The position numbers were made by a program, and so were the translations under genes. The notes below the pieces were generated by a model, which was given only the letters and a program-made list of their open reading frames with translations, ran no database searches and was not told the DNA's origin. Positions 1 through 64,000 of a DNA stretch of 64,000 nucleotides are shown piece after piece. The stretch's first letter is position 1; each line of letters opens with the position of its first letter. Source of the DNA: Sinohyriopsis cumingii (Eukaryota; Mollusca; Bivalvia; Unionida; Unionidae); assembly GCA_028554795.2 (NCBI GenBank), contig CM068839.1, positions 91,422,182-91,486,181 of the forward strand, read 5' to 3'.

Positions 1-1500
1 ATCTAAACTTTGCGAGGTGTCATACTAGGGTTGTCTTCAAATAAGCCGTCTTTCTACTCCCCCTCCATTCGAGATAAAGGTCAAGATACTTGCTATATCT
101 GTCAGAAGAAAAGGCATTGATCTTCAGATTGTCCACAACGTCAAAGCAAGACAGGCATTAAAAGAGAAAAGGTAAAGATACCTGTTAGCACTGTCAAGAG
201 AAAAGACATTGGTCTTCAGACTGCCCTAAGAAAAAAGAGAACCGACCAAACAAACAACAGGAGCAGGATGAGATGGCTTCCGAGCAGGAAGAAAAGGTAC
301 CCTCCCAAAAGGAAGAAGACGCCTAACCCGTGAAGAAAGAGAAGAAAAAAAGAAGACGAGAAGAAAATGAGGGAGACGAGGAGGAGAAGGAAAAACTTGT
401 GATAGGGAAGACAGTAAATTAAGGAGAGAGTGAAAAGAATGGAAGCTAATGAACTTTTTAAAGTGATGTGTTGTGAAATTTGATGTTAATTTGTACCAGA
501 GGATATGCCAGAAAGAAAAACGTGTCTTTTGACTTTGATTTTTATAATCATAAGAACTTACACTCACGCACTCACATATGTACGTCATGGGAAAAAGAGA
601 CATTGAACAATCTCTTTTCGAGAGAGGTGGGTGGCCCTGAAAAGGAGCGTTTGGTGTTTGATTTATAAAAAAAACCTCAGAAACTGGAAGTAATGCGCTG
701 CCTTATCCGTTTGCCACAACCAAGGAGTACTTCTGGACCTGCTACTGTCGATGATTTGGTAGAAATCATTAGTGTTGGTATCTGAGGCGTGGTGAGATGT
801 TAACGGAATTAGAGTGTTTGGCTCGGGAAGGTCTTTTTCTCTTGGGTAGTAATGAAGAAGTCTGATATATTTCTCTCAGACTCCTTAACTCTGCCAAAAT
901 GTCTAAGAGTACCGTCACCGTTTTACTTTCACTGTCTTTCTTCTCTCCTAGGCCTTGTCTCTTCTCTGCTTCTTTTTCATGTCTTTTTCTTCATGCTTCT
1001 CCTTCTTCTTCTTCTCTCTGTTGTTGTTGTTGAATGAGAAAGGCTTGTCTTGTTTCTTTCTACTGTTGCAAAATTTTCTCCAATTTTTCATTCTGCCTCT
1101 GTTCAAACTCCACGACGTACGGTAAGGAAGGAAAAAGCGGCGAAGGTACTAGTACCGGAACAAATTCTTGTGAAGAGAGAAAATCCGCTAAATTCCAATT
1201 AAATTCCTTCTCTTCTGGAAGTAGAACTTTGTTTGCTTTGGTAGCCTTTGTTATGCTATCTCTCCTCGTCTCCACAAGCGGTGCACCCCAATTCATCGTC
1301 TTCGTAGTTTCGGTCATGTTCTAACAATGTCACATCGATTCACTACGCACAGACGTTAATGCACATATATAGATAATGTGACGTAACAGACAGCTCTTCA
1401 CTGTGACTGAACTTTGTGACACGTGTTAGGATTGGTGAAAGAACTCAGTCCGTTTTCGATTCGCTCTTCCACTACAAATAACCGATGTTCACCTCATTCC
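1..1500. other. Intergenic, no gene recognised
   Basis: I see no convincing coding, RNA or transposon signature here. Positions 225-440 are strongly purine-rich (GA-dominated low complexity), and this produces long but meaningless open frames on both strands. The short frames at 850-1320 are Leu/Val/Phe-rich on one strand and lack family motifs. Confidence 0.5.
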
Positions 1501-1634
1501 ATTCACCTGTTCTCGTCACAAGATGTGGAGTAACATAGAATCTTCTACCCTCCTATCGTCGATGCCGTTCAACCCGAAATATTCCATGTATTTCAGATTA
1601 TCATGGGCTATTACCGAGATCACCTATACATCTC

Positions 1635-1711
1635 TTTGGAAACAAAGGATCTATGTGGAGAGGCAAGACTCTCTGAAGCGAGTCTTAATCTACGGTCCAG
1701 ATGTCAGACGA
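1635..1711. repeat. Direct repeat copy 1 flanking a SINE
   Basis: About 75 bp starting TTTGGAAAC and ending at CAGACGA. It is repeated with scattered substitutions at 2028-2100, exactly on the other side of the SINE at 1711-2027. It is too long for a normal target-site duplication. Confidence 0.7.
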
Positions 1712-2027
1712 GTGTGTGTGTTATCATGATTTTTAACGTAGCTTTAAAAATATTTCAGTCATATCGCTACGATGCCTGCATTGTGATAGTTTATTGCGAT
1801 GTCTAGCACTGGGGCATCATGCCACAGACATGTAGCATCATGTCCCACCAAGTCACATTATCCTGACACCAGGCCGGCTAGTCCTAACAATAACCTCTTA
1901 ATGCTGAGCACCAAGCGAGGCAGCTGTAAGCATTCTTTTTATAAGTCTTTGGTATGACTCGGCCGGGGATGGAACCCACGACCTCCCGCATCCGAGGCGA
2001 CGCTCTAACCATTAGTCCATCGGAGCG
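1711..2027 (-). mobile_element. tRNA-derived SINE, copy A (minus strand)
   Basis: The reverse strand has a tRNA-like head at about 1951-2027 with recognisable box A (TGGACTAATGG-like) and box B (GTGGGTTCCATCC-like) pol III promoters. A roughly 230-bp body follows and ends in a (GT)n-type tail at 1711. The same body and head recur at 10505-10817, and the body alone recurs at 2641-2843, which establishes a dispersed family. Confidence 0.8.
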
Positions 2028-2100
2028 TTTGGAAACGAAGGATCTGTGTCGAGTGGCAAGGATGTCTGAAGCTAGTCGTCGGTCCAGTTGTCAGACGAAG
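2028..2100. repeat. Direct repeat copy 2 flanking a SINE
   Basis: Second copy of the ~75-bp sequence at 1635-1711, starting TTTGGAAACGAAGG. The two copies sit immediately on either side of SINE copy A. Confidence 0.7.
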
Positions 2101-2640
2101 TTTGAGGAAGAAAAGAAGATCCGTGCGATGTTCTCTATGTTAACTGAATGATGTTAACAACAAACACAAAGGCCATTTCAGGGCCACTCATCTGCTCGGA
2201 GTGATGCATATTTTCTCTTGCATAATTTTTTTTAGTCGGTTATATACCAGTTTGTTTGTTATATTATGTCGATAAATCTATATATATCTTTGTCTATGTC
2301 TCTATTGTGTTTGTCCCTAGAGTAGCACGTATTCAGGTCAGCCTCTTGGAACACTGTTCCTTCCGATTGAGGTCAGCCCATTGCAACACTGTTACCATTG
2401 GTTCCCAGTGTCCAGTACAGTGAATCTCCCCTCTCTAAGTCCCCTTGTCGCTAGACAGGCCAAATACATTGATGCTACACATTTCCTTGTTAACTTTCCT
2501 TTGTCGCTACACAGGCCCGACCATGTTAAATTCCCCCCTTATCGCCAGAGTGCCGCGTCACCTTTTAACATGGAAGTGCCATTTATCTAGGGTGCCCACA
2601 TTCACTACTTACACAGTGTGATTCTAATTGCAAATAGTAC
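2101..2640. other. Intergenic, no gene recognised
   Basis: No gene is supported. Near 2172-2190 there is a GGCC-loop-GGGCC sequence followed by CACTCAT that resembles a degenerate histone mRNA 3' stem-loop, but no histone frame precedes it. Positions 2380-2540 contain loosely repeated phrases around CGCTAGACAGGCC / CGCTACACAGGCC. Confidence 0.4.
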
Positions 2641-2843
2641 TAACATCTGCCTCGCTTGGCGCTCAGAATTAAGAGGTTAGTGTTAGGACTGGTCGGCCTG
2701 GTGTCAGGATAATGTGACTGGGTGGGACATCATGCTACATGTCTGCGGCATGATACCCCAGTGCTAGACATCATTATAAACTGCCACACTGCAAACATCG
2801 TAGCGATATGACTGAGAGATTATTAAAGCTACGTTAAAAATCC
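2641..2843 (+). mobile_element. 5'-truncated SINE, copy B (plus strand)
   Basis: This is the body of the same SINE family as copies A and C, in the opposite orientation and without the tRNA-like head. It shares the phrases around GGTGTCAGGATAATGTGACT and CATCGTAGCGATATGACTGA with their reverse complements, and runs directly into a CA microsatellite. 5' truncation is usual for LINE-mobilised SINEs. Confidence 0.8.
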
Positions 2844-2846
2844 AAA

Positions 2847-2858
2847 TCACACATACAC

Positions 2859-2906
<48 letters not shown>

Positions 2907-2912
2907 ACACGC
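2847..2912. repeat. (CA)n microsatellite
   Basis: Nearly uninterrupted CA dinucleotides with a few CATA units, abutting the 3' end of SINE copy B. Copy A ends in the equivalent (GT)n, so this probably grew from the SINE tail. Confidence 0.95.
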
Positions 2913-2919
2913 AAATGTG

Positions 2920-3440
2920 GCTAGGACATAATTCGCAGTAGGGAATAATCTAAATTAGATAACTCCTTTGGCGTTTCTGAAAAGTTGTGTCTCCGGCTTG
3001 ACATTTTCCACCTTTTACTCGTCCTGACACGACTTGTTACTGCAGTATGAAACACACAAAGGAAAATCCAAGACCCGTGCGAAAATACACGGTCAACTGG
3101 GTGTCGTCAGGCGGCAAGCCATTCTTCGCACAACAAGTTCTTTTTCCAAATGAGCATTGTGTGCGCGCCGAGAAAGAGTAGCTCACTGAGTGGTGGCTTG
3201 GTTGCAAACCATTTGAAAGAGAAATATAATTCGTGCGCAGGGAGCACACTTTTTAATTAAGCAGCATCCAGTGCATGCATAAATGTGTACCGAAGAGTGG
3301 CTGTCTTTCCATTTGGTACGAAAAGTTAAGAAGCCCACGGTGTGGGCCCTAACACTTCCTACATGACCGTATTGTCGAGAACGACGTTAATCCAAAGTCG
3401 GTCGGTCATCTATTCATTAATTCATTCTGGAACCAGTCAT
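2920..3440. repeat. Dispersed repeat 'R', left copy
   Basis: Degenerate similarity in the same orientation to 10010-10440. Shared landmarks are a TTTGGCGTTTC/ATGGCGTTTC block, GTGCATGCATAAA, AAGCCYRCGGTG and GACGTTAATC, in the same order. The two copies bracket the Gypsy element. I do not recognise the family. Confidence 0.55.
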
Positions 3441-3767
3441 AAAGATCGGAGCGCCTCCTGCGGTACGAAGACGTGAAGTGGTTACCTGTTATTTCCTTTA
3501 AAGGGCTAACTATTTAAATTGCCTCTAATACCTAAAGGTGTTCAGTTTTGGCTTGACGACCCCGTTCTATAATAATTGAATTGATACCCATATATGATCC
3601 ATTTTCCCACCGTTCAAAAAAGTACCTTTATCCCTTCGTACCGAGACAGGAAAAATGGAAAGGTTACTTAAAGCTATCAATACTTAAGATATTTGGGAAC
3701 AATGTTGTCGACTTCGTACGTTAAATTCTAAAGAAAAACATTGCATAGGAAACATTTTACGAGTCTA

Positions 3768-4662
3768 TGCTATTAAAATAAGTAACAGAAAAGAGTGAAA
3801 GACAAAACGCTTCATAAAATTTAACAAATAATCTTTTTCATTTGAATACAAATTGAAAATGAGAAAAAATAACTTACGCTATTACCATTTAAAGCCCAAA
3901 ATAATTCAAGAATTACAGACAAAAGTCCTAATAACATAAATAAAACTCAGTACAAGACAAGGAAGATATCAAAAACTGAAAGGCGATGACGTTTCTGTTA
4001 TAGCGTATGGAGTGCTGATATGTCAACAGTCTTTTGTTGAATGACAATAATATAATTCAAGGCTTGAATATATTATAAATTCCAGTGAATGTCTTTATCC
4101 AAGAAGTTTTATCAGAGCACTTTTGTATTTCCAGAGAAAAAAATCAATTGAATTCAACAATTTGAAGAAAATAAAATTTAACCCAAACTGGTCACAACAT
4201 AATATAACTTGTATGTGCTAGACATTCAAGCACAAATGATCAGGTCCTCACAATTATAGTTCTCTACTTGACCTCAGGTCACAATTAACATTTTGTACAA
4301 AACAACATTATCTAATGGAAAATAACCTTCTAAAATGATCTAATGTGCCTTGTTTAATTACAACATAATAACCTGTAAAATTCACTTAGGAAACCAAAAC
4401 CCGACCTAAATAAACATATTTACTCCTTCTCATCTACCTTAATAATAATCCTGATATTAAGCTCATACAAATAGAGGATAATTTAGCTATGTATTAATTG
4501 TTGACATAAAATGAAATAAAAGAAAGTATAAACGTCCAGCAGGTCAAGCAGAAATGAACTCAGTTTTGGACAAGGTCAAGTTTGTTGCATTACAATAGCA
4601 TGTAATGAAATTAAGATTTTTTTTTAAAAACTAACAATCAATTAAAATAAATATACATAACA
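3768..4662 (-). repeat. 3' LTR of Gmr1-like Gypsy element
   Basis: About 0.9 kb with clear but diverged similarity to 9038-9957 in the same orientation. Shared phrases include AGTCCTAATAA, GGCGATGACGT, GGAGTGCTGA, TTATCCAAGAAGTTTTAT and CTCTACTTGACCTCAGG. Read on the minus strand, both copies begin TGTTATGTATG. Pair divergence is substantial, so the insertion is old. Confidence 0.8.
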
Positions 4663-4822
4663 CTTACACTCAGAAAGAAAAATAAATATTTACCCAATAA
4701 AGCTCTCTTTTTACTAAAAGTCAAATAAAAATGTGGTAAAATAGCATAAGATTAAATCTTGTGAATGACACAAAGTATACATGAAACAATATATTTCTAT
4801 ACACGTGAAAGTGCATCTGATG

Positions 4823-6256
4823 TTAAAATGTCTTTTCCCTTTTCATCTTGCCGATGAAAGTAAGATGGTTGTGATCACTAAACATAATGATCGGAGAAGG
4901 AGCTGAACTAATGTAAACTTCAAAGTGTTGTAATGCTAATATCAAAGCAAAATATTCATTCTCGATTGCGGAATAATTACTCTGACGCCTATTTAATTTC
5001 TTAGAAAAATAGTACACTGGATGATCAACACCACTTTTATTTTCTTGAATCAATACTGCTCCAACCCCAATATTACTTGCATCAACAGACAGTTTTAATG
5101 TTTGACGGAAATTTGGAGCTGTAAGCACTGGTGCACTCTTAAATATAACCTTTAACTTGTCAAAAGCCTCCTGATTTTGTTCAGACAAATGAAACTTGGT
5201 TTTCCTGCTCAATAAATTTGTCAGCGGTTCAACAATTAGATAAAAATTGGAACAAAATTTCCGATAGTATCAAGCCGTACCCAAAATCGCATCAGTTGCT
5301 CTTTACTGATAGGCACAGGGAATTCATAGATAGCCTTGATCATAGCATTTATAAATTTAACTTGTTCATGTCCCACTATATGTCCTAGAAATGTTACACA
5401 AGCACGGCAAAACTCACTTTTCGATAAATCACTTGTCAAATTTGCATCAGTAAGTCTGTCAAAGAATGAAAGAATTTCCGAATTTATACGAAATGATCTT
5501 TTCAAGTGTCATTGTAGATGATGACATAATCGATGTAAGCATCACAATTGTCTAGACCAGATGTAATCATGTTCATTAAACGTTGAAAAGTATTAGGCGA
5601 ACCTTCCATCCCAAACGGGATCACTTTATATTGATAAGGTCCATCTGGAGTCACGAATGCCGAAATTTCCTTTGCCCTTTCTGTCAACGGAATTTGTCAA
5701 AATCCTGTCAGAAGGTCAAATGTGGTTATATACTTTGCATTTCCAATTTTATCAATATAGTCATCGATTCTTGGTAATTTAAATGAACCTGTTTAGTCAC
5801 CCTGTTCACCTTTCTGTACTCAATGCACATGCGGAAAGTATTATCTGGTTTAGGAACAAGTATGGATAGTGAACTTACGTCACCTTTACGCAAATAATGA
5901 ATTTCTTTTTCCAAGCATTCCTGTTTGAGACAGTTCATCCTGTACAGATGTTGTTTCGCAGGTGTGGAATTTACAGTTTCAACGTCATGGTAGATTTCAT
6001 TTGTTCTAGTAGAAACATCTGGAGAAAAGTGCTCATATTTAAGTAATAACTGTTTTAGTTCATTCTTTTTTTGTTGTTGCAAATGTGAAAGTTTCTGGGC
6101 CAGATTATTCAGAATTTCTGATTTCCGAAGATTGGTTACTCCAAAGTCAATTGAGTCCGATTGCACTCCATCGCTTAAATCCTCAGTGTGTGGGAGAGGT
6201 ACAACTAAATTAATTGCATGATTAACCTGGCTATCTCTATCAACATAATTGGACAC
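4823..6256 (-). pseudogene. Gypsy reverse transcriptase-RNase H relic
   Basis: Four consecutive minus-strand frames form one decayed RT-RNase H. At 6256-5726 lies the RT fingers region (LVPKPDNTFRMCIEYRKVN). At 5687-5502 is the palm, with IPFGMEGSPNTFQRLMN and then YIDYVIIYND where YxDD is expected, so a catalytic aspartate is lost. At 5505-5236 is the thumb/connection, and at 5212-4823 RNase H (LSVDASNIGVGAVL, YSAIENEYFALI). Frameshifts and stops separate the pieces. The RNase H and RT motifs are Ty3/Gypsy type. A second copy of the same family, even more decayed, lies at 54850-56270. Confidence 0.9.
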
Positions 6257-7015
6257 CTTTGATTTATTTGCATCACAGGAGTACTATTATTGTAATTTAA
6301 CTACTTCACTTTCTTCTTAACTTTGTAAGAGCCATACTACCTAATCGGTAGAAAATTTTGACGAATGAGCAAGTGAGACAGAACTCTATCACCAGACTGA
6401 AAAATTCTCTCCATTGTAGCTATATCGTACCTTAATTTCAATTTTTACTTGAATTGCTGAATGCCAAATTCAAGCCTAACTTGCTGGAAAATTCCGGTCA
6501 CAACATTTGACCCTTGATCAGATTGGACAGTTTTGGGAAGGCCAAATTGAGTAAAAAAAAATTAACAAAGCTTTTACTAATGTTTTAGTTCTAATATTCG
6601 TCAAACGAATTGCCTCTGGGAATCTTGTTGATGTACACATTATGGTCAACACATTTTAGTTACCTGACTTGGTCTTAGGTAAGGGATCGACACCTTCTAC
6701 TATTTTTCTGCTAAATGGTTCGTCAAATGCAGGAATAGGTTGCAGATGAGCCTTATGTATCATCTGAATGGGATTTTCTACCATTTGACAATTGTGACAA
6801 GATCTGCAGTATTTAGAAACATCATCTTTACTTTTTAGCCAGTAGCAGTGATTCAAGAGCTTTTGATAAGTCTTATTGATCCTTAAATGACCATCCAAAG
6901 GAGTGTCATTAGCCAGACTAAGAATTTCCTGTCTGTACAATTTTGGAACTTCAATTTGATAGTTCACTGAGCACTCGTCACCAGCAGGTACCTTAGGTGG
7001 TCTCCGTTTTCTCAT
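6257..7015 (-). pseudogene. Gypsy integrase relic upstream of RT
   Basis: The minus-strand frame at 7015-6656 has an integrase H2C2 zinc finger (GHLRINKTYQKLL...CRSCHNCQM) and the start of the catalytic core (DPLPKTKSGN). Core-like residues continue to about 6480. The frame then jumps, with most of the catalytic core missing, to a C-terminal-domain-like stretch around 6450-6300 (FQSGDRVL-like). Multiple stops interrupt it. Because the element reads right to left, integrase precedes RT. This is the reverse of ordinary Ty3/Gypsy order and is the hallmark of Gmr1-type elements. Confidence 0.75.
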
Positions 7016-7605
7016 AAGAATCCCATTTTTAACGAAATACGAAACAGGTATTTATGTGGCTTCAGTTTCACTAGTGGCCCTTTGAAACAAACAAGAGATC
7101 TCAGGATCTTGTTCCTGTTCGACGACAAGTGATTGTCGTTTGTCCCCCTGATTAGAATTAATTGAATGAGTAGTTAGAAGAGGACCACTCTGATCAATAC
7201 CCTTTTATTGATCCAAACGAGGAGTTAAAGTGACCTCATCAACAGCCAATAAATGCGCTAGCAAAGGGAATACCTATATGATCAACATCATTCTCAAGAG
7301 CTTTCTTTGCCATAGCTCTATTAACTTCACAAGCTGGGCATAAATCAGAGAATTCTTTTTCAATAGAACCAACTTTCTCATCCAAAGAAAACTTGTAAGT
7401 TGCAAGTGGATTAACCACAACGTTATCTCAAGCTAGGTCATTGAATAGTGATAAATGAGTGCCCTCAATGGATAAAAACGACACTATTCCGACTGTCAGA
7501 GGTCCTGAGACTCTGTCTGATGACAACTTTACATAAGGGTGATTAACATTAACAAAAACACACACTTTTCCCTGAATAGGAACACTTTCATTAGAAGAAG
7601 ACTTC

Positions 7606-9018
7606 TCAGAAAAAAGGCAAAGTACCTAATAATAAAAGACTTTGAAAAGCTCCTGTGTCCCTTAAAAGTTCAATAGGGATAGAATTGGTCAAATCACCTA
7701 TGAGTGATACAGAACCCTTCGAAATGAATGGTTCATAATTCTCAATAATAAACTCATACTGGGGTTTATTTGACCCAACTAATGTATTGCTCTCAATACA
7801 TGACCATGACCTTGAACTCTTAGAAATAAGAACATTTGGAATAGATCTGTCTTGATTCTGTTGCTTATTTTTCAATTTGTTGTAATCAGAGATAACGTGT
7901 CCTTTCTTCTTACAATAGGTACACGTATGAAAAGATAAGGACTTCTGGTCAATCTTATCTGAAACTTCATTTCTAAACGTTGCGCCGGATTGAGATTTGG
8001 GAGGGTTCGTATTACTCTCAAATATTTGTTTACCAGATGACTGCCGAGTGAAAGACCTAATTGGTTGCAAAAGCATCTTTATGAGATACGGAATATTCGT
8101 CAGCAGTACGAGCAGCATTTTCTAAAGTTTCGACCTTATGCTCATCAAGATAAGTCTTAACGTCACTATTGACGCAATTCTTGAACTCTTCAAGTGATAC
8201 GATTGTCTGAGATTTTCGTAATCTTTAATAACCTTATTTGAAGAGAACCATCTATCAAACTGTCGTGCATTTTCCCCATGCAATTTTGATATAGGTGGGC
8301 TTAGCTGAATTTTTAGAATTCCTTAAACATTGTAGATAAGCCTCGGGTACCAACTGATAACACTTCTAGATGTGTTCCTTAACCGCATCATAATCAGAAC
8401 TCTGATGTAGTGACAGTGAAATTTAAATATCACGATTCTTGCCAGTAATTATACATTGTAATAATAGAGTCCTGTGCTCTCATAGTCATTTCAAAGTTTC
8501 AACAATTTTCTCAAATTAACAAAATATTGATCTACTTCTTCCTGAAAAGGATGTACTAACTTGATATTCCTGAAAACATAAAATGTGGGGGAGTGTTTTA
8601 CACTTTCTAGCTCTACTTCTTTTAATCAAATTTGAAATTCACTTTTCTTCCTTTTCTCATTGCATTTGCGTTAGCCTATCTCCATTTACTTTACCAAGCT
8701 GCATTTATCTTACTTCCATCTCTCTTTCCATTTCTATCATTTCAATCTGAAACTGAAACTGTTTTATCTCTAATTCCAACTTTTTTTAAGCTGTAGTTAC
8801 AGTTTCAAAATTTTTAACCACTCCTGGGTAGGATTCAACACAAACGGCTCTACTTTAGAATATATTGTAAAAAGCTTGTTGATTTTACTAAAGATTTCTA
8901 AGGTGTGAAATAATACTTGAGATTTTAAAAATTCCGAAACGAGGGGAATTTTAAGTTCAGAAAGTTCAAGTTTTCTAAATATTTTAGCAAAATTCATATC
9001 ACGTGTACGAGAGCTCAA
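7606..9018 (-). pseudogene. Gypsy gag and protease relic
   Basis: 9018-8797 begins with a Met and is gag-like (MNFAKIFRKLELSELKIP). 8118-7606 contains a zinc-knuckle remnant CTYCKKKGHVISDYNKLK, in which the last cysteine of CCHC is gone. An aspartic-protease-like LLRDTGAFQSLLL follows near 7660. The stretch between 8120 and 8790 is decayed gag with many stops. Order and strand agree with the LTR pair, giving LTR-gag-PR-INT-RT-RH-LTR from 9957 down to 3768. Confidence 0.7.
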
Positions 9019-9037
9019 TTTTCGGTTAATAGTCTAT

Positions 9038-9957
9038 CTTCTTAAAATAAGAAACAGGAAAGAGAGAAAGACAACAAGCTTTGTAAAATTTAACAAATAA
9101 TTTATTTACCTAGAACACAAACTGAAAATGGGGAAAAAAAGAAATTACGGTATTGCGAATTAAATTCCCTATTAATTATATAATTACAGACACAAGTCCT
9201 AATAATATAAAGTCCGGAATAAAACTCAGTACAAGTCCTGAAGAGATCCAAAACTAAAGGCGATGACGTGTGTGTTATAGCGAATGGAGTGCTGATGTGT
9301 CAACATTCTTCTGTTAAATCACAGTAATATAATTTCAGATTTGAACATATTATAAATTCCATTGAATGTCTTTATCCAAGAAGTTTTATCTAATCGCTTT
9401 TATTTTTTCAGAGAAAATAATCACTTGAATTCAATAATTTGAAGAAAATAAAATTTAGTCCATACTGGTCAAAGTATAATGCAATTTGAAAGTGCTATAT
9501 GTTACGGCACGAATGATCAAGTCCTCAGAATTACAAGATTATATAATTCTCTACTTGACCTCAGGCCACAACTAGCATTTTATTAAAAGAAGAAACCTAA
9601 TGGAAAATAACCTTCTAGAATGATCTAATGATCTTTGTTTACTTACAACATAATAACCTGTAAAATTCACTTAGAAAACTCCAAAAACCCAACCGAAATA
9701 AACATATTTACTCCTTCTTGTCTACCTTAATAATAATCCTGATATAAATCTCATACATATAGAGAATAATTTAGCTATGCATTAGTTGTTGACATAAAAT
9801 TAAATAATTTTTTTTAAAGTCAAGTAGTTCAAGCAGAAATGAATTCAGTTTTTGACTAGGTCAAATACCTCATACAATGTTACATTATAATCGCATGTAA
9901 TGAAATAAAAAATATTAAAACTAACAAACAAACAACTAACTCAAACATACATAACAA
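9038..9957 (-). repeat. 5' LTR of Gmr1-like Gypsy element
   Basis: Partner of the LTR at 3768-4662, with the same order of conserved phrases. On the minus strand it starts TGTTATGTATGTTTGAG. The inner edge falls a few bases before the gag-like Met at 9018. Confidence 0.8.
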
Positions 9958-10009
9958 AATTCATAACTCAATAGCGTTATCTTAATCACAATATATGACT
10001 TAAACACAA

Positions 10010-10440
10010 ATGGCAATAAGGAATAGTCCGAATTAAATATGGCGTTTCAGTAATCCCCGTGACCTGCCGGAAGATCTGCTGGCCTTTCCCTTCTGTGCCT
10101 CTCCATGGAAGCGTAACGAGGGATCAGATGAACGTCGTGTGGGGCTTCTTGTCCCATTGACGCATATCACTTGTAACATACATGCAAATTAAAGCCCAAG
10201 ACAGTACTTGCTTATTTCTCACACGATACGACTAATCAAGAATCCTGCGGTGCATGCATAAACGTGCCCGACAGCGTAACCATTTTTCCCTCCCGTACGA
10301 TTAATAAGGAAGCCTGCGGTGCTGGTATTACCTCGTTGCGCAAGACCGTTTGGACATAAGCGACGTTAATCTATGATCAGTCAACGAGCCATGTACCTGA
10401 CTGTGGAACTGAAGGGCAATCATTCAGAATATCCCGGAAT
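10010..10440. repeat. Dispersed repeat 'R', right copy
   Basis: Related in sequence and orientation to 2920-3440. It lies just outside the right LTR and is followed by SINE copy C. The combination SINE-R-LTR...LTR-R-SINE is striking, but the R copies are in direct orientation while the SINEs are inverted. Confidence 0.55.
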
Positions 10441-10504
10441 TAAAAAATAAATAACGAAACAAATAAACCAGACATAATATCCATTCAGGAGACGTGTGAT
10501 GTGT

Positions 10505-10817
10505 TGTGATGTGATTTGGATTTTTAACGTAGCTTTAACAATTTTTCAGTCATATCGCTACGATGTCTGCAATGTTCATATTGATGTCTAGCACTGGGGC
10601 ATCATGCCGCAGACATGTAGCATGATGTCCAGCCCAGTCACATTATCCTTACACCAGGCAGACCAATCATAACACTAACCTCTTAATACTGAGCGCCAAG
10701 CGAGGATAGCTGTTAGTACCATTTTTGCAAGTCTTTGGTATGACTCGGCCGGGGAACGAACCCACGACCTGCCGCATCCGAGGCGGACGATCTAACCTCT
10801 AGGCCACCGGAGCGGTT
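10505..10817 (-). mobile_element. tRNA-derived SINE, copy C (minus strand)
   Basis: Best-preserved member of the family. The reverse strand at 10817-10738 reads as a tRNA-like head with box A TGGCCTAGAGG and box B GGTTCGTTCCC and an acceptor-like closing segment GACTCATACC nearby. The conserved body follows to about 10505. Confidence 0.85.
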
Positions 10818-11089
10818 CATTCAGGAGACATTTTTAAACAAACTACTCTAAATATAATCAGATTTTCATCGTGTTTTCCTAAACATAGATTACAATGAAA
10901 CGGAGGGTAGGGACTGGCAACCTTTTTCAAGTATGAGGACCACGAAGCACACACGAAAGACATATATAATATCCGAATTCCGACCAATAAAGTAAACAGT
11001 AGGTATAAAGAAAACCTGACATAGTAAACATATACGACCCAGCTGCGAGCCGATTCTCACAACAAGAAACCTATCATAATAATGTGGGT

Positions 11090-13690
11090 CCATGAGATGG
11101 AAATATATTACTTGGATACGAGGTGGAAGAACATCGAAAAGCGGGTTAGTCAGGCAGACTTAGTAGTACTAAACACCGGTGACCGTACTAGAATAAATCC
11201 AGAAACCGGAGCATTATCAGCAATTGACCTAACTATATGTACGTCCTAAATAGTAGAAATCGCTGGTTGGAATCTTGACAAATCAAGTAACCAATGAACT
11301 AATCACGTCCCAGTGCTGTACTCATCGCCTTCAATATAACAATTCATATCAATAAAACAACCAATATTCTACGATAGAGATATGAGAAAGTAGAATGGGA
11401 AGCATTTCGATCCATCTGTGGTGGTATTGCCGAGAGCCAGCTATACGTGAACAATATAGATAAATTTAACCAAAACGTTGCTGAACCAATGCTCTCAGTC
11501 ACTGAACAAAGCATACCCAAGACATGTGGGAGAAGCGCAAAACAACCTTGACCATGGTGGAATGACAAATGCAGACATGCAATATTACGGTAAAAAAGCA
11601 AGCCCTTAACAAGTTTAAACACACTAAAAACTATCAAGACTTTTTAAAATACAAAGGAGAGGAACACAAAACAGCAACATATGAACTATGAAAAGACTAC
11701 TGCTCGCCGTTAAACGATAAAATGAATGCCAAACAAGTATGGGCAAAACTCACAGCAGTAAGGGGAAATCTGTCTTCTCTACCCCACACCTCCTTGGTGT
11801 TATAACCAATATTGAGAAAGCAAATAAAGTAGCACACTTGGCAGGGACGAGCAGCAATTCCAACTATACGAACAAATTCCAAAACCACTGGAAAGAGGTG
11901 ATACAAAATTACACCCAATGGTTCGTGTTTAGAGGTATTTTACGTAAGTACTTTACGTATAAATATCACATTGATGGATGGAAAATGCGCTTAACCGGAA
12001 AAGACAACATCGACTGGGGAACATAAGTTAGGATATGAAATCTATTCGAGTGATCCAGAAGAAAAAAACAACAACACAGAACCGGTGATTTTGGATCTCC
12101 TGTATACGATCTGGAGAAATTTCATTAAATTGAAAATATGCATTAATCAGTTATGTCCCGATGTAAACTGGTACAAACCAATATTACATACAAGCAATCT
12201 ATACAGAATCTCGGAGACAATGATAACCAAGGTCAAAGCAAAATCTTTGATCTGATATAGGTTAAGGGCCTAATTGCGATGTCAAATCAATGTAATTAGT
12301 AGGCCACTGATATGAATGGATAAGAGACTTTCTAATGTTTCTAAAAATGAGAACAAGAGTGGGAAACGTATTTCCAACACATAAAATTAGAAACCGAACA
12401 CACCAGGGAAGTGTAAGATTCTCACATTGTTCAATATTATCATAAGCGACCTAAAACAGATGGTAGACCAGTGTAGAAGTAGCAAGTTGCAGTTCGCCGA
12501 GGACAGTCTGGAAGCTGAAAACCATTCCAGCAAAACTGTGCTGGGAAACCTTCAGGCATTGCTGAATAGGATTTGTCAATGTGCTTATAAATGGGGCTTC
12601 AGACTAGCTCCAGGGAATACTGTAATGGTATTATTTTCACCATAACAAAAACACGTAGAGGATATCCAACACGTTACAGTAACCTTAAAATTAAATGTAA
12701 AGAAGTAGCCAGATTCCTAAGAATGGTATTTGCTGAGCACTTAACATATAATAAACATATTACAGAGTTGACGAAAATATGCGGCCATGATTTAAATCTC
12801 CCAAGGAACCGACTGGGCAGGGGATCAGAATAAACTTCTTACTATATTTTGATCTAGTTCGATCGAAATAGACTATGAATTTCTGGCCTATGCCTAGGCC
12901 AATCCAATTCTATTAAAAAACCTAGATCGTGTCAAGCATCAAGCTCCTGCTATATGCATCGTTGCGCTACAATCATGGTAGGTGAACCACCAGTCAAACT
13001 ACAGCGAGAGGAGGTCTTCATTGGGTACGCAGCAAGAATATCAATTCATAATATTTCGTAGCTTGCCAGGACTATCATCTAGAATTACAACGTACCCTTT
13101 AGATCCAAACTGGTTCCGGATATGGGGGGGGGGGATTCATGAGTTAATAAAAAAAACTAAGGTTTCCAAACATCCAGGCAGAACAGACTAAATTCCCTGA
13201 CGCCGCCTCATGGATAATCAAAACCACCAAAATAAACCTTAATGCATTAATTTGCGGGACCAAACAAGAGCAACCGTTTTAAAAAAGAACATATTTACTC
13301 TCGGCGTCAGAAGGGAGATGCAGGGGATTTACCGAAAAAATTTGATGAATTCTCAGACCCGGCTGGTACTACAACAGTAGTGTTGATTTCGGGGAGAAAA
13401 CAACGCGATACTTTCTGATAACTATTCCATTAATACTGTGGAATTCTGGGCAATTAATAAAGATCTAAATTGGACAAAAACACAAAGACACACAAAGCAA
13501 TTATAATTAGCTACTCCTTCAAGGGTTTCACTCCCTTTTATCAGGCAACGTCTTTAACATGGAGAATCACGTAAAAGAGGTATACCTTATTCTAAAAAAC
13601 TTGGAATCAAACAACTGTACTGCGGAGTTCATGTATGTACTTTCCCACGTAGACATTCCTGGAGAAAAAGGGCTGATAAAGAAGCTAAAC
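11090..13690 (+). mobile_element. Degenerate non-LTR retrotransposon (Jockey/CR1-like LINE)
   Basis: Pieces of a LINE ORF2 lie in order on the plus strand. Near 11160-11330 is an endonuclease tail (LNTGDRTRINPETGALSAID). At 12427-12645 is the RT palm, with FAEDS where FADDS is expected and then LQALLNRICQCAYKWGFRL. At 12650-12830 a KFLGMVF-like thumb region reads FLRMVFAEHLTYNKHI. At 12955-13080 a GEPP...REE-like block appears. At 13430-13690 there is an RNase H remnant ending near GADKEAKL. Stops and frameshifts are numerous throughout, so it is dead. I could not find the 3' tail or target-site duplication. Confidence 0.8.
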
Positions 13691-14715
13691 TAAAAGATAA
13701 TGAGCGCAATATCTAGTAAGTGGATCACAGTACCCAGGAAATATACCGTACGATAAGACAAACAATTGACAATAAATGGCAAAATTAATTTAGGAATATT
13801 TGGAATTTAATTCACAATACTGCAACTCTCAATTGAATTTTCACTTCGTATTCTAGGGGAACAATATTATTTGTTGTATATACTAAACTTATCAGTATGG
13901 CTTCTTTGTTTTACCTAGTTCAAGTACAAATTGTCATAGCAATGTATGTATGTATGTATGTATGTATGCATGCATGTATGCATCAGAGGAATGATTGGCT
14001 GACGAACTAATAGAGATAAGTACAGGGAAAAAGTTTAAACTTGACATAAGGTCATTTTGAAAGCATGGCAAGAAAATCTATTTTGGTTTCATTTTTTTCT
14101 TCATACCATACGTACGGTATATTTGTGATGCGTTTGGATAGTAATTTTCACTTCATCGTTATACAGCATTGGAACTAGGACACATATTAAACATAATACG
14201 AAACCATAAAGTGGAACACATTGTGATAAACACATTTATTGAATTTAAGACTCACAGTGGATCGAGTGCAGTAACTACTCTGACATATCGGAAGTAGAGC
14301 AAATTACCACATGCGCATGTCTTGAAGCACTTCTATCGACACTTAATTTTAACTGATATTAGGAAGTATTTTGAATCAATTCTATTTAATTACCTCTATA
14401 AACCAAAATTGTATCCGATTAATCAGGAATCTCAATCATATCCTATTTACTGTCTAAAATGTCGATTCATATTACAGCGAGAAAACACCTGTGTATATCG
14501 ATTGTTTCCAAATATGGTCATACAAACGTAGCGTGTGCAAGTCGTCAAGATAATTGCCTAGATACAAAGCTGGGGTGACTATAAAGGCCACCCCCGGCAA
14601 CTACCTGGAATAGTTGTCTCGTGGAAAATATCTCAAGAAGGTCACAACTGAAAAGAAAGAAACTAATCCGGTGCCATTTTCGAATAACAGGTACATCTGT
14701 CTGTCTGTCTGTCTC
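13691..14715. other. Intergenic up to the Polinton; (GTAT)n and (CTGT)n
   Basis: No gene is supported. (GTAT)n lies at 13942-13983 and a short CTGT run at 14697-14715 directly abuts the left end of the viral element. Confidence 0.6.
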
Positions 14716-14965
14716 AGCAGCAGGGAGGGCGAATCGGACAAGGTTTCCAGACCAAACAACCAGTTTCACCAATCAATTTACAACAGTATCCCGCATTTAC
14801 GGATACAAACCATTCCTCGTTCAGCATCGACAATAGAGATGTCTGCGCGTTAAAATAACGGGTTTCACGGGATAGTCGACGCGGTTGATACGTTATTGCG
14901 CTGCGGTTGCCCATGAAAACCATCTTGGATTTGGCCCTCCCTGCTGCTCCCAAATTGCTAACTAA
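14716..14965 (+). repeat. Left terminal inverted repeat of the Polinton
   Basis: 250 bp, the inverted copy of 30558-30807. By eye I count only two differences: the third base, and a GTCGACGCGG versus GTCGGCGCGG change. The repeat itself opens with AGCAGCAGGGAGGGC and carries the exact reverse complement GCCCTCCCTGCTGCT at 14934-14948. The last bases overlap the stop codon of the ATPase gene. Confidence 0.97.
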
Positions 14966-15633
14966 AAAGTGTATCAAGTCCGACACGATATCGCGTCCCA
15001 GGGTCGTGTAAATGTATCGTTACAAACCCGTGCTGGCGCTGCTGTGCACGACTAAAGAAGTTCCTAAATTTAACTAAATCCATGTCGCCGCTGCACCAGG
15101 TTTGGTGAATATTTCTCAGCGTGTGAACGTCAACACCGTTGAACACCGCAAGTAGATTGCAATTATCTCTGATCACTTTTGGAATTTGTGTATACCGTTG
15201 AGTCACATAAATCACATGTGTTTTTATGGCGACCGCGGGAAAATATTCTTGCCGGGTTTGTCTGCTTATCCAGCATAACATCGTCGTACACAACCAGATT
15301 ATTAATTGATCCATCGATGTCGTCAGTGCCGGGTGCATCATTGATATCAGTTATGAACTCAATTATGTCTTCGTCGGTTCCCACAGCCGTTTTTGCACTT
15401 TCGTTGAAATCTTTTAGCACTTGATAGCATCGCTGATCGTCCACCGACGGCGCTACCAAATATAGTTTGTCCCACTTCATCCACTTCGTTATCATATTCA
15501 AGAACAGCTGTGTTTTGCCTGACCCAGATGGCCCGATGATAATCATCCGTACGGAGTTGGGTAGCACACTGTTATGTTTAATTGGTTCTCGCTGCTTTGT
15601 CGCAGAAAAGTCGGCAACTTCATTTGTATACAA
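14958..15633 (-). pseudogene. Packaging ATPase (A32/FtsK-HerA type), frameshifted
   Basis: Genome-packaging ATPase of the virion. The N-terminal frame (15633-15163) has Walker A GPSGSGKT at residues 34-41 and a Walker B strand NNLVVYDDVML near residue 115, followed by FSRGRHKN, a conserved Polinton/A32 block. The continuation (VIYVTQRYTQIPKVIRDNCN) is in another frame that ends at 14958. The change occurs at an A-run (coding strand; 15221-15225) and corresponds to one base too many. It starts only 12 bp from the oppositely oriented DUF5679-PLA2 gene, so the two probably share a promoter. The family identity is firm. Whether the break is a mutation, an assembly error or recoding is unknown. 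Confidence 0.9.
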
Positions 15634-15645
15634 ATAAATAATATT

Positions 15646-16150
15646 ATGGATTTATATTGTGTGAAGTGCCGGGCACGAACCCCCACAAACGATCTAACAA
15701 CGATTACAACAAAAAATAACCGATCCGCGTTCACAGGAAGATGTGCTCGTTGTGGCACAAAAAAAAATTCAGATTCCAAAAACAAAGTTTAGCGGAGGCG
15801 ACATCACAGCCCAACTTGGAAAGTTCCCTGGCGCTCCCTGGGCAAAGTATCCCGGAGAAAAACATCTCCCCGGATACAACTACTGTGGCCCCGGAACCAG
15901 ACTTGACATAAGACTTGACAGCGACAATCAGCCTAAACCTGGTGAGTACCCCGTGAATGCTATCGATGCAGCTTGTCATGTTCACGACGTAGCTTATAAA
16001 AATCCTGATTTGCAGCAGCGACATATCGCAGACGTGAAATTAATTCACGCGCTAAACGCCATCAAAAATAAATCTCTCAAAGAATCACTCGCTAACTGGT
16101 TAATAAAATCCGCAATGAAATCTAAACTAGTATTAGACGCTAGTAATTAA
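15646..16150 (+). pseudogene. DUF5679-phospholipase A2 virion protein, frameshifted
   Basis: The start at 15646 opens a Cys4 mini-domain (MDLYCVKCRARTPTN, then GRCARCGTKK), a DUF5679-like zinc ribbon. At an A9 run (15759-15767) the frame must shift by +1 to continue into the second part, open from 15743 to 16150. That part has a parvovirus-VP1-type PLA2 site: calcium loop YNYCGPGTRLD and catalytic ACHVHDVAY. In parvoviruses this lipase opens the endosomal membrane, and fused DUF5679-PLA2 proteins recur in Polintons, so a virion entry role is inferred. Removing one A would align the two parts. The stop lies 2 bp before the integrase start, suggesting co-transcription. Confidence 0.8.
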
Positions 16151-16152
16151 TA

Positions 16153-17055
16153 ATGGAGGCAATTTATTATTCACCGATCGGATACTGGAGAGGTAACGCA
16201 GCAATTAATAAACTCGCTAACGCAGCAGGGGTTACGGCGGTTACTGCCAAAAATTGGCTATCAAAACAGGCAATATGGCAAATTTATTTACCGCCGCCTA
16301 GCCAAATCAGCTTTGCGCATTTCGATGTTAGTGTGCCCAACGAAGTCCATCAGGCCGACATAGTATTCTTGCCACATGATACAGTTCGGCGGAAAACGTA
16401 CAAATACGCGTTAACAGTAGTTGATGTTGCAAGCAGATACAAGGAAGCAACGCCGTTGACAACAAAGACAGCATCTGAAGTGGCTGATGCGTTTAAACGA
16501 ATTTATCAGCGAGGACCTCTACGATGGCCACATTTGCTACAAGTTGATCCTGGCAGGGAGTTTCAGGGTGCAGTATCATCGCTGATGAAGCAACATAACG
16601 TTACCATACGACGTGGACACACTGAAATTCATCGTGATCAAGCAATCGTTGAAAGATTTAATCGAACACTTGCCGAAAGATTATTTGGGTATCAATACGC
16701 GAAAGAATTTATTCAGGATGCGAGATCGCGCGAATGGGTTGCAAGATTACCAAGTGTGATAACTGCGCTAAATAACGAAATCACCCGATCCATCAACATG
16801 AAACCTGCCATCGCAATCACAAAAAAATACATACAGTTACAACGTAATAATATTTCAACGCAGCCAGTGCTGGGTAATGTTACAGTTAGATATTTATACG
16901 AACCGGGCGAACTTGAGGGTGGTAAACGAAGAGCGACTGATCCCATTTGGAGTGTTACCACACACAAGATATCCACCGTGACAAGATCCACTGGCAGACC
17001 AGCAATCTACAGATTAGATTCAACTGCTCCTCAACGCGGATTTACCCGTGAGTAG
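16153..17055 (+). CDS. Polinton integrase (rve family), C-terminal stop
   Basis: Inserts the element DNA into the host genome. An N-terminal helical DNA-binding region (residues 15-45) precedes the RNase H-fold core with the catalytic triad D69 (HQADIVFL), D132 (QVDPGREF) and E167 (QAIVERFNRT), and the D132-E167 spacing is retrovirus-like. The C-terminal region carries GGKRRATDPIW and ends RGFTRE, as expected for a Polinton integrase. A TAG at 17053-17055 is followed in frame by 16 codons (LQVIPDDTQLPPKSLR) to a TGA at 17106. These read like the normal tail, so this is probably a slightly truncated 300-aa copy. It converges on the replicase gene, whose stop is at 17116. Confidence 0.9.
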   Translation: MEAIYYSPIGYWRGNAAINKLANAAGVTAVTAKNWLSKQAIWQIYLPPPSQISFAHFDVSVPNEVHQADIVFLPHDTVRRKTYKYALTVVDVASRYKEATPLTTKTASEVADAFKRIYQRGPLRWPHLLQVDPGREFQGAVSSLMKQHNVTIRRGHTEIHRDQAIVERFNRTLAERLFGYQYAKEFIQDARSREWVARLPSVITALNNEITRSINMKPAIAITKKYIQLQRNNISTQPVLGNVTVRYLYEPGELEGGKRRATDPIWSVTTHKISTVTRSTGRPAIYRLDSTAPQRGFTRE

Positions 17056-17115
17056 CTTCAGGTGATTCCCGATGATACACAATTGCCGCCAAAATCACTG
17101 AGGTGATTTCGATCA

Positions 17116-19917
17116 CTAGGGTGATTCCGTTAGCGTAGCTGCACCTCTGCGTCTATTACACTCAAGACAGGTTAACATGATATTTTCGCGTGTGTGGCCA
17201 AGGGTGCTATTCTTTCTGTCTACCGTGAATTGTCTTGGGTCATTTTTCGGGTATTTCCACAGCATTATACAATTACAGCTCGCGCAGTGATTATTTTGCT
17301 GTTGTTTCAACGCAATAACGAATTCAGCATCAAGATCAAACTTCCGATTATTTTTTTTGTCGCTGTGTTTGTAATCGGTTAATTTTTTTCTTATCGTGTT
17401 AATCATCGCTGACTCGTCGACGACCGATGTCGTTGACGTATCTAACACAATTCTCCCCAACTGAGACATTCTTCGCACTCGCGACACTGCCAGGTAAACT
17501 AAATTGGACCACTCGATGCGATCATCAACGATCCAAACTTTTGTGTGTTCGATGGTTAATCCCTGCGCGGAGTGAATTGTCATAGCGTAACCTAGAATCC
17601 ACGGTGATTTATCAGCGGCAAGTGCAGCGTCGACAACATCAATATCGACCAGCACAATATCGTTTAACACTAACTGTTGCCGCTCAGATTTCCCAGGAAT
17701 GACAACATCGATATTTTGCAATCGTGTATCTGTTGGTCTATAACACAACGGTACCGGCATCATGGAAAACTTTTCTCTATGCAACTGAAACAGTCGCCGC
17801 AGAAGTGCGTCCCTGACCGCTTTTCTACTCGCCACCACAATATCATTTGGAGTCCACGTCGCCAGGAAGTCTTTCACGGATGTCCTAGGAATTATCTTAC
17901 GCATACAATAGCATTGAGTTTTATTATTCTGTAGCCGGATCAGCTTCTTAAACTTCTTCAGTTTGTTATCAATCGCTCTGATGTCGTCGTCGATCTCTTC
18001 GTAATAGTCAACAAAATTTTTTAGCCAGTCATGTGGAGATTCGCCTGTAAACGGCGGTGGCTGACCGTGATCGCCGCACATTATCACCGCGGTATTCTTC
18101 GTCAACAACCACTCAAGAAATCGCTTTAACGTATCCAGCGGTACCGTGGCTACTTCATCCCACATAACCACCTCGGGAACATACTTTGTTCCCATCCGCT
18201 CAGGAGTCCACGTGCCTCCGCTGTATTTAAAGAAACTGTGATACGTACATGCGCTAACGCCGCGCTGTTTCATTTCCCTGGCAAGTCTATGTGTGGGAGA
18301 TAGCACAATCATATCAGAGTTTCGAAACAACTCAATTGCTCTGGTTGTCTTTCCACAACCGCCCGGCCCGCTCAGATACACAGTTCTGTGTCTGGCAACA
18401 GGATCATGCACTGACGGTAACAACTTGCTGGAAGGTATTTCTGTCATCGCTGATTCAACATAACAGTCTTTGATCGTAACATCAGCTGATTCACAATATT
18501 CGTGTAACCGTTCCTGTTTCACACGCCAGTGGCCCCATTCCGCCGATTCTCCGACGACGCTCTTTACCAACGGCAGATATTCCCGTGATATATAAAATGA
18601 ATCCGTGGCAACTCTCACTGCGGTCCGGGAAAATCTGTTTACCATCGATAGCAGATTTACGGTGACATAAGCCAACATTGACGATCTCAAATGGGTATAT
18701 TGACGCGATTCCCCATCGAGGTAACTAACAATCGTGCCCAGTTTTTTCCCGTTAGATAATAACGCATCTTCGCGGTGACAAAACACATCTCTGGCGGCAG
18801 CATCAGCTATTATAAAATTCAGTTCGGCCTCATCAAGGATCAATCTGCTGTGATGTATTTTGTGATCAAATGCTGCGCCCTGGGTAAACTTCCCTATTAG
18901 TCTTCGTCCAAGGTCCTTCGCTTCGCTTTCCCTCATTGCCATGTATCTGTCAACCCGCTCTTGTGGCCACTGTTTCATTGTTTCCTCGGAGACGAAGGCA
19001 ACCGGTGTTGGTAACCAAATATCGGTTTGTTTCTGATAGCATATAATTGCTTCGCCAACAGTCAACAACGTTAGTATTCCGCTGTCTATCATGAATCGCA
19101 GCAACACAATAGGTGCCCACGCTTTCTCGGCGAGATGTTTTCCAATCCACGCATAATTGATCGGATGCAGTCCCGTATCAAATCGAAACGAGGTCACCTT
19201 GGCGAATCCAGTCAAATCAAAATCGGGCAGCGGTCCATCAATTGATACTCTGGTCATCAACGCGGTGGGATGGCCGAATCTGTTAAAATACTTACCGCAC
19301 TCGCCGTATCCAAGGAAACTTCCCGGGTAGCAAGCGGCCATGTCTACCGAGATCATGTCGCGGTAATCATACCGGGTATTCCACAGTCCGCCGTGACCGT
19401 ATTCGACACAGCTTAGTTTGGTATCCTCGAGGAATCTGTCGCTGGTTGGTTTCCACGAGTTTCTGTCTTTGGCTATGTTCGCTACAACTTTGGGAACAGT
19501 GAAACAGCGAGTCAGCAGCTGATCTATCGAGGAATCATCAAATGAGTATTTTTTCGCGAGTGTTCTCATTGTGTGTTGCAACGACTCAGTTCGGTATACT
19601 TCTCCGTTGGGCTTCACGAATTGATCGTATTCAGATTCTTCGTCGCTGTTAAATAACCACACCGACACGGGATCTGTTTTACTCGTTTCATAGATGTAAT
19701 CAAATATGTTACCGTCGTAGTGCCTCACAATACGATCTCGGGGAAATATCCTAACCGACTCTGTCCAGGCGTGACTGTTGTGATCAATAATTTCAATCGG
19801 GGATCCGCGACAGTTGTATTTTGACTTATACAGTTCTTCTCCGGTCAACGATTTTACCGTGATGGGAAATCTCAGCGACCTTTCTAGCGCAGCAACATCA
19901 GCTATATTGCCCCGCTG
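17116..19917 (-). CDS. Replicase: PolB-like polymerase + SF1 helicase + HNH
   Basis: One uninterrupted frame, 910 codons from an annotatable TTG at 19848 and open back to 19917, with no early ATG. Residue numbers are from 19848. Polymerase: motif A SVDMAACYPGSF (167-178), motif B-like GKFTQG (319-324), motif C-like VATDSFYI (413-420), which keeps one aspartate of DTDS. Helicase: Walker A GPGGCGKT (494-501), VVMWDEVA (560-567), GDHGQPPPF (592-600), TIHSAQGLTI (757-766) and VYLAVSRVRR (784-793), i.e. SF1 Pif1/RecD-like. C-terminal HNH: CASCNC, TVDRKNSTLGHTRENI, CLECNRRRG (855-902). The missing start, and conserved-looking sequence running up to the frame edge, suggest it was fused to the 232-aa ORF upstream (19902-20600). 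Usual Polinton PolB lacks a helicase. The polymerase assignment rests on motifs only; the helicase and HNH are firm. Confidence 0.85.
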   Translation of the reverse strand, partial: QRGNIADVAALERSLRFPITVKSLTGEELYKSKYNCRGSPIEIIDHNSHAWTESVRIFPRDRIVRHYDGNIFDYIYETSKTDPVSVWLFNSDEESEYDQFVKPNGEVYRTESLQHTMRTLAKKYSFDDSSIDQLLTRCFTVPKVVANIAKDRNSWKPTSDRFLEDTKLSCVEYGHGGLWNTRYDYRDMISVDMAACYPGSFLGYGECGKYFNRFGHPTALMTRVSIDGPLPDFDLTGFAKVTSFRFDTGLHPINYAWIGKHLAEKAWAPIVLLRFMIDSGILTLLTVGEAIICYQKQTDIWLPTPVAFVSEETMKQWPQERVDRYMAMRESEAKDLGRRLIGKFTQGAAFDHKIHHSRLILDEAELNFIIADAAARDVFCHREDALLSNGKKLGTIVSYLDGESRQYTHLRSSMLAYVTVNLLSMVNRFSRTAVRVATDSFYISREYLPLVKSVVGESAEWGHWRVKQERLHEYCESADVTIKDCYVESAMTEIPSSKLLPSVHDPVARHRTVYLSGPGGCGKTTRAIELFRNSDMIVLSPTHRLAREMKQRGVSACTYHSFFKYSGGTWTPERMGTKYVPEVVMWDEVATVPLDTLKRFLEWLLTKNTAVIMCGDHGQPPPFTGESPHDWLKNFVDYYEEIDDDIRAIDNKLKKFKKLIRLQNNKTQCYCMRKIIPRTSVKDFLATWTPNDIVVASRKAVRDALLRRLFQLHREKFSMMPVPLCYRPTDTRLQNIDVVIPGKSERQQLVLNDIVLVDIDVVDAALAADKSPWILGYAMTIHSAQGLTIEHTKVWIVDDRIEWSNLVYLAVSRVRRMSQLGRIVLDTSTTSVVDESAMINTIRKKLTDYKHSDKKNNRKFDLDAEFVIALKQQQNNHCASCNCIMLWKYPKNDPRQFTVDRKNSTLGHTRENIMLTCLECNRRRGAATLTESP

Positions 19918-20600
19918 TCATCGACGCTGCTGGCCCAATCCATTATCCTGGATTTTCTAGCCGGTGTTAAACCGTTGCCTCGCACGGCGTTGCTGAAATG
20001 TTCCATTACTCGCTCTGCTACACAATTTAACATCGTTGACATCCGCATCGGAGCGAGTTTACCAATTTCTGGTTTCTCCAGCGGATACAGTCCGTAAACG
20101 ACCGCAGTTACAGGGTACGCTCTGTTATAATATGGACTATCAATTCCAACAAGCATTCCCGGTCCGCTAGCGCGACTCAACAAAACAGTTTTACCGTTAG
20201 CAAGAACAGGATCGCGTTTATCACGGGTAATCCACGTATCATCGCCATCCTCGTTGACGACTCCGGTTATAAATTTTATCAACAGCGTGTAATTGGTATC
20301 GCCGAGATGCTTAATGATCCTACTGGCGCGGTCATCTGACATTGTACCGTCGATGACGTTGCCGACGGGATCACTATCGTCAAATAATTCCTCAAAGATA
20401 TCATCGACGGAGAGATTGTTGATAATTTTGTACGTCGAAAACACATAAGCCGCGCCATCGTCACGAAATTCCTGTTTCGCTTGTTTGATGATCCTGTTTA
20501 GCTCGGTCAGCGTATTTCGTTGCGGATCGCTGGTTAACTTGTCAAGATCAAATCGTTCCCTGGTTGACATCGTCGATGACAACCTATCAAATTTACTCAT
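19902..20600 (-). CDS. Probable N-terminal part of the replicase
   Basis: 232 aa starting MSKFDRLSS at 20600. An upstream extension exists, but it would overlap the divergent Zn-protein gene. No family motif is recognised. The mid-region NGKTVLLSRASGPGMLVGID and the tail EHFSNAVRGNG look like a folded, conserved domain. Its stop overlaps the open part of the replicase frame, which lies one base back. The junction sits on a G4 run (coding strand; 19910-19913), where one extra G would make a single protein of about 1165 aa. Alternatives are a coupled two-subunit replicase or ribosomal -1 frameshifting. A protein-priming role is possible but not shown. Confidence 0.6.
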   Translation of the reverse strand: MSKFDRLSSTMSTRERFDLDKLTSDPQRNTLTELNRIIKQAKQEFRDDGAAYVFSTYKIINNLSVDDIFEELFDDSDPVGNVIDGTMSDDRASRIIKHLGDTNYTLLIKFITGVVNEDGDDTWITRDKRDPVLANGKTVLLSRASGPGMLVGIDSPYYNRAYPVTAVVYGLYPLEKPEIGKLAPMRMSTMLNCVAERVMEHFSNAVRGNGLTPARKSRIMDWASSVDDSGAI

Positions 20601-20651
20601 TATGTAACAATAGGGCAAATTATGTTTAATTAAAAAAACATCATATATTAT

Positions 20652-21038
20652 ATGCCTAAAAACTACTGTGCGTGGAGGATCATGGGAACTAACCAGCGGT
20701 GCCAGCGAGCGTGCATAGGTGAGTACTGTTCCTCTCATAATCAAAATTTCAAGCGAGGATCCAACGGCGGAGTTATCTGCGCGATATGCGGCATTACGGT
20801 TCGCGGGAAAACAAAATTGTGTTTAGGATGTGGCGGTAAACGATTTCGTGAGCTCGCCAGGTATTATCTGCGCAAATACAATCGCGTGTACACGGAACAG
20901 GAATATATCAATGATCACCCGATACACTATTTAGATAAACAAATACCATCTAGTATAAGCAAATGGAGTTCAGAAGACACCCAATCTACGAAAACTACGA
21001 ATCCTCCACAGACGGAACGGTTAGACACTGCAGATTGA
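20652..21038 (+). CDS. Small Cys/His zinc-binding protein
   Basis: 128 aa. It has two Cys clusters: CAW...RCQRACIGEYCSSHN (residues 6-30), a C3H-like knuckle, and CAICGITVRGKTKLCLGCG (43-61), a zinc ribbon, followed by a basic helix (KRFRELARYYLRKY). The C-terminus is Ser/Thr-rich. I do not know the function; small Zn proteins of this sort recur in Polintons and could be transcription factors. It is divergent from the replicase gene with about 50 AT-rich bp between starts, and its 3' end overlaps the HNH endonuclease start by 76 bp. Confidence 0.75.
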   Translation: MPKNYCAWRIMGTNQRCQRACIGEYCSSHNQNFKRGSNGGVICAICGITVRGKTKLCLGCGGKRFRELARYYLRKYNRVYTEQEYINDHPIHYLDKQIPSSISKWSSEDTQSTKTTNPPQTERLDTAD

Positions 21039-21466
21039 AAAAACCACTCGAAGTTATTAATAATACTGGTTACAAATGTGTTACTGTCCGTAAATCCAGC
21101 GAAAGAAAAAATTATTATTATCTTCACAGGTTTGTTTTCGAGTGTTTTCACGGCCCGATCAAGCAGGGGCTTGTCGTCGATCACATTAACCGAGACAAAC
21201 TAGATAATCGCTTAGAAAATCTGAGAGCGGTTACTCAGAGCGAAAACTCTCGTAACTCAACAAGAGTTGCTCACAGGCCTCCTCGAAGGCCAGTCATTGC
21301 CGTAATGGACTCAGATGAGATAGAATTTCCCTCAATGAATTCCGCTGCTAAATATTTTGATATGGATTCAAGATCAATACATCGAAACATTAATCTTGTG
21401 ACAAAGACGGTCTACTCGAAGAAAAACGACAAACTCATAGCATTTTATGAACCTGATCAGCCTTAA
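20963..21466 (+). CDS. NUMOD4-HNH homing-type endonuclease
   Basis: 167 aa. The N-terminal NUMOD4-like block YENYESSTDGTVRHCRLKKP (residues 9-28) is followed by an HNH nuclease, HRFVFECFHG...VVDHINRDKLDNRLENLR (about 55-93) and then TQSENSRNS. The C-terminal part (FPSMNSAAKYFDMDSRSIHR) resembles a NUMOD1 DNA-binding helix pair. This is the architecture of phage and giant-virus homing endonucleases, and the catalytic DH-N-N pattern is intact. It begins inside the 3' end of the Zn-protein gene in another frame, which fits an invading selfish gene. No intron is visible around it, so it would be a free-standing (intronless) version. It is distinct from the HNH at the end of the replicase. Confidence 0.92.
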   Translation: MEFRRHPIYENYESSTDGTVRHCRLKKPLEVINNTGYKCVTVRKSSERKNYYYLHRFVFECFHGPIKQGLVVDHINRDKLDNRLENLRAVTQSENSRNSTRVAHRPPRRPVIAVMDSDEIEFPSMNSAAKYFDMDSRSIHRNINLVTKTVYSKKNDKLIAFYEPDQP

Positions 21467-21501
21467 CATTGTATTAAAGAAACAAATCCATATAAGGTAT
21501 A

Positions 21502-21855
21502 ATGGATGAGACAACAGTTGCAGCTCTGATCGATGAAATCAACGCGGTGAAAAAATATACCACATCAAGCGAGATCTTCAACGCTGACTGGCTGCAACAA
21601 CAGTACGATTCTATCTCGGAATCTCGCGCACAAGGCTACAAAACTCACCGACGTGAGTACAAAACTATAAAGATGCTCGATAACGAACTTAGATAAAATA
21701 TTATCTGCCAGCATCGAGATCAGATTAAAGTCTTCGTACCAATAGCCCGCACGTTGAAAAAAATCCTCGACGACATCGGAAAAATATTTGAGCAGGAGAA
21801 ACTGTCAAAGACGATCTCTGATAAGCTCGATAAATTACTCATCGACGACCAATAA
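21502..21855 (+). pseudogene. Small helical protein with in-frame TAA
   Basis: Starts MDETTVAALIDEINAVKKY and runs 64 codons to a TAA at 21694-21696. The same frame then stays open for 52 more codons to 21855 (VFVPIARTLKKILDDIGKI and a second amphipathic stretch). Both halves are rich in Lys/Asp/Leu heptads, and codon use does not change at the stop. I infer one ~117-aa protein split by a nonsense change; a genuine 64-aa protein is the alternative. Function unknown. Confidence 0.6.
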
Positions 21856-22025
21856 TTGCTGAAAACGATTTCCGGCAACAATTTTCAATAACAATTTTCG
21901 ATAACAATTACGATAAAAATTATTTTGCAGGTTTTTTGACAAAAAAATTTACAAGACACTTTTTTTTACGCCACCAAAACTCACGTAATAATTTTTACCG
22001 CAGTAATTTTTATCGCCGTTGTATA

Positions 22026-22271
22026 ATGAGGATTAATCTTGATCCCGAGCAAGTCAAATAAATTCAGCTTCAGCGGGGTGTTGTTCCGATCGCTGATAGC
22101 GCCAAACAGTTTCACGTCGGTTATAACAGGATTTACGAGATATGGCGGCAACAGGACCCGACGACGATAAGACCAAAAATTTCAACGAAACCAAACCAAA
22201 CAGAGATAGCGTCGTTGACACGCCAGCGAGATTCCGCCGTGGAACGCTGCAAACAAGCGCAGCTAAGCTAA
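22026..22271 (+). pseudogene. Possible small helix-turn-helix protein with early TAA
   Basis: The frame starts MRINLDPEQVK, meets TAA at codon 12 (22059-22061), then continues open to 22271. After the stop it reads like an HTH: GVVPIADSAKQFHVGYNRIY is a typical helix-turn-helix spacing. It overlaps the first 130 bp of the coiled-coil gene at 22142 in another frame. The overlap and the stop keep confidence low; it may be chance. Confidence 0.35.
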
Positions 22272-22681
22272 CTGCCGCTAACAACCAGCTCATGATCGAC
22301 TTGATGAACGCCCGCGAGGAATCAACTAGGTTATCGGCGACGATAGCCTCCATGGATGCGAAGTGTCTCGAACTAGGCGTGACTATGCACCTTACGAAGA
22401 CAATTCAGCAACTGAAAAAATATAGGGCCGCAGCTGAACAGGAGTTCACGGCGCAGCATCAGCGTAACAACGATCTCAACGAAAAAATTAACAAACTAAA
22501 ACAGCGCAACGATGAATTGAAACAACAGCGCAACGAATTAGCTGCGGCGGTGCCTAAAAAAACAAAACGACCAAAGAAGCCAAAATTTGCTGTTGAAACC
22601 ACACAGAGTGTTTCCATTGAATCGCCGCGCGAGGACGATTGGGAGCAACAACTACGTCAAATCGACGAAGTTTTTCGATGA
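22142..22681 (+). CDS. Coiled-coil protein with basic patch
   Basis: 179 aa. The N-terminal 45 residues are polar and disordered-looking. Residues 45-135 form a long coiled coil (LNEKINKLKQRNDELKQQRN). A basic patch PKKTKRPKKPK follows at about 138-149 (nuclear-localisation-like), then an acidic tail. Known function: none recognised. It is the last plus-strand gene of the left half and converges with the minus-strand block, with only 4 bp between stop codons (22681 and 22686), which supports both annotations. Confidence 0.7.
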   Translation: MAATGPDDDKTKNFNETKPNRDSVVDTPARFRRGTLQTSAAKLTAANNQLMIDLMNAREESTRLSATIASMDAKCLELGVTMHLTKTIQQLKKYRAAAEQEFTAQHQRNNDLNEKINKLKQRNDELKQQRNELAAAVPKKTKRPKKPKFAVETTQSVSIESPREDDWEQQLRQIDEVFR

Positions 22682-22685
22682 GATA

Positions 22686-22982
22686 TCAACAGCATATCAA
22701 CGTTGTCATGATTCGCTCAACAATGATAAGTGCGTCGACGCCGCCGCGTGTGAAATCGCGGCGCGAGTTGGTTTTGTGATAGTCCAAAAACTCACACGTG
22801 CTGCGGTAACGGTCAGCGAGGATTATCTCGAAAACACATTTTTTTTCCCACCCTCGTATCATCATGGCGTCCTCGCGGACTAATTTGAGACGGTCAAAGA
22901 TCGACTTGTATTTGCGCGTCGGTACGATGAGCGATACAGACTCGCTGCCGCGGTATCCATCGTAAAAGCAGCAAATTCTCAT
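22686..22982 (-). CDS. Small hypothetical protein
   Basis: 98 aa starting MRICCFYDGYRGSESVSLIV. No domain recognised. It fits the minus-strand structural block by strand, spacing and position as the last gene, but its translation has no low-complexity or family hallmark, so it could be fortuitous. Confidence 0.45.
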   Translation of the reverse strand: MRICCFYDGYRGSESVSLIVPTRKYKSIFDRLKLVREDAMMIRGWEKKCVFEIILADRYRSTCEFLDYHKTNSRRDFTRGGVDALIIVERIMTTLICC

Positions 22983-23095
22983 ACTATATTCGGGTAAATA
23001 TATTTGTTTATATGCGCTATCAGGGTATATTTTCCCCCGCGAGAACGTCCGTCAACTGCGACAACGACAAGCACGAGTGTGCATAATTCAAAATT

Positions 23096-23332
23096 TCAAT
23101 CATCGCTGAAGAACACGACGACGTCGCCGTGGCCGAAACGCGTTGCGTTTTGCAGCCGCGCTACATCATCGCGACACAGTAACATGCTATCGGTGCCACC
23201 ATCACGGATTCGTATTAGAGTGTCTTCGAGCCGGCGCGCGGTTTCATCATAATTTCGTGCAAATGCAGCTCTGATTGCGTCGGCAAGTTCTCGTCGGTCA
23301 AGTATGGTCACGCGGACGTGCTGATATGTCAT
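23096..23332 (-). CDS. Small hypothetical protein
   Basis: 78 aa starting MTYQHVRVTILDRRELADAI. Balanced amino-acid composition with alternating hydrophobic and charged helices. No family recognised. It lies between the acidic Ser/Asp protein and the preceding hypothetical gene, all on one strand with short gaps. Confidence 0.5.
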   Translation of the reverse strand: MTYQHVRVTILDRRELADAIRAAFARNYDETARRLEDTLIRIRDGGTDSMLLCRDDVARLQNATRFGHGDVVVFFSDD

Positions 23333-23349
23333 TGCTATGTTAACGTGGT

Positions 23350-23628
23350 TTATTTAATATAGTTGATCACGACGTGACTGTCCTTGATTGTTATCCCCGA
23401 AACGCTAGCGTTTTCCTTTCCCACCGGGCTATCATCGGAATCGCTGACGGAATCGCTTTGCGAGTCAGATTCAGAATCGCTCAGCGATTCGTCACTGGAG
23501 TCACTTTGTGTGGAAACACTTTGTGTGGAATCGCTCTGCGATTCAAATTCAGATTCGTAACAGGATTCGTAAATAGTTTCCCAATTTAAATCGCTGTCGG
23601 TGAAATCGCTATCGCTGCACGAGGACAT
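23350..23628 (-). CDS. Ser/Asp-repeat acidic protein
   Basis: 92 aa. Residues 1-70 consist largely of imperfect SDSxSDS and STQSDS repeats, extremely acidic and serine-rich (an evident casein-kinase substrate pattern), followed by a short ordered tail GITIKDSHVVINYIK. Function unknown; an acidic tail of this sort could bind basic core proteins. The AT-rich start context AACATATAATG resembles neighbouring genes. Confidence 0.6.
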   Translation of the reverse strand: MSSCSDSDFTDSDLNWETIYESCYESEFESQSDSTQSVSTQSDSSDESLSDSESDSQSDSVSDSDDSPVGKENASVSGITIKDSHVVINYIK

Positions 23629-23742
23629 TATATGTTACGCACTCGATATTGCTAATTGAAAATCTTAAGACGGAAATCCTCAGGATTTTACCAGCAGGTT
23701 TATACTTATCGTTTCCCCGCGCAGATCTAACAGTCGCTGTTG

Positions 23743-25125
23743 TTAGTCAGTGACTTTAAAATTTATTCTTGTCAGCGTCGGATTATGACACCGAAGAAAT
23801 ACTGGATTGATTGGCTCCTGCACAATCAAAAACCCAGGCGGTTGTGTGGGGGTAAACGAATAAAGTATAAAACCCTGCCGGGCCTGATTTGATTCACCAA
23901 CGTCCACGCTGTAACTGCCATCGATGACGTCACATACGAGATTAACCGCGACCACGTCGGTGATGTTCACAATTCCCGGAGAGATGTGTCTGCCATCACC
24001 GGATGTGGAGTTGTCGTGTTTCAAGATGTCAGGTTCCGGAAACGATCGCGCGTGCGCGGCAAGAGCATCTTCGAAGGATTGATCGATGAGATCAGTAAGG
24101 GATTTTTTCATCTCAGGTACGTTATATCCGGGAAATTTAAAATCGGGAATATTTTTTATCTCCATCTGATAGTGGTTTGCAAAACGCGCTCTCACCGCTC
24201 CTTCAGGAGCGGCTAGTATCATCTGGACAAGCCGGAGGTTCATGTACTCGGCATCATCTACGAGTTGATTTGCTATCTCAATGCGTTTGATGATTTTATC
24301 ACGTACGCGCTGTAGATCAGAAATATGTTCCTGAAAGAGTTGTTGCAGAAGTTTAAGTTGTGTTTGAAATAGTTGGTTAATTTCACTGAGATTCCATTCA
24401 ACTTCCCGTGTGTCCATGCTAGGGGGGATCTCTTGGAGTCTCTCCTCAAACGATAGGCCCTTTTTACTCCACCACCACACCCCTCCTAGACCACTACCAA
24501 AATCATCGGGGTGGGAAACTGTACCCTCATAATCCGGATTCTTCATAATGCTGATTAACTCGTAGTATGACGTTTGAAGGTCATGGTATGATTTCTTGTC
24601 GGAAAGATAATCCAATTTTACAGGTTCACGCGGACGTGGTATCGCTGGTGGTTTCTCCGCTGGCCACCCTAGCACGGTTCTGATTGAACTGTTGTAAATG
24701 TCAACGGCGTAACCTGGTGTTGAGATTTCGATTATAGTGGACAGCGTTGGCTCGTGTGCTGATATGCTAATCTTTGCTTCGCTACCAGTGACACGTTTTA
24801 TTTGATGCTGTATTTCCTTGTTGATTTCTTCTATCTGATAACTCCCAGTTGGTAACGTGATAACGTTCCAATCTGGTGTGTCGTCGTCGCGGTTTTTGTA
24901 CGAGAATACAAGCGAATTATTTGACAATTGTCCGTGAAATGATGTTGACCTAATGTTGGGCCAACTGTGATATACTCGCAACTGTGCCAGCGCGATTTCG
25001 GTAACTGGAATTGCAGTTGGAAAATTAATATTAAATTCGGGTTGCGTCGACGATATTGAGATCATTGATGTTCTTGACGGAGTTGTATTCGCGGCTATGT
25101 CGAGCAGCGCTTGTCGTTCCATCAT
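23743..25125 (-). CDS. Penton-like minor capsid protein with helical insertion
   Basis: 460 aa, intact. The N-terminal part (residues 20-165: SISSTQPEFNINFPTAIPV, LPTGSYQIEEINKEIQ, NSSIRTVLGWP) and the C-terminal part (about 375-460: SPGIVNITDVVAVNLVCDVI, GFILYSFTPTQPPGFLIVQE) match the two halves of the single jelly-roll penton-like protein widespread in invertebrate Polintons. Between them (about 170-370) is a long helical, coiled-coil-rich insertion (LFQTQLKLLQQLFQEHI) that I do not know from that family. The protein should sit at capsid vertices. The ATG at 25125 was chosen because it precedes the conserved strand by only about 20 residues. It overlaps the 3' end of the membrane-protein gene. 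Confidence 0.8.
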   Translation of the reverse strand: MMERQALLDIAANTTPSRTSMISISSTQPEFNINFPTAIPVTEIALAQLRVYHSWPNIRSTSFHGQLSNNSLVFSYKNRDDDTPDWNVITLPTGSYQIEEINKEIQHQIKRVTGSEAKISISAHEPTLSTIIEISTPGYAVDIYNSSIRTVLGWPAEKPPAIPRPREPVKLDYLSDKKSYHDLQTSYYELISIMKNPDYEGTVSHPDDFGSGLGGVWWWSKKGLSFEERLQEIPPSMDTREVEWNLSEINQLFQTQLKLLQQLFQEHISDLQRVRDKIIKRIEIANQLVDDAEYMNLRLVQMILAAPEGAVRARFANHYQMEIKNIPDFKFPGYNVPEMKKSLTDLIDQSFEDALAAHARSFPEPDILKHDNSTSGDGRHISPGIVNITDVVAVNLVCDVIDGSYSVDVGESNQARQGFILYSFTPTQPPGFLIVQEPINPVFLRCHNPTLTRINFKVTD

Positions 25126-25591
25126 TATTGTTGTAGTTGGTTTTTAAATGGAAACAATAGTCGCTGTAGCAGCTAGACATCAGCGCGAACTCGGAATCGG
25201 ATATGTTATTGTCGTCGACGCTGGATGATATCAACGAAGACAGCCTTGAGTAGGCACTGTTGGCCGCGTTGGACAATTGTTGATATTCGTGTAGTTTTGT
25301 CGTCGCGCACGAGGATATTTTTTTCGCGATGATATTAGCGACTCACGCAATCGTCGTTGACGCCGAGATAGTGATCGGAATTGTTACGGCGGCGGTTACC
25401 GGAGTCAACGCAGATAGTATCACGGCCGCGGACGCAACCACCGCGGATACCGAGTACACCGTTATGTCCAGCACAGTTACACGGCGTCGGTATTTTTTTA
25501 TTTTTGTCGCGCACATGTCCATGGTAGCTTTCAACGCTGACTGCCACTCACGTACCTGATTGTATCGATAACGTTGAGCATCTGGTGTCAT
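25031..25591 (-). pseudogene. Membrane-associated virion protein with in-frame TGA
   Basis: Starts MTPDAQRYRYNQVREWQSAL. A basic segment (KIKKYRRR) is followed by a long hydrophobic stretch (about residues 45-82: VYSVSAVVASAAVILSALTP, then TAAVTIPITI), which is membrane-spanning or membrane-inserting. A TGA at 25343-25345 interrupts it. The same frame then continues open to 25031 with SAYSRLSSLISSSVDDNNIS and SEFALMSSCYSDY, which fits the C-terminal 'ISDEEF' helical block of a small Polinton membrane protein found in many invertebrates. TGA could derive from CGA by CpG decay. Its tail overlaps the penton gene start. Confidence 0.65.
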
Positions 25592-25604
25592 CGACGCTAT
25601 TCAA

Positions 25605-26765
25605 TTACGCGGTAACCAATTGAGGCGTTGCAGCGACGAATTCCAAACACCACCAGTAAGATGTTGCTGTTAAACTATCGTCCTCGGCTTCAAGCATAAA
25701 TGTTTCCTCGGTTCCGCTGTTTAGTATCACAGTGCAAACCCCGGAATACTTATCAGTGGAGTGTCTCCAGGGATATGTTGTGAAGATTTCAAACTTAGCA
25801 GCGGAAAACACAGACAGCCTGTACACGCCGGTGGCTGTTGCTGTGTACTTGATGGTGTTATTTTGTCGTGACCATGTTGCAAACCCGGATGATACCGTGA
25901 ATACGATGTTAGTGATGTGCCCGGGAGTAACTGCAGCGGGGACTTTAATCAGACTGGTTTTGTTGACGATATCAGGAATTCCCGATACGATATCCTGCTG
26001 TGTTTGTTTGATCGTGCCAATGTTGGTTTTGATTTCAGAAAGCTTCATATCGACTACTGGAGGACTCCCAAAGAACTTATCCACGGTCTCATTGGCTCGT
26101 CGAGCGTTCCTCTGTACTCCTTTAAACGTGGTTATATGAAGATCGTACTCTGCACGCAGCGTATTTAGTTTACCGTTGACGATGTCTACGTATTGTTTGT
26201 TTGACGCATCCTGGTCGGATTCGGGATTCGCTAACGAGGTTATTTTGTTGCCGCTCATGTCAAGTCCGCCCGTCATTACGTCGCCGGATTTTGTTACTTT
26301 GTTGTGGACCAGCGGAATAACGGTGCTATACTGCGCGTCGACGTATTGTTTGTTTGCGGCATCTTCGGGACCTATTGGATCCGCTAACACAGTTATTTTG
26401 TTGTTGTTCATGCTGAGTTCGCCGGTCATTATGTCGCCGGATTTTGATACACGCGTCGCTGAGACTTTTCGTGCATCATCTCGCAGCATCGCAATTGATA
26501 TCGACGAATCTCTGATTCTGCCGCTGTCAGTGAATACAACGATGTTGTCCGTGACAGCTCCAATAACCCTGCGAATTATGTCATTCCACTTAATGTTACT
26601 GGTTCTTAGCTTACCGTGCCTGTCCTGAAAAATAACAACCTCATCTGGGTCTATCCCGGTTAGATTTAAAAGATTATCAACGTCATCTTTGGTCGCATAG
26701 TTTGATAAATCGACGTCGCCGTGGTGCTGTTTGGTTCTGCTTGATCTTCCGTAAATGTCAACCAT
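25605..26765 (-). CDS. Fibre protein with phage tail-fibre repeats
   Basis: 386 aa, intact. An N-terminal trimer-type motif DVDLSNYATKDDVDNLL (residues 17-33) is followed by two copies, 51 residues apart, of a tail-fibre unit: GDIMTGELSMNNNKIT...DAANKQYVD (110-143) and GDVMTGGLDMSGNKIT...DASNKQYVD (161-194). A helical/coiled segment (195-270) leads to a beta-rich C-terminal head (280-386; TATGVYRLSVFSAAKFEI) resembling C1q/TNF-type trimeric knobs. The MTGxLxM..NKI..LA.P....DAA.KQYVD unit is classic for bacteriophage fibres. It should mediate attachment. Its ATG overlaps the protease stop (TAATG, 26763-26767). Confidence 0.88.
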   Translation of the reverse strand: MVDIYGRSSRTKQHHGDVDLSNYATKDDVDNLLNLTGIDPDEVVIFQDRHGKLRTSNIKWNDIIRRVIGAVTDNIVVFTDSGRIRDSSISIAMLRDDARKVSATRVSKSGDIMTGELSMNNNKITVLADPIGPEDAANKQYVDAQYSTVIPLVHNKVTKSGDVMTGGLDMSGNKITSLANPESDQDASNKQYVDIVNGKLNTLRAEYDLHITTFKGVQRNARRANETVDKFFGSPPVVDMKLSEIKTNIGTIKQTQQDIVSGIPDIVNKTSLIKVPAAVTPGHITNIVFTVSSGFATWSRQNNTIKYTATATGVYRLSVFSAAKFEIFTTYPWRHSTDKYSGVCTVILNSGTEETFMLEAEDDSLTATSYWWCLEFVAATPQLVTA

Positions 26766-27212
26766 TATTTGTTACCGCCGTTTTCAAATGTGGTGTATTC
26801 GTGCACGACTTTGTGAGGAGGCATTGATGGGTTTTTTGATATCGCATCAAGGACGTTTAGCACCTGCTGCCCACAGATGGGCGGATCCGTCATCGTTTGG
26901 GTTGGCAGCGTTGACTGCCAGACGGGAATTGGAAACCCTTGGACGTACTTGAGGAACTCAACTGGCGGTGCTAACCCGTACGAATCGAAATAGACAATTC
27001 CACGTGGATCGATCGCGTAAGCAACCCAATGAGTCCCAGGGCCTTCTCGGTTATCGAGGTTGATAATTCCTGTCTCAACGCGTTTTGGTCGCGCCGGTAA
27101 CTCATCTCGCATAAATACGCCACGGAATTTTTTTTATGCGCAGTTGCTTGACAGCGTCAAGTAAATCAAAGTTGGACGCTGGAAGCGTTTTTAAAACCGC
27201 TTTAGGTACCAT
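26765..27212 (-). pseudogene. Adenain-like cysteine protease, frame-disrupted N-terminus
   Basis: Virion maturation protease of the adenain/Ulp1 fold. The part in frame from ATG 27112 (115 aa) has His in GPGTHWVAYAID, Asp in VYFDSYG and Cys in PPICGQQVL, the expected H-D-C order. The conserved family start lies further up: FRGVFMRDELP straddles the 27112 start, and the preceding residues (from about 27212, MVPKAVLKTLP) are in the frame of the minor capsid gene. The switch falls at an A8 run (coding strand; 27128-27135); seven A would give one frame. Without that, initiation at 27112 would lose the N-terminal block. Confidence 0.8.
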
Positions 27213-27806
27213 GACGCGGAAGTTCCTGGGAGTCTGAGACCGCGGCCTGTTTTTTTTATAACCTGATCCTGTTTGTAGGTGTCTTGTTGCTGCTGCTATA
27301 GATGGTGCTAGATTTGTCATAGCTGCCATAACTGGGTTAGCAGGAGTTCTGCGTTGAAGTGCTCTAGAAGCAATTAATGGCGCTATTGCTAGCAATGGTG
27401 CTATTCGTGATATATTTCCACCTCGTTTGTTATATCCTTGACCAAGTGCCTTTTTGAGACCGATTCCTGTTGCGGTTCCAACTGCTCCTAACGCTGCGGC
27501 TTTTGCTGCGGCGGCTAACGCTGACGCTGCTGCTGCGGCAATTATTGGAATAAGTGGAAATATTCCACCGGATTTAATCATGTCCCGGACAGCTGTGGCA
27601 GTAAAATCAAGTCTGATTCCGGTTCCTGATGCTCTTGCGCGATTGATTTGATTAAGCTGTGCTTGAGTGACCGATAACTTATTTTGACCACCACTAAGTT
27701 GTGCGTGTTTAAGTGTTATTGATGCTCCAGACGCTGATGCGTTTTTGGATTTTAGTTTGTTGATCTGACCAGGAGTCAACGCGACGTTGGCGTGATGATA
27801 CGACAT
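27102..27806 (-). CDS. Minor capsid/core protein (pVI-like), runs into protease
   Basis: The start at 27806 (MSYHHANVALTPGQINKLK) was chosen over an upstream Met because it follows the MCP stop by 31 bp and has the AAATAAAATG context shared by other virion genes. Residues 1-75 contain Gln/Leu/Asn-rich beta-like repeats (LTPGQINKLK, VTQAQLNQINRA). Then comes a hydrophobic Ala-rich helix (IAAAAASALAAAAKAAALG) and a Gly/Arg-rich tail. This fits the Polinton minor virion protein with a membrane-active helix. A second A8 run at about 27251-27258 may also be a frame break, since the alternative frame after it gives RGLRLPG and stops just past the protease ATG. As written, the frame reads through into protease sequence and stops at 27102. 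Confidence 0.7.
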   Translation of the reverse strand: MSYHHANVALTPGQINKLKSKNASASGASITLKHAQLSGGQNKLSVTQAQLNQINRARASGTGIRLDFTATAVRDMIKSGGIFPLIPIIAAAAASALAAAAKAAALGAVGTATGIGLKKALGQGYNKRGGNISRIAPLLAIAPLIASRALQRRTPANPVMAAMTNLAPSIAAATRHLQTGSGYKKNRPRSQTPRNFRVMVPKAVLKTLPASNFDLLDAVKQLRIKKIPWRIYAR

Positions 27807-27837
27807 TTTATTTAACAGGGGTTGGTCTAATTGAAAT

Positions 27838-29223
27838 TTACAGGTTTTCCACTGGTGCATCAATGACTCGCATTCTGCCGCCAGTACCTTCAAGCAACAT
27901 TGCTTTATCGGAAAGTATAACCGCGACGGCTCTGTAATTGGCTATAGCTCCTGCGTCTCTATTCACGGTAGCCCTGAAGTGAATATCAACGACAGACTGT
28001 CTGGCTAAATCGAGATGCTCCAGCGAAAAGTAATAGATTGGATACTGAGATATAAAATCCAACTGTGATATTTGCAAACCAGTGTCGATATTTAGATCAC
28101 GCGCCAGATACTTTGTCAACCGATGATATGCGCGCGCAACGTGGTTGTTAGTGAAATTTAAGTGTATGTCTTCAGATGGTTCTTGATGACCATTTATTCT
28201 CAAGGAAACGTCGGTGACACCAAGTTGATCAAATATCATATGCGAACGTGTTTGTGAGTTTAATCGCGCAATATTCTGAAAAGCAATGAAAATATGCCGC
28301 GGCGCTGAAACCCCCTGCTGTGTTGCTATATTCCATGTAAACAAACCATTGACGTTACTTTGAATACTATCTGTGGTTGTTGTAAGCCACTGTATCAACG
28401 TTTTACCGCCCTGATCCATGAAGGAAAGCAGTCGCTGTTCTTGGGCAAGTGCAGGGGACAGCACTGGCATCCACAGTGACAGTTTTGTTATTTCTACTCT
28501 ACCATCATCACCAGCTTGTCGCCATATCGCATCATTGTCGTCGCCTTTTCTAACAAGCACGATTGTATGCTTTGCTCCGAAAATTACCTTTCTGACCCCC
28601 CGGCAAAATCCAAAGATGTGAGACAGCGGGATTGCACACGAAAAATTTCAGCTATTACCTGTTAGCGCCAATTTACGCGTCATAAACCCCAGGTTATATC
28701 CTGAATTAGTGTTAATAATCATATCTTCGACTGCAGCATCACCAGGAGGAGCATCACGATTTTTTGGTCGTCTAACAATAAACTGATCACTGTCGGCGCT
28801 ATCAAAAGTGTCCTTGGCAAACATCATTGTTGGACCGATTGATCTTGTGTAATCGTCGGAATATCTTGCTAAACCAATTATTGTTGTGGCAACGTCGACA
28901 TCATTCTGAATCGCTTCGATATTTTTTCCATCAATCATGTAAATAGCGCTACTAAACAGCACCATAATTCCGTTGTTGACAAAACCGACTTTAACGGCGC
29001 CCCCGTAGTCTGTGCCGTCGGTTTTTATAATTTTTCCTTCTACCTCGATAAATGTTTCAGCGGGCAGAAAATATCTGCTATTATCCTGAACCTGAAGTTC
29101 AATTCGTCTTCGTCCGTTTGGTTCTCGTGCGTCATACGAATAATACTGTTAATCACGTACCGACTCGTTCTTGGAGACTGGCGCATCTACGTCGAATGCG
29201 GTGTCAGACTCATATGTGTACAT
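27838..29223 (-). pseudogene. Major capsid protein (double jelly-roll), two nonsense codons
   Basis: Reading from ATG 29223 the frame is about 461 codons long and is interrupted only by TAA at 29149-29151 (codon 25) and TGA at 28648-28650. No frameshift is needed, because all three pieces share one frame. Hallmarks: YFLPAETFIEVEGKI and YMIDGKNIEAI in the first jelly roll; IPLSHIFGF just after the TGA; DDNDAIWR and LSLWMPVLSPA; PRHIFIAFQN; a C-terminal ISQYPIYYFSLEHLDL. These match the Polinton/adintovirus MCP, related to worm F54H12.2-type proteins. The gap pieces are as conserved-looking as the rest, so the stops look recent. The TGA is compatible with decay of a CGA codon. This copy cannot make full-length capsid without readthrough. 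Confidence 0.92.
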
Positions 29224-29236
29224 TTTATTGTAAAAG

Positions 29237-29674
29237 TTATCGTCTAAAACGAAGGCCGCTTTCCGCGACCAAACTCGTGTTTATTTGCTCCGAGATTTCG
29301 TTGACTAGCGCGGCCAGCCTTTGATTTGCGGCCTCGTTTATTACTTTACTGACACTCGCTGGCATATCTGCGGTGGCTGGTAATGCTACCTTTGGAGGTT
29401 TTTTTCTGCGCACCAATCGTGCTAGTTTGTCCTTGACCCACGAGACTGCTTTGACGGCGGCGCTGCCAACAGCGCTAAGAGCACTATCTTTAACAGCATC
29501 AAAAGCTTTTGCTCCTAATTGTTTCACGAGCGGAATTGCTTTAGGTGCCGCTCCAGCAAAGAGTTTTGTGACAACATCACCAAAACCGTCTCCGTAAGTC
29601 ATCCTGTATACGGGTAGTCGTGAATTTACCACGTGGACCATGACTGGTCTGCGCTCGGAATCGTGTACTAACAT
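29237..29674 (-). CDS. Amphipathic core protein (pX/pVI-like)
   Basis: 145 aa starting MLVHDSERRPVM. RMTYGDGFGDVVTKLFAG (residues 24-41) opens a long amphipathic Ala/Lys/Val helix (AFDAVKDSALSAVGSAAVKA) ending in a basic patch LVRRKKPP, with a second helical region to the end. Proteins of this size and pattern lie just upstream of MCP in many Polintons and resemble adenovirus membrane-lytic or core proteins (inference). Start context TAAATAAAATG. The stop lies 14 bp from the MCP start. Confidence 0.72.
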   Translation of the reverse strand: MLVHDSERRPVMVHVVNSRLPVYRMTYGDGFGDVVTKLFAGAAPKAIPLVKQLGAKAFDAVKDSALSAVGSAAVKAVSWVKDKLARLVRRKKPPKVALPATADMPASVSKVINEAANQRLAALVNEISEQINTSLVAESGLRFRR

Positions 29675-29694
29675 TTTATTTATTTGCTATTTCT

Positions 29695-30531
29695 CTAATC
29701 GTCGATTAACTCATCAATAAGTTCGCGATAGATGGGCGCGTCCATGACGCCACTACGAAATAGTCGCTGACAGATATCAGCGGCTTCATTAATTATTTCT
29801 GGCGAGTTATTTCCGGCACGTTTTCCTCCGATGAGAACCTCCAACCGTGACACATCGTTGATAACGCTATCGGGGCAGATATCACCGAGACCACTACCGG
29901 TTACCGGAGTCGGTGATGGTTGTTTTCGTGGTCGAGATCGATACTTTGTTGGTGTTTCAGCAGCTGGTAAACCTTTTTTTGTTTCATTAACTCGCGCAAC
30001 AAACTCATTGTATTCGGGCTTATATTTTTTGCTGATCTGTGAAATACCCTTATGCTCACGAAATACTTTAGCGTTCCATTCATGTTCTGGAGTGTTAATA
30101 AATTCTGGTTTTAGAAGCTGATGACGCATCTGATATCCCGCTGCAGCGACCGCAACGGGATTGGCTACAACCTCTACGTAACCCTGCGGAGTGAAATATT
30201 TAGTTTTTAATTCTGGTCTAAGACTTTCGACAATTTCCTTAACGTCTCCGATTTCAGCACGTGTTTTATCAGCAGATGTTATTGCTTCGCTGATCTGTTC
30301 TGGTAATCCCGCGATAATTTGTTGTGTCAACGCGGTGGACTCAGCGATCTTTTTTGTTGGCTCAATAATTGGTTTAAATAATTGTTCTGCACCTGTTGCA
30401 AATTCAACCTGTGCCTGCTGACGCGCTTGTAACTTTTCTCTGACACTATCTCGCACAGGAAGAAATTTTTTTATTGCTTCTAGTCGCTCTCGAGCTAGTT
30501 TAGCAGAGTGTGATTCTCCGATGTTGGCCAT
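29695..30531 (-). CDS. Large minor structural protein
   Basis: 278 aa, intact, starting MANIGESHSAKLARERLEAI. The N-terminal 100 residues are helical (EQLFKPIIEPTKKIAE). The centre is Lys/Pro-rich (TPTKYRSRPRKQPSPTPV) with GSGLGD. The C-terminal 60 residues (SRLEVLIGGKRAGNNSPEII, LIDELIDD) match the conserved end (NELVDRLRLL...AGN...EI..I.EELRE) of a structural-block protein present in most invertebrate Polintons. Exact function unknown. It is the first gene of the minus-strand virion block, 27 bp inside the right TIR. Confidence 0.75.
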   Translation of the reverse strand: MANIGESHSAKLARERLEAIKKFLPVRDSVREKLQARQQAQVEFATGAEQLFKPIIEPTKKIAESTALTQQIIAGLPEQISEAITSADKTRAEIGDVKEIVESLRPELKTKYFTPQGYVEVVANPVAVAAAGYQMRHQLLKPEFINTPEHEWNAKVFREHKGISQISKKYKPEYNEFVARVNETKKGLPAAETPTKYRSRPRKQPSPTPVTGSGLGDICPDSVINDVSRLEVLIGGKRAGNNSPEIINEAADICQRLFRSGVMDAPIYRELIDELIDD

Positions 30532-30557
30532 TATTGTTAACTTAAATTTTTAATTCC

Positions 30558-30807
30558 TTAGTTAGCAATTTGGGAGCAGCAGGGAGGGCCAAATCCAAGA
30601 TGGTTTTCATGGGCAACCGCAGCGCAATAACGTATCAACCGCGCCGACTATCCCGTGAAACCCGTTATTTTAACGCGCAGACATCTCTATTGTCGATGCT
30701 GAACGAGGAATGGTTTGTATCCGTAAATGCGGGATACTGTTGTAAATTGATTGGTGAAACTGGTTGTTTGGTCTGGAAACCTTGTCCGATTCGCCCTCCC
30801 TGCTACT
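30558..30807 (-). repeat. Right terminal inverted repeat of the Polinton
   Basis: Inverted copy of 14716-14965. It carries the same internal 15-bp mirror of its own outer end. Apparent open frames across it are the same as those in the left TIR and are not genes. Confidence 0.97.
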
Positions 30808-30880
30808 GTCTCTCTCTCTCTCTCTCACACACACACATACAAACACACACACAAACACACACACACACACGCACACACAT
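30808..30880. repeat. (CT)n-(CA)n tract at the right insertion edge
   Basis: TCTC repeats followed by CACA repeats, starting immediately after the element end. The left flank is (CTGT)n, so the element inserted into a polypyrimidine microsatellite or such a tract grew at the ends. Confidence 0.9.
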
Positions 30881-32390
30881 GAGGATAGTATGATGATTGT
30901 TAGCCCTTCAAGAATCGATTCCAATCAGCGGTCCAGTCCATCTGCCAAAAATATAAGCCAAAATCTATTTGCAAAACAATTTTTGGTTCATTTTGATACT
31001 GGACTTGTGAATTATATATAACAAAATAGAAAAATACATAATTCGTGGAACACATGTGGCTATATATAATGATACTCAGTCATCTCAACATATTATGAAG
31101 AAGTCTGAAAATCATACACTTCAGAAAAAATCTACTACAGTTTGCTCATGTTTCCAGATATAAAGTTACTTTACTATTATATATGGCAGCTTTGCGATAT
31201 TTCGAAAGGATAAAAAATGTAAACAGGAAAGACTATAAAATTTCCAGTGGGACTGTATTGAAAGGAAATAAATGTTGTTACAAAATAAACAATTAATCTG
31301 CTTATTATTTAATAAAATTTGATAACCACAAACGCAGTATCAAGTCACCAAATTAGGAATATTATGTAAAAGGTATCAATTAAATTACCATTTTAATTAA
31401 ATATATGTAATTTTGATACAAAGGAAGAATAACCTCTTTGAATAAAAGGATATTGTTGCGTATAACAAAAAATTCACCCCAACCGCGACCTTTTGTCTGT
31501 CTAAAGTCCACACAGGACTACGGTTGATGTTCAATTTATCGTGATTTACAGTACAGTCTGTACATACATTCTTGACTTTACATCAAATTAAGATCAATAA
31601 AAATAAATGACGCATAGAACTGAAGCATAGTTTACGAGGACCTAGTTATTTTAATAATGTGGAAATGATGATGATCGAAGTTTAACTGTTTGTATAATCT
31701 TAGCATCGCAGAATTAATATTCAGAAAAGGCATAGTAATACTTTTCTTTCGAGTTTTATTAAACTCATTATTTGGCAAAGCCTCTGTACTCTGAGTCTGA
31801 TTTTGAGAGGTGAAAGTAGAATTTTAGGATGCAATGACTGCATAATAACATTAACACACGATGCAATATTCATGTCATCATCATTCTTTGCTGAAACTGT
31901 ATTCACTATAATTTGTGGATTTTCAAAGACTTATGCAAGATTTTGTTGTTAACGCACGATATTTCGGAAGCGGACAGGTATTTAAGTTTACTTGCACTTA
32001 TATATTTTATCTCCCACTGTATGAACCAAGCAATTATCTCAGTGACCGGCTTTTCACGCATCATAATATCAATCTTTGCTCTTTGATAAATATAAAAACT
32101 TGTGTAGGGGAAAATGCTGTAATTTTGAAAGTTTTAATTTAGGCTTACCATTGAAATTTGTGATAATGATCGATAAGGAGAAATATTCCTGTAATTTCTT
32201 TTCCATATAAACAGTGTCATAGCATCATATTACAGACTCGTACTCCTTAGCCTTAATCATAAGATCTGAAACTGTGATCAGTCTTTGTTACTTCTAAGGG
32301 AACAAGGTACACATTTTGATTTTGCTTTCCTTCTTGTGCTTGAATATATACTAATTACTAACACATGCGTACATACCTAGCTACCTACAT
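30881..32390. other. Intergenic, no gene recognised
   Basis: AT-rich, stop-dense on both strands. I see no conserved motif, RNA gene or repeat. Confidence 0.5.
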
Positions 32391-32396
32391 GCATAC

Positions 32397-32577
32397 ATAG
32401 CGCTCACCGTTATGGATCACTGACGTCTCACCTCTGTTGGCGTGGGTTCTTGTCTCGGGCTCGGCAAATGTGTACACGTGAGAAAACTTGCCGTTAGCGG
32501 TTTTCTTGGGTAATTCCACCACAAGTCATACAAGCCGCCATGTATAGCCTGTCATGTGCTGAAAATGGCGTTTACCC
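32397..32577 (+). mobile_element. tRNA-like SINE, second family, copy 1
   Basis: A box-B-like GTGGGTTCTTGTCTC follows a CACCTCTGTTGGC block. The body ends ATGTGCTGAAAATGGCGTTTACCCC and runs into (CATA)n at 32575-32608. This tail style differs from the 1.7/10.5-kb family. Confidence 0.6.
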
Positions 32578-32607
32578 CACATACATACATACATACATAC
32601 ATACATA

Positions 32608-32720
32608 CAAGTCCCGTGATGTCCGAGTGATCTAGAGCGCTCTTCTTACTGATCACTGCCATCTCACGTCTGTCCTCGTGATTTCGAGCCTCTGGCTTCG
32701 CCAATGTGACATTGTCGAAG
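32608..32720 (+). mobile_element. tRNA-like SINE, second family, copy 2 (head only)
   Basis: Starts GTCCCGTGATGTCCGAGTGA, then TCTAGAGCGCTC, a box A-like stretch, and box B-like GTGATTTCGAGCC. The block CACTGCCATCTCACGTCTGT aligns with copy 1 (GATCACTGACGTCTCACCTC). It lies directly after the (CATA)n that ends copy 1, so it is a tandem or nested insertion. Confidence 0.65.
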
Positions 32721-35700
32721 GCATTATTTTTCAATTATATGAAAGCCCTCAAAACTGAAAATCCTTGGGACCAAATTTATTTTGGGCTTGAGATGTTTCC
32801 GTTTTACTGATGGATTGATATATGTGGAAAAGTATGTCTTTTTATGAACGCTTATATGACTTGAAAGAGAGGGAGAACAATTAATTATGAGAGAACATCA
32901 GTGTGTATGCGTGTGTTTGTGTGTTTGCAAAAGTGCACAAATAAAGAATGCTATTTTGATTTTAATATTTAATGAAAAAGTACGGTTCTTCCGCAATGAC
33001 ATCTAGTCAAATGAATAAACACAGTTAAACCACACAGATATGCAATAATTATCCGTGCTAATACGAGTGAAGACAAGTGATAGTCCTAGCTACTTAAATA
33101 CACTCGTATAATACTTTGAAGATCAGTTGAAGGAATCTGTTATAATACTGTTTCGCCTGTCTCCGCCGGCAAAGTACCGGAAGTACTACTGAGATCGCAT
33201 ATTGTATTACAAACAAATTAGTTTTATGAATCAGTTATACAAGGGAATGCCAACAATCACAACTATATAATACGCAAATAAACACAATCTTTCTTAGATG
33301 GTTTATATAGAAGCTTTTAGTTTGCAATAATTAACTTAAAAAGCTGGGTCTTTTTTATGATATGAGGACTTTGTATTAGCCCATGGCTCAAATCTATGCT
33401 GATGTCAAATATCGTTTTAACGTCTTTCACCGTTGGAACACTGACCTTCTCGAAAATTGTGCTCTTTCATGCCTATCACGGAAATCGGTCTTACGTCTCG
33501 AATTGATTGCTGAAAATGAAACTGTTTAAACGGTCAGTTCAACGAGGCAGTTGTCAAGTTGTCGTTATTTCTGAAGACAAACCTTACAAAATTCATTGTT
33601 ACAAAGTGTAAAGGTCACACGATGAATATAGTTACTATTAATATCGGTATGATTGCTGTCTTTACTACATGACTAAAACTGAAAACTCGAATACAATTCC
33701 TGTATATGACTCTGATTCCGCCATTTAAATTTTTGCTATATATATTAAGTTGAGATACTCTAAAACACATGTATGTGTCTATATACGCCGGAGGGGACGT
33801 GGGTAAGCTACTGTTGATTTGTTGTTTCACAATCGTTGAAACATCTGTGCATTTTAAAGTTTTGTGCACAACATCTAGTTTTTGGGTTACATTATTCATA
33901 TTATACTATTCGAGTTTTTAAAACAACCGACATTGTTTGCTAGCTAATACCTATCAAGTACTCATGTACTCGCTTATGTATTTCCATCCTCTTCCTTACT
34001 TCACTACTACTACTAAAATAAGAATAATTTTCATTCTGCCACTACTACAATAATCACCATCGATTCTAATTAAACTACGTCTACTACTACTTTTACTACT
34101 ATTGCTACCAAAACAAACAACGACAACAACAGAAAGTCTTAAACGCCATTTTCTTTGTACAGTGACTTCCTTATTGAAAACAATAGGAGTTCGATAAAGG
34201 CGGTTTTCTGTTCTTACAGAATTTTAGTTGGTGTCCCAAACATAAAGTCATGGATGTGAGCGTGACAAGTAAAATCGTTGAAGTGCAAATCTAGTTGCAC
34301 TTCCTTTTCTTGGAAGTCATTTGGGATTTGTAAAGGTTTCTTATGTTATTTGGTTCCCCAACGAAGGAGTCATGAGATCCGTGGATAACTTAAATCATGC
34401 ATTAAAGTGTATACATTGCTGCATGTAGTTTTATATTTACAAATCCTTATGTCTTTAAGAAGAACTGTTTAAGGGTGATATTTTGAAGCACTTCTGTCTA
34501 GAATTAAATTTTGTATTCATATTTGTGCTAATTTTTAATATAAGCTTTTGAACGTTATATTGGTGAATATATTGTTAAGACAAACTATGGAAACCACTTA
34601 CCATGCGTGTTAAAGTGCATATTTTGATGTACATAATTTTAAAGTAAATGTTGATTGTCGTTTACATAATTGTAGTAATTTTTATCTATTTACATGTTTA
34701 CAGAGTGTTTGCAAGCAATGTTAGGTTTTCGTTAGTTTTCGTTGGAGGTAGCGAGGGAATAGTTATTTAATAGATATTAATAATTTGTTTCTTTGTATCT
34801 GTTAATGTTACCTATTTCCCCACCCATCTGTAGTGAATATTAATCGATGTTATGGTGTATATATTTTCTCTGAGGTTGATAAATCTTTGTGTCAGCTGAA
34901 ATAAAAACAACCAGATGTATATTGTAAACGCTGATTCAAAATGTATTCTGTACTGCAGGCGAAAAATAAAACCAGGCCCAAATAGTTCCATAATTGGATG
35001 AATCTCACATAAATAATTGAAGTGGCAGATGATTGTATTAAAACATTTCTATCAACAATTACTATAGGCATTGTTTGCCTGGGTTAGATGTTTGTTCATA
35101 ATTGTACTAATGTTTCAATACGAAACGTCAACAATGTCAGGAAAATGTATAAAAGCATAACAATTAATAGTGCGAAAATTTAATCGGGTCACGTACATAA
35201 CGGGTAGAAACATGCCTATGAGATGATTTATCGTGGACAAGGGATTCTATTTTAATAAAAAAAAATAACAAAATCTTACTCCAAAAATAAACATTCTGAT
35301 AGAAGCATGCCTCCTTAGTTTCATTTGTCTTGTTTCAAGTATTCTTTTTTATTTATCTGCCATTATTGATCTAAACGAATGTCTGTCTCTTAGTTTTACT
35401 CCATAACTCAAGTTCTCATGTATGCTTACCAAATTTTATAAGTACCTTGCATTTGCATTTAGATAAAAACATATATATTTAGGAGTCAAAAGTTCAAATG
35501 TCATTGTCACTATGATTGAAAGAAGAAACATATTTTATGTACAATAACATTAGTTCTTTGTCACAGACCTGAAACAATCTAGATGTAGATGGCTTGCATG
35601 GGGGGATAATGAATAAACCTGTTAATGTTATGATCAAACGGTCAAAGATCATGTTCATTGTGCCTGAAGAAATGCATATTGAACTGACCTGAAGGAAGGT

Positions 35701-38700
35701 AGAAGAATTTTTTATTTAGGGGTGAAAAGATGAAAGGTCAAGATCACCTGCTAGCAATGAAAAAATCATTTCCGCACATGCGCCATTATCAACGTTTGTG
35801 GAAGGCTATTTCTTTCGCTAGCACTAAAGAGTTTTATTCAATGATCCAAAGAGTAAAGTTTTATTACTGGAATTATATACAAATTATCCTGAAGTATCTT
35901 CATTAGCAAAGGGTCATAAATCTACGTCCGTCTGTGGTAGGCCTTGTCGAATATCAGTTTCGTGCAATAAAGCTTGTATAAGTTGGATTTGAAATTAAGT
36001 TACAGGTTACAGTTATTATGGGCAATTGTTCGTCGTGAACTAAATATGAACACCTGCTTGATAATTCTGGACAAAAGTAATTTTGTGGAAAAATATTCTA
36101 TACTGCGTCCACGTTTATACCGATAGTTTCACATATTTGACTCTCACTTGGTAAACCTAACTGTTATTTACACGATTCAGCCATAATTTCTCCCTAACAT
36201 GGAAAGATTTAGGTCATTATTTTTAGAGACGCCACCCCTACTCCCTGTTCCAATATATCTATTGTCTTTTTAACTGTCTTCTCTTTCTTATCTTTGGATC
36301 TACTTTTGAAGCGATAAGAAATATTATTTCACTTGGGAATAATTATCTGAAAGTGACAGATGTGCAGGCAGGCTGGCATACATGTTTGGTAGTAATGAAA
36401 TATATTTATTTATCTCTGTTGCTTCTAATGATGTTGAGATATTAAGCATTATTCGTCTAGGGTGACAGCGATCATTTTTATTTTATTCAGATTGATGTTC
36501 ATACCTGAATTTTGTCAAAATTGATCTGGAATGTATATTTCGTTTTGCAATAAAGTCAGTGTTTTTTCACAGTTTGCATTATTGGCATACTAAATAGCAA
36601 ATATGTTATATACGGTTTCATTTATAAAGATGCGATGAGGGCATAGTATACGTATCGTTTAAATAAGAATATTCATCAATAAGGAAAAAAACATTTCACT
36701 AACAGCACAAATCTGTCTAGCACCTACTTGAAAGGAAAACGAATCTGGTATCCTTTCGGAGTTTTAACTCATGATTTTAAACTAACCTACATTGACTGAA
36801 GTATATACATGCATTTACCATTCATACATTTTCTTGATAACAAGACTCAGAGTTTCATATTACATGTGACTGCAAAAGCCTTGGTGAAATCAACAAATAA
36901 CGAATGCAATCTAGAACCCTTCTTTGACAAATACTTCTGTACAATTAGTTGTAAAATAAATGTATTGCATGAATAATACTTAAACCGATTATATTTCAGT
37001 TGATAAATCAGTGAGTAATTCCTCTTTTAAACGGATTCTTTCTAGAACAATTTCTTTGTATTTAATCAAATATGACAATCTATATTGAGGTTTTGGATAA
37101 TAATATAGACTGTTTGCACTCATGTTTTGATCCCAGTAATAAACAACAGATTTGCAAATTTGCAGATGCTGTTCTAGCAAGTGTTCAAATTTACAGAAAC
37201 AATTCCAGATTTTACCAGGGAATGGTCATGGGAACAATTCCAAGTATAACGTTCTGGATCTATCGCTTGTTTTCCTAGAAGTGGTTCTGAATTTAAGCCA
37301 AGTTTATTTGTTTGACGAATTGTATTTATGTTTCTCATGAGAACTTCAGGATCAAATCGCAATATTTCCTGGTAAGAGATTATTGTTTGGCCTTATCCCA
37401 AGTTTGCCTAGTTATAGACGTTTGGGAATCAATCACAAGATTGCCTTGTAGGGGACTTTGTTTTGAAAACAGGCAATACATTTTGGGATCAGTCCCAGCT
37501 CTGATTTATAGCATGTTCTGGATTCAAGCTGAATCCCAAACTGCTTAAAGTATGGCTTCCCGCAAATGGGAACATTTATAAATTAGCACATATTTTGCAT
37601 ATGGCTAGCCCTCAAATAAGACCCCAATAATTGTAGGTGGGGAATGCGCTTGAATTTTCTTAAGAATCGGGTTCATTTACTACTTACTATAGATACTTGG
37701 TTTGGGTGGATTATTTGGTTTCGATTGATATATGCGAAATCAGAACAGACGAGATAATAATCATGTATTCTGCACAGGAGGAAATGGGCAATATAACTTT
37801 TTTAAAAGTATTCAATTTCTTTTCAGTAAACGCAGTGGTTCACGAAAGGATACATTGTTATCAGATCAATGTAGTAGAAATAAAAAATACACAAAAATGG
37901 CACAAGGCACAACACTTTAATAAATGTTTCTTATTTCATTCCACATAAGATGTTACAGAAGGATTTCAGCAATTTCAAAACGTGGGACATTAAAAAGATC
38001 AAGTCATCTAATTAACTACAGATTTGTAGATCTAAGCACAACAGAAGTGAGATTCAGACAGTTTTTTTATATAAATATGCATGTATTGCCAAGGGGGATT
38101 GTCTGCTGATGATGATGAATTTTGGTTAATTCTGTTGATGCGTCAGCAGTTATAGAATGAACTCAGCATGGTTGTACGGAGGTTAATGTTTGGCGATGAA
38201 ACTCCCTGACAGAATGGTTTCGATAATGCTTGTGTAAAATTTACTCATTTGAATCTGATATTAAGGAAAAAATATATAAATCTTTAGACTAAAAAAGTCA
38301 TAACTTGTATCATATTCCACAAATATCTGAACGGATCTCTGGTTATTTTTAACACAAAACATTTGAACTGAGGTTGGCGAAATGCACAATAAAATTAATA
38401 TTCAAAGTGATTTTATTGAGCTATGTTTAAAACTTTCACTTCTTCACTGTTAGGAAGTCATTACCTCTTTTACTTTATTCATACACATTTCGATGTTGCA
38501 ATGACCACCATGAAAAAAAAACACTCCATCTTTCATGCAAATGCTATACAATTTGATAACGCCTCGGGCAGTAAACAATACAAGGAAGGAATACTTTATT
38601 CATATTAGTCGTTCCTAAATGACTATTAAATGATTGATATTATTCATAAACATAACATTTCCTTTGTTATGCATATAAGCATATATCTAATTCTATGTTG

Positions 38701-41364
38701 GATCGTAAATCAGACGAATTCCTATCAGAAAGGTTAAGTCATACTCTGTAATTTGGTGGGAGTTTATTTGTCTCAAATATCACTGCCAATTCTGTATGTA
38801 CGTCTTACTGTGTTTGCGTATCCCTATGCGTGTATTACGCATGTTTATCTCTCTGTAAGTGTGTATATAAGTATAACAAATATTTTGATATATAAATGAA
38901 GATGTGTAGAAATATGGATAGGTACGTGTATAAACTAGATTTTTATGACAATTTACATTTCATTCTTTGTAATCTGCATAGAAGGCGTTTGGGTACAACT
39001 TTACACTTAATACTATAATTAATATATATTCATGCAAATGAGTCTTAAAAAATAAATCATATTTTCTGTTTCTTTTTCTACCGTAATAGTGGATCTATTT
39101 CATCGTGTAGTATCAAATACGTGATATTTTAAGATTAAATATCCGGTATTAACGTTGAAAAAGAAAATTTTCTTTCTATTATATACCAAACGTGCTCCAG
39201 AATCGATGATTAGAAGATGAAACTCGCTCTTCGGCACTACATGCTAACCTACATCCTTTTTTGTGTGTGTAAATTCACCTTACTTTCATAATCTGATAAT
39301 AAAATATACTTGACTTAAGAAAGCGGTAAGACTGAGTTGACCTAATCTATCGCAGTCAATTACATTTGTGTCATTTTGTATACTATTTGACTCTATTTGA
39401 AAAGACTGAAAGTCGATTCAGCATTGCATCACAGCGGGTCTGTCGTTGTTGTCAAGGAAGCAAGGGGAATAACTTCAGAGAGACGCGAACGGCGTCTGGT
39501 CAAAGTACCATATCTGTAAGACTCAATGTAGGACAGTTTTTATTTATTTATTAATGCTCACAAAGTACTCGTTTTTTGTTGCAGCAGGTACAACTTTTGC
39601 TGGAATGCACAATCAAGCATTGCATGGCATGATAGGAAAATATAAGGATATATTTTTCACATGTGAAAATATAGGAATGAAACAAATATAAAAATTATTA
39701 CGCCAAAAAGTCTGTTAATTTTAGACTTAAGTACATAATAAATTAAAATTGTTTTCTATTGTTATTTTTACTTTTCAAATCTTTGTAGTGGGACAGCACT
39801 TTGTACATGTGAAAATTTTCTGCAAAAGTAGACGCAGTATTTTTATTTACTGGTTTGCACATGGCAGCCTGTATGCATAAATAAATAGATCAATATATAG
39901 AGAAATAGTGCGAAAGAAGAATAGAGATACAATTGGACGTACATGAAAATAATTATTATCAGTTCAAGCGTCAGCAAATGATTGCAGAAATGCAAATCTG
40001 GATTCTTTTAGACGTATAATATTAGAAGCATAAATTGTTTTAATGAAATGGGAGCAATGCTTAAAGGAAGCATAACGAGATTGATAGTGTTGGGTTGCAT
40101 ATTATCAAAATAAGTACATCAATATCATTGACATCAATAAGTGTTATTTTCCAGTCTGTATGCAAGTATGTATTTATGTATGCATACTTGTCCATATGTT
40201 TAAATAGAGGATGTTATATGTATGGCTAGATGGACGGTTAAATTGAAATACATCAGTACCAAAATTTCAAGTTTAACCTTACCTCAAATTTGGCAGGAAT
40301 TTAATTTTGTTTCATTTGCCTTGCAATCAACAATAACAATTGTTTCGCTTGCTTTTATTCAACTATCCCAGTTAGCCGTTATACGACATTGGAACCAAGG
40401 CATTGAACTTCGCACGAATTGAAGGTATTACGCGAACATATTAATTAAATTTATAACTCACTAAAGTACTATTCTCTTTGCATGGATAGGCAGAGTAATT
40501 TGGCATATGTGAATATTTTGAGTCAATTTAATCTACAATTCTTTTATCGACATTTTTGTACATATTAAGTCATTGCTATTTTATTACCACAATAAAGCAA
40601 ACGTGGATATCAGAACATAGTAGTTTCATGTTTTATCTGATTTAAAACTATGTGAATTGGGTAGTGCGTGTTTCAAATATCTCGATCTGATTCTCCTTGC
40701 CTCTAAACAGATATATAAATTTTAAGGTGAAAAACCTACATGTGCATGTTAATTGTTCCAATATGGTCACATAAACTCACGATCTGCAAAATACGCCTGT
40801 GCATCTTGATTGTTTGTAAACATCATTATATAAACTTACAAAATGTATATTTCTAAGAAAGATAGGTATATGACATACATTTCAAAGGATATAATTAGCA
40901 TGTAGCCGTCAGCTATACAGTTTCCAAGATACAAAGTAGTATAGGAGAAACGCCAAAATGGAAGGGAACATCGCAAAACTCATACCAACATTCTAGCAGT
41001 AACGTGACTGAGGAATGGTCGAATGCGTATTTTTAAGTCCTAGAAGATTGTATCGGTTACACATTTGAGTACATAAGAAATATGTACCCATTGAAACTTA
41101 TGTTTTTAACCATGCATCAGCAACATATAACTTATAAAACTAGAAGTTAAGGTTCATAACAGAAAGGAACATCTGGTATATTCATTCTCCTTTTTCTTGA
41201 GCCATTCCGTAAACGTAGCAAACTTTGAATACAGTCAGACATTTGTCTTGCAATAGGTTAATATTCTTTTTAAAAATAAGAAAAATACTTCATATTTTAC
41301 AGGATTCAAGGAGTTATAAAATTGGAAAATATATTTTGTAAATAGCAACAAATGTAATTGTTAC
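32721..41364. other. Long intergenic stretch, no gene recognised
   Basis: AT-rich DNA with many stops in all frames. I see no exon with a recognisable family. Around 37150-37550 there are loosely repeating phrases (CCAAGTTT..CCTAG, GGGATCAGTCCCAG), perhaps an eroded minisatellite. A 9-bp stem (GAAGTGCAA/TTGCACTTC) lies at 34279-34302. A GC-richer patch at about 39410-39510 has no assignable homology. Upstream exons of the FN3-GTPase gene could hide near the right end. Confidence 0.4.
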
Positions 41365-43453
41365 AGTAGAGAACAAACCAGACCTGAAAAAAGAACATAT
41401 TCACTTAAAAATTGAAATGTTGGACTCTAATATTGAATCACTAACAAAGGATAGTACAATGATATATCAAAGAATAGACAATGAGGAAAACTACATGTTT
41501 GCAGCTTTAGAGGATCCTGAGAACAAATACAAGAGTATGATGCCAGAGTCTAGTAAGATACCTGAAAAACCGAAAGAAATTGCAAGAGACAATAAAGATC
41601 TAATAATTAGCTGGGATGTCTCACCTTGCATTGCTCAACATATAGATGTATACGAAATACAGTGGAAGAAAAGTGAAGAGAAAAGATGGTCAGGACGGAG
41701 ATGCACCAATGACAATTCTACAAAAATTACAATCCCAATTACTGATTTGGAAATGAACACAGCCTCCAATTTAAAGTACGATGGATCACAAACGAGGGTG
41801 CGGAAGGTCCGTTTAGTGACATAAGTGATACTATTATTATCAATGCATCGCAGAAACCTGACAAACCGAAAAGGGTCACAAACAACGATAATGATATATT
41901 ATTGAGCTGGGATGTTCCTTCATCCGCTCATCAGGCTGTATATTTCTTTGAAATGCAGTGGAAAAAAACAGAGGAGAAAAGATGGTCAGGACGGAGATGC
42001 ACGGATGACAATTCTACAAAAATTACAATCCCAATTACTGAATTGGAAATGAACACAGCCAACCAATTTAAAGTACGATGGATCACAAACGAGGGTGCGA
42101 AAGGTCCGTTTAGTGACATAAGTGATACTATTATTATCAATGCATCGCAGAAACCTGACAAACCGAAAAGGGTCACAAACAACGATAATGATTTATTATT
42201 AAGCTGGGATGTTCCTTCATCCGATCTTCAGTCTGTAGACTTCTTTTCAATACAATGGAAGCAAGCAGAAGAAAAACGATGGTCAAAACAGAAAAATACA
42301 GATGACAACTCTACATCAATCACAATTCCAATCACAGAGTTTGAAAAGAATACAGCTTATCAATTCAAGGTACGATGGACAACTACAGAAGGTGTACAAA
42401 GCCCATTTAGTGACATAAGTGAACATATTATGATCAATATATCTCAGAAGCCTGGTAAGCCAAAAGGAATTGCAATAAACGATAATGATATGTTAATAAT
42501 CTGGGATGTTTCGCCATCCGATCTGTATGATGTAGATTTCTTCGAAATACACTGGAAGAAAAGAGAAGAAAAGAGATGGACAGGACGGAAATGCACCGAT
42601 GACAATTCTACAGCAATTAAAATTCCAACCACAGAATTTGACAGAAATACTGCCTATCAATTCAAAGTACGTTGGATGACAACAAAAGGTGTAGAAGGTA
42701 TATTCAGCAAAATAAGTGAGGATGTAATCATCATCATGACCAAGAAACCAGATAAACCAAAAGAAGTTAGAAGAAACTGCGAAGATTTAGTAATGATCTG
42801 TGATGTCTCGCCATCTGATGTTCAAGACGTAGACTTTTTTGAGATACAGTGGAAACAAAAGAACGAAAAGGGATGGTCAGGGCTAAAATGTACTGATGAC
42901 AATGCTACATTCATTCCAATTCCAATTTCAAATTTTAAAAAGAACATACCTTACCAATTCAACGTAAGATATAAAACCAAAAATGGCGAAGATAGCGCCT
43001 TCAGTGAAATAAATGACGATGTTCTAATTACAAGATACCCTCAAGAACCTGGGAAAGTTGTATCTCAAGGAACGACAGCAACGTCTGCGTGTTTGTCGTG
43101 GGAGAAGCCAGAAGGAACTAAAAATGTATCTTACTATGAAGTAAAATACAGAAAATGTACAGATGTTCAATGGTTGAGTGTTAACACAGAACAGGGAACT
43201 GAATTGCTAGATTTGAAAGATTTGAAGAGCAAACATAATTACGAATTCAAAGTTAGAACCATTTTCTCAGACGGTAGTGAAGGACCGTTTAGCGAAGTAA
43301 GTGATTCTGTTACAACACAGGAATCACTAGCCACAAGGATGAAGGCCATGGCTACAGAAGTAGGCTCGGCAAACCCACAGAGATACAAAGTACCACTTAC
43401 ATTTTCCGATGAAAGGACTAACAAGAAAGCTATGACAAGAAAAGGAATGTTAG
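41365..43453 (+). pseudogene. FN3-GTPase gene, exon with six FN3 modules
   Basis: Preceded by an acceptor-like TTGTTACAG. About 60 residues of linker are followed by six fibronectin-III modules of about 98 codons each (repeat phrases: DKPKRV...LLLSWDVPSS, WSGRRCTDDNSTKITIPIT, NTAYQFKVRW). Modules 1 and 2 are nearly identical at DNA level, a recent tandem duplication. Module 1 lacks one base near 41766 relative to module 2, which breaks the frame. The exon ends TTAG|GTGGGT at 43453, phase 1, matching the next exon. In related animal proteins an FN3 array precedes an AIG1/septin-like GTPase, often suspected to be immune-related. Confidence 0.8.
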
Positions 43454-43602
43454 GTGGGTAGTCCTGCTTTGATGCTTTGATGTTAAATTTACGCAGGTAC
43501 ATACAGAATATTATTATGAATATCATTTCCATGTTTTATGCCTGTTGACAGCTCAGAGGCGAAATCTGATTTGATATTTAAACACATTTTACTTTGATAT
43601 TT

Positions 43603-43637
<35 letters not shown>
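43603..43637. repeat. (ATT)n microsatellite
   Basis: Eleven or so ATT units in the first intron of the FN3-GTPase gene. Confidence 0.95.
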
Positions 43638-44156
43638 GTCCACCAATGCATTGCTAAACAAGTGTTTACTAAATTCAGGATACCTACCATGAACCAAGGG
43701 TACTAAGTTATCGTCAGCATCTCCATATATGTACCTTTCTAATATAAAAATAATTCCATCCATCTATCTACTGTATATAGTTGATCAGTTTTTTCGGGAA
43801 AACTAAAGTGTACGACTCGTTATATTGCTCATATATGGATACCATATTTATCCTCCTCAGTTGTTCTTTTTTTCGTCAGCCAGTCTTTAATGTGAAATTT
43901 TTACATTTTTAAAAAATCCAAACTATTAAAGGGTTATCAAAGTGATTTGAATTCGCAATTTTATTGTAAAGAATTTTCAGCTGTTTCAACGAAGTTAAAA
44001 AAGTAATGTATATACAATGCTTTTAAAAAAGGAAATACAATTTATCTAAATTAAAAAAGGAACTTGACACATATGTGCATATATAAAATCTGCTGTAAAA
44101 CATTGTACTTCGATGTCATCTGTCTACAAATGTGCATTTACATCAACATTTTCTAG

Positions 44157-44335
44157 GTGAAATAGATCATCTTCGTTCTACATAGACCATTATGGTTGTT
44201 GGGGCGACAGGCGCAGGGAAAAGCACATTGATTGATGGCATGATCAACTACATCGTAGATGTTACTTGGGAGGACGACTATAGATTCACCATGATTGATT
44301 TGACTGAAGACAACAAAGCAAAGTTACACCAACAG
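44157..44335 (+). pseudogene. FN3-GTPase gene, P-loop exon with TAG
   Basis: Acceptor TTTTCTAG|GT and donor CAACAG|GTAGGT. It encodes the G1 P-loop MVVGATGAGKSTLIDGMINY and the switch-like stretch VTWEDDYRFTMID. In the frame set by the upstream exon, TAG lies at 44183-44185, four codons before that Met, where a lysine is usual. An alternative acceptor after that TAG would not fit the phase of the upstream donor. Confidence 0.8.
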
Positions 44336-45756
44336 GTAGGTAACATAACGATTCCAATTAGGTATGTACAGTCTTTCTGTGGTATAACTTAATATACGAC
44401 GGAACAACAGAATATCTATCAAATGAATAATACAATATTTTCCTAAAGAGACTTTATGTATTTAAAATGAGTCAATAATACTCTATGGCATAACAAGATA
44501 ATTTATCCTATGTATACCATACGTTTGATATATAATATCGTAGTAAACTTGTATAGTACTTTACATATGTAAGCAATAAATTATGATGTAATGGTTCATA
44601 ACTCTAAGGAAAATAATTTCCCTGAGACATTCGGTTATTTCTAGATAACTCACGAATCTATCAGATTGATGGCATGCATATAAAGGTATTTATACTCTGA
44701 AAATATCGTGTTTTTTATAATATTGCTTCGCAAGAAATAAAATGATCTTTACTTAAAAGGCTTTTTTAAAATTAACTGATCTAATGTCGTCGAAATTAAT
44801 TTTAGTATCGTTCACATTTTAAGGACGTCTTTTGGCAACGGCCTATAACCTTAATTCCTATGATTGGCTTGGTTTTATCAAAATCCAAGTGACAAGCAAT
44901 TGACGACTCTTTTGTTAAAGTTAATGTACGAAACTCTGCCTATAGTCAGGAAAAGCCTTATATAATGGTATAATTACCAAACGAATTAAAATTAAACTCG
45001 ATTCCACATGTTTTAAAATTTTAGAACATTTACAAAAAGCATCATAATAAAAGTAAATTGTTTTAGAAATGAATTAAAACATGACAAGAGACTATTTCAA
45101 TTGTTATGCAAAACTTCGGTTCCTGGTTTTGTTTCAAACTTGAAAATATTTTACGTGCAAAATCGTCTGACAATTACCTAGTATAAACTGAATGCTTCTC
45201 GGTCGTGTCCTTGAGAATGTCTCCTATTTAATTTGGGACATTGCAATAGAAATCCATCCTCTTAAACCTTTCGTAAGACAAAATCGGTATAATTAGTGTA
45301 CGCCTGCATTTCCATCCTGGTATTACAATCGCAAAAAAATTCCGCCAGTGGAGGTTATGTTTGTCATATGCTAAAGAAGAGAAATTTGTCGCAGATAACA
45401 ACTTAGAGAAACACCGTCGTTTGCCTGGGACTGCATTGGGGTTTGCATATAGAAAGCAGAAAGCCACACTCATGCATCAGGCAAATTTCCTGTTTGTCAG
45501 GAGTGCTTACATTAAAACCACCAGATCGGCCAAAGCCAGGCAGATTATTTAAGAATCTATACTCTCAGTAGTCAAATTTGTGTAATACATCCCGTTTAAA
45601 GGAAAGAATTTAGACAGACCTGCAGATATTTGAAAGACGGAATTTAAATTATTCTAAATTATATCTACGTAGCACTTTTCAAAAAGTCTCCTATCTACGG
45701 ATACAAATTATTTTCAATGCAGATACGCAGCTATTACCTTAAAAACCATTGTCTAA

Positions 45757-45836
<80 letters not shown>
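45757..45836. repeat. (TA)n microsatellite
   Basis: About 40 uninterrupted TA units within the large intron of the FN3-GTPase gene; they produce spurious Tyr-Ile open frames. Confidence 0.98.
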
Positions 45837-45839
<3 letters not shown>

Positions 45840-46512
45840 CTCGTTTATGAATATGTAATATGTGTATTATCTTAAATACCATTGTTTGCGTTTATGAATA
45901 TATAATATGTGTGGTTATTCAAGACCATAAGCTACTTCAAACTTTGCAGGATCAGAAATTTCTTTTCTTGATCATGATATCGAGACATGAATTATCGCCG
46001 TGTGATATGTCATTTATTTTGAATCATAATGAACTAGCGTTGGCAAATATAGAATACATTTATATAGGTAATGTACATAAAAGAATGTTCCAGACTTTAA
46101 AATGGTCCTTAACCGCACTCACGCTATCATACATAATTAACAATATAACTGATAAAAGTAATTCTCATTAGAACTGGATACTTGTTCTTTAATGACATTG
46201 AAGCACTTTCAAGCTTAAATGTGTGTTATTTTGATGTCCAAACAGTTATTTTAAACATTGTTCCTATCCCTAGATAGAAGAATGTATCTGTTATAAAGGA
46301 ATTTATAGAAAAATATAATTGCATGAAGATCACGGGTTTAAATTTGTTTGCTGGGTAATAATGATCAAATTCACTGTCAACAAAATATATGATCAGATTC
46401 ACTATAAAACAAAATGAAATGATACTCAGGACCACTTTTCGTTCTTTTATTGTAACTAGCAGAAGAGAAATAATAATCAGCATAATATCAAATATTTTTT
46501 TAATTTATGTAG

Positions 46513-47780
46513 GCCATCTGGCAAACAAATTGGATCACATGCTACGTGGTTAACTACATGCCTGGAAGTCGGCTAGACTACAATTTGAATATCATCGATA
46601 CACCAGGATTTGGTGACACTCGAGGAATCGAACAAGACAAGAAGATTGTGGATCAAATCCGTGAGTTCTTCACGGCACCTGGAGATCAAGGTATAGAGAG
46701 TGTTGATGCAGTTTGCTTCGCTATACAAGCACCCCTGGCAAGATTGACGTATACTCAGAAATATATATTCGACGCTATCTTATCTGTATTTGGTAAAGAT
46801 GTAAAAGACAACATATTTGTCCTAATCACATTTGCAGATGGCAAAGAACCACCAGTTCTTGCAGCCTTAAAGGAAGGAAAGGTCCCATATCAGGAGGCTT
46901 TTAATTTTAACAATTCTGCTTTGTTTGTGAGCACGGATTCCTCAAAACAGTTTGCCCAAATGTTCTGGAAATTAGGTATAGCAAGTTTTGAAATTTTTTT
47001 CAGGAATTAAACCATGTAAAACAAAAGAGTCTCAAACTAACTTCAGAGGTCTTAGCAGCAAGGAAACGGATTGAAAATACGATTGAATGCTTACAACCGC
47101 AAATTCGAGACGGCCTGCAACAGCTGAACACAATGAAATATGAAACAGAAATATTAGAGAAACATAAGAGAGACATAGAAGCCAACCGGAAATTTACATA
47201 CATTTCCGAAGAAATTCGCAGTCGACGGGTTTCAACAAAACATAAACAGTATGTCACAAATTGCCTTGTCTGCAATTTTACGTGTCATCGAAATTGCACG
47301 CGCTCCGATGATAATGATAAACGACTGTGTCGCGTCATGACAGTAGACGGCTTTTGTAGTGTATGCGCAGACAAATGCCATTGGATGAAACATAAAAACA
47401 ATAATTTCTATTACGAAACCTACATCGTAAAGGAAGAGAGGACATATGATGATTTGAAGAAAAGGTATGAATCTGCCGTTGCTGACAAAAAGAGGCAAAG
47501 ATCAGTGGTAGAAAAGATTACATTGGCTTTTAAAATGTTAGGGAGAAAAGTTATGTCGATGATGAAGACAGTAAGGGAAAGCGTCAATAAATTAGAGAAA
47601 GATGCTCTGAAACCAAATCCATTAAATGAGGTAAACTATATTCGACTTATGATTGAGAGCGAAAAGAGAGAGGCGACATTTGGCTGGGAAGGTCGCGTAA
47701 ACATACTAGAGGAAATTAAAGTGAAAGCAGATCTATTACAAAAGATAACAAGTTCCTACTGGCGAAGAATATTGGACTGA
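46513..47780 (+). pseudogene. FN3-GTPase gene, G-domain and Cys-rich C-terminal exon
   Basis: Acceptor TTTATGTAG|GCC; starts AIWQTNWITCYVVNYMPGS in phase with the P-loop exon. G3 is NIIDTPGFGDTRGIEQD, then AVCFAIQAPLARLTYTQKY and VLITFADGKEPPVL. A frame break at a T7 run (46994-47000; eight T would keep the frame) precedes the coiled-coil C-terminal part (47005-47780), which includes a Cys/His cluster NCLVCNFTCHRNC...FCSVCADKC that probably binds zinc. Stop TGA at 47778. The large intron before this exon holds (TA)n and no recognised gene. With three lesions the locus looks like a pseudogene or a poorly assembled gene. Confidence 0.82.
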
Positions 47781-48937
47781 CGACGACGTTGCAAAATTTT
47801 TGACAACTGTCTAGTTTACAATGCATATGGCAAAGTTTACATTTCCATTATCGCTTGTTTTACCCATAAGAATCTTGGAAGCTTTGGAGCACATTTACTT
47901 TACGAATTGGAAGCATAATAAACACACAAGATTGCAGCAAAAGACAATCAGAAATGGATTGTATTGCATTGTAACGCCACAACTGTTAAATTTATGCAGT
48001 TGTATGTTATAACCAGAGGAACTATTTTCAAGCAATGTGAACTAGAATTTCATAATATTCCGTTCCAGCTGTTTAACGCATCTACACAACCATGTTTGCA
48101 TGTGCATGTATTTTATTACATTTAGAGAGAGAAAATAATTTTTAATTTGATCTCCTAGGGAATGATTATATAAGAAAAGACAAAAAATCCAAGACAGTTT
48201 ATTTAATTTATCTTCATATAGTGTGTAGTGTGCAGAATATATTTTGCTCATAGCACATTCGCTATGAACGATCAAATGTTTATGCATGTATTGTTCAGTT
48301 AATTTTGTTTGTTTTGACGAAGTCTTGCAAAGTATGGTAATTTTATTTGTATTACACAGCTATGAAAGCATTTATCATAGAGTTGATATCTTAGATTATT
48401 ATCATGGCTTTTAGTTGTAGTTTATTGAAGTCTGTCATATTATTGATCAAACCGAATAACTTAACATAGCTTTGTTTATAAATAAATCGTTTGTACTGCC
48501 TCAGTATTTTATATTTGGTATATATCATAAGTATGGTCATTTTTTTCTACATATAAACAACTATTGAATCCCGTTTGAGTTAAATATTAAATGCAATATA
48601 TGCAAATAACGAATGTCAAGAACAATCATATTTTTCTTAAGTATGTCCACACTTAAATATTTATTCTGAACATTAGAAAACATCTAATAACAAATACAAA
48701 GTAAATCGTTTTTTTTACGATTTCCTTGCTATATGATTGGTAAGATATCGTCAGCAGGACTAGTCAGTGACTGTTCCATGGTGTACGAGCTATGTGCATT
48801 ATATTTCAATGTAATCACCCTCTGACAAATAGAGAATAAAGATACCTGATAAAGATTATTGTTGGTGACTTAATTACAATTGAAATGGACTACGTAAAAC
48901 TTATTTTTGTTTTTATTAATTGCATTGGTTTCTACAG

Positions 48938-48939
<2 letters not shown>

Positions 48940-49027
<88 letters not shown>
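48940..49027. repeat. (TA)n microsatellite
   Basis: More than 40 TA units without interruption. Confidence 0.98.
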
Positions 49028-49029
<2 letters not shown>

Positions 49030-50034
49030 GTGATGTAACAGTCTTTGGATTGATGGCTAATACAGTAGGAGACAACAAAATCAAATGCCTCCAAATATGG
49101 CTACAATCAAGGTGGCTGAACGTTTCTATTTGGCAATGATGTAATGTTGAGATAAAACCCTATAAAATATGATAGAAGCTATAGGCAGTAAACAATGTTG
49201 AAAGTTATCCTTGTATTAGTTTTTCTATTTTCTTAAATATAGTATGGAATGTTGGTTTAATTTTAGAATTACTCAATACACATCCAGTTTTGTTACCACA
49301 TCGTGCTTATAACGCTGATTATAACAAGTTCACACTAGAAAGGTCTCAATGTATTCTTTTGATCATATGTTTGTATGCTTAGCAGAAAAGTAAGATCTTT
49401 CCAAGGCAAAGGCGGGGTAATCCTGCATCTGGTTCTAGTATTGTTTATTTCAGACTATTTTTCAAAATGGTCTTAGAAGAGGAGTTGAATACGGATGATT
49501 TTCCCAGCTTAAGTAACTTACTGTGATCAAGTAAAATAGTTGCATGTAATTTGAAAGATATAGATTTGTGCCTCTTTTAACATTATACCCTTGAAATAAA
49601 ATTGTATAGTTTATACATTAATTGGAATATAGTAAATCAGTTTTGGAAGTCAGTTGATATTCACTCAGTTTTGTATATGGAGACTTTCTCTAATAGATAT
49701 TAGTTTGAACACTCCGTGATATTAACTAATGTGTTCTATGCATATATTATACTTATTGAAGGTTAATTTGGCATGTTTTTATTATTACAATTTATTGATA
49801 GATAGGTTACAATCGTCTGTTTCATCTTGTACAGATATTCGCTCTTCTTATTTGGATTTTCGGTATACTACATCAACGCCATACAAGAGTGTTTAATTTA
49901 TGCGAGATAAATCTGCAATACCAAACTCAACGTGTTGAGCCCATCTTAGATGCAAACAAAAGACGTGTTGATTATAAATAGACCAATATAATAATTTTTC
50001 ATTAATACTTAGAATTTTCTCTTCCATTACATCT

Positions 50035-50083
<49 letters not shown>

Positions 50084-51358
50084 ACTACTACTACTCTTAT
50101 TTTTGTTATTGGAATCAAATATTACATCTTTCATTCCCTAAACGTTGATCATGGAATATTTTTCCCCGATATCTACGCCGCCACTTTGCAGAGACGTTAA
50201 ATCTTATGATTTAAGCGATTTTGTGTAAAATCTATATTAACGATGCAGCTGTGTGATTTCCATTACGTGCTTATTTTCATTTTCTGACAGCAGACAAAGC
50301 TACAAGTAAAATATTCTGCATATTTCTATTTCGGAAATCACTAGCTGAGTAGACAGTTCGAAGACTTTTCTACAGTCAATTCATATTGTTTAGTTTGGAT
50401 AGAAGAAAAAAACCTTAAAAATAATCAGTGGAAATGCATGAGAATTACGTTCGAAATTTGACCTGCGGAACATATTATTTTTCAGGTTGAACTGGTTTGG
50501 GATAAAATGTATGTCCAATCATTGTTCAACATAACCGGATTTCTTGGAATACAACTTCCTTTAATACAATAATGATTTGATTTCCCGCAGGCGTAGTGAC
50601 CAGTAACATTTTATTTTGTAAGCATTTCCGTTCAGTTCTCAAGGCTTTTTTATGAAGAAAAGAAAAAGAAAATTGACAGTCGGAGAAGACACATCATTTG
50701 ATTTTTCTTTCAAGCAATGCTCTCGGTTTTGTAAATCATACAGATCGTTCGAGATATGTTTATTTTTGATTTAATAAATATTATATGAGAGTAATCATGC
50801 AAGCAAATAAAGCTGTTACAGTTCACAACGCTGGCGGGCAAACAATATTGATAGTTTATTAAAGAAATTTCATCATCTCTATCAGTTAAAACTTTTGATT
50901 GATATTTTTCAGCCTTTTTAAATATTGTGTATGTTATTTTAATTTTATTGTAGTCACTGGTTATAATTACGTAGACTGATAATGTGGCCACGTGATGTAG
51001 TTTTTCATTGCTCTTATGTAGTGCTTGCTGTTGTGAGTCAATATAAAATTAAAGTGTTATTACACTTTCTTGCATATTTGGGTATGATGTCTGTGTATGA
51101 GTGTGAGGATTAGAAATGTATGTCGAAATTGAACAGTTTCATACTATTGATAGTGAAATAGTTCGGTCTTTATGCTTATTTTCCATCTTTGTCCCAAATA
51201 AATCAACAAGAATTCAGGCAATTTGAAAATCAACATATATCATGCAACGTTATTTCTCCGACGTCTTCTTTTACTTTCATATATAAACATCTTGAATGCA
51301 TACACAGCCCACACACAAAATACATAAAAGTAGATTTCAAATCTTAACGACATAAACG

Positions 51359-51383
51359 TTCTCTCTGTCTCTGTCTCTGTCTC

Positions 51384-51423
<40 letters not shown>

Positions 51424-51424
51424 C
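51359..51424. repeat. (CTGT)n/(CT)n microsatellite
   Basis: CTCTGT and CTGT units passing into pure CT; similar in style to the tracts that flank the viral element. Confidence 0.95.
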
Positions 51425-52128
51425 GTGCCACAAATATATCAGAGAACAAAAGCAACCAACTCTGTTGAATATTCAAATTCTCACTATCCCCCACGCAATC
51501 CACCATTACACGCACGCACAAACGTATTTGCAAAATGCTTAGTTTTGACTATTCGTCTGGTGGGACTTATTTCTGTTATCTTAACATGACACTAAATAAA
51601 TAATTTCAAAATATATGATGGCAAATTTGTTAATGAAATAAGGGTTGATTATTCATTTCTTGCTGTATTCTCACTTAAGCACACATATGCTTGTTTAAAC
51701 AACATAAACTCTCTCTCTCTCTCTCTCTCACTTACTGTGGAAAAAAAAACCCCAACAAAAATGGTCGATTCTTAATCCTCTCTTCTCCTGTCCTTATTGG
51801 GAAGGTGGTGCTTTTTCACTACTCATCAGGTGGGACGTATTTTCCCTGCAGCTTATTTTAGCTTCTAGTGAGGCATAACCGAAACGTTCTTCCTATCAGC
51901 TTATCGTGATACTACACCTGTGTTAGCTTTGCTGCACTGCAAATAAATATATCAATCAGGCTTTTTACCGTGAAAGTTGCACTGATGCTAGTTAGTTCGG
52001 ATCTTAAAGAGGTAGCCTTTTCCTTGCAATTTGGGAGGACCTAGTACGTCCTTTACATATCGGTGCATGCATCGCTTTATTCGGAAGAATTTTGGAAACG
52101 TTTCATCTGTCGATGTCAAATCTCTGTC

Positions 52129-52137
<9 letters not shown>

Positions 52138-52196
<59 letters not shown>
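52138..52196. repeat. (TA)n microsatellite
   Basis: About 29 TA units, preceded by GTGTGTGTG. Confidence 0.98.
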
Positions 52197-52198
<2 letters not shown>

Positions 52199-52859
52199 TG
52201 TACGAAATCAAAGATACTAGACTAAAAATTCGTGATAAAACTAAATCAATAAACGAATTATTTGGAAAGTTTAATACAACCAGAACCGTTTGCCCTTGAT
52301 GCCAATGCAAACGAAATTATAAAATAAATACCTGATTATCATTAAAGGCTGCAGTATTTAATGTTTGGACAAGACACGTAGGATGAGTTTCTGGCAAAGT
52401 AATTGATTGGCAAGCTTCTTTCTTACAACAAAAGTTCCTTATCATAACTAAATCTTCCATTACCACATTAAAAACCAACGAAAAAAGCATGCATCCACAA
52501 CTGTCATTTGAAGTAAATTCATGATAAGTTTAACATAACGTCATCTTCTATTACATCAGTGTTAAACAGTAGTAAGCCTAGCATGCATCTAAACAAATTC
52601 ACCAACCTAAAAATGATTCACCTTAATTTAAACCTAATTGTTTCTAAAATTATACGGAACTTTGAAAATGGAGAAACAATTTTATATCGTTAGTTCAATC
52701 TTATACAGTATGCAAGGTTGGATTTATGTAACTGCATACATGTTAATAACCCCAAAGGAAGAGTTCATATCGAAAAAAAGCGTGGGTTGATTGACCCTTT
52801 GGAGACTTAAATCCCATATCAAATAGGTATCCATGAAGAAGGAAACATTGTACTTAAAC

Positions 52860-53335
52860 TTACCACGTTAAGCCTGCCATAGTTTCATCCTTGGAGCCAA
52901 TGTGGCAATCATGGATGTATTCTGAGCTGGGCTTTCCATTGGAAGATGATATGATAATAGTGGATAGTGTTATTTTAAGCTTACCATTGTTTTACTTCGA
53001 CGTGTTAATATAGATATCGTAGAGGACGACATGTTAAATTTGCCTTGATGTTACCTTGGGAACTAGGCAGCAAATACAATAAGCATATTGAGTATGCCAC
53101 TGTGTTTCCTTGAGAGATCATATGGGAATAACGGATGACATTATGCTAAGCTTACTGTGGTTTTATCATGTGGGTAGACGGTAATAGTGAATGGCGTCAA
53201 GTCAAACTTGGTTTTACCTCGGAGCCAATATGGTAATTAGTTACGCATGCTGACTTTACCATGGTTTTACCCCAGGAGGTTTGTATGGTTACAGTGGATA
53301 ACGTCTTGATAAGATTACGATGGTTTTATACTGGT
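52860..53335. repeat. Degenerate tandem repeats around ACCATGGTTTTAC
   Basis: Variants of the phrase TTAAGCTTACCATGGTTTTAC followed by GGAGCCAATATGGTAAT and GTGGATAGTGTC recur about every 60-110 bp. Spacing and sequence have decayed, consistent with an old minisatellite. Confidence 0.5.
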
Positions 53336-54849
53336 AAGTAAATACAGGATCTCAAAGGGATAATTATGTAATTTTACTTTAAAGGAAATTAGATGAATAA
53401 TTTTAAGTTTGCTGAGCAAACGCTGGACATTAATAAACGATGAGAGCATTGTCATTAAGGAATATTAGAGAAACACAATCTAAGATGATTCAGGTAGTTA
53501 AAAATAAGCATTCCCTTAGGTTTCTCTAACATAAGTTGCATACGTTATTCTTGCCCGATAAATCCCGCCACAATCTGTGTTGATCCCGATGGACAATTTG
53601 TGGGTATGATGTCACCTTTCTATTAAAATAAGAATTTCAGAAATACACCCGTGTATAGTTCATACACTTACTAATATCTAGCGGCAATTTCACAATTGCC
53701 ACATGTAAGATTGTTATGCTATTCCTTGTGGATTCGCATGTGGCCAAACTTGGGATTTTATCAGGAAATATTATGCACATATCGCCACAAAAAAAGCCTT
53801 CAGCCGATGGTAGCTCAACATCAGCGACAAATACCAGTAAGTGTGTAAAATAAATAACTTTTAATGAATATACAATATAATCTCCTACACCGCCAGTCAA
53901 TGTCATTACAGGTGTGCGGCTGATTTATCGGAAAAACGTTCTTCCATTCCTGTCGTCTTTGATTCTGTATTCTAGCATGACAGCGGATCACATATTTCCG
54001 AGGTTACATTCTACAAACATTTCAGATCAACCACGCACCCAAATTGTTGACTAATTATTTGGCTATAGTTTCAAATTAAATTGCATGCTAATTTGACATC
54101 TATTGGATATCACTTTTAAGAGTTTTGTATGTATGTAGGCATTTCTATTCTTCGATTGAACTATCAGCATACTTAAAGGAAACATTACATGAATAGAGAT
54201 AAAGGTAATCCGACGAATTTTATGCTGATTTTTATTTTACGGTAGAATCTAATACAAGTTATAGCAAATTCGAATTACTCATTTAACGGTAGGCATGGTA
54301 CTTGCCTCAGAAATTGGTTGTCTGACGTTGAACTTTGGGTTTTGGATGACCAACATAGCACAGGTTACTTGCTATGCCTTGTATTCTACTCGCAATTTAT
54401 CCTATAAAGCATATTATTATATTATTTCACATATACTGCTTGATTTAATGAAATCAGTATCACTCTTTAGTTTATGAATATGTACATTCTATTCAAAATT
54501 ATCTTAAATTACAAGTTCATTGAACAGTTTGATTAATTTGTGAGATGAAAAAAAAAAACGGTTTCTTTCTCATATTTTCCAACTGCTGTTTCCTTACCAA
54601 AGTATTTCGGAGCTATGCTCGTCGTCTCTCTACAGTGGAAAAACAGTTGAGAAGATAATAATCCAGTTTTTGCCGATATGGTTTTAAAAACTAGCATAGG
54701 ATATAATTGTACCTTTATTTCCAGGAAAATGGTGTCCAAAATAGACTTTAGGTAACAGTAATATTTATTAAATACTAATTTTCCAAATTAAATGATGATC
54801 TTGACAAAATAAAATGACCAGGACGGGTCAATAACGCCCTTCAAAGCTC

Positions 54850-56270
54850 AAATATCAGTAGACAACTTTAACAGAATGATAAAAGTCAGGCAGGCCAATA
54901 ACTACTCTACCTTCAATAACAGAGAAAGTTCAACCACACAAAAAATAAAAATACATAACACTTCCCTTTATAAAGAAAATGAAGGATTTTTCATTTGCAT
55001 ATTATTCAGATATACCTATGATGCTATAGTGTTTAAAAGTACATAGAACAATGTAAAATGAATGACACAAAATATACATAAAACAATATTGTACTTCCAT
55101 ACATATGAGAGTGCATCTGCAATCAGATTATATTTTCCAATAATATCCTAAACCAATGTTGTATTGTTGCAGTACCAAATTTCATCTCAACAATTACTGA
55201 TTTTTGTTTTGTGTTTCATAAGGTTAATGAAAGTAAGGGGTTCTGATCATCTAATACAATAATCGGAGTAGGAGCTGAATTAATATACACTTCAGTGTTG
55301 CAAGTTGGAATGCCAATATCAAAGCCAAACATTCTTTCTCAGTTGTGGAATAATTTCTCTGGTGCTTGTTCTCTTGTGTACAGAAACATAACACACTAGA
55401 TTAGCCGCGCCACGTTTATCTTCTTGAATCTATACTACACAAACCGATATCACCGCATCAAAAGAAATATTTAAACAAATGTCTGAAATGTGGAGCGTGT
55501 GTCTTTATAGATGATGACGGCATCGAGTACGTTTCACAGTTATCTAAACCAGATGTAATCATGTTCATCAAATGCTGGAATGTTGAAGAATACTTTTTCA
55601 TACCAAATAGTGCAACACATTATATTAAGTCCATCTGTAGCAAATGACAAAATTTCTTGTGCTCCTTCCGTGAGTGGAATTTGCCCGAATGAATTTAAAA
55701 TGTCAAACATGGTGATATATTTTGAATTCCATTTTTGTCAATGAAGATATCTATTTTATGCATGGTTTTGGTGAGAATGTTGAATTTTATATACTTTTTT
55801 GTTTAACATTTTTTGATTCCGAAGATTTGATCAACCAAATTCATTAGTCTACCATCAGATTACATTACATCGTTTAAATTCTCACTGACTGGGACAGGTA
55901 CAAATACATTCATTGAATTAATCTCATATCTCCACCAAAGTACTTCTTTTTATATATATCTATATGACAATACTATTTTAGGAGTATTAATGATGTACTT
56001 TAAGTTATTTACTTTCCTTTCAGTTGCATAAGGACTATAATACTTACCTCGATGAGGATTCCGAGATATGGGCAGGAGAGACAGAACTCTATCAAAAGGT
56101 CAAAATTCATTTCCTTGGTATTTCTGTCATACCTTAATTTTAGTTTAAGTGAGTAGAGGTAGGATGAAAATTAGTTCTTCACGAGTCTTTGACTACTTAC
56201 GAATGAGACACAACCAAGAAAATTAATCTTGGAATCTTCATTTGAAATAAGTGTCCTGTTTAGTATTTTC
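54850..56270 (-). pseudogene. Second Gmr1-like Gypsy RT-RNase H relic
   Basis: Matches 4740-6300 in order and strand, much decayed. Shared DNA phrases: AATGACACAAARTATACAT, ATAATCGGAGWAGGAGCTGAA, ATCTTCTTGAATC, CCAGATGTAATCATGTTCAT and TCCATCTG. No frame longer than a few dozen codons survives. I saw no convincing LTR. Confidence 0.75.
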
Positions 56271-56417
56271 AAAAGCCACGGACAGTATGTCCAAAACCTA
56301 GTTCAAAAGGACTGAAACCCAATGTTTATATAACTGATTCAGTGATGTGATAATAGGTATCTTGTATTTTTGTTATTGATATAGATCACGGCATTTGATC
56401 ACCCATGAGTTTAATTT

Positions 56418-56528
56418 AGTTTATCGTGGTATAAACTGTCAGTTGAAGACTCACACAGCAAATAACGTCTGAAGGGTTTTATGTAAGCTGTGTGAATCGG
56501 CAACTGACGGTTTATTCAACCATAAACT
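56418..56528. repeat. Foldback (inverted-repeat) element
   Basis: The left arm 56418-56459 (AGTTTATCGTGGTATAAACT...) and right arm 56487-56528 (...GGTTTATTCAACCATAAACT) are imperfect reverse complements. The core CTGTCAGTTG...CACACAGC / GCTGTGTG...CAACTGACGG is best conserved, and the loop is about 27 bp. It is a MITE-like or hairpin structure. Confidence 0.8.
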
Positions 56529-58150
56529 TAAAAAAACAACAAAAAAACATTAAACTCTTATAATTGCAATTCGTTAAAATTGTATTTATTTATTACTGTT
56601 ATTTTCTTTTTCTGCAAGATATTGTCACCCGTTTTAGTTCGTTATTTTAGCGTATGAATTCTTGTTGAGGACTTCTGCTATATAGCTATTTATAAAACTG
56701 GATTCTCCATCGGCTACGTCAATATAAAAAATATTAATTCTACCAATGGTAGGCGATAAAAAGCTTTGCACATTCCACAGCAGGGTCGTAATCTTTCTTC
56801 TAAAATCGCATATGTGATCTGAGTATAAGTTCAATATTAGAAGCAAAGGATGTGTTGTTTTGTTTTACATACGAATGATTTGCGCTTTCGAGAGTTCATT
56901 GTGACTTGACCGAATTGTTATTGTCCAGACACGTAAGTAAACAAATTTCGTTTCTTTAAATCTATTTTCGTGTTCATTAACAGTTTAAGCTATATACTGG
57001 ATCTACTTACAAATGGAATTAAGACTAGTGACGATGTCCAATAGTAGAACAATGCAAGAAATCGTCCATGACAGTTACGTGAGTAGCCGGATTTCTACCC
57101 CGCACACCCCACATCGTAACTATCAAGGACTGCATCTTATATGATAGGACTGTGAATCCTATAGCTATACTGTTTTTAGATTTCCACCTCTTCCCGAGCC
57201 TATATCCATTTAGCTATAGTTTTAAATTCATTTGTAACTAGCCGCAGTGAAAATGCTGAACAACATAGTCCCAATGTTATTTTTCAGATGTTGAGAATCC
57301 CAGCTTCTGCCAAAACTAATGAAAGAAAGAATTACTTATCGTCAGAAACGTTATAAAGTTTTGTTATTCGATTTTGTCAAATCAATTTCCTACAATTTCT
57401 AAATAAAATACAAACCCACCGTTTTTATATCGTTTTAAAGGCATGCAGTGTGTGCCCTCCGATTCAGAACTAGCATTAGTTACTTTGCACGTGACTCTGT
57501 TTATCGAAGTATAACGTAGTTCTCCGTACAGTTTATTCAGAAATAAACGCAATTGGGTACGATTACATAGTTGTGTTTGACCAATGGAAATCTTCCTTAT
57601 ATTTATCAACTGATGCAAATGCAATTATTTCTGTTTAGTTAAACCGAGCCATATACTGTTATACTGTGTGCATTATTAATCCACAAAAAAATGAAGTGGC
57701 CAGAGTCAATACAGATCGACACTTTGACTCGGTCAGGAACCGGCAAATCACCTATGGCACTACTGATGATAGACATGATTGCTTATCAAGATAGTGTCCT
57801 GCATGGTAAAGTTTTCAGTCAGGCCTATATTTTTGATTGCAGCTATACTACAACGCACAACAATTACAAGTACCTGAATTCGGTTTCACAAACGCGGACG
57901 TGAATTAGAAAATTAAGAAGCATTTATCCCATACACATACAAACCTGTTAAAGAAGCCAGACAACTTATCGCTTGAATTATATCAGCATGACATCACTCT
58001 TGTCTCTGTGGAGTTAAGCAGGATATTGGTCTTAATGTACATTTAATTATGCTTTTAAAAATAAAAAAGGGTGCTCGTACAAAACTGAACCGTAAATACA
58101 CCAGATCTATAATAAATGAAATTCACTACGGAATTAAAAGATTCTCGAGA
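56529..58150. other. Intergenic, no gene recognised
   Basis: AT-rich sequence without a recognisable motif. The short frame at 57691-57903 contains a chance P-loop-like SGTGKS. Confidence 0.45.
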
Positions 58151-58152
58151 GA

Positions 58153-58632
58153 TTGGAAATGAATACACCAATGCATGCGCATGATGGACTTTTGACAGAT
58201 GTACGCAAGATGAAGTACATATTTACTCGTTTCGAGGATCCAGTTATATTTGAACAACAGAGTGGTTTCTATTGCGCTGATTGCGGTGAAAGGTGTAGAA
58301 ACGGTTTGGATCGATGGCTTGGTTTGGCAATTATGTCCGCGTTGAAACCGGCTTGTGATAAACAAGACCAGCCTCGAAAACACCCGCAGCACCTGAGTGA
58401 ACTTAATGTTGGCAATTTCGAGTTTCCAGTGCAGGTTACTAAGGCCACACTGAACAAATTTGAAACACTTAAACCAGGTTTCGCTGTTACTGTGTTCACT
58501 TGGGATAAAATCTATTATCCGCTTGTACAGTCAACACATCGGCCAGCGAATGCTATTGCGTTGCTGTGTGACATGATTGGTTTAGAATTGCTATTTCATT
58601 TTGAATTGACTAAGAATCGTGCCCAGTACTAA
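58153..58632 (+). pseudogene. Fragment resembling N-terminal Polinton PolB region
   Basis: An isolated 159-codon frame with higher GC than its surroundings. RWLGLAIMSALKPA (residues 54-67), then HLSELNVGNFEFPVQV and LNKFETLKPGFAVTVFTWDK followed by YYPLV (about 80-127), parallel the conserved 'FKW.ILAALHP...ELNF.GI.FPV...I.KFE..N.ISVNV.G....YPL' block in the N-terminal half of canonical protein-primed Polinton PolB. A CADCGERC pair lies near residue 41. No polymerase core, partner gene or TIR follows, so this would be a relic of a different element from the one at 14.7-30.8 kb. A host-domesticated fragment is the alternative. Confidence 0.5.
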
Positions 58633-58769
58633 GGTAAAACGTTTCCATTTAAAAGTTGCTTGCAGGTATTTAGAAACCAACAACTTCTCTTTACTTCCTT
58701 TTAAAGGTATAAAGATTTTCTGATGAGACATACATTTCCAGTACTTGTGTGCGAACGTTTAAGTGGTTG

Positions 58770-58915
58770 ACTCACGTTTGAATTATGCTTACCTGAGAGT
58801 GAACCGTGCCCTTAGTTAGTTGAGTCACATTTTCATAATACTTACCTGAGAGTTAACTTTGTTCTTAGGTGGGTTGACTCACATTTTCTTTATACTTACG
58901 TGCATTAGAGAGTTC
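58770..58915. repeat. Minisatellite, ~60-bp unit, three copies
   Basis: The unit contains GTTGACTCACRTTT...ATACTTACCTGAGAGT, followed by TTAGTTAGTTGAGTCAC and TTAGGTGGGTTGACTCAC variants. Confidence 0.8.
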
Positions 58916-60821
58916 AGCTATAATATGCTGCGGTTCAGAAGAATACCTGTATTCTGTTCTGAAATTTAAAATAATCCCCAAGTGTTCTGGTACAAGTTAA
59001 TTATGTAAAAAAAAGTTTTACACTTAAAACAGGTATTTGTCTCTTGAAAGAGATACTTCTTTTCAAGTCTGTATTGCATGTGAAATCTTCCACACAGGAA
59101 GGTTTTTCTCCCTGGTTTAGAGGTGTCCCCCGCCTCTCATATCATTCACTGAAATCTCCAGAGTATACCAAATTAAGTGTGAAAAAATTAATGTTTACAT
59201 TGTTTTCATAATTTGGTCCCAGTGTAGTATGTTTATGTTAATACTAACTGAGATCACGTGACTCAAGTGGCCTAAGCCAGGAAAGTCAACCTCTACTTGA
59301 AATGTGTTGTCTTGGAATAAAGTTTGAGCTTCAATGTTTTATATATTATTATTGTAGCTGATAATTTCATCCTTTAATCATATTGGCATGGCGGGCTGGC
59401 TTCATTATTTGAAGATTTTACATTGTAAGGCGCATGGTCTTGGCATGTACTAAATTAACACATTAAACTTGTCAGTTAATCATAAGTGGAATATTCATCC
59501 CATGTTTTATTAAATAGGTTCAAGAAAAAAAGTACTTGCTTAATAATGACTAATAGAAATAGTTACTGATTCATTGTGTTTGTGAGGGTTGATCTTGCAG
59601 CAAATTTCCTGATCTTGGCTCAGAGGATTCAAGTTAATTTCGAGCCCTTCATTGCTAAAATTTAGAAACTTAAATATAGCCATCATTACGAAAGAAAAGA
59701 AACAACTTTTTCTGTAGCTCTGCTTATCGTAATAAGATCAAATTTGATAAAAGCATTAAAGTCTTTCAATCAGATGATACTTCTCGGCCATGAAAAGTGA
59801 CTATTACCAATAAATTTAGGAAAACTATTTTTACACCAATCAATAAAATATATTCGAGTTGAAATGAATTGTCAAAACAAGAGTTGACTGTAACATATTA
59901 TCATCTAAGCATTATTTTATTGTTGCTGGCTGGAGGGATTAAATAGTTTCCATTTTGAATATTGCATGTGTTACTCATGATACAGTAGTAACAAACTGTA
60001 TGGTTTTTCTAAAATTAAAAATAGGCAAAAGATCCGGTCGCCTGACAGGTCAATTTTATTTGTCAAGGGAGCCAATCCAAAAATTGTGAATGAATATATA
60101 TTATAGCAGTTTTTTCCCCTTAGATATTGTACCTCTGATGGACACACGGTACTAATTTTTAAATGGAAAAATGGGAACCAGCCTGGAAATGGGTGAACAT
60201 AAAATAGAGTATATATGGCTCGGCTGGCCAGGATTGGTTATCAATGTTTGTTATTTTTTAGGAAAAAGAACCTTTGGAGAGCTTATCCTAGTTGTGACTG
60301 AAAACAATTAAGACATAGTTTAACTGATGAAATTTCAATCATTAATAGTCTTGAGTTTGGAACACTCATTACTAAACTTAGCATCTGACTCTTTGGTGCG
60401 TAATTGAAAACATAAGTTTCAAGCACATGTAAGTCCAGAAACTGCAGAGGCTCATATCCCTTTCTCTACACAGAAGCTGACATCCAGGACTTCATCTATA
60501 CTGATAAATATAGGTTTGATCATGAGCACTCAGAAATTTAAAGCTATTTAATGTTTAATATCATGCTTTTTGCATAGGTTTACTATGGGAAAATTAATTA
60601 GTACCGTGAGTCCTGAAGGTAGTACTTGAAACAAATTAAGAATATGCCTTTACAGGGGTATAAAAGCAATAAACAAATAATTCATCAAATTATACTTCAA
60701 ATGGTAAGATAAATGCTCTTGTGACATAAACTACTTCCTAACTATTATGCTGTTGATGGGAGCAATTCAGTAAATAACCTTAAAGGACATTGTACACATA
60801 ATTCTACTACCACAATGAAAT

Positions 60822-60965
60822 ACTTGCCTTATAACAGGAAATATGTTGTAATGAAGTGCCTTATAACAGGTAATGTGTTTTAAAGGATAGCCTTATAACA
60901 CTAAATGTGTTGTAAAGAAAGGCCTTATAACAGGAAATGTGTTGTAATGAAAGGTCTTATAGTGA
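60822..60965. repeat. Minisatellite, ~34-bp unit, four to five copies
   Basis: The unit is GCCTTATAACAGGAAATGTG followed by TTGTAATGAAAG, with small variants. There is no spacer diversity, so it is not CRISPR-like. Confidence 0.9.
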
Positions 60966-61495
60966 GGTAGATTTATATAAAGAAATGAATGAGCATAATG
61001 CAGGGATACCATAACATGTTGTTGATGTTATATATTTAACATCAAGACCAGGATGAGCATTGTTTGATTTTACTCAGGGGAATTTGTATAACCAGGTTAA
61101 ATGAAAGTGATTGCCACATTTGTATCAGCGTGATGAAACACAATTTTAAGCAATTGTAAGCACAATTGTCAAGAGCAATTTAAAAAATACACACAAATGA
61201 AAGGTGATGTTATGGTCACATGACGGTACCTAGTAAATATTTATTTGGCTCTTGCATGAGGGAAGTATTACATTGCCTTGAGAGTCATATTGAAGCAAAT
61301 GGATTTTATAAGATATGTAACATGTTGACTGTTCGGAGTTTTAATTTTAACCATTTTCATGTGGGATTCTAAAATTGGGGTATAATAAATTAGTTTTCGT
61401 TTATTTCTTTTAGTTTCAAACCAAATACCATGGGTAGGAAAACAACATGGATTGGTCCTTAGAGAACATATTTTTGATAGTCATTTCTTTTCAGG

Positions 61496-61800
61496 GCGAA
61501 TTCATTCAAGCTGGTCTATGGTAGAGATCCAAACTACTTCGGTGAAATTCTAATGTGGATTGACTTATTCATCTCAGCGACTTCTTTCATGAACACACCT
61601 AAAGAATATGCCTCTGCCACATCTCCCATCTTTGGCGTTCTTTTCTTGCCCAAGGGCAGATGAATTACAACACTGTGGCTCAGGGAATGAAGCGATTTGG
61701 AAACAACTCATATTATTTAAAGTATTGCAAGAACGCAGCCAAATTATTACCTTTCATCTGGTGCAAGACAGCTGATTGTTTTATTTATGCTAGTCATATT
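61496..61800 (+). pseudogene. Broken DUF1295 (steroid 5-alpha-reductase-like) exon
   Basis: A perfect-looking acceptor TTTCTTTTCAG at 61495 precedes GEFIQAGLW in one frame. The frame then slips to RDPNYFGEILMWIDLFISAT, SPIFGVLFL. A second shift leads to GMKRFGNNSYYLKYCKNAAK and LLPFIW at about 61690-61760. DUF1295 proteins carry 'GLW..SRHPNYFGEILLW...SPIF...GM.KWG....Y..Y...T..L.PF', so all blocks are in order but two deletions/frameshifts separate them. The domain is an integral-membrane reductase. Here it is a pseudogene exon or an assembly-damaged terminal exon. Confidence 0.7.
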
Positions 61801-63100
61801 TGAAAACTTGCTAAATTCATTTAATATAAGCAATAGATTCCATAACATTCAAGAATGATGGAATTTAAAGTAGTGGCATAGACTGTAGGTCATCACTTAT
61901 ATGATGTACAATCGAAAGATTCATCAACAAAGTCTGTATCTTTATTCTATATCTTATTTCCATACTGTACATAAAATGGATCTTGTTTATTTGGCAAACA
62001 TGGTTACGTGGCATAGATAAAAATGTGTGTGACATTACAATAATTGTAGGAAATGCTGTGATCTATCTTTCACCACATATTGACATGCTTTCCTTATTTC
62101 ATCATTTCTTGATTGTGATTTAGAATTACTGTGATATTTTTAGAACAGCCTGCAGTGATTTTTCTTCATTTATAGATTCCATTTTTCAAAATACAGAAAA
62201 CTTCACTAATGACGAAACCCGGGGACATAAAAATGTATATTATGCAAATCATTTAAATTATATGATTTACGCCTATATTGGAGTAAATTGAAAGCATACG
62301 GGGCCATATTTCCAGATTGTTTTAACCCAAGGCCTCACCTTCAAAAGCATCAACAAAAAAGATAATACTTTGAAAGTTACACTGGATTATTTTCATTGGA
62401 ATTTCTTTGGAACCATTTAAACTATGTTTCTGATTTGAACATTCAAAAATATAAAGCTTAATTAAAAGGCAAAAATTATTTTAATTAGGAAAATATTCAG
62501 ATATAAAATTAAAATTATCAATGTCATATTTTTCTCTTCTGTTTAACTATGGTTTAAATTCAGCTTTGTCTTGAAAAAGCACTCAGGATAAAATTGAAGA
62601 AAATATTTGTCAAAATAATTTTCAAAGAGTTGTTTTTATTTGCTCAAATCTAGAACATTCACATTTCAGCAATGCAGATGTAAAGAGCATTGAGTGAACC
62701 GGAAAACAATTTCATATGTATTATTATTATTGACATTTATCAATGTTAAGGACATTTTTTATCAAGAGTTTAAATTACACTTGACTTTAAATGTGTGTTT
62801 TCAAAGTATTCTGTCATGAATGTGAACAATATTTCTTATAAAAGACATGCAGTAAACTTCACAAATATAGAAAGCTAATATAGTTACAAAATGTTTGTAA
62901 CAAGTTTTCATCTGGCAAACTATTTATTAAATTTTGTAATATTCTCTTTTATATAACAAACATCTTTTTATTTCCCAAGTGGTTGGTTTACTCACTTAAT
63001 TGCCATGTTATGGCAAGCTGCCTAAACCAACGAGAGTTCTGGGGAAATTGAAGACAGTTACTGGAAATTACTCCAATAATACTTTAACCAACCATTACAC
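61801..63100. other. Intergenic, no gene recognised
   Basis: AT-rich, no recognisable feature. Confidence 0.45.
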
Positions 63101-63104
63101 AAGG

Positions 63105-63352
63105 TGTACTTGCACACATGTATAGTTTTGTCATACTGAAATTAATTTGGACATGGTTGAATAAACATGGTGTACATGCATAAATGTATAATTTGGATCA
63201 TGCTAAAATTGTTTGGACATGGTAACATCGTGTACATGCACATATTTATCGCTTTGGTCAAACCTAAATTGATTTGGATATGGTCAGATCAACATGGTGT
63301 GCATCACACATGTATAGTTTGGATCATGGTAAAATTGGTCTAGTTATGGTCA
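63105..63352. repeat. Minisatellite, ~65-bp unit, about four copies
   Basis: The unit contains ACACATGTATAGTTTGGATC, ATGCTAAAATTG, TTTGGACATGGT and AACATGGTGTACATGCA in a fixed order, with substitutions between copies. Confidence 0.85.
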
Positions 63353-63667
63353 AATATAAAAGAAAGGCATCTGATTTGGAAACTAACTCATGTATAATTT
63401 ACATTGTTTAGTTTTGTTTTTGATTGTTTGATTTCCCTTGCACAATTTATTATAATGAATCCTGAATATAATGAGCTATGTATTCGTTGCTCTGGAATTC
63501 ATTATGTGCAGATTTGTTTGTCTTTGCTATCTCATCTTATCATTTATTACGAAGGCTATATCTTCTTGAAGTTTTCTTCTTGTACCACTTCTTTACATTT
63601 TTAGAACTTTGCTTTTAATTTGCGCAGGATACTGTTAGTCAGTGATGACAAACACGTAATCCCTAAT

Positions 63668-63748
63668 ACATACATACATACATACATGCATACATACATA
63701 CATACATACATACATACATACATACATACATACATACATACATACATG
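63668..63748. repeat. (CATA)n microsatellite
   Basis: About 20 CATA units with one CATG interruption; reads as His-Thr-Tyr-Ile repeats when translated. Confidence 0.97.
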
Positions 63749-64000
63749 GATGCATATTATGAGTTGCACAGTATTTATTGTTTTTATATTCATATTTGTC
63801 CCTTCTTTTACCAAACAAGGACTGAACTAACCACCCTATTCTTTCCAGTCTATAAATGTTTCTTTGAATACATATTTAAAATATAACCGCTAACTCTAGC
63901 TGTCTGTACAAAGCATAGGAAGGCGGAAGTTTTGCTTTAGACGTTTTTGGCATTACTAAAGTTGTTTCCCCTGATCTGAGTGATACAATATTTTGTTTTT

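Follow-up and report, generated by a model that had tools for sequence, protein, structure and literature searches.

A broken polymerase-helicase-nuclease replicase gene in a probable endogenous Polinton-type virus of the bivalve Sinohyriopsis cumingii

The gene at 17116-19848 (minus strand) of the window, by which the whole analysed stretch of 64,000 nucleotides is meant, was identified with a probability of about 80% as a broken copy of a one-piece pPolB-S1H replicase, carried by an endogenous Polinton-type virus of an animal, probably bivalve, genome. The replicase is a new animal (mollusc) branch of a known replicase kind. The initial annotation had presented it as an undescribed system. 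This had to be withdrawn, because the TP-vOTU-palm-SF1 helicase fusion with a C-terminal HNH or GIY-YIG domain has already been published for Tlr1, Polinton-like viruses (PLVs) and transpovirons, under the names Tlr1-like helicase and pPolB-S1H (PMC11071308).

The element containing the replicase gene spans 14716-30807 (16,092 bp), with its boundary read from other copies. Terminal inverted repeats were located at 14716-14965 (plus strand) and 30558-30807 (minus strand, matching the left arm), and the inverted arms 14715-14965 and 30558-30808 were identical at 249 of 251 positions. The target-site duplication GTCTC is present at 14711-14715, within a simple-repeat flank, and again at 30808-30812. 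Exact 5-bp duplications (TGCTG and ACCCT) likewise flank the two other copies for which both ends were read; for a fourth copy (C5), the right end was not found within the 2-kb stretch examined. The left terminal repeat is bounded by its own 15-bp inverted repeat (14716-14730/14934-14948). The single-strand DNA fold z was -2.70. Of five other copies, three have the 15-bp stem exactly and one has a 10-bp stem, while in the fifth no stem was found.

Genes were assigned by Pfam matches unless noted otherwise. To the left of the replicase lie the N-terminal frame of an A32-like packaging ATPase (15163-15633, minus strand; Pox_A32, 5.3e-8), a phospholipase A2-like protein (PLA2; 15743-16150, plus strand; Phospholip_A2_4, 1.1e-13) and an rve integrase (16153-17055, plus strand; rve, 3.7e-9). 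A reading frame at 14958-15341 (minus strand) is the likely continuation of the ATPase, the gene of which seems, from these frames, to be split in the window copy. To the right, a separate HNH_3 endonuclease gene adjoins the replicase (20963-21466, plus strand; HNH_3, 1.7e-19, with a weak NUMOD4 match). It is followed on the minus strand by a 460-aa element protein with a weak DUF5743 match (23743-25125), a protein with phage-tail-fibre-like repeats (25605-26765; Phage_T7_tail, 1.5e-6; PHROG tail fiber, 7.3e-16) and an adenain-like protease (26765-27112; Peptidase_C5, 0.0015, under the Pfam cut-off). The double-jelly-roll major capsid protein gene is split in the window copy into a C-terminal frame (27838-28560, minus strand; DJR-like_dom, 1.9e-9) and an N-terminal frame (28648-28965, minus strand); a longer frame in another copy matched DJR-like_dom at 7.5e-18. 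No minor capsid protein was identified in the element. As a chassis the element is of Polinton type: it combines an A32-type ATPase, an rve integrase and a double-jelly-roll capsid with terminal inverted repeats and a short target duplication. The initial annotation's placing of the replicase in such a chassis was borne out by the integrase, capsid gene and terminal repeats around it.

The replicase frame comprises 910 codons. TTG is its listed start codon; an in-frame Met first occurs at motif A. Residues 1-480 (18409-19848, minus strand) hold the end of a vOTU-like region (HNSHAW, residues 23-28) and a protein-primed-type family-B polymerase core with motif A (SVDMAACYP, 19324-19350, residues 167-175), motif B (IGKFTQG, 18877-18897, residues 318-324) and motif C (VATDS, 18598-18612, residues 413-417). 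Residues 481-815 (17404-18408, minus strand) form a linker and an SF1 helicase, recognised by profile and structure matches, with Walker A (GPGGCGKT, 18346-18369, residues 494-501) and the further motifs WDE, GDHGQ, HSAQG and VSRVR. Residues 826-908 (17125-17373, minus strand) form an HNH nuclease domain (CASC...DRKNS...CLEC). All palm, helicase and HNH motifs named for this frame in the initial annotation were thus located. Compared with intact relatives, the frame lacks the N-terminal quarter of the gene: P0001 (1176 aa), for example, carries about 266 extra N-terminal residues in the same protein. The corresponding N-terminal part, with the vOTU-type motif LNCVAER, was found in another frame (19902-20744, minus strand). 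It aligned beside the replicase at all 26 loci examined, one of them (L002) being the window copy. Since this part stands in a separate frame, whereas P0001 holds both in one protein, the full gene would, judged by these reading frames, have just under 1,200 codons, and the window copy of it is broken between the two frames.

In the host genome (2.9 Gb, 1,138 contigs), at least 50 scored matches to the replicase, window copy included, and at least 131 to the integrase were obtained. Nineteen of the 50 replicase matches were stop-free, and in 10 of these 19 the open frame reached 1,100 codons or more. At loci L002-L021 (n = 20, window copy among them) the integrase, the N-terminal part and the HNH_3 gene were present in 20/20 and PLA2 in 19/20; the L009 stretch has no PLA2 and, of the integrase, just the final part. 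Six of six further 4-kb stretches, taken beside integrases without a listed replicase, also held the replicase, mostly in broken frames. Capsid sequence was found at the expected place in all five copies tried, in several of them with the gene in more than one piece.

Selection was estimated from 20 genomic copies, 13 of them stop-free (window copy included), by pairwise Nei-Gojobori comparison; pairs with dS below 0.02 or too little overlap were left out. Median dN/dS in the palm was 0.140 and in the helicase 0.097 (78 pairs each); the HNH domain had 0.168 (64 pairs). These values were obtained at a median dS of 0.65-0.73 across the three comparisons, and the use of stop-free copies pushes these ratios downwards, i.e. 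towards constraint.

Pfam had been expected to detect the polymerase, and this failed: no polymerase family was listed for the 39 replicase members (25 of 28 matching families listed). The full-length replicase model was weak (pLDDT 67.7, pTM 0.37), and the best 50 matches in a structure search with it (VIA) were all of helicase type; this result is mute on the polymerase because one domain took up all 50 listed matches. The palm was clear by structure comparison. Residues 1-480, proposed earlier as a PolB palm to be checked in this way, have a phi29-like fold of the protein-primed family-B type, and the mavirus polymerase was a structural match (E 3.6e-8). Replicases of this kind can readily escape notice, since sequence profiles detect the helicase and not the polymerase.

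In the N-terminal region, the vOTU-type NC and HxxH residues were invariant in 15/15 rows of replicase alignment A1, and from the conserved Cys and His the vOTU-like region before the palm is a putative cysteine protease. Across 14 rows, E388 was the only invariant acidic column in the interval from the vOTU His to motif A, and three others were acidic in 11/14; no evident exonuclease carboxylate set was seen in this interval. The structural alignment with phi29 polymerase begins at phi29 residues 51-53, which presumably fall inside the phi29 exonuclease domain. Part of an exonuclease fold may thus persist, and an exonuclease-domain remnant is possible in the replicase on this alignment, like the remnant fold reported for mavirus (PMC11071308).

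The helicase matched Pfam AAA_19 (1.5e-11) and AAA_30 (2.6e-10) and resembles Pif1, RecD2 and Dda. These enzymes translocate 5' to 3'. The HNH domain had its best match in a PHROG endonuclease VII family (2.0e-10) and matched several HNH families, with Pfam HNH alone at 0.028, under the Pfam cut-off. The earlier claim of a family-B palm, an SF1 helicase and an HNH domain in one protein was accordingly upheld by structure, Pfam and PHROG, respectively. One putative function of the HNH domain is that given in the initial annotation, to nick ends or junctions. Alternatively, the domain could be what is left of an intein, or a homing nuclease that parasitises the replicase, and play no part in replication; we give this reading somewhat less than even odds. 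Intein invasion is proposed for such domains in PMC11071308, and the separate HNH_3 gene with its weak NUMOD4 match adjoins the replicase. Seven environmental relatives (P0038-P0044) stop short of the HNH region, and P0027, which ends no more than 110 residues past motif VI, has a degenerate version in the alignment. Against a parasite stand the C-terminal position of the domain, its presence (by regular expression) in 20/20 relatives that continue beyond motif VI by more than 110 residues, the purifying selection upon it (median dN/dS 0.168 in 64 pairs) and the endonuclease VII family as best match.

The protein database contained 38 relatives of the replicase; together with the 50 scored matches in the host genome, they speak against a chance reading frame. 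Five were named, none of them the window's own copy: Sinanodonta woodiana, Elysia crispata (two), a Thiodiazotropha MAG, the sequence of which is probably host DNA, and a Racocetra fragment. Outside the host genome, P0001 (68% identity) was the closest relative, and the 26 capsid hits included two named taxa, Sinanodonta and Potamilus streckersoni. The environmental family P0038-P0044 was homologous to the replicase over 1,014 aligned columns (E 1.1e-148, 19% identity) and split off with support of 100 in a quick tree that carried long-branch warnings. Its motif C reads DTD in four of seven members, SVD in one, SAD in one and AVD in one (the last from alignment A2). No named Tlr1, PLV or transpoviron protein was among the protein-database relatives. 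Scans of viral contigs confirmed no relative (replicase, 0/2; alignment A1, 0/6; capsid piece, 0/4; alignment A2, 0/25 pattern-matching stretches). In a scan of GTDB contigs, one of 27 stretches was confirmed, on a contig of an archaeal MAG that at 3.2 kb is too short to give gene context.

We consider it unlikely that the fusion arose independently in animals, with a canonical Polinton polymerase losing its exonuclease and gaining a Pif1-like helicase apart from Tlr1 and the PLVs. The chassis does resemble that of animal Polintons and adintoviruses (PLA2, adenain-like protease, rve integrase), most of the named relatives come from animals, and the phi29 alignment extends into what we take to be the exonuclease region. 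A second, independent fusion in another order has moreover been published for Oxyrrhis (PMC12721341). The domain order, the change in motif C and the option of a C-terminal HNH nevertheless match pPolB-S1H (PMC11071308), and the 1,014-column homology with P0038-P0044 also counts against an independent origin.

Another reading denies the palm any catalytic activity: it would only give the helicase a structural or DNA-binding platform, and a different polymerase would copy the genome. As PMC11071308 tells it, this was the original reading of the fusion in 2016, and the title of Krupovic, Yutin and Koonin 2016 has the word "inactivated" for the polymerase. Motif C of the window copy is ATD, with the first Asp absent; VATDS was found in 18 of 20 genomic copies, VGTDS in one, and one motif was interrupted by a stop. 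The Asp residues of motifs A and C were invariant across 39 aligned rows, however, and the palm is constrained nearly as strongly as the helicase (0.140 near 0.097, at a dS of about 0.7), which counts against a dead palm. With DTD retained in four of the seven proteins P0038-P0044, and active polymerases without the same Asp listed in PMC11071308, where activity is predicted, we regard a dead palm as improbable. Contamination of the animal assembly by protist or giant-virus DNA, suggested by the published hosts of the replicase (protists and giant-virus-associated elements; PMC11071308, PMC12721341, PMC3671162, PMC4642659), was rejected as having a negligible probability, given the position of the window at 91 Mb in a 100-Mb contig, the 50 scored matches over many contigs, a protein with five fn3 stretches 11 kb away, three copies with exact target duplications, and named relatives in Sinanodonta and Elysia with the capsid also in Potamilus.

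For the endogenous pPolB-S1H element, the following replication scheme is proposed. By analogy with its family, the N-terminal region would act as terminal protein and provide the hydroxyl from which synthesis starts at the linear genome's ends. The vOTU-like region, with Cys and His invariant in relatives, may then free the terminal protein by cleavage. The palm is predicted from its phi29-like fold, motifs and purifying selection to copy the strand by displacement. The fused SF1 helicase would open the duplex ahead, probably 5' to 3' on the displaced strand, and could thereby compensate for the missing exonuclease, as also proposed in PMC11071308. The HNH domain might cut DNA at some step, perhaps, speculatively, at branched intermediates or fold-back ends. 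The integrase would insert the product with a 5-bp target duplication, the footprint of which was observed.

A replicase that the cited papers describe from protists and giant-virus-associated elements is now placed in an animal genome at high copy number. Because this one host holds so many copies, from intact to heavily decayed, selection can be measured for each domain separately, which bears on whether such palms are working polymerases. A wider reading, which we put forward tentatively and still hold to be doubtful, is that molluscs host their own large, recently mobile Tlr1-type virus lineage, in which one polypeptide is primer, protease, polymerase, helicase and an HNH nuclease cutting junctions or fold-back ends. 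If this is true, the environmental family with DTD in 4/7 would document how an ordinary polymerase active site turned into one with a single Asp.

A literature search, with subscription papers mostly outside its coverage, returned no title or abstract that reports such a fusion from any animal, molluscs included; related literature on such elements also includes PMC10120064, PMC10328495 and PMC11071296. With canonical Polintons and adintoviruses, the mollusc element has terminal inverted repeats, integrase, PLA2, capsid type and a protein-primed family-B core in common. The canonical Polinton pPolB is arranged as TP-vOTU-exonuclease-palm and is described without a helicase (PMC11071308), whereas the mollusc replicase has a helicase in the same protein and no evident exonuclease motifs, which sets it apart from that group. 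The polymerase of mavirus is structurally similar, but its helicase is of SF3 type and on a separate gene (PMC11071308). In OmPLV of Oxyrrhis marina, an SF1 helicase and pPolB are also joined in one protein, but there the helicase is N-terminal, the full exonuclease is kept, and no TP or vOTU was found (PMC12721341). Tlr1 of Tetrahymena likewise combines an rve integrase, double-jelly-roll capsid and ATPase with a palm-helicase-nuclease fusion (PMC11071308, PMC4642659, PMC12721341). Compared by description only, its nuclease is GIY-YIG and its host a ciliate, whereas the mollusc element has HNH, PLA2 and an adenain-like protease. The pPolB-S1H proteins of Tlr1, PLVs and transpovirons are described in PMC11071308, which credits Krupovic, Yutin and Koonin 2016 for the polymerase-helicase fusion, as TP-vOTU-palm-S1H proteins without exonuclease, with a motif C lacking the first Asp and predicted polymerase activity. 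The mollusc replicase was assigned to them by this published feature list and by end-to-end homology with the environmental family. By published description it shares the palm with a C-terminal SF1 helicase and the motif C without its first Asp; the order would also agree at the N terminus, with a putative TP region and a vOTU-like region before the palm, and an exonuclease carboxylate set is not evident in it either. A C-terminal GIY-YIG or HNH occurs in different PLVs (PMC11071308), and HNH in 20/20 long-enough relatives of the mollusc group. It differs from the described pPolB-S1H proteins in a possible exonuclease-fold remnant, in its animal host and in its at least 50 copies in one genome.

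Each terminal repeat of the Polinton-type element is bounded by a 15-bp inverted repeat (14716–14948 and the matching right end). Since the inverted repeat lies at both borders of the terminal repeat, each end of the element could fold back on itself. Five other copies of the element were checked for the 15-bp stem, which was exact in three, 10 bp long in one and not found in one.

Seven environmental proteins (P0038–P0044) were found to form a palm-helicase family without HNH, with end-to-end homology to the replicase. Motif C of the palm active site is a full DTD in 4/7 of these proteins, and its first Asp is gone in 3/7. A further relative of the replicase is encoded on JAADDH010000070.1, a contig that was binned as a Diapherotrites archaeon but is probably eukaryotic or viral DNA placed in the wrong bin. 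P0030, a replicase relative from a Thiodiazotropha MAG, appears to be a comparable case.

At 41902–43461 (+ strand), five fibronectin type III stretches built from a 297-bp tandem repeat lie in an open frame that is probably a piece of a host gene. Within the element, a protein with phage-tail-fibre-like repeats, here carried by an animal Polinton-type element, is encoded at 25605–26765 (− strand) and is perhaps its receptor-binding fibre. The gene at 15743–16150 (+ strand), which adjoins the integrase, is phospholipase A2-like and belongs to the type that takes its name from parvovirus capsid proteins; it was present in 19 of 20 replicase loci examined in the host genome. In some Polintons, a phospholipase A2-like gene is likewise located next to the integrase.
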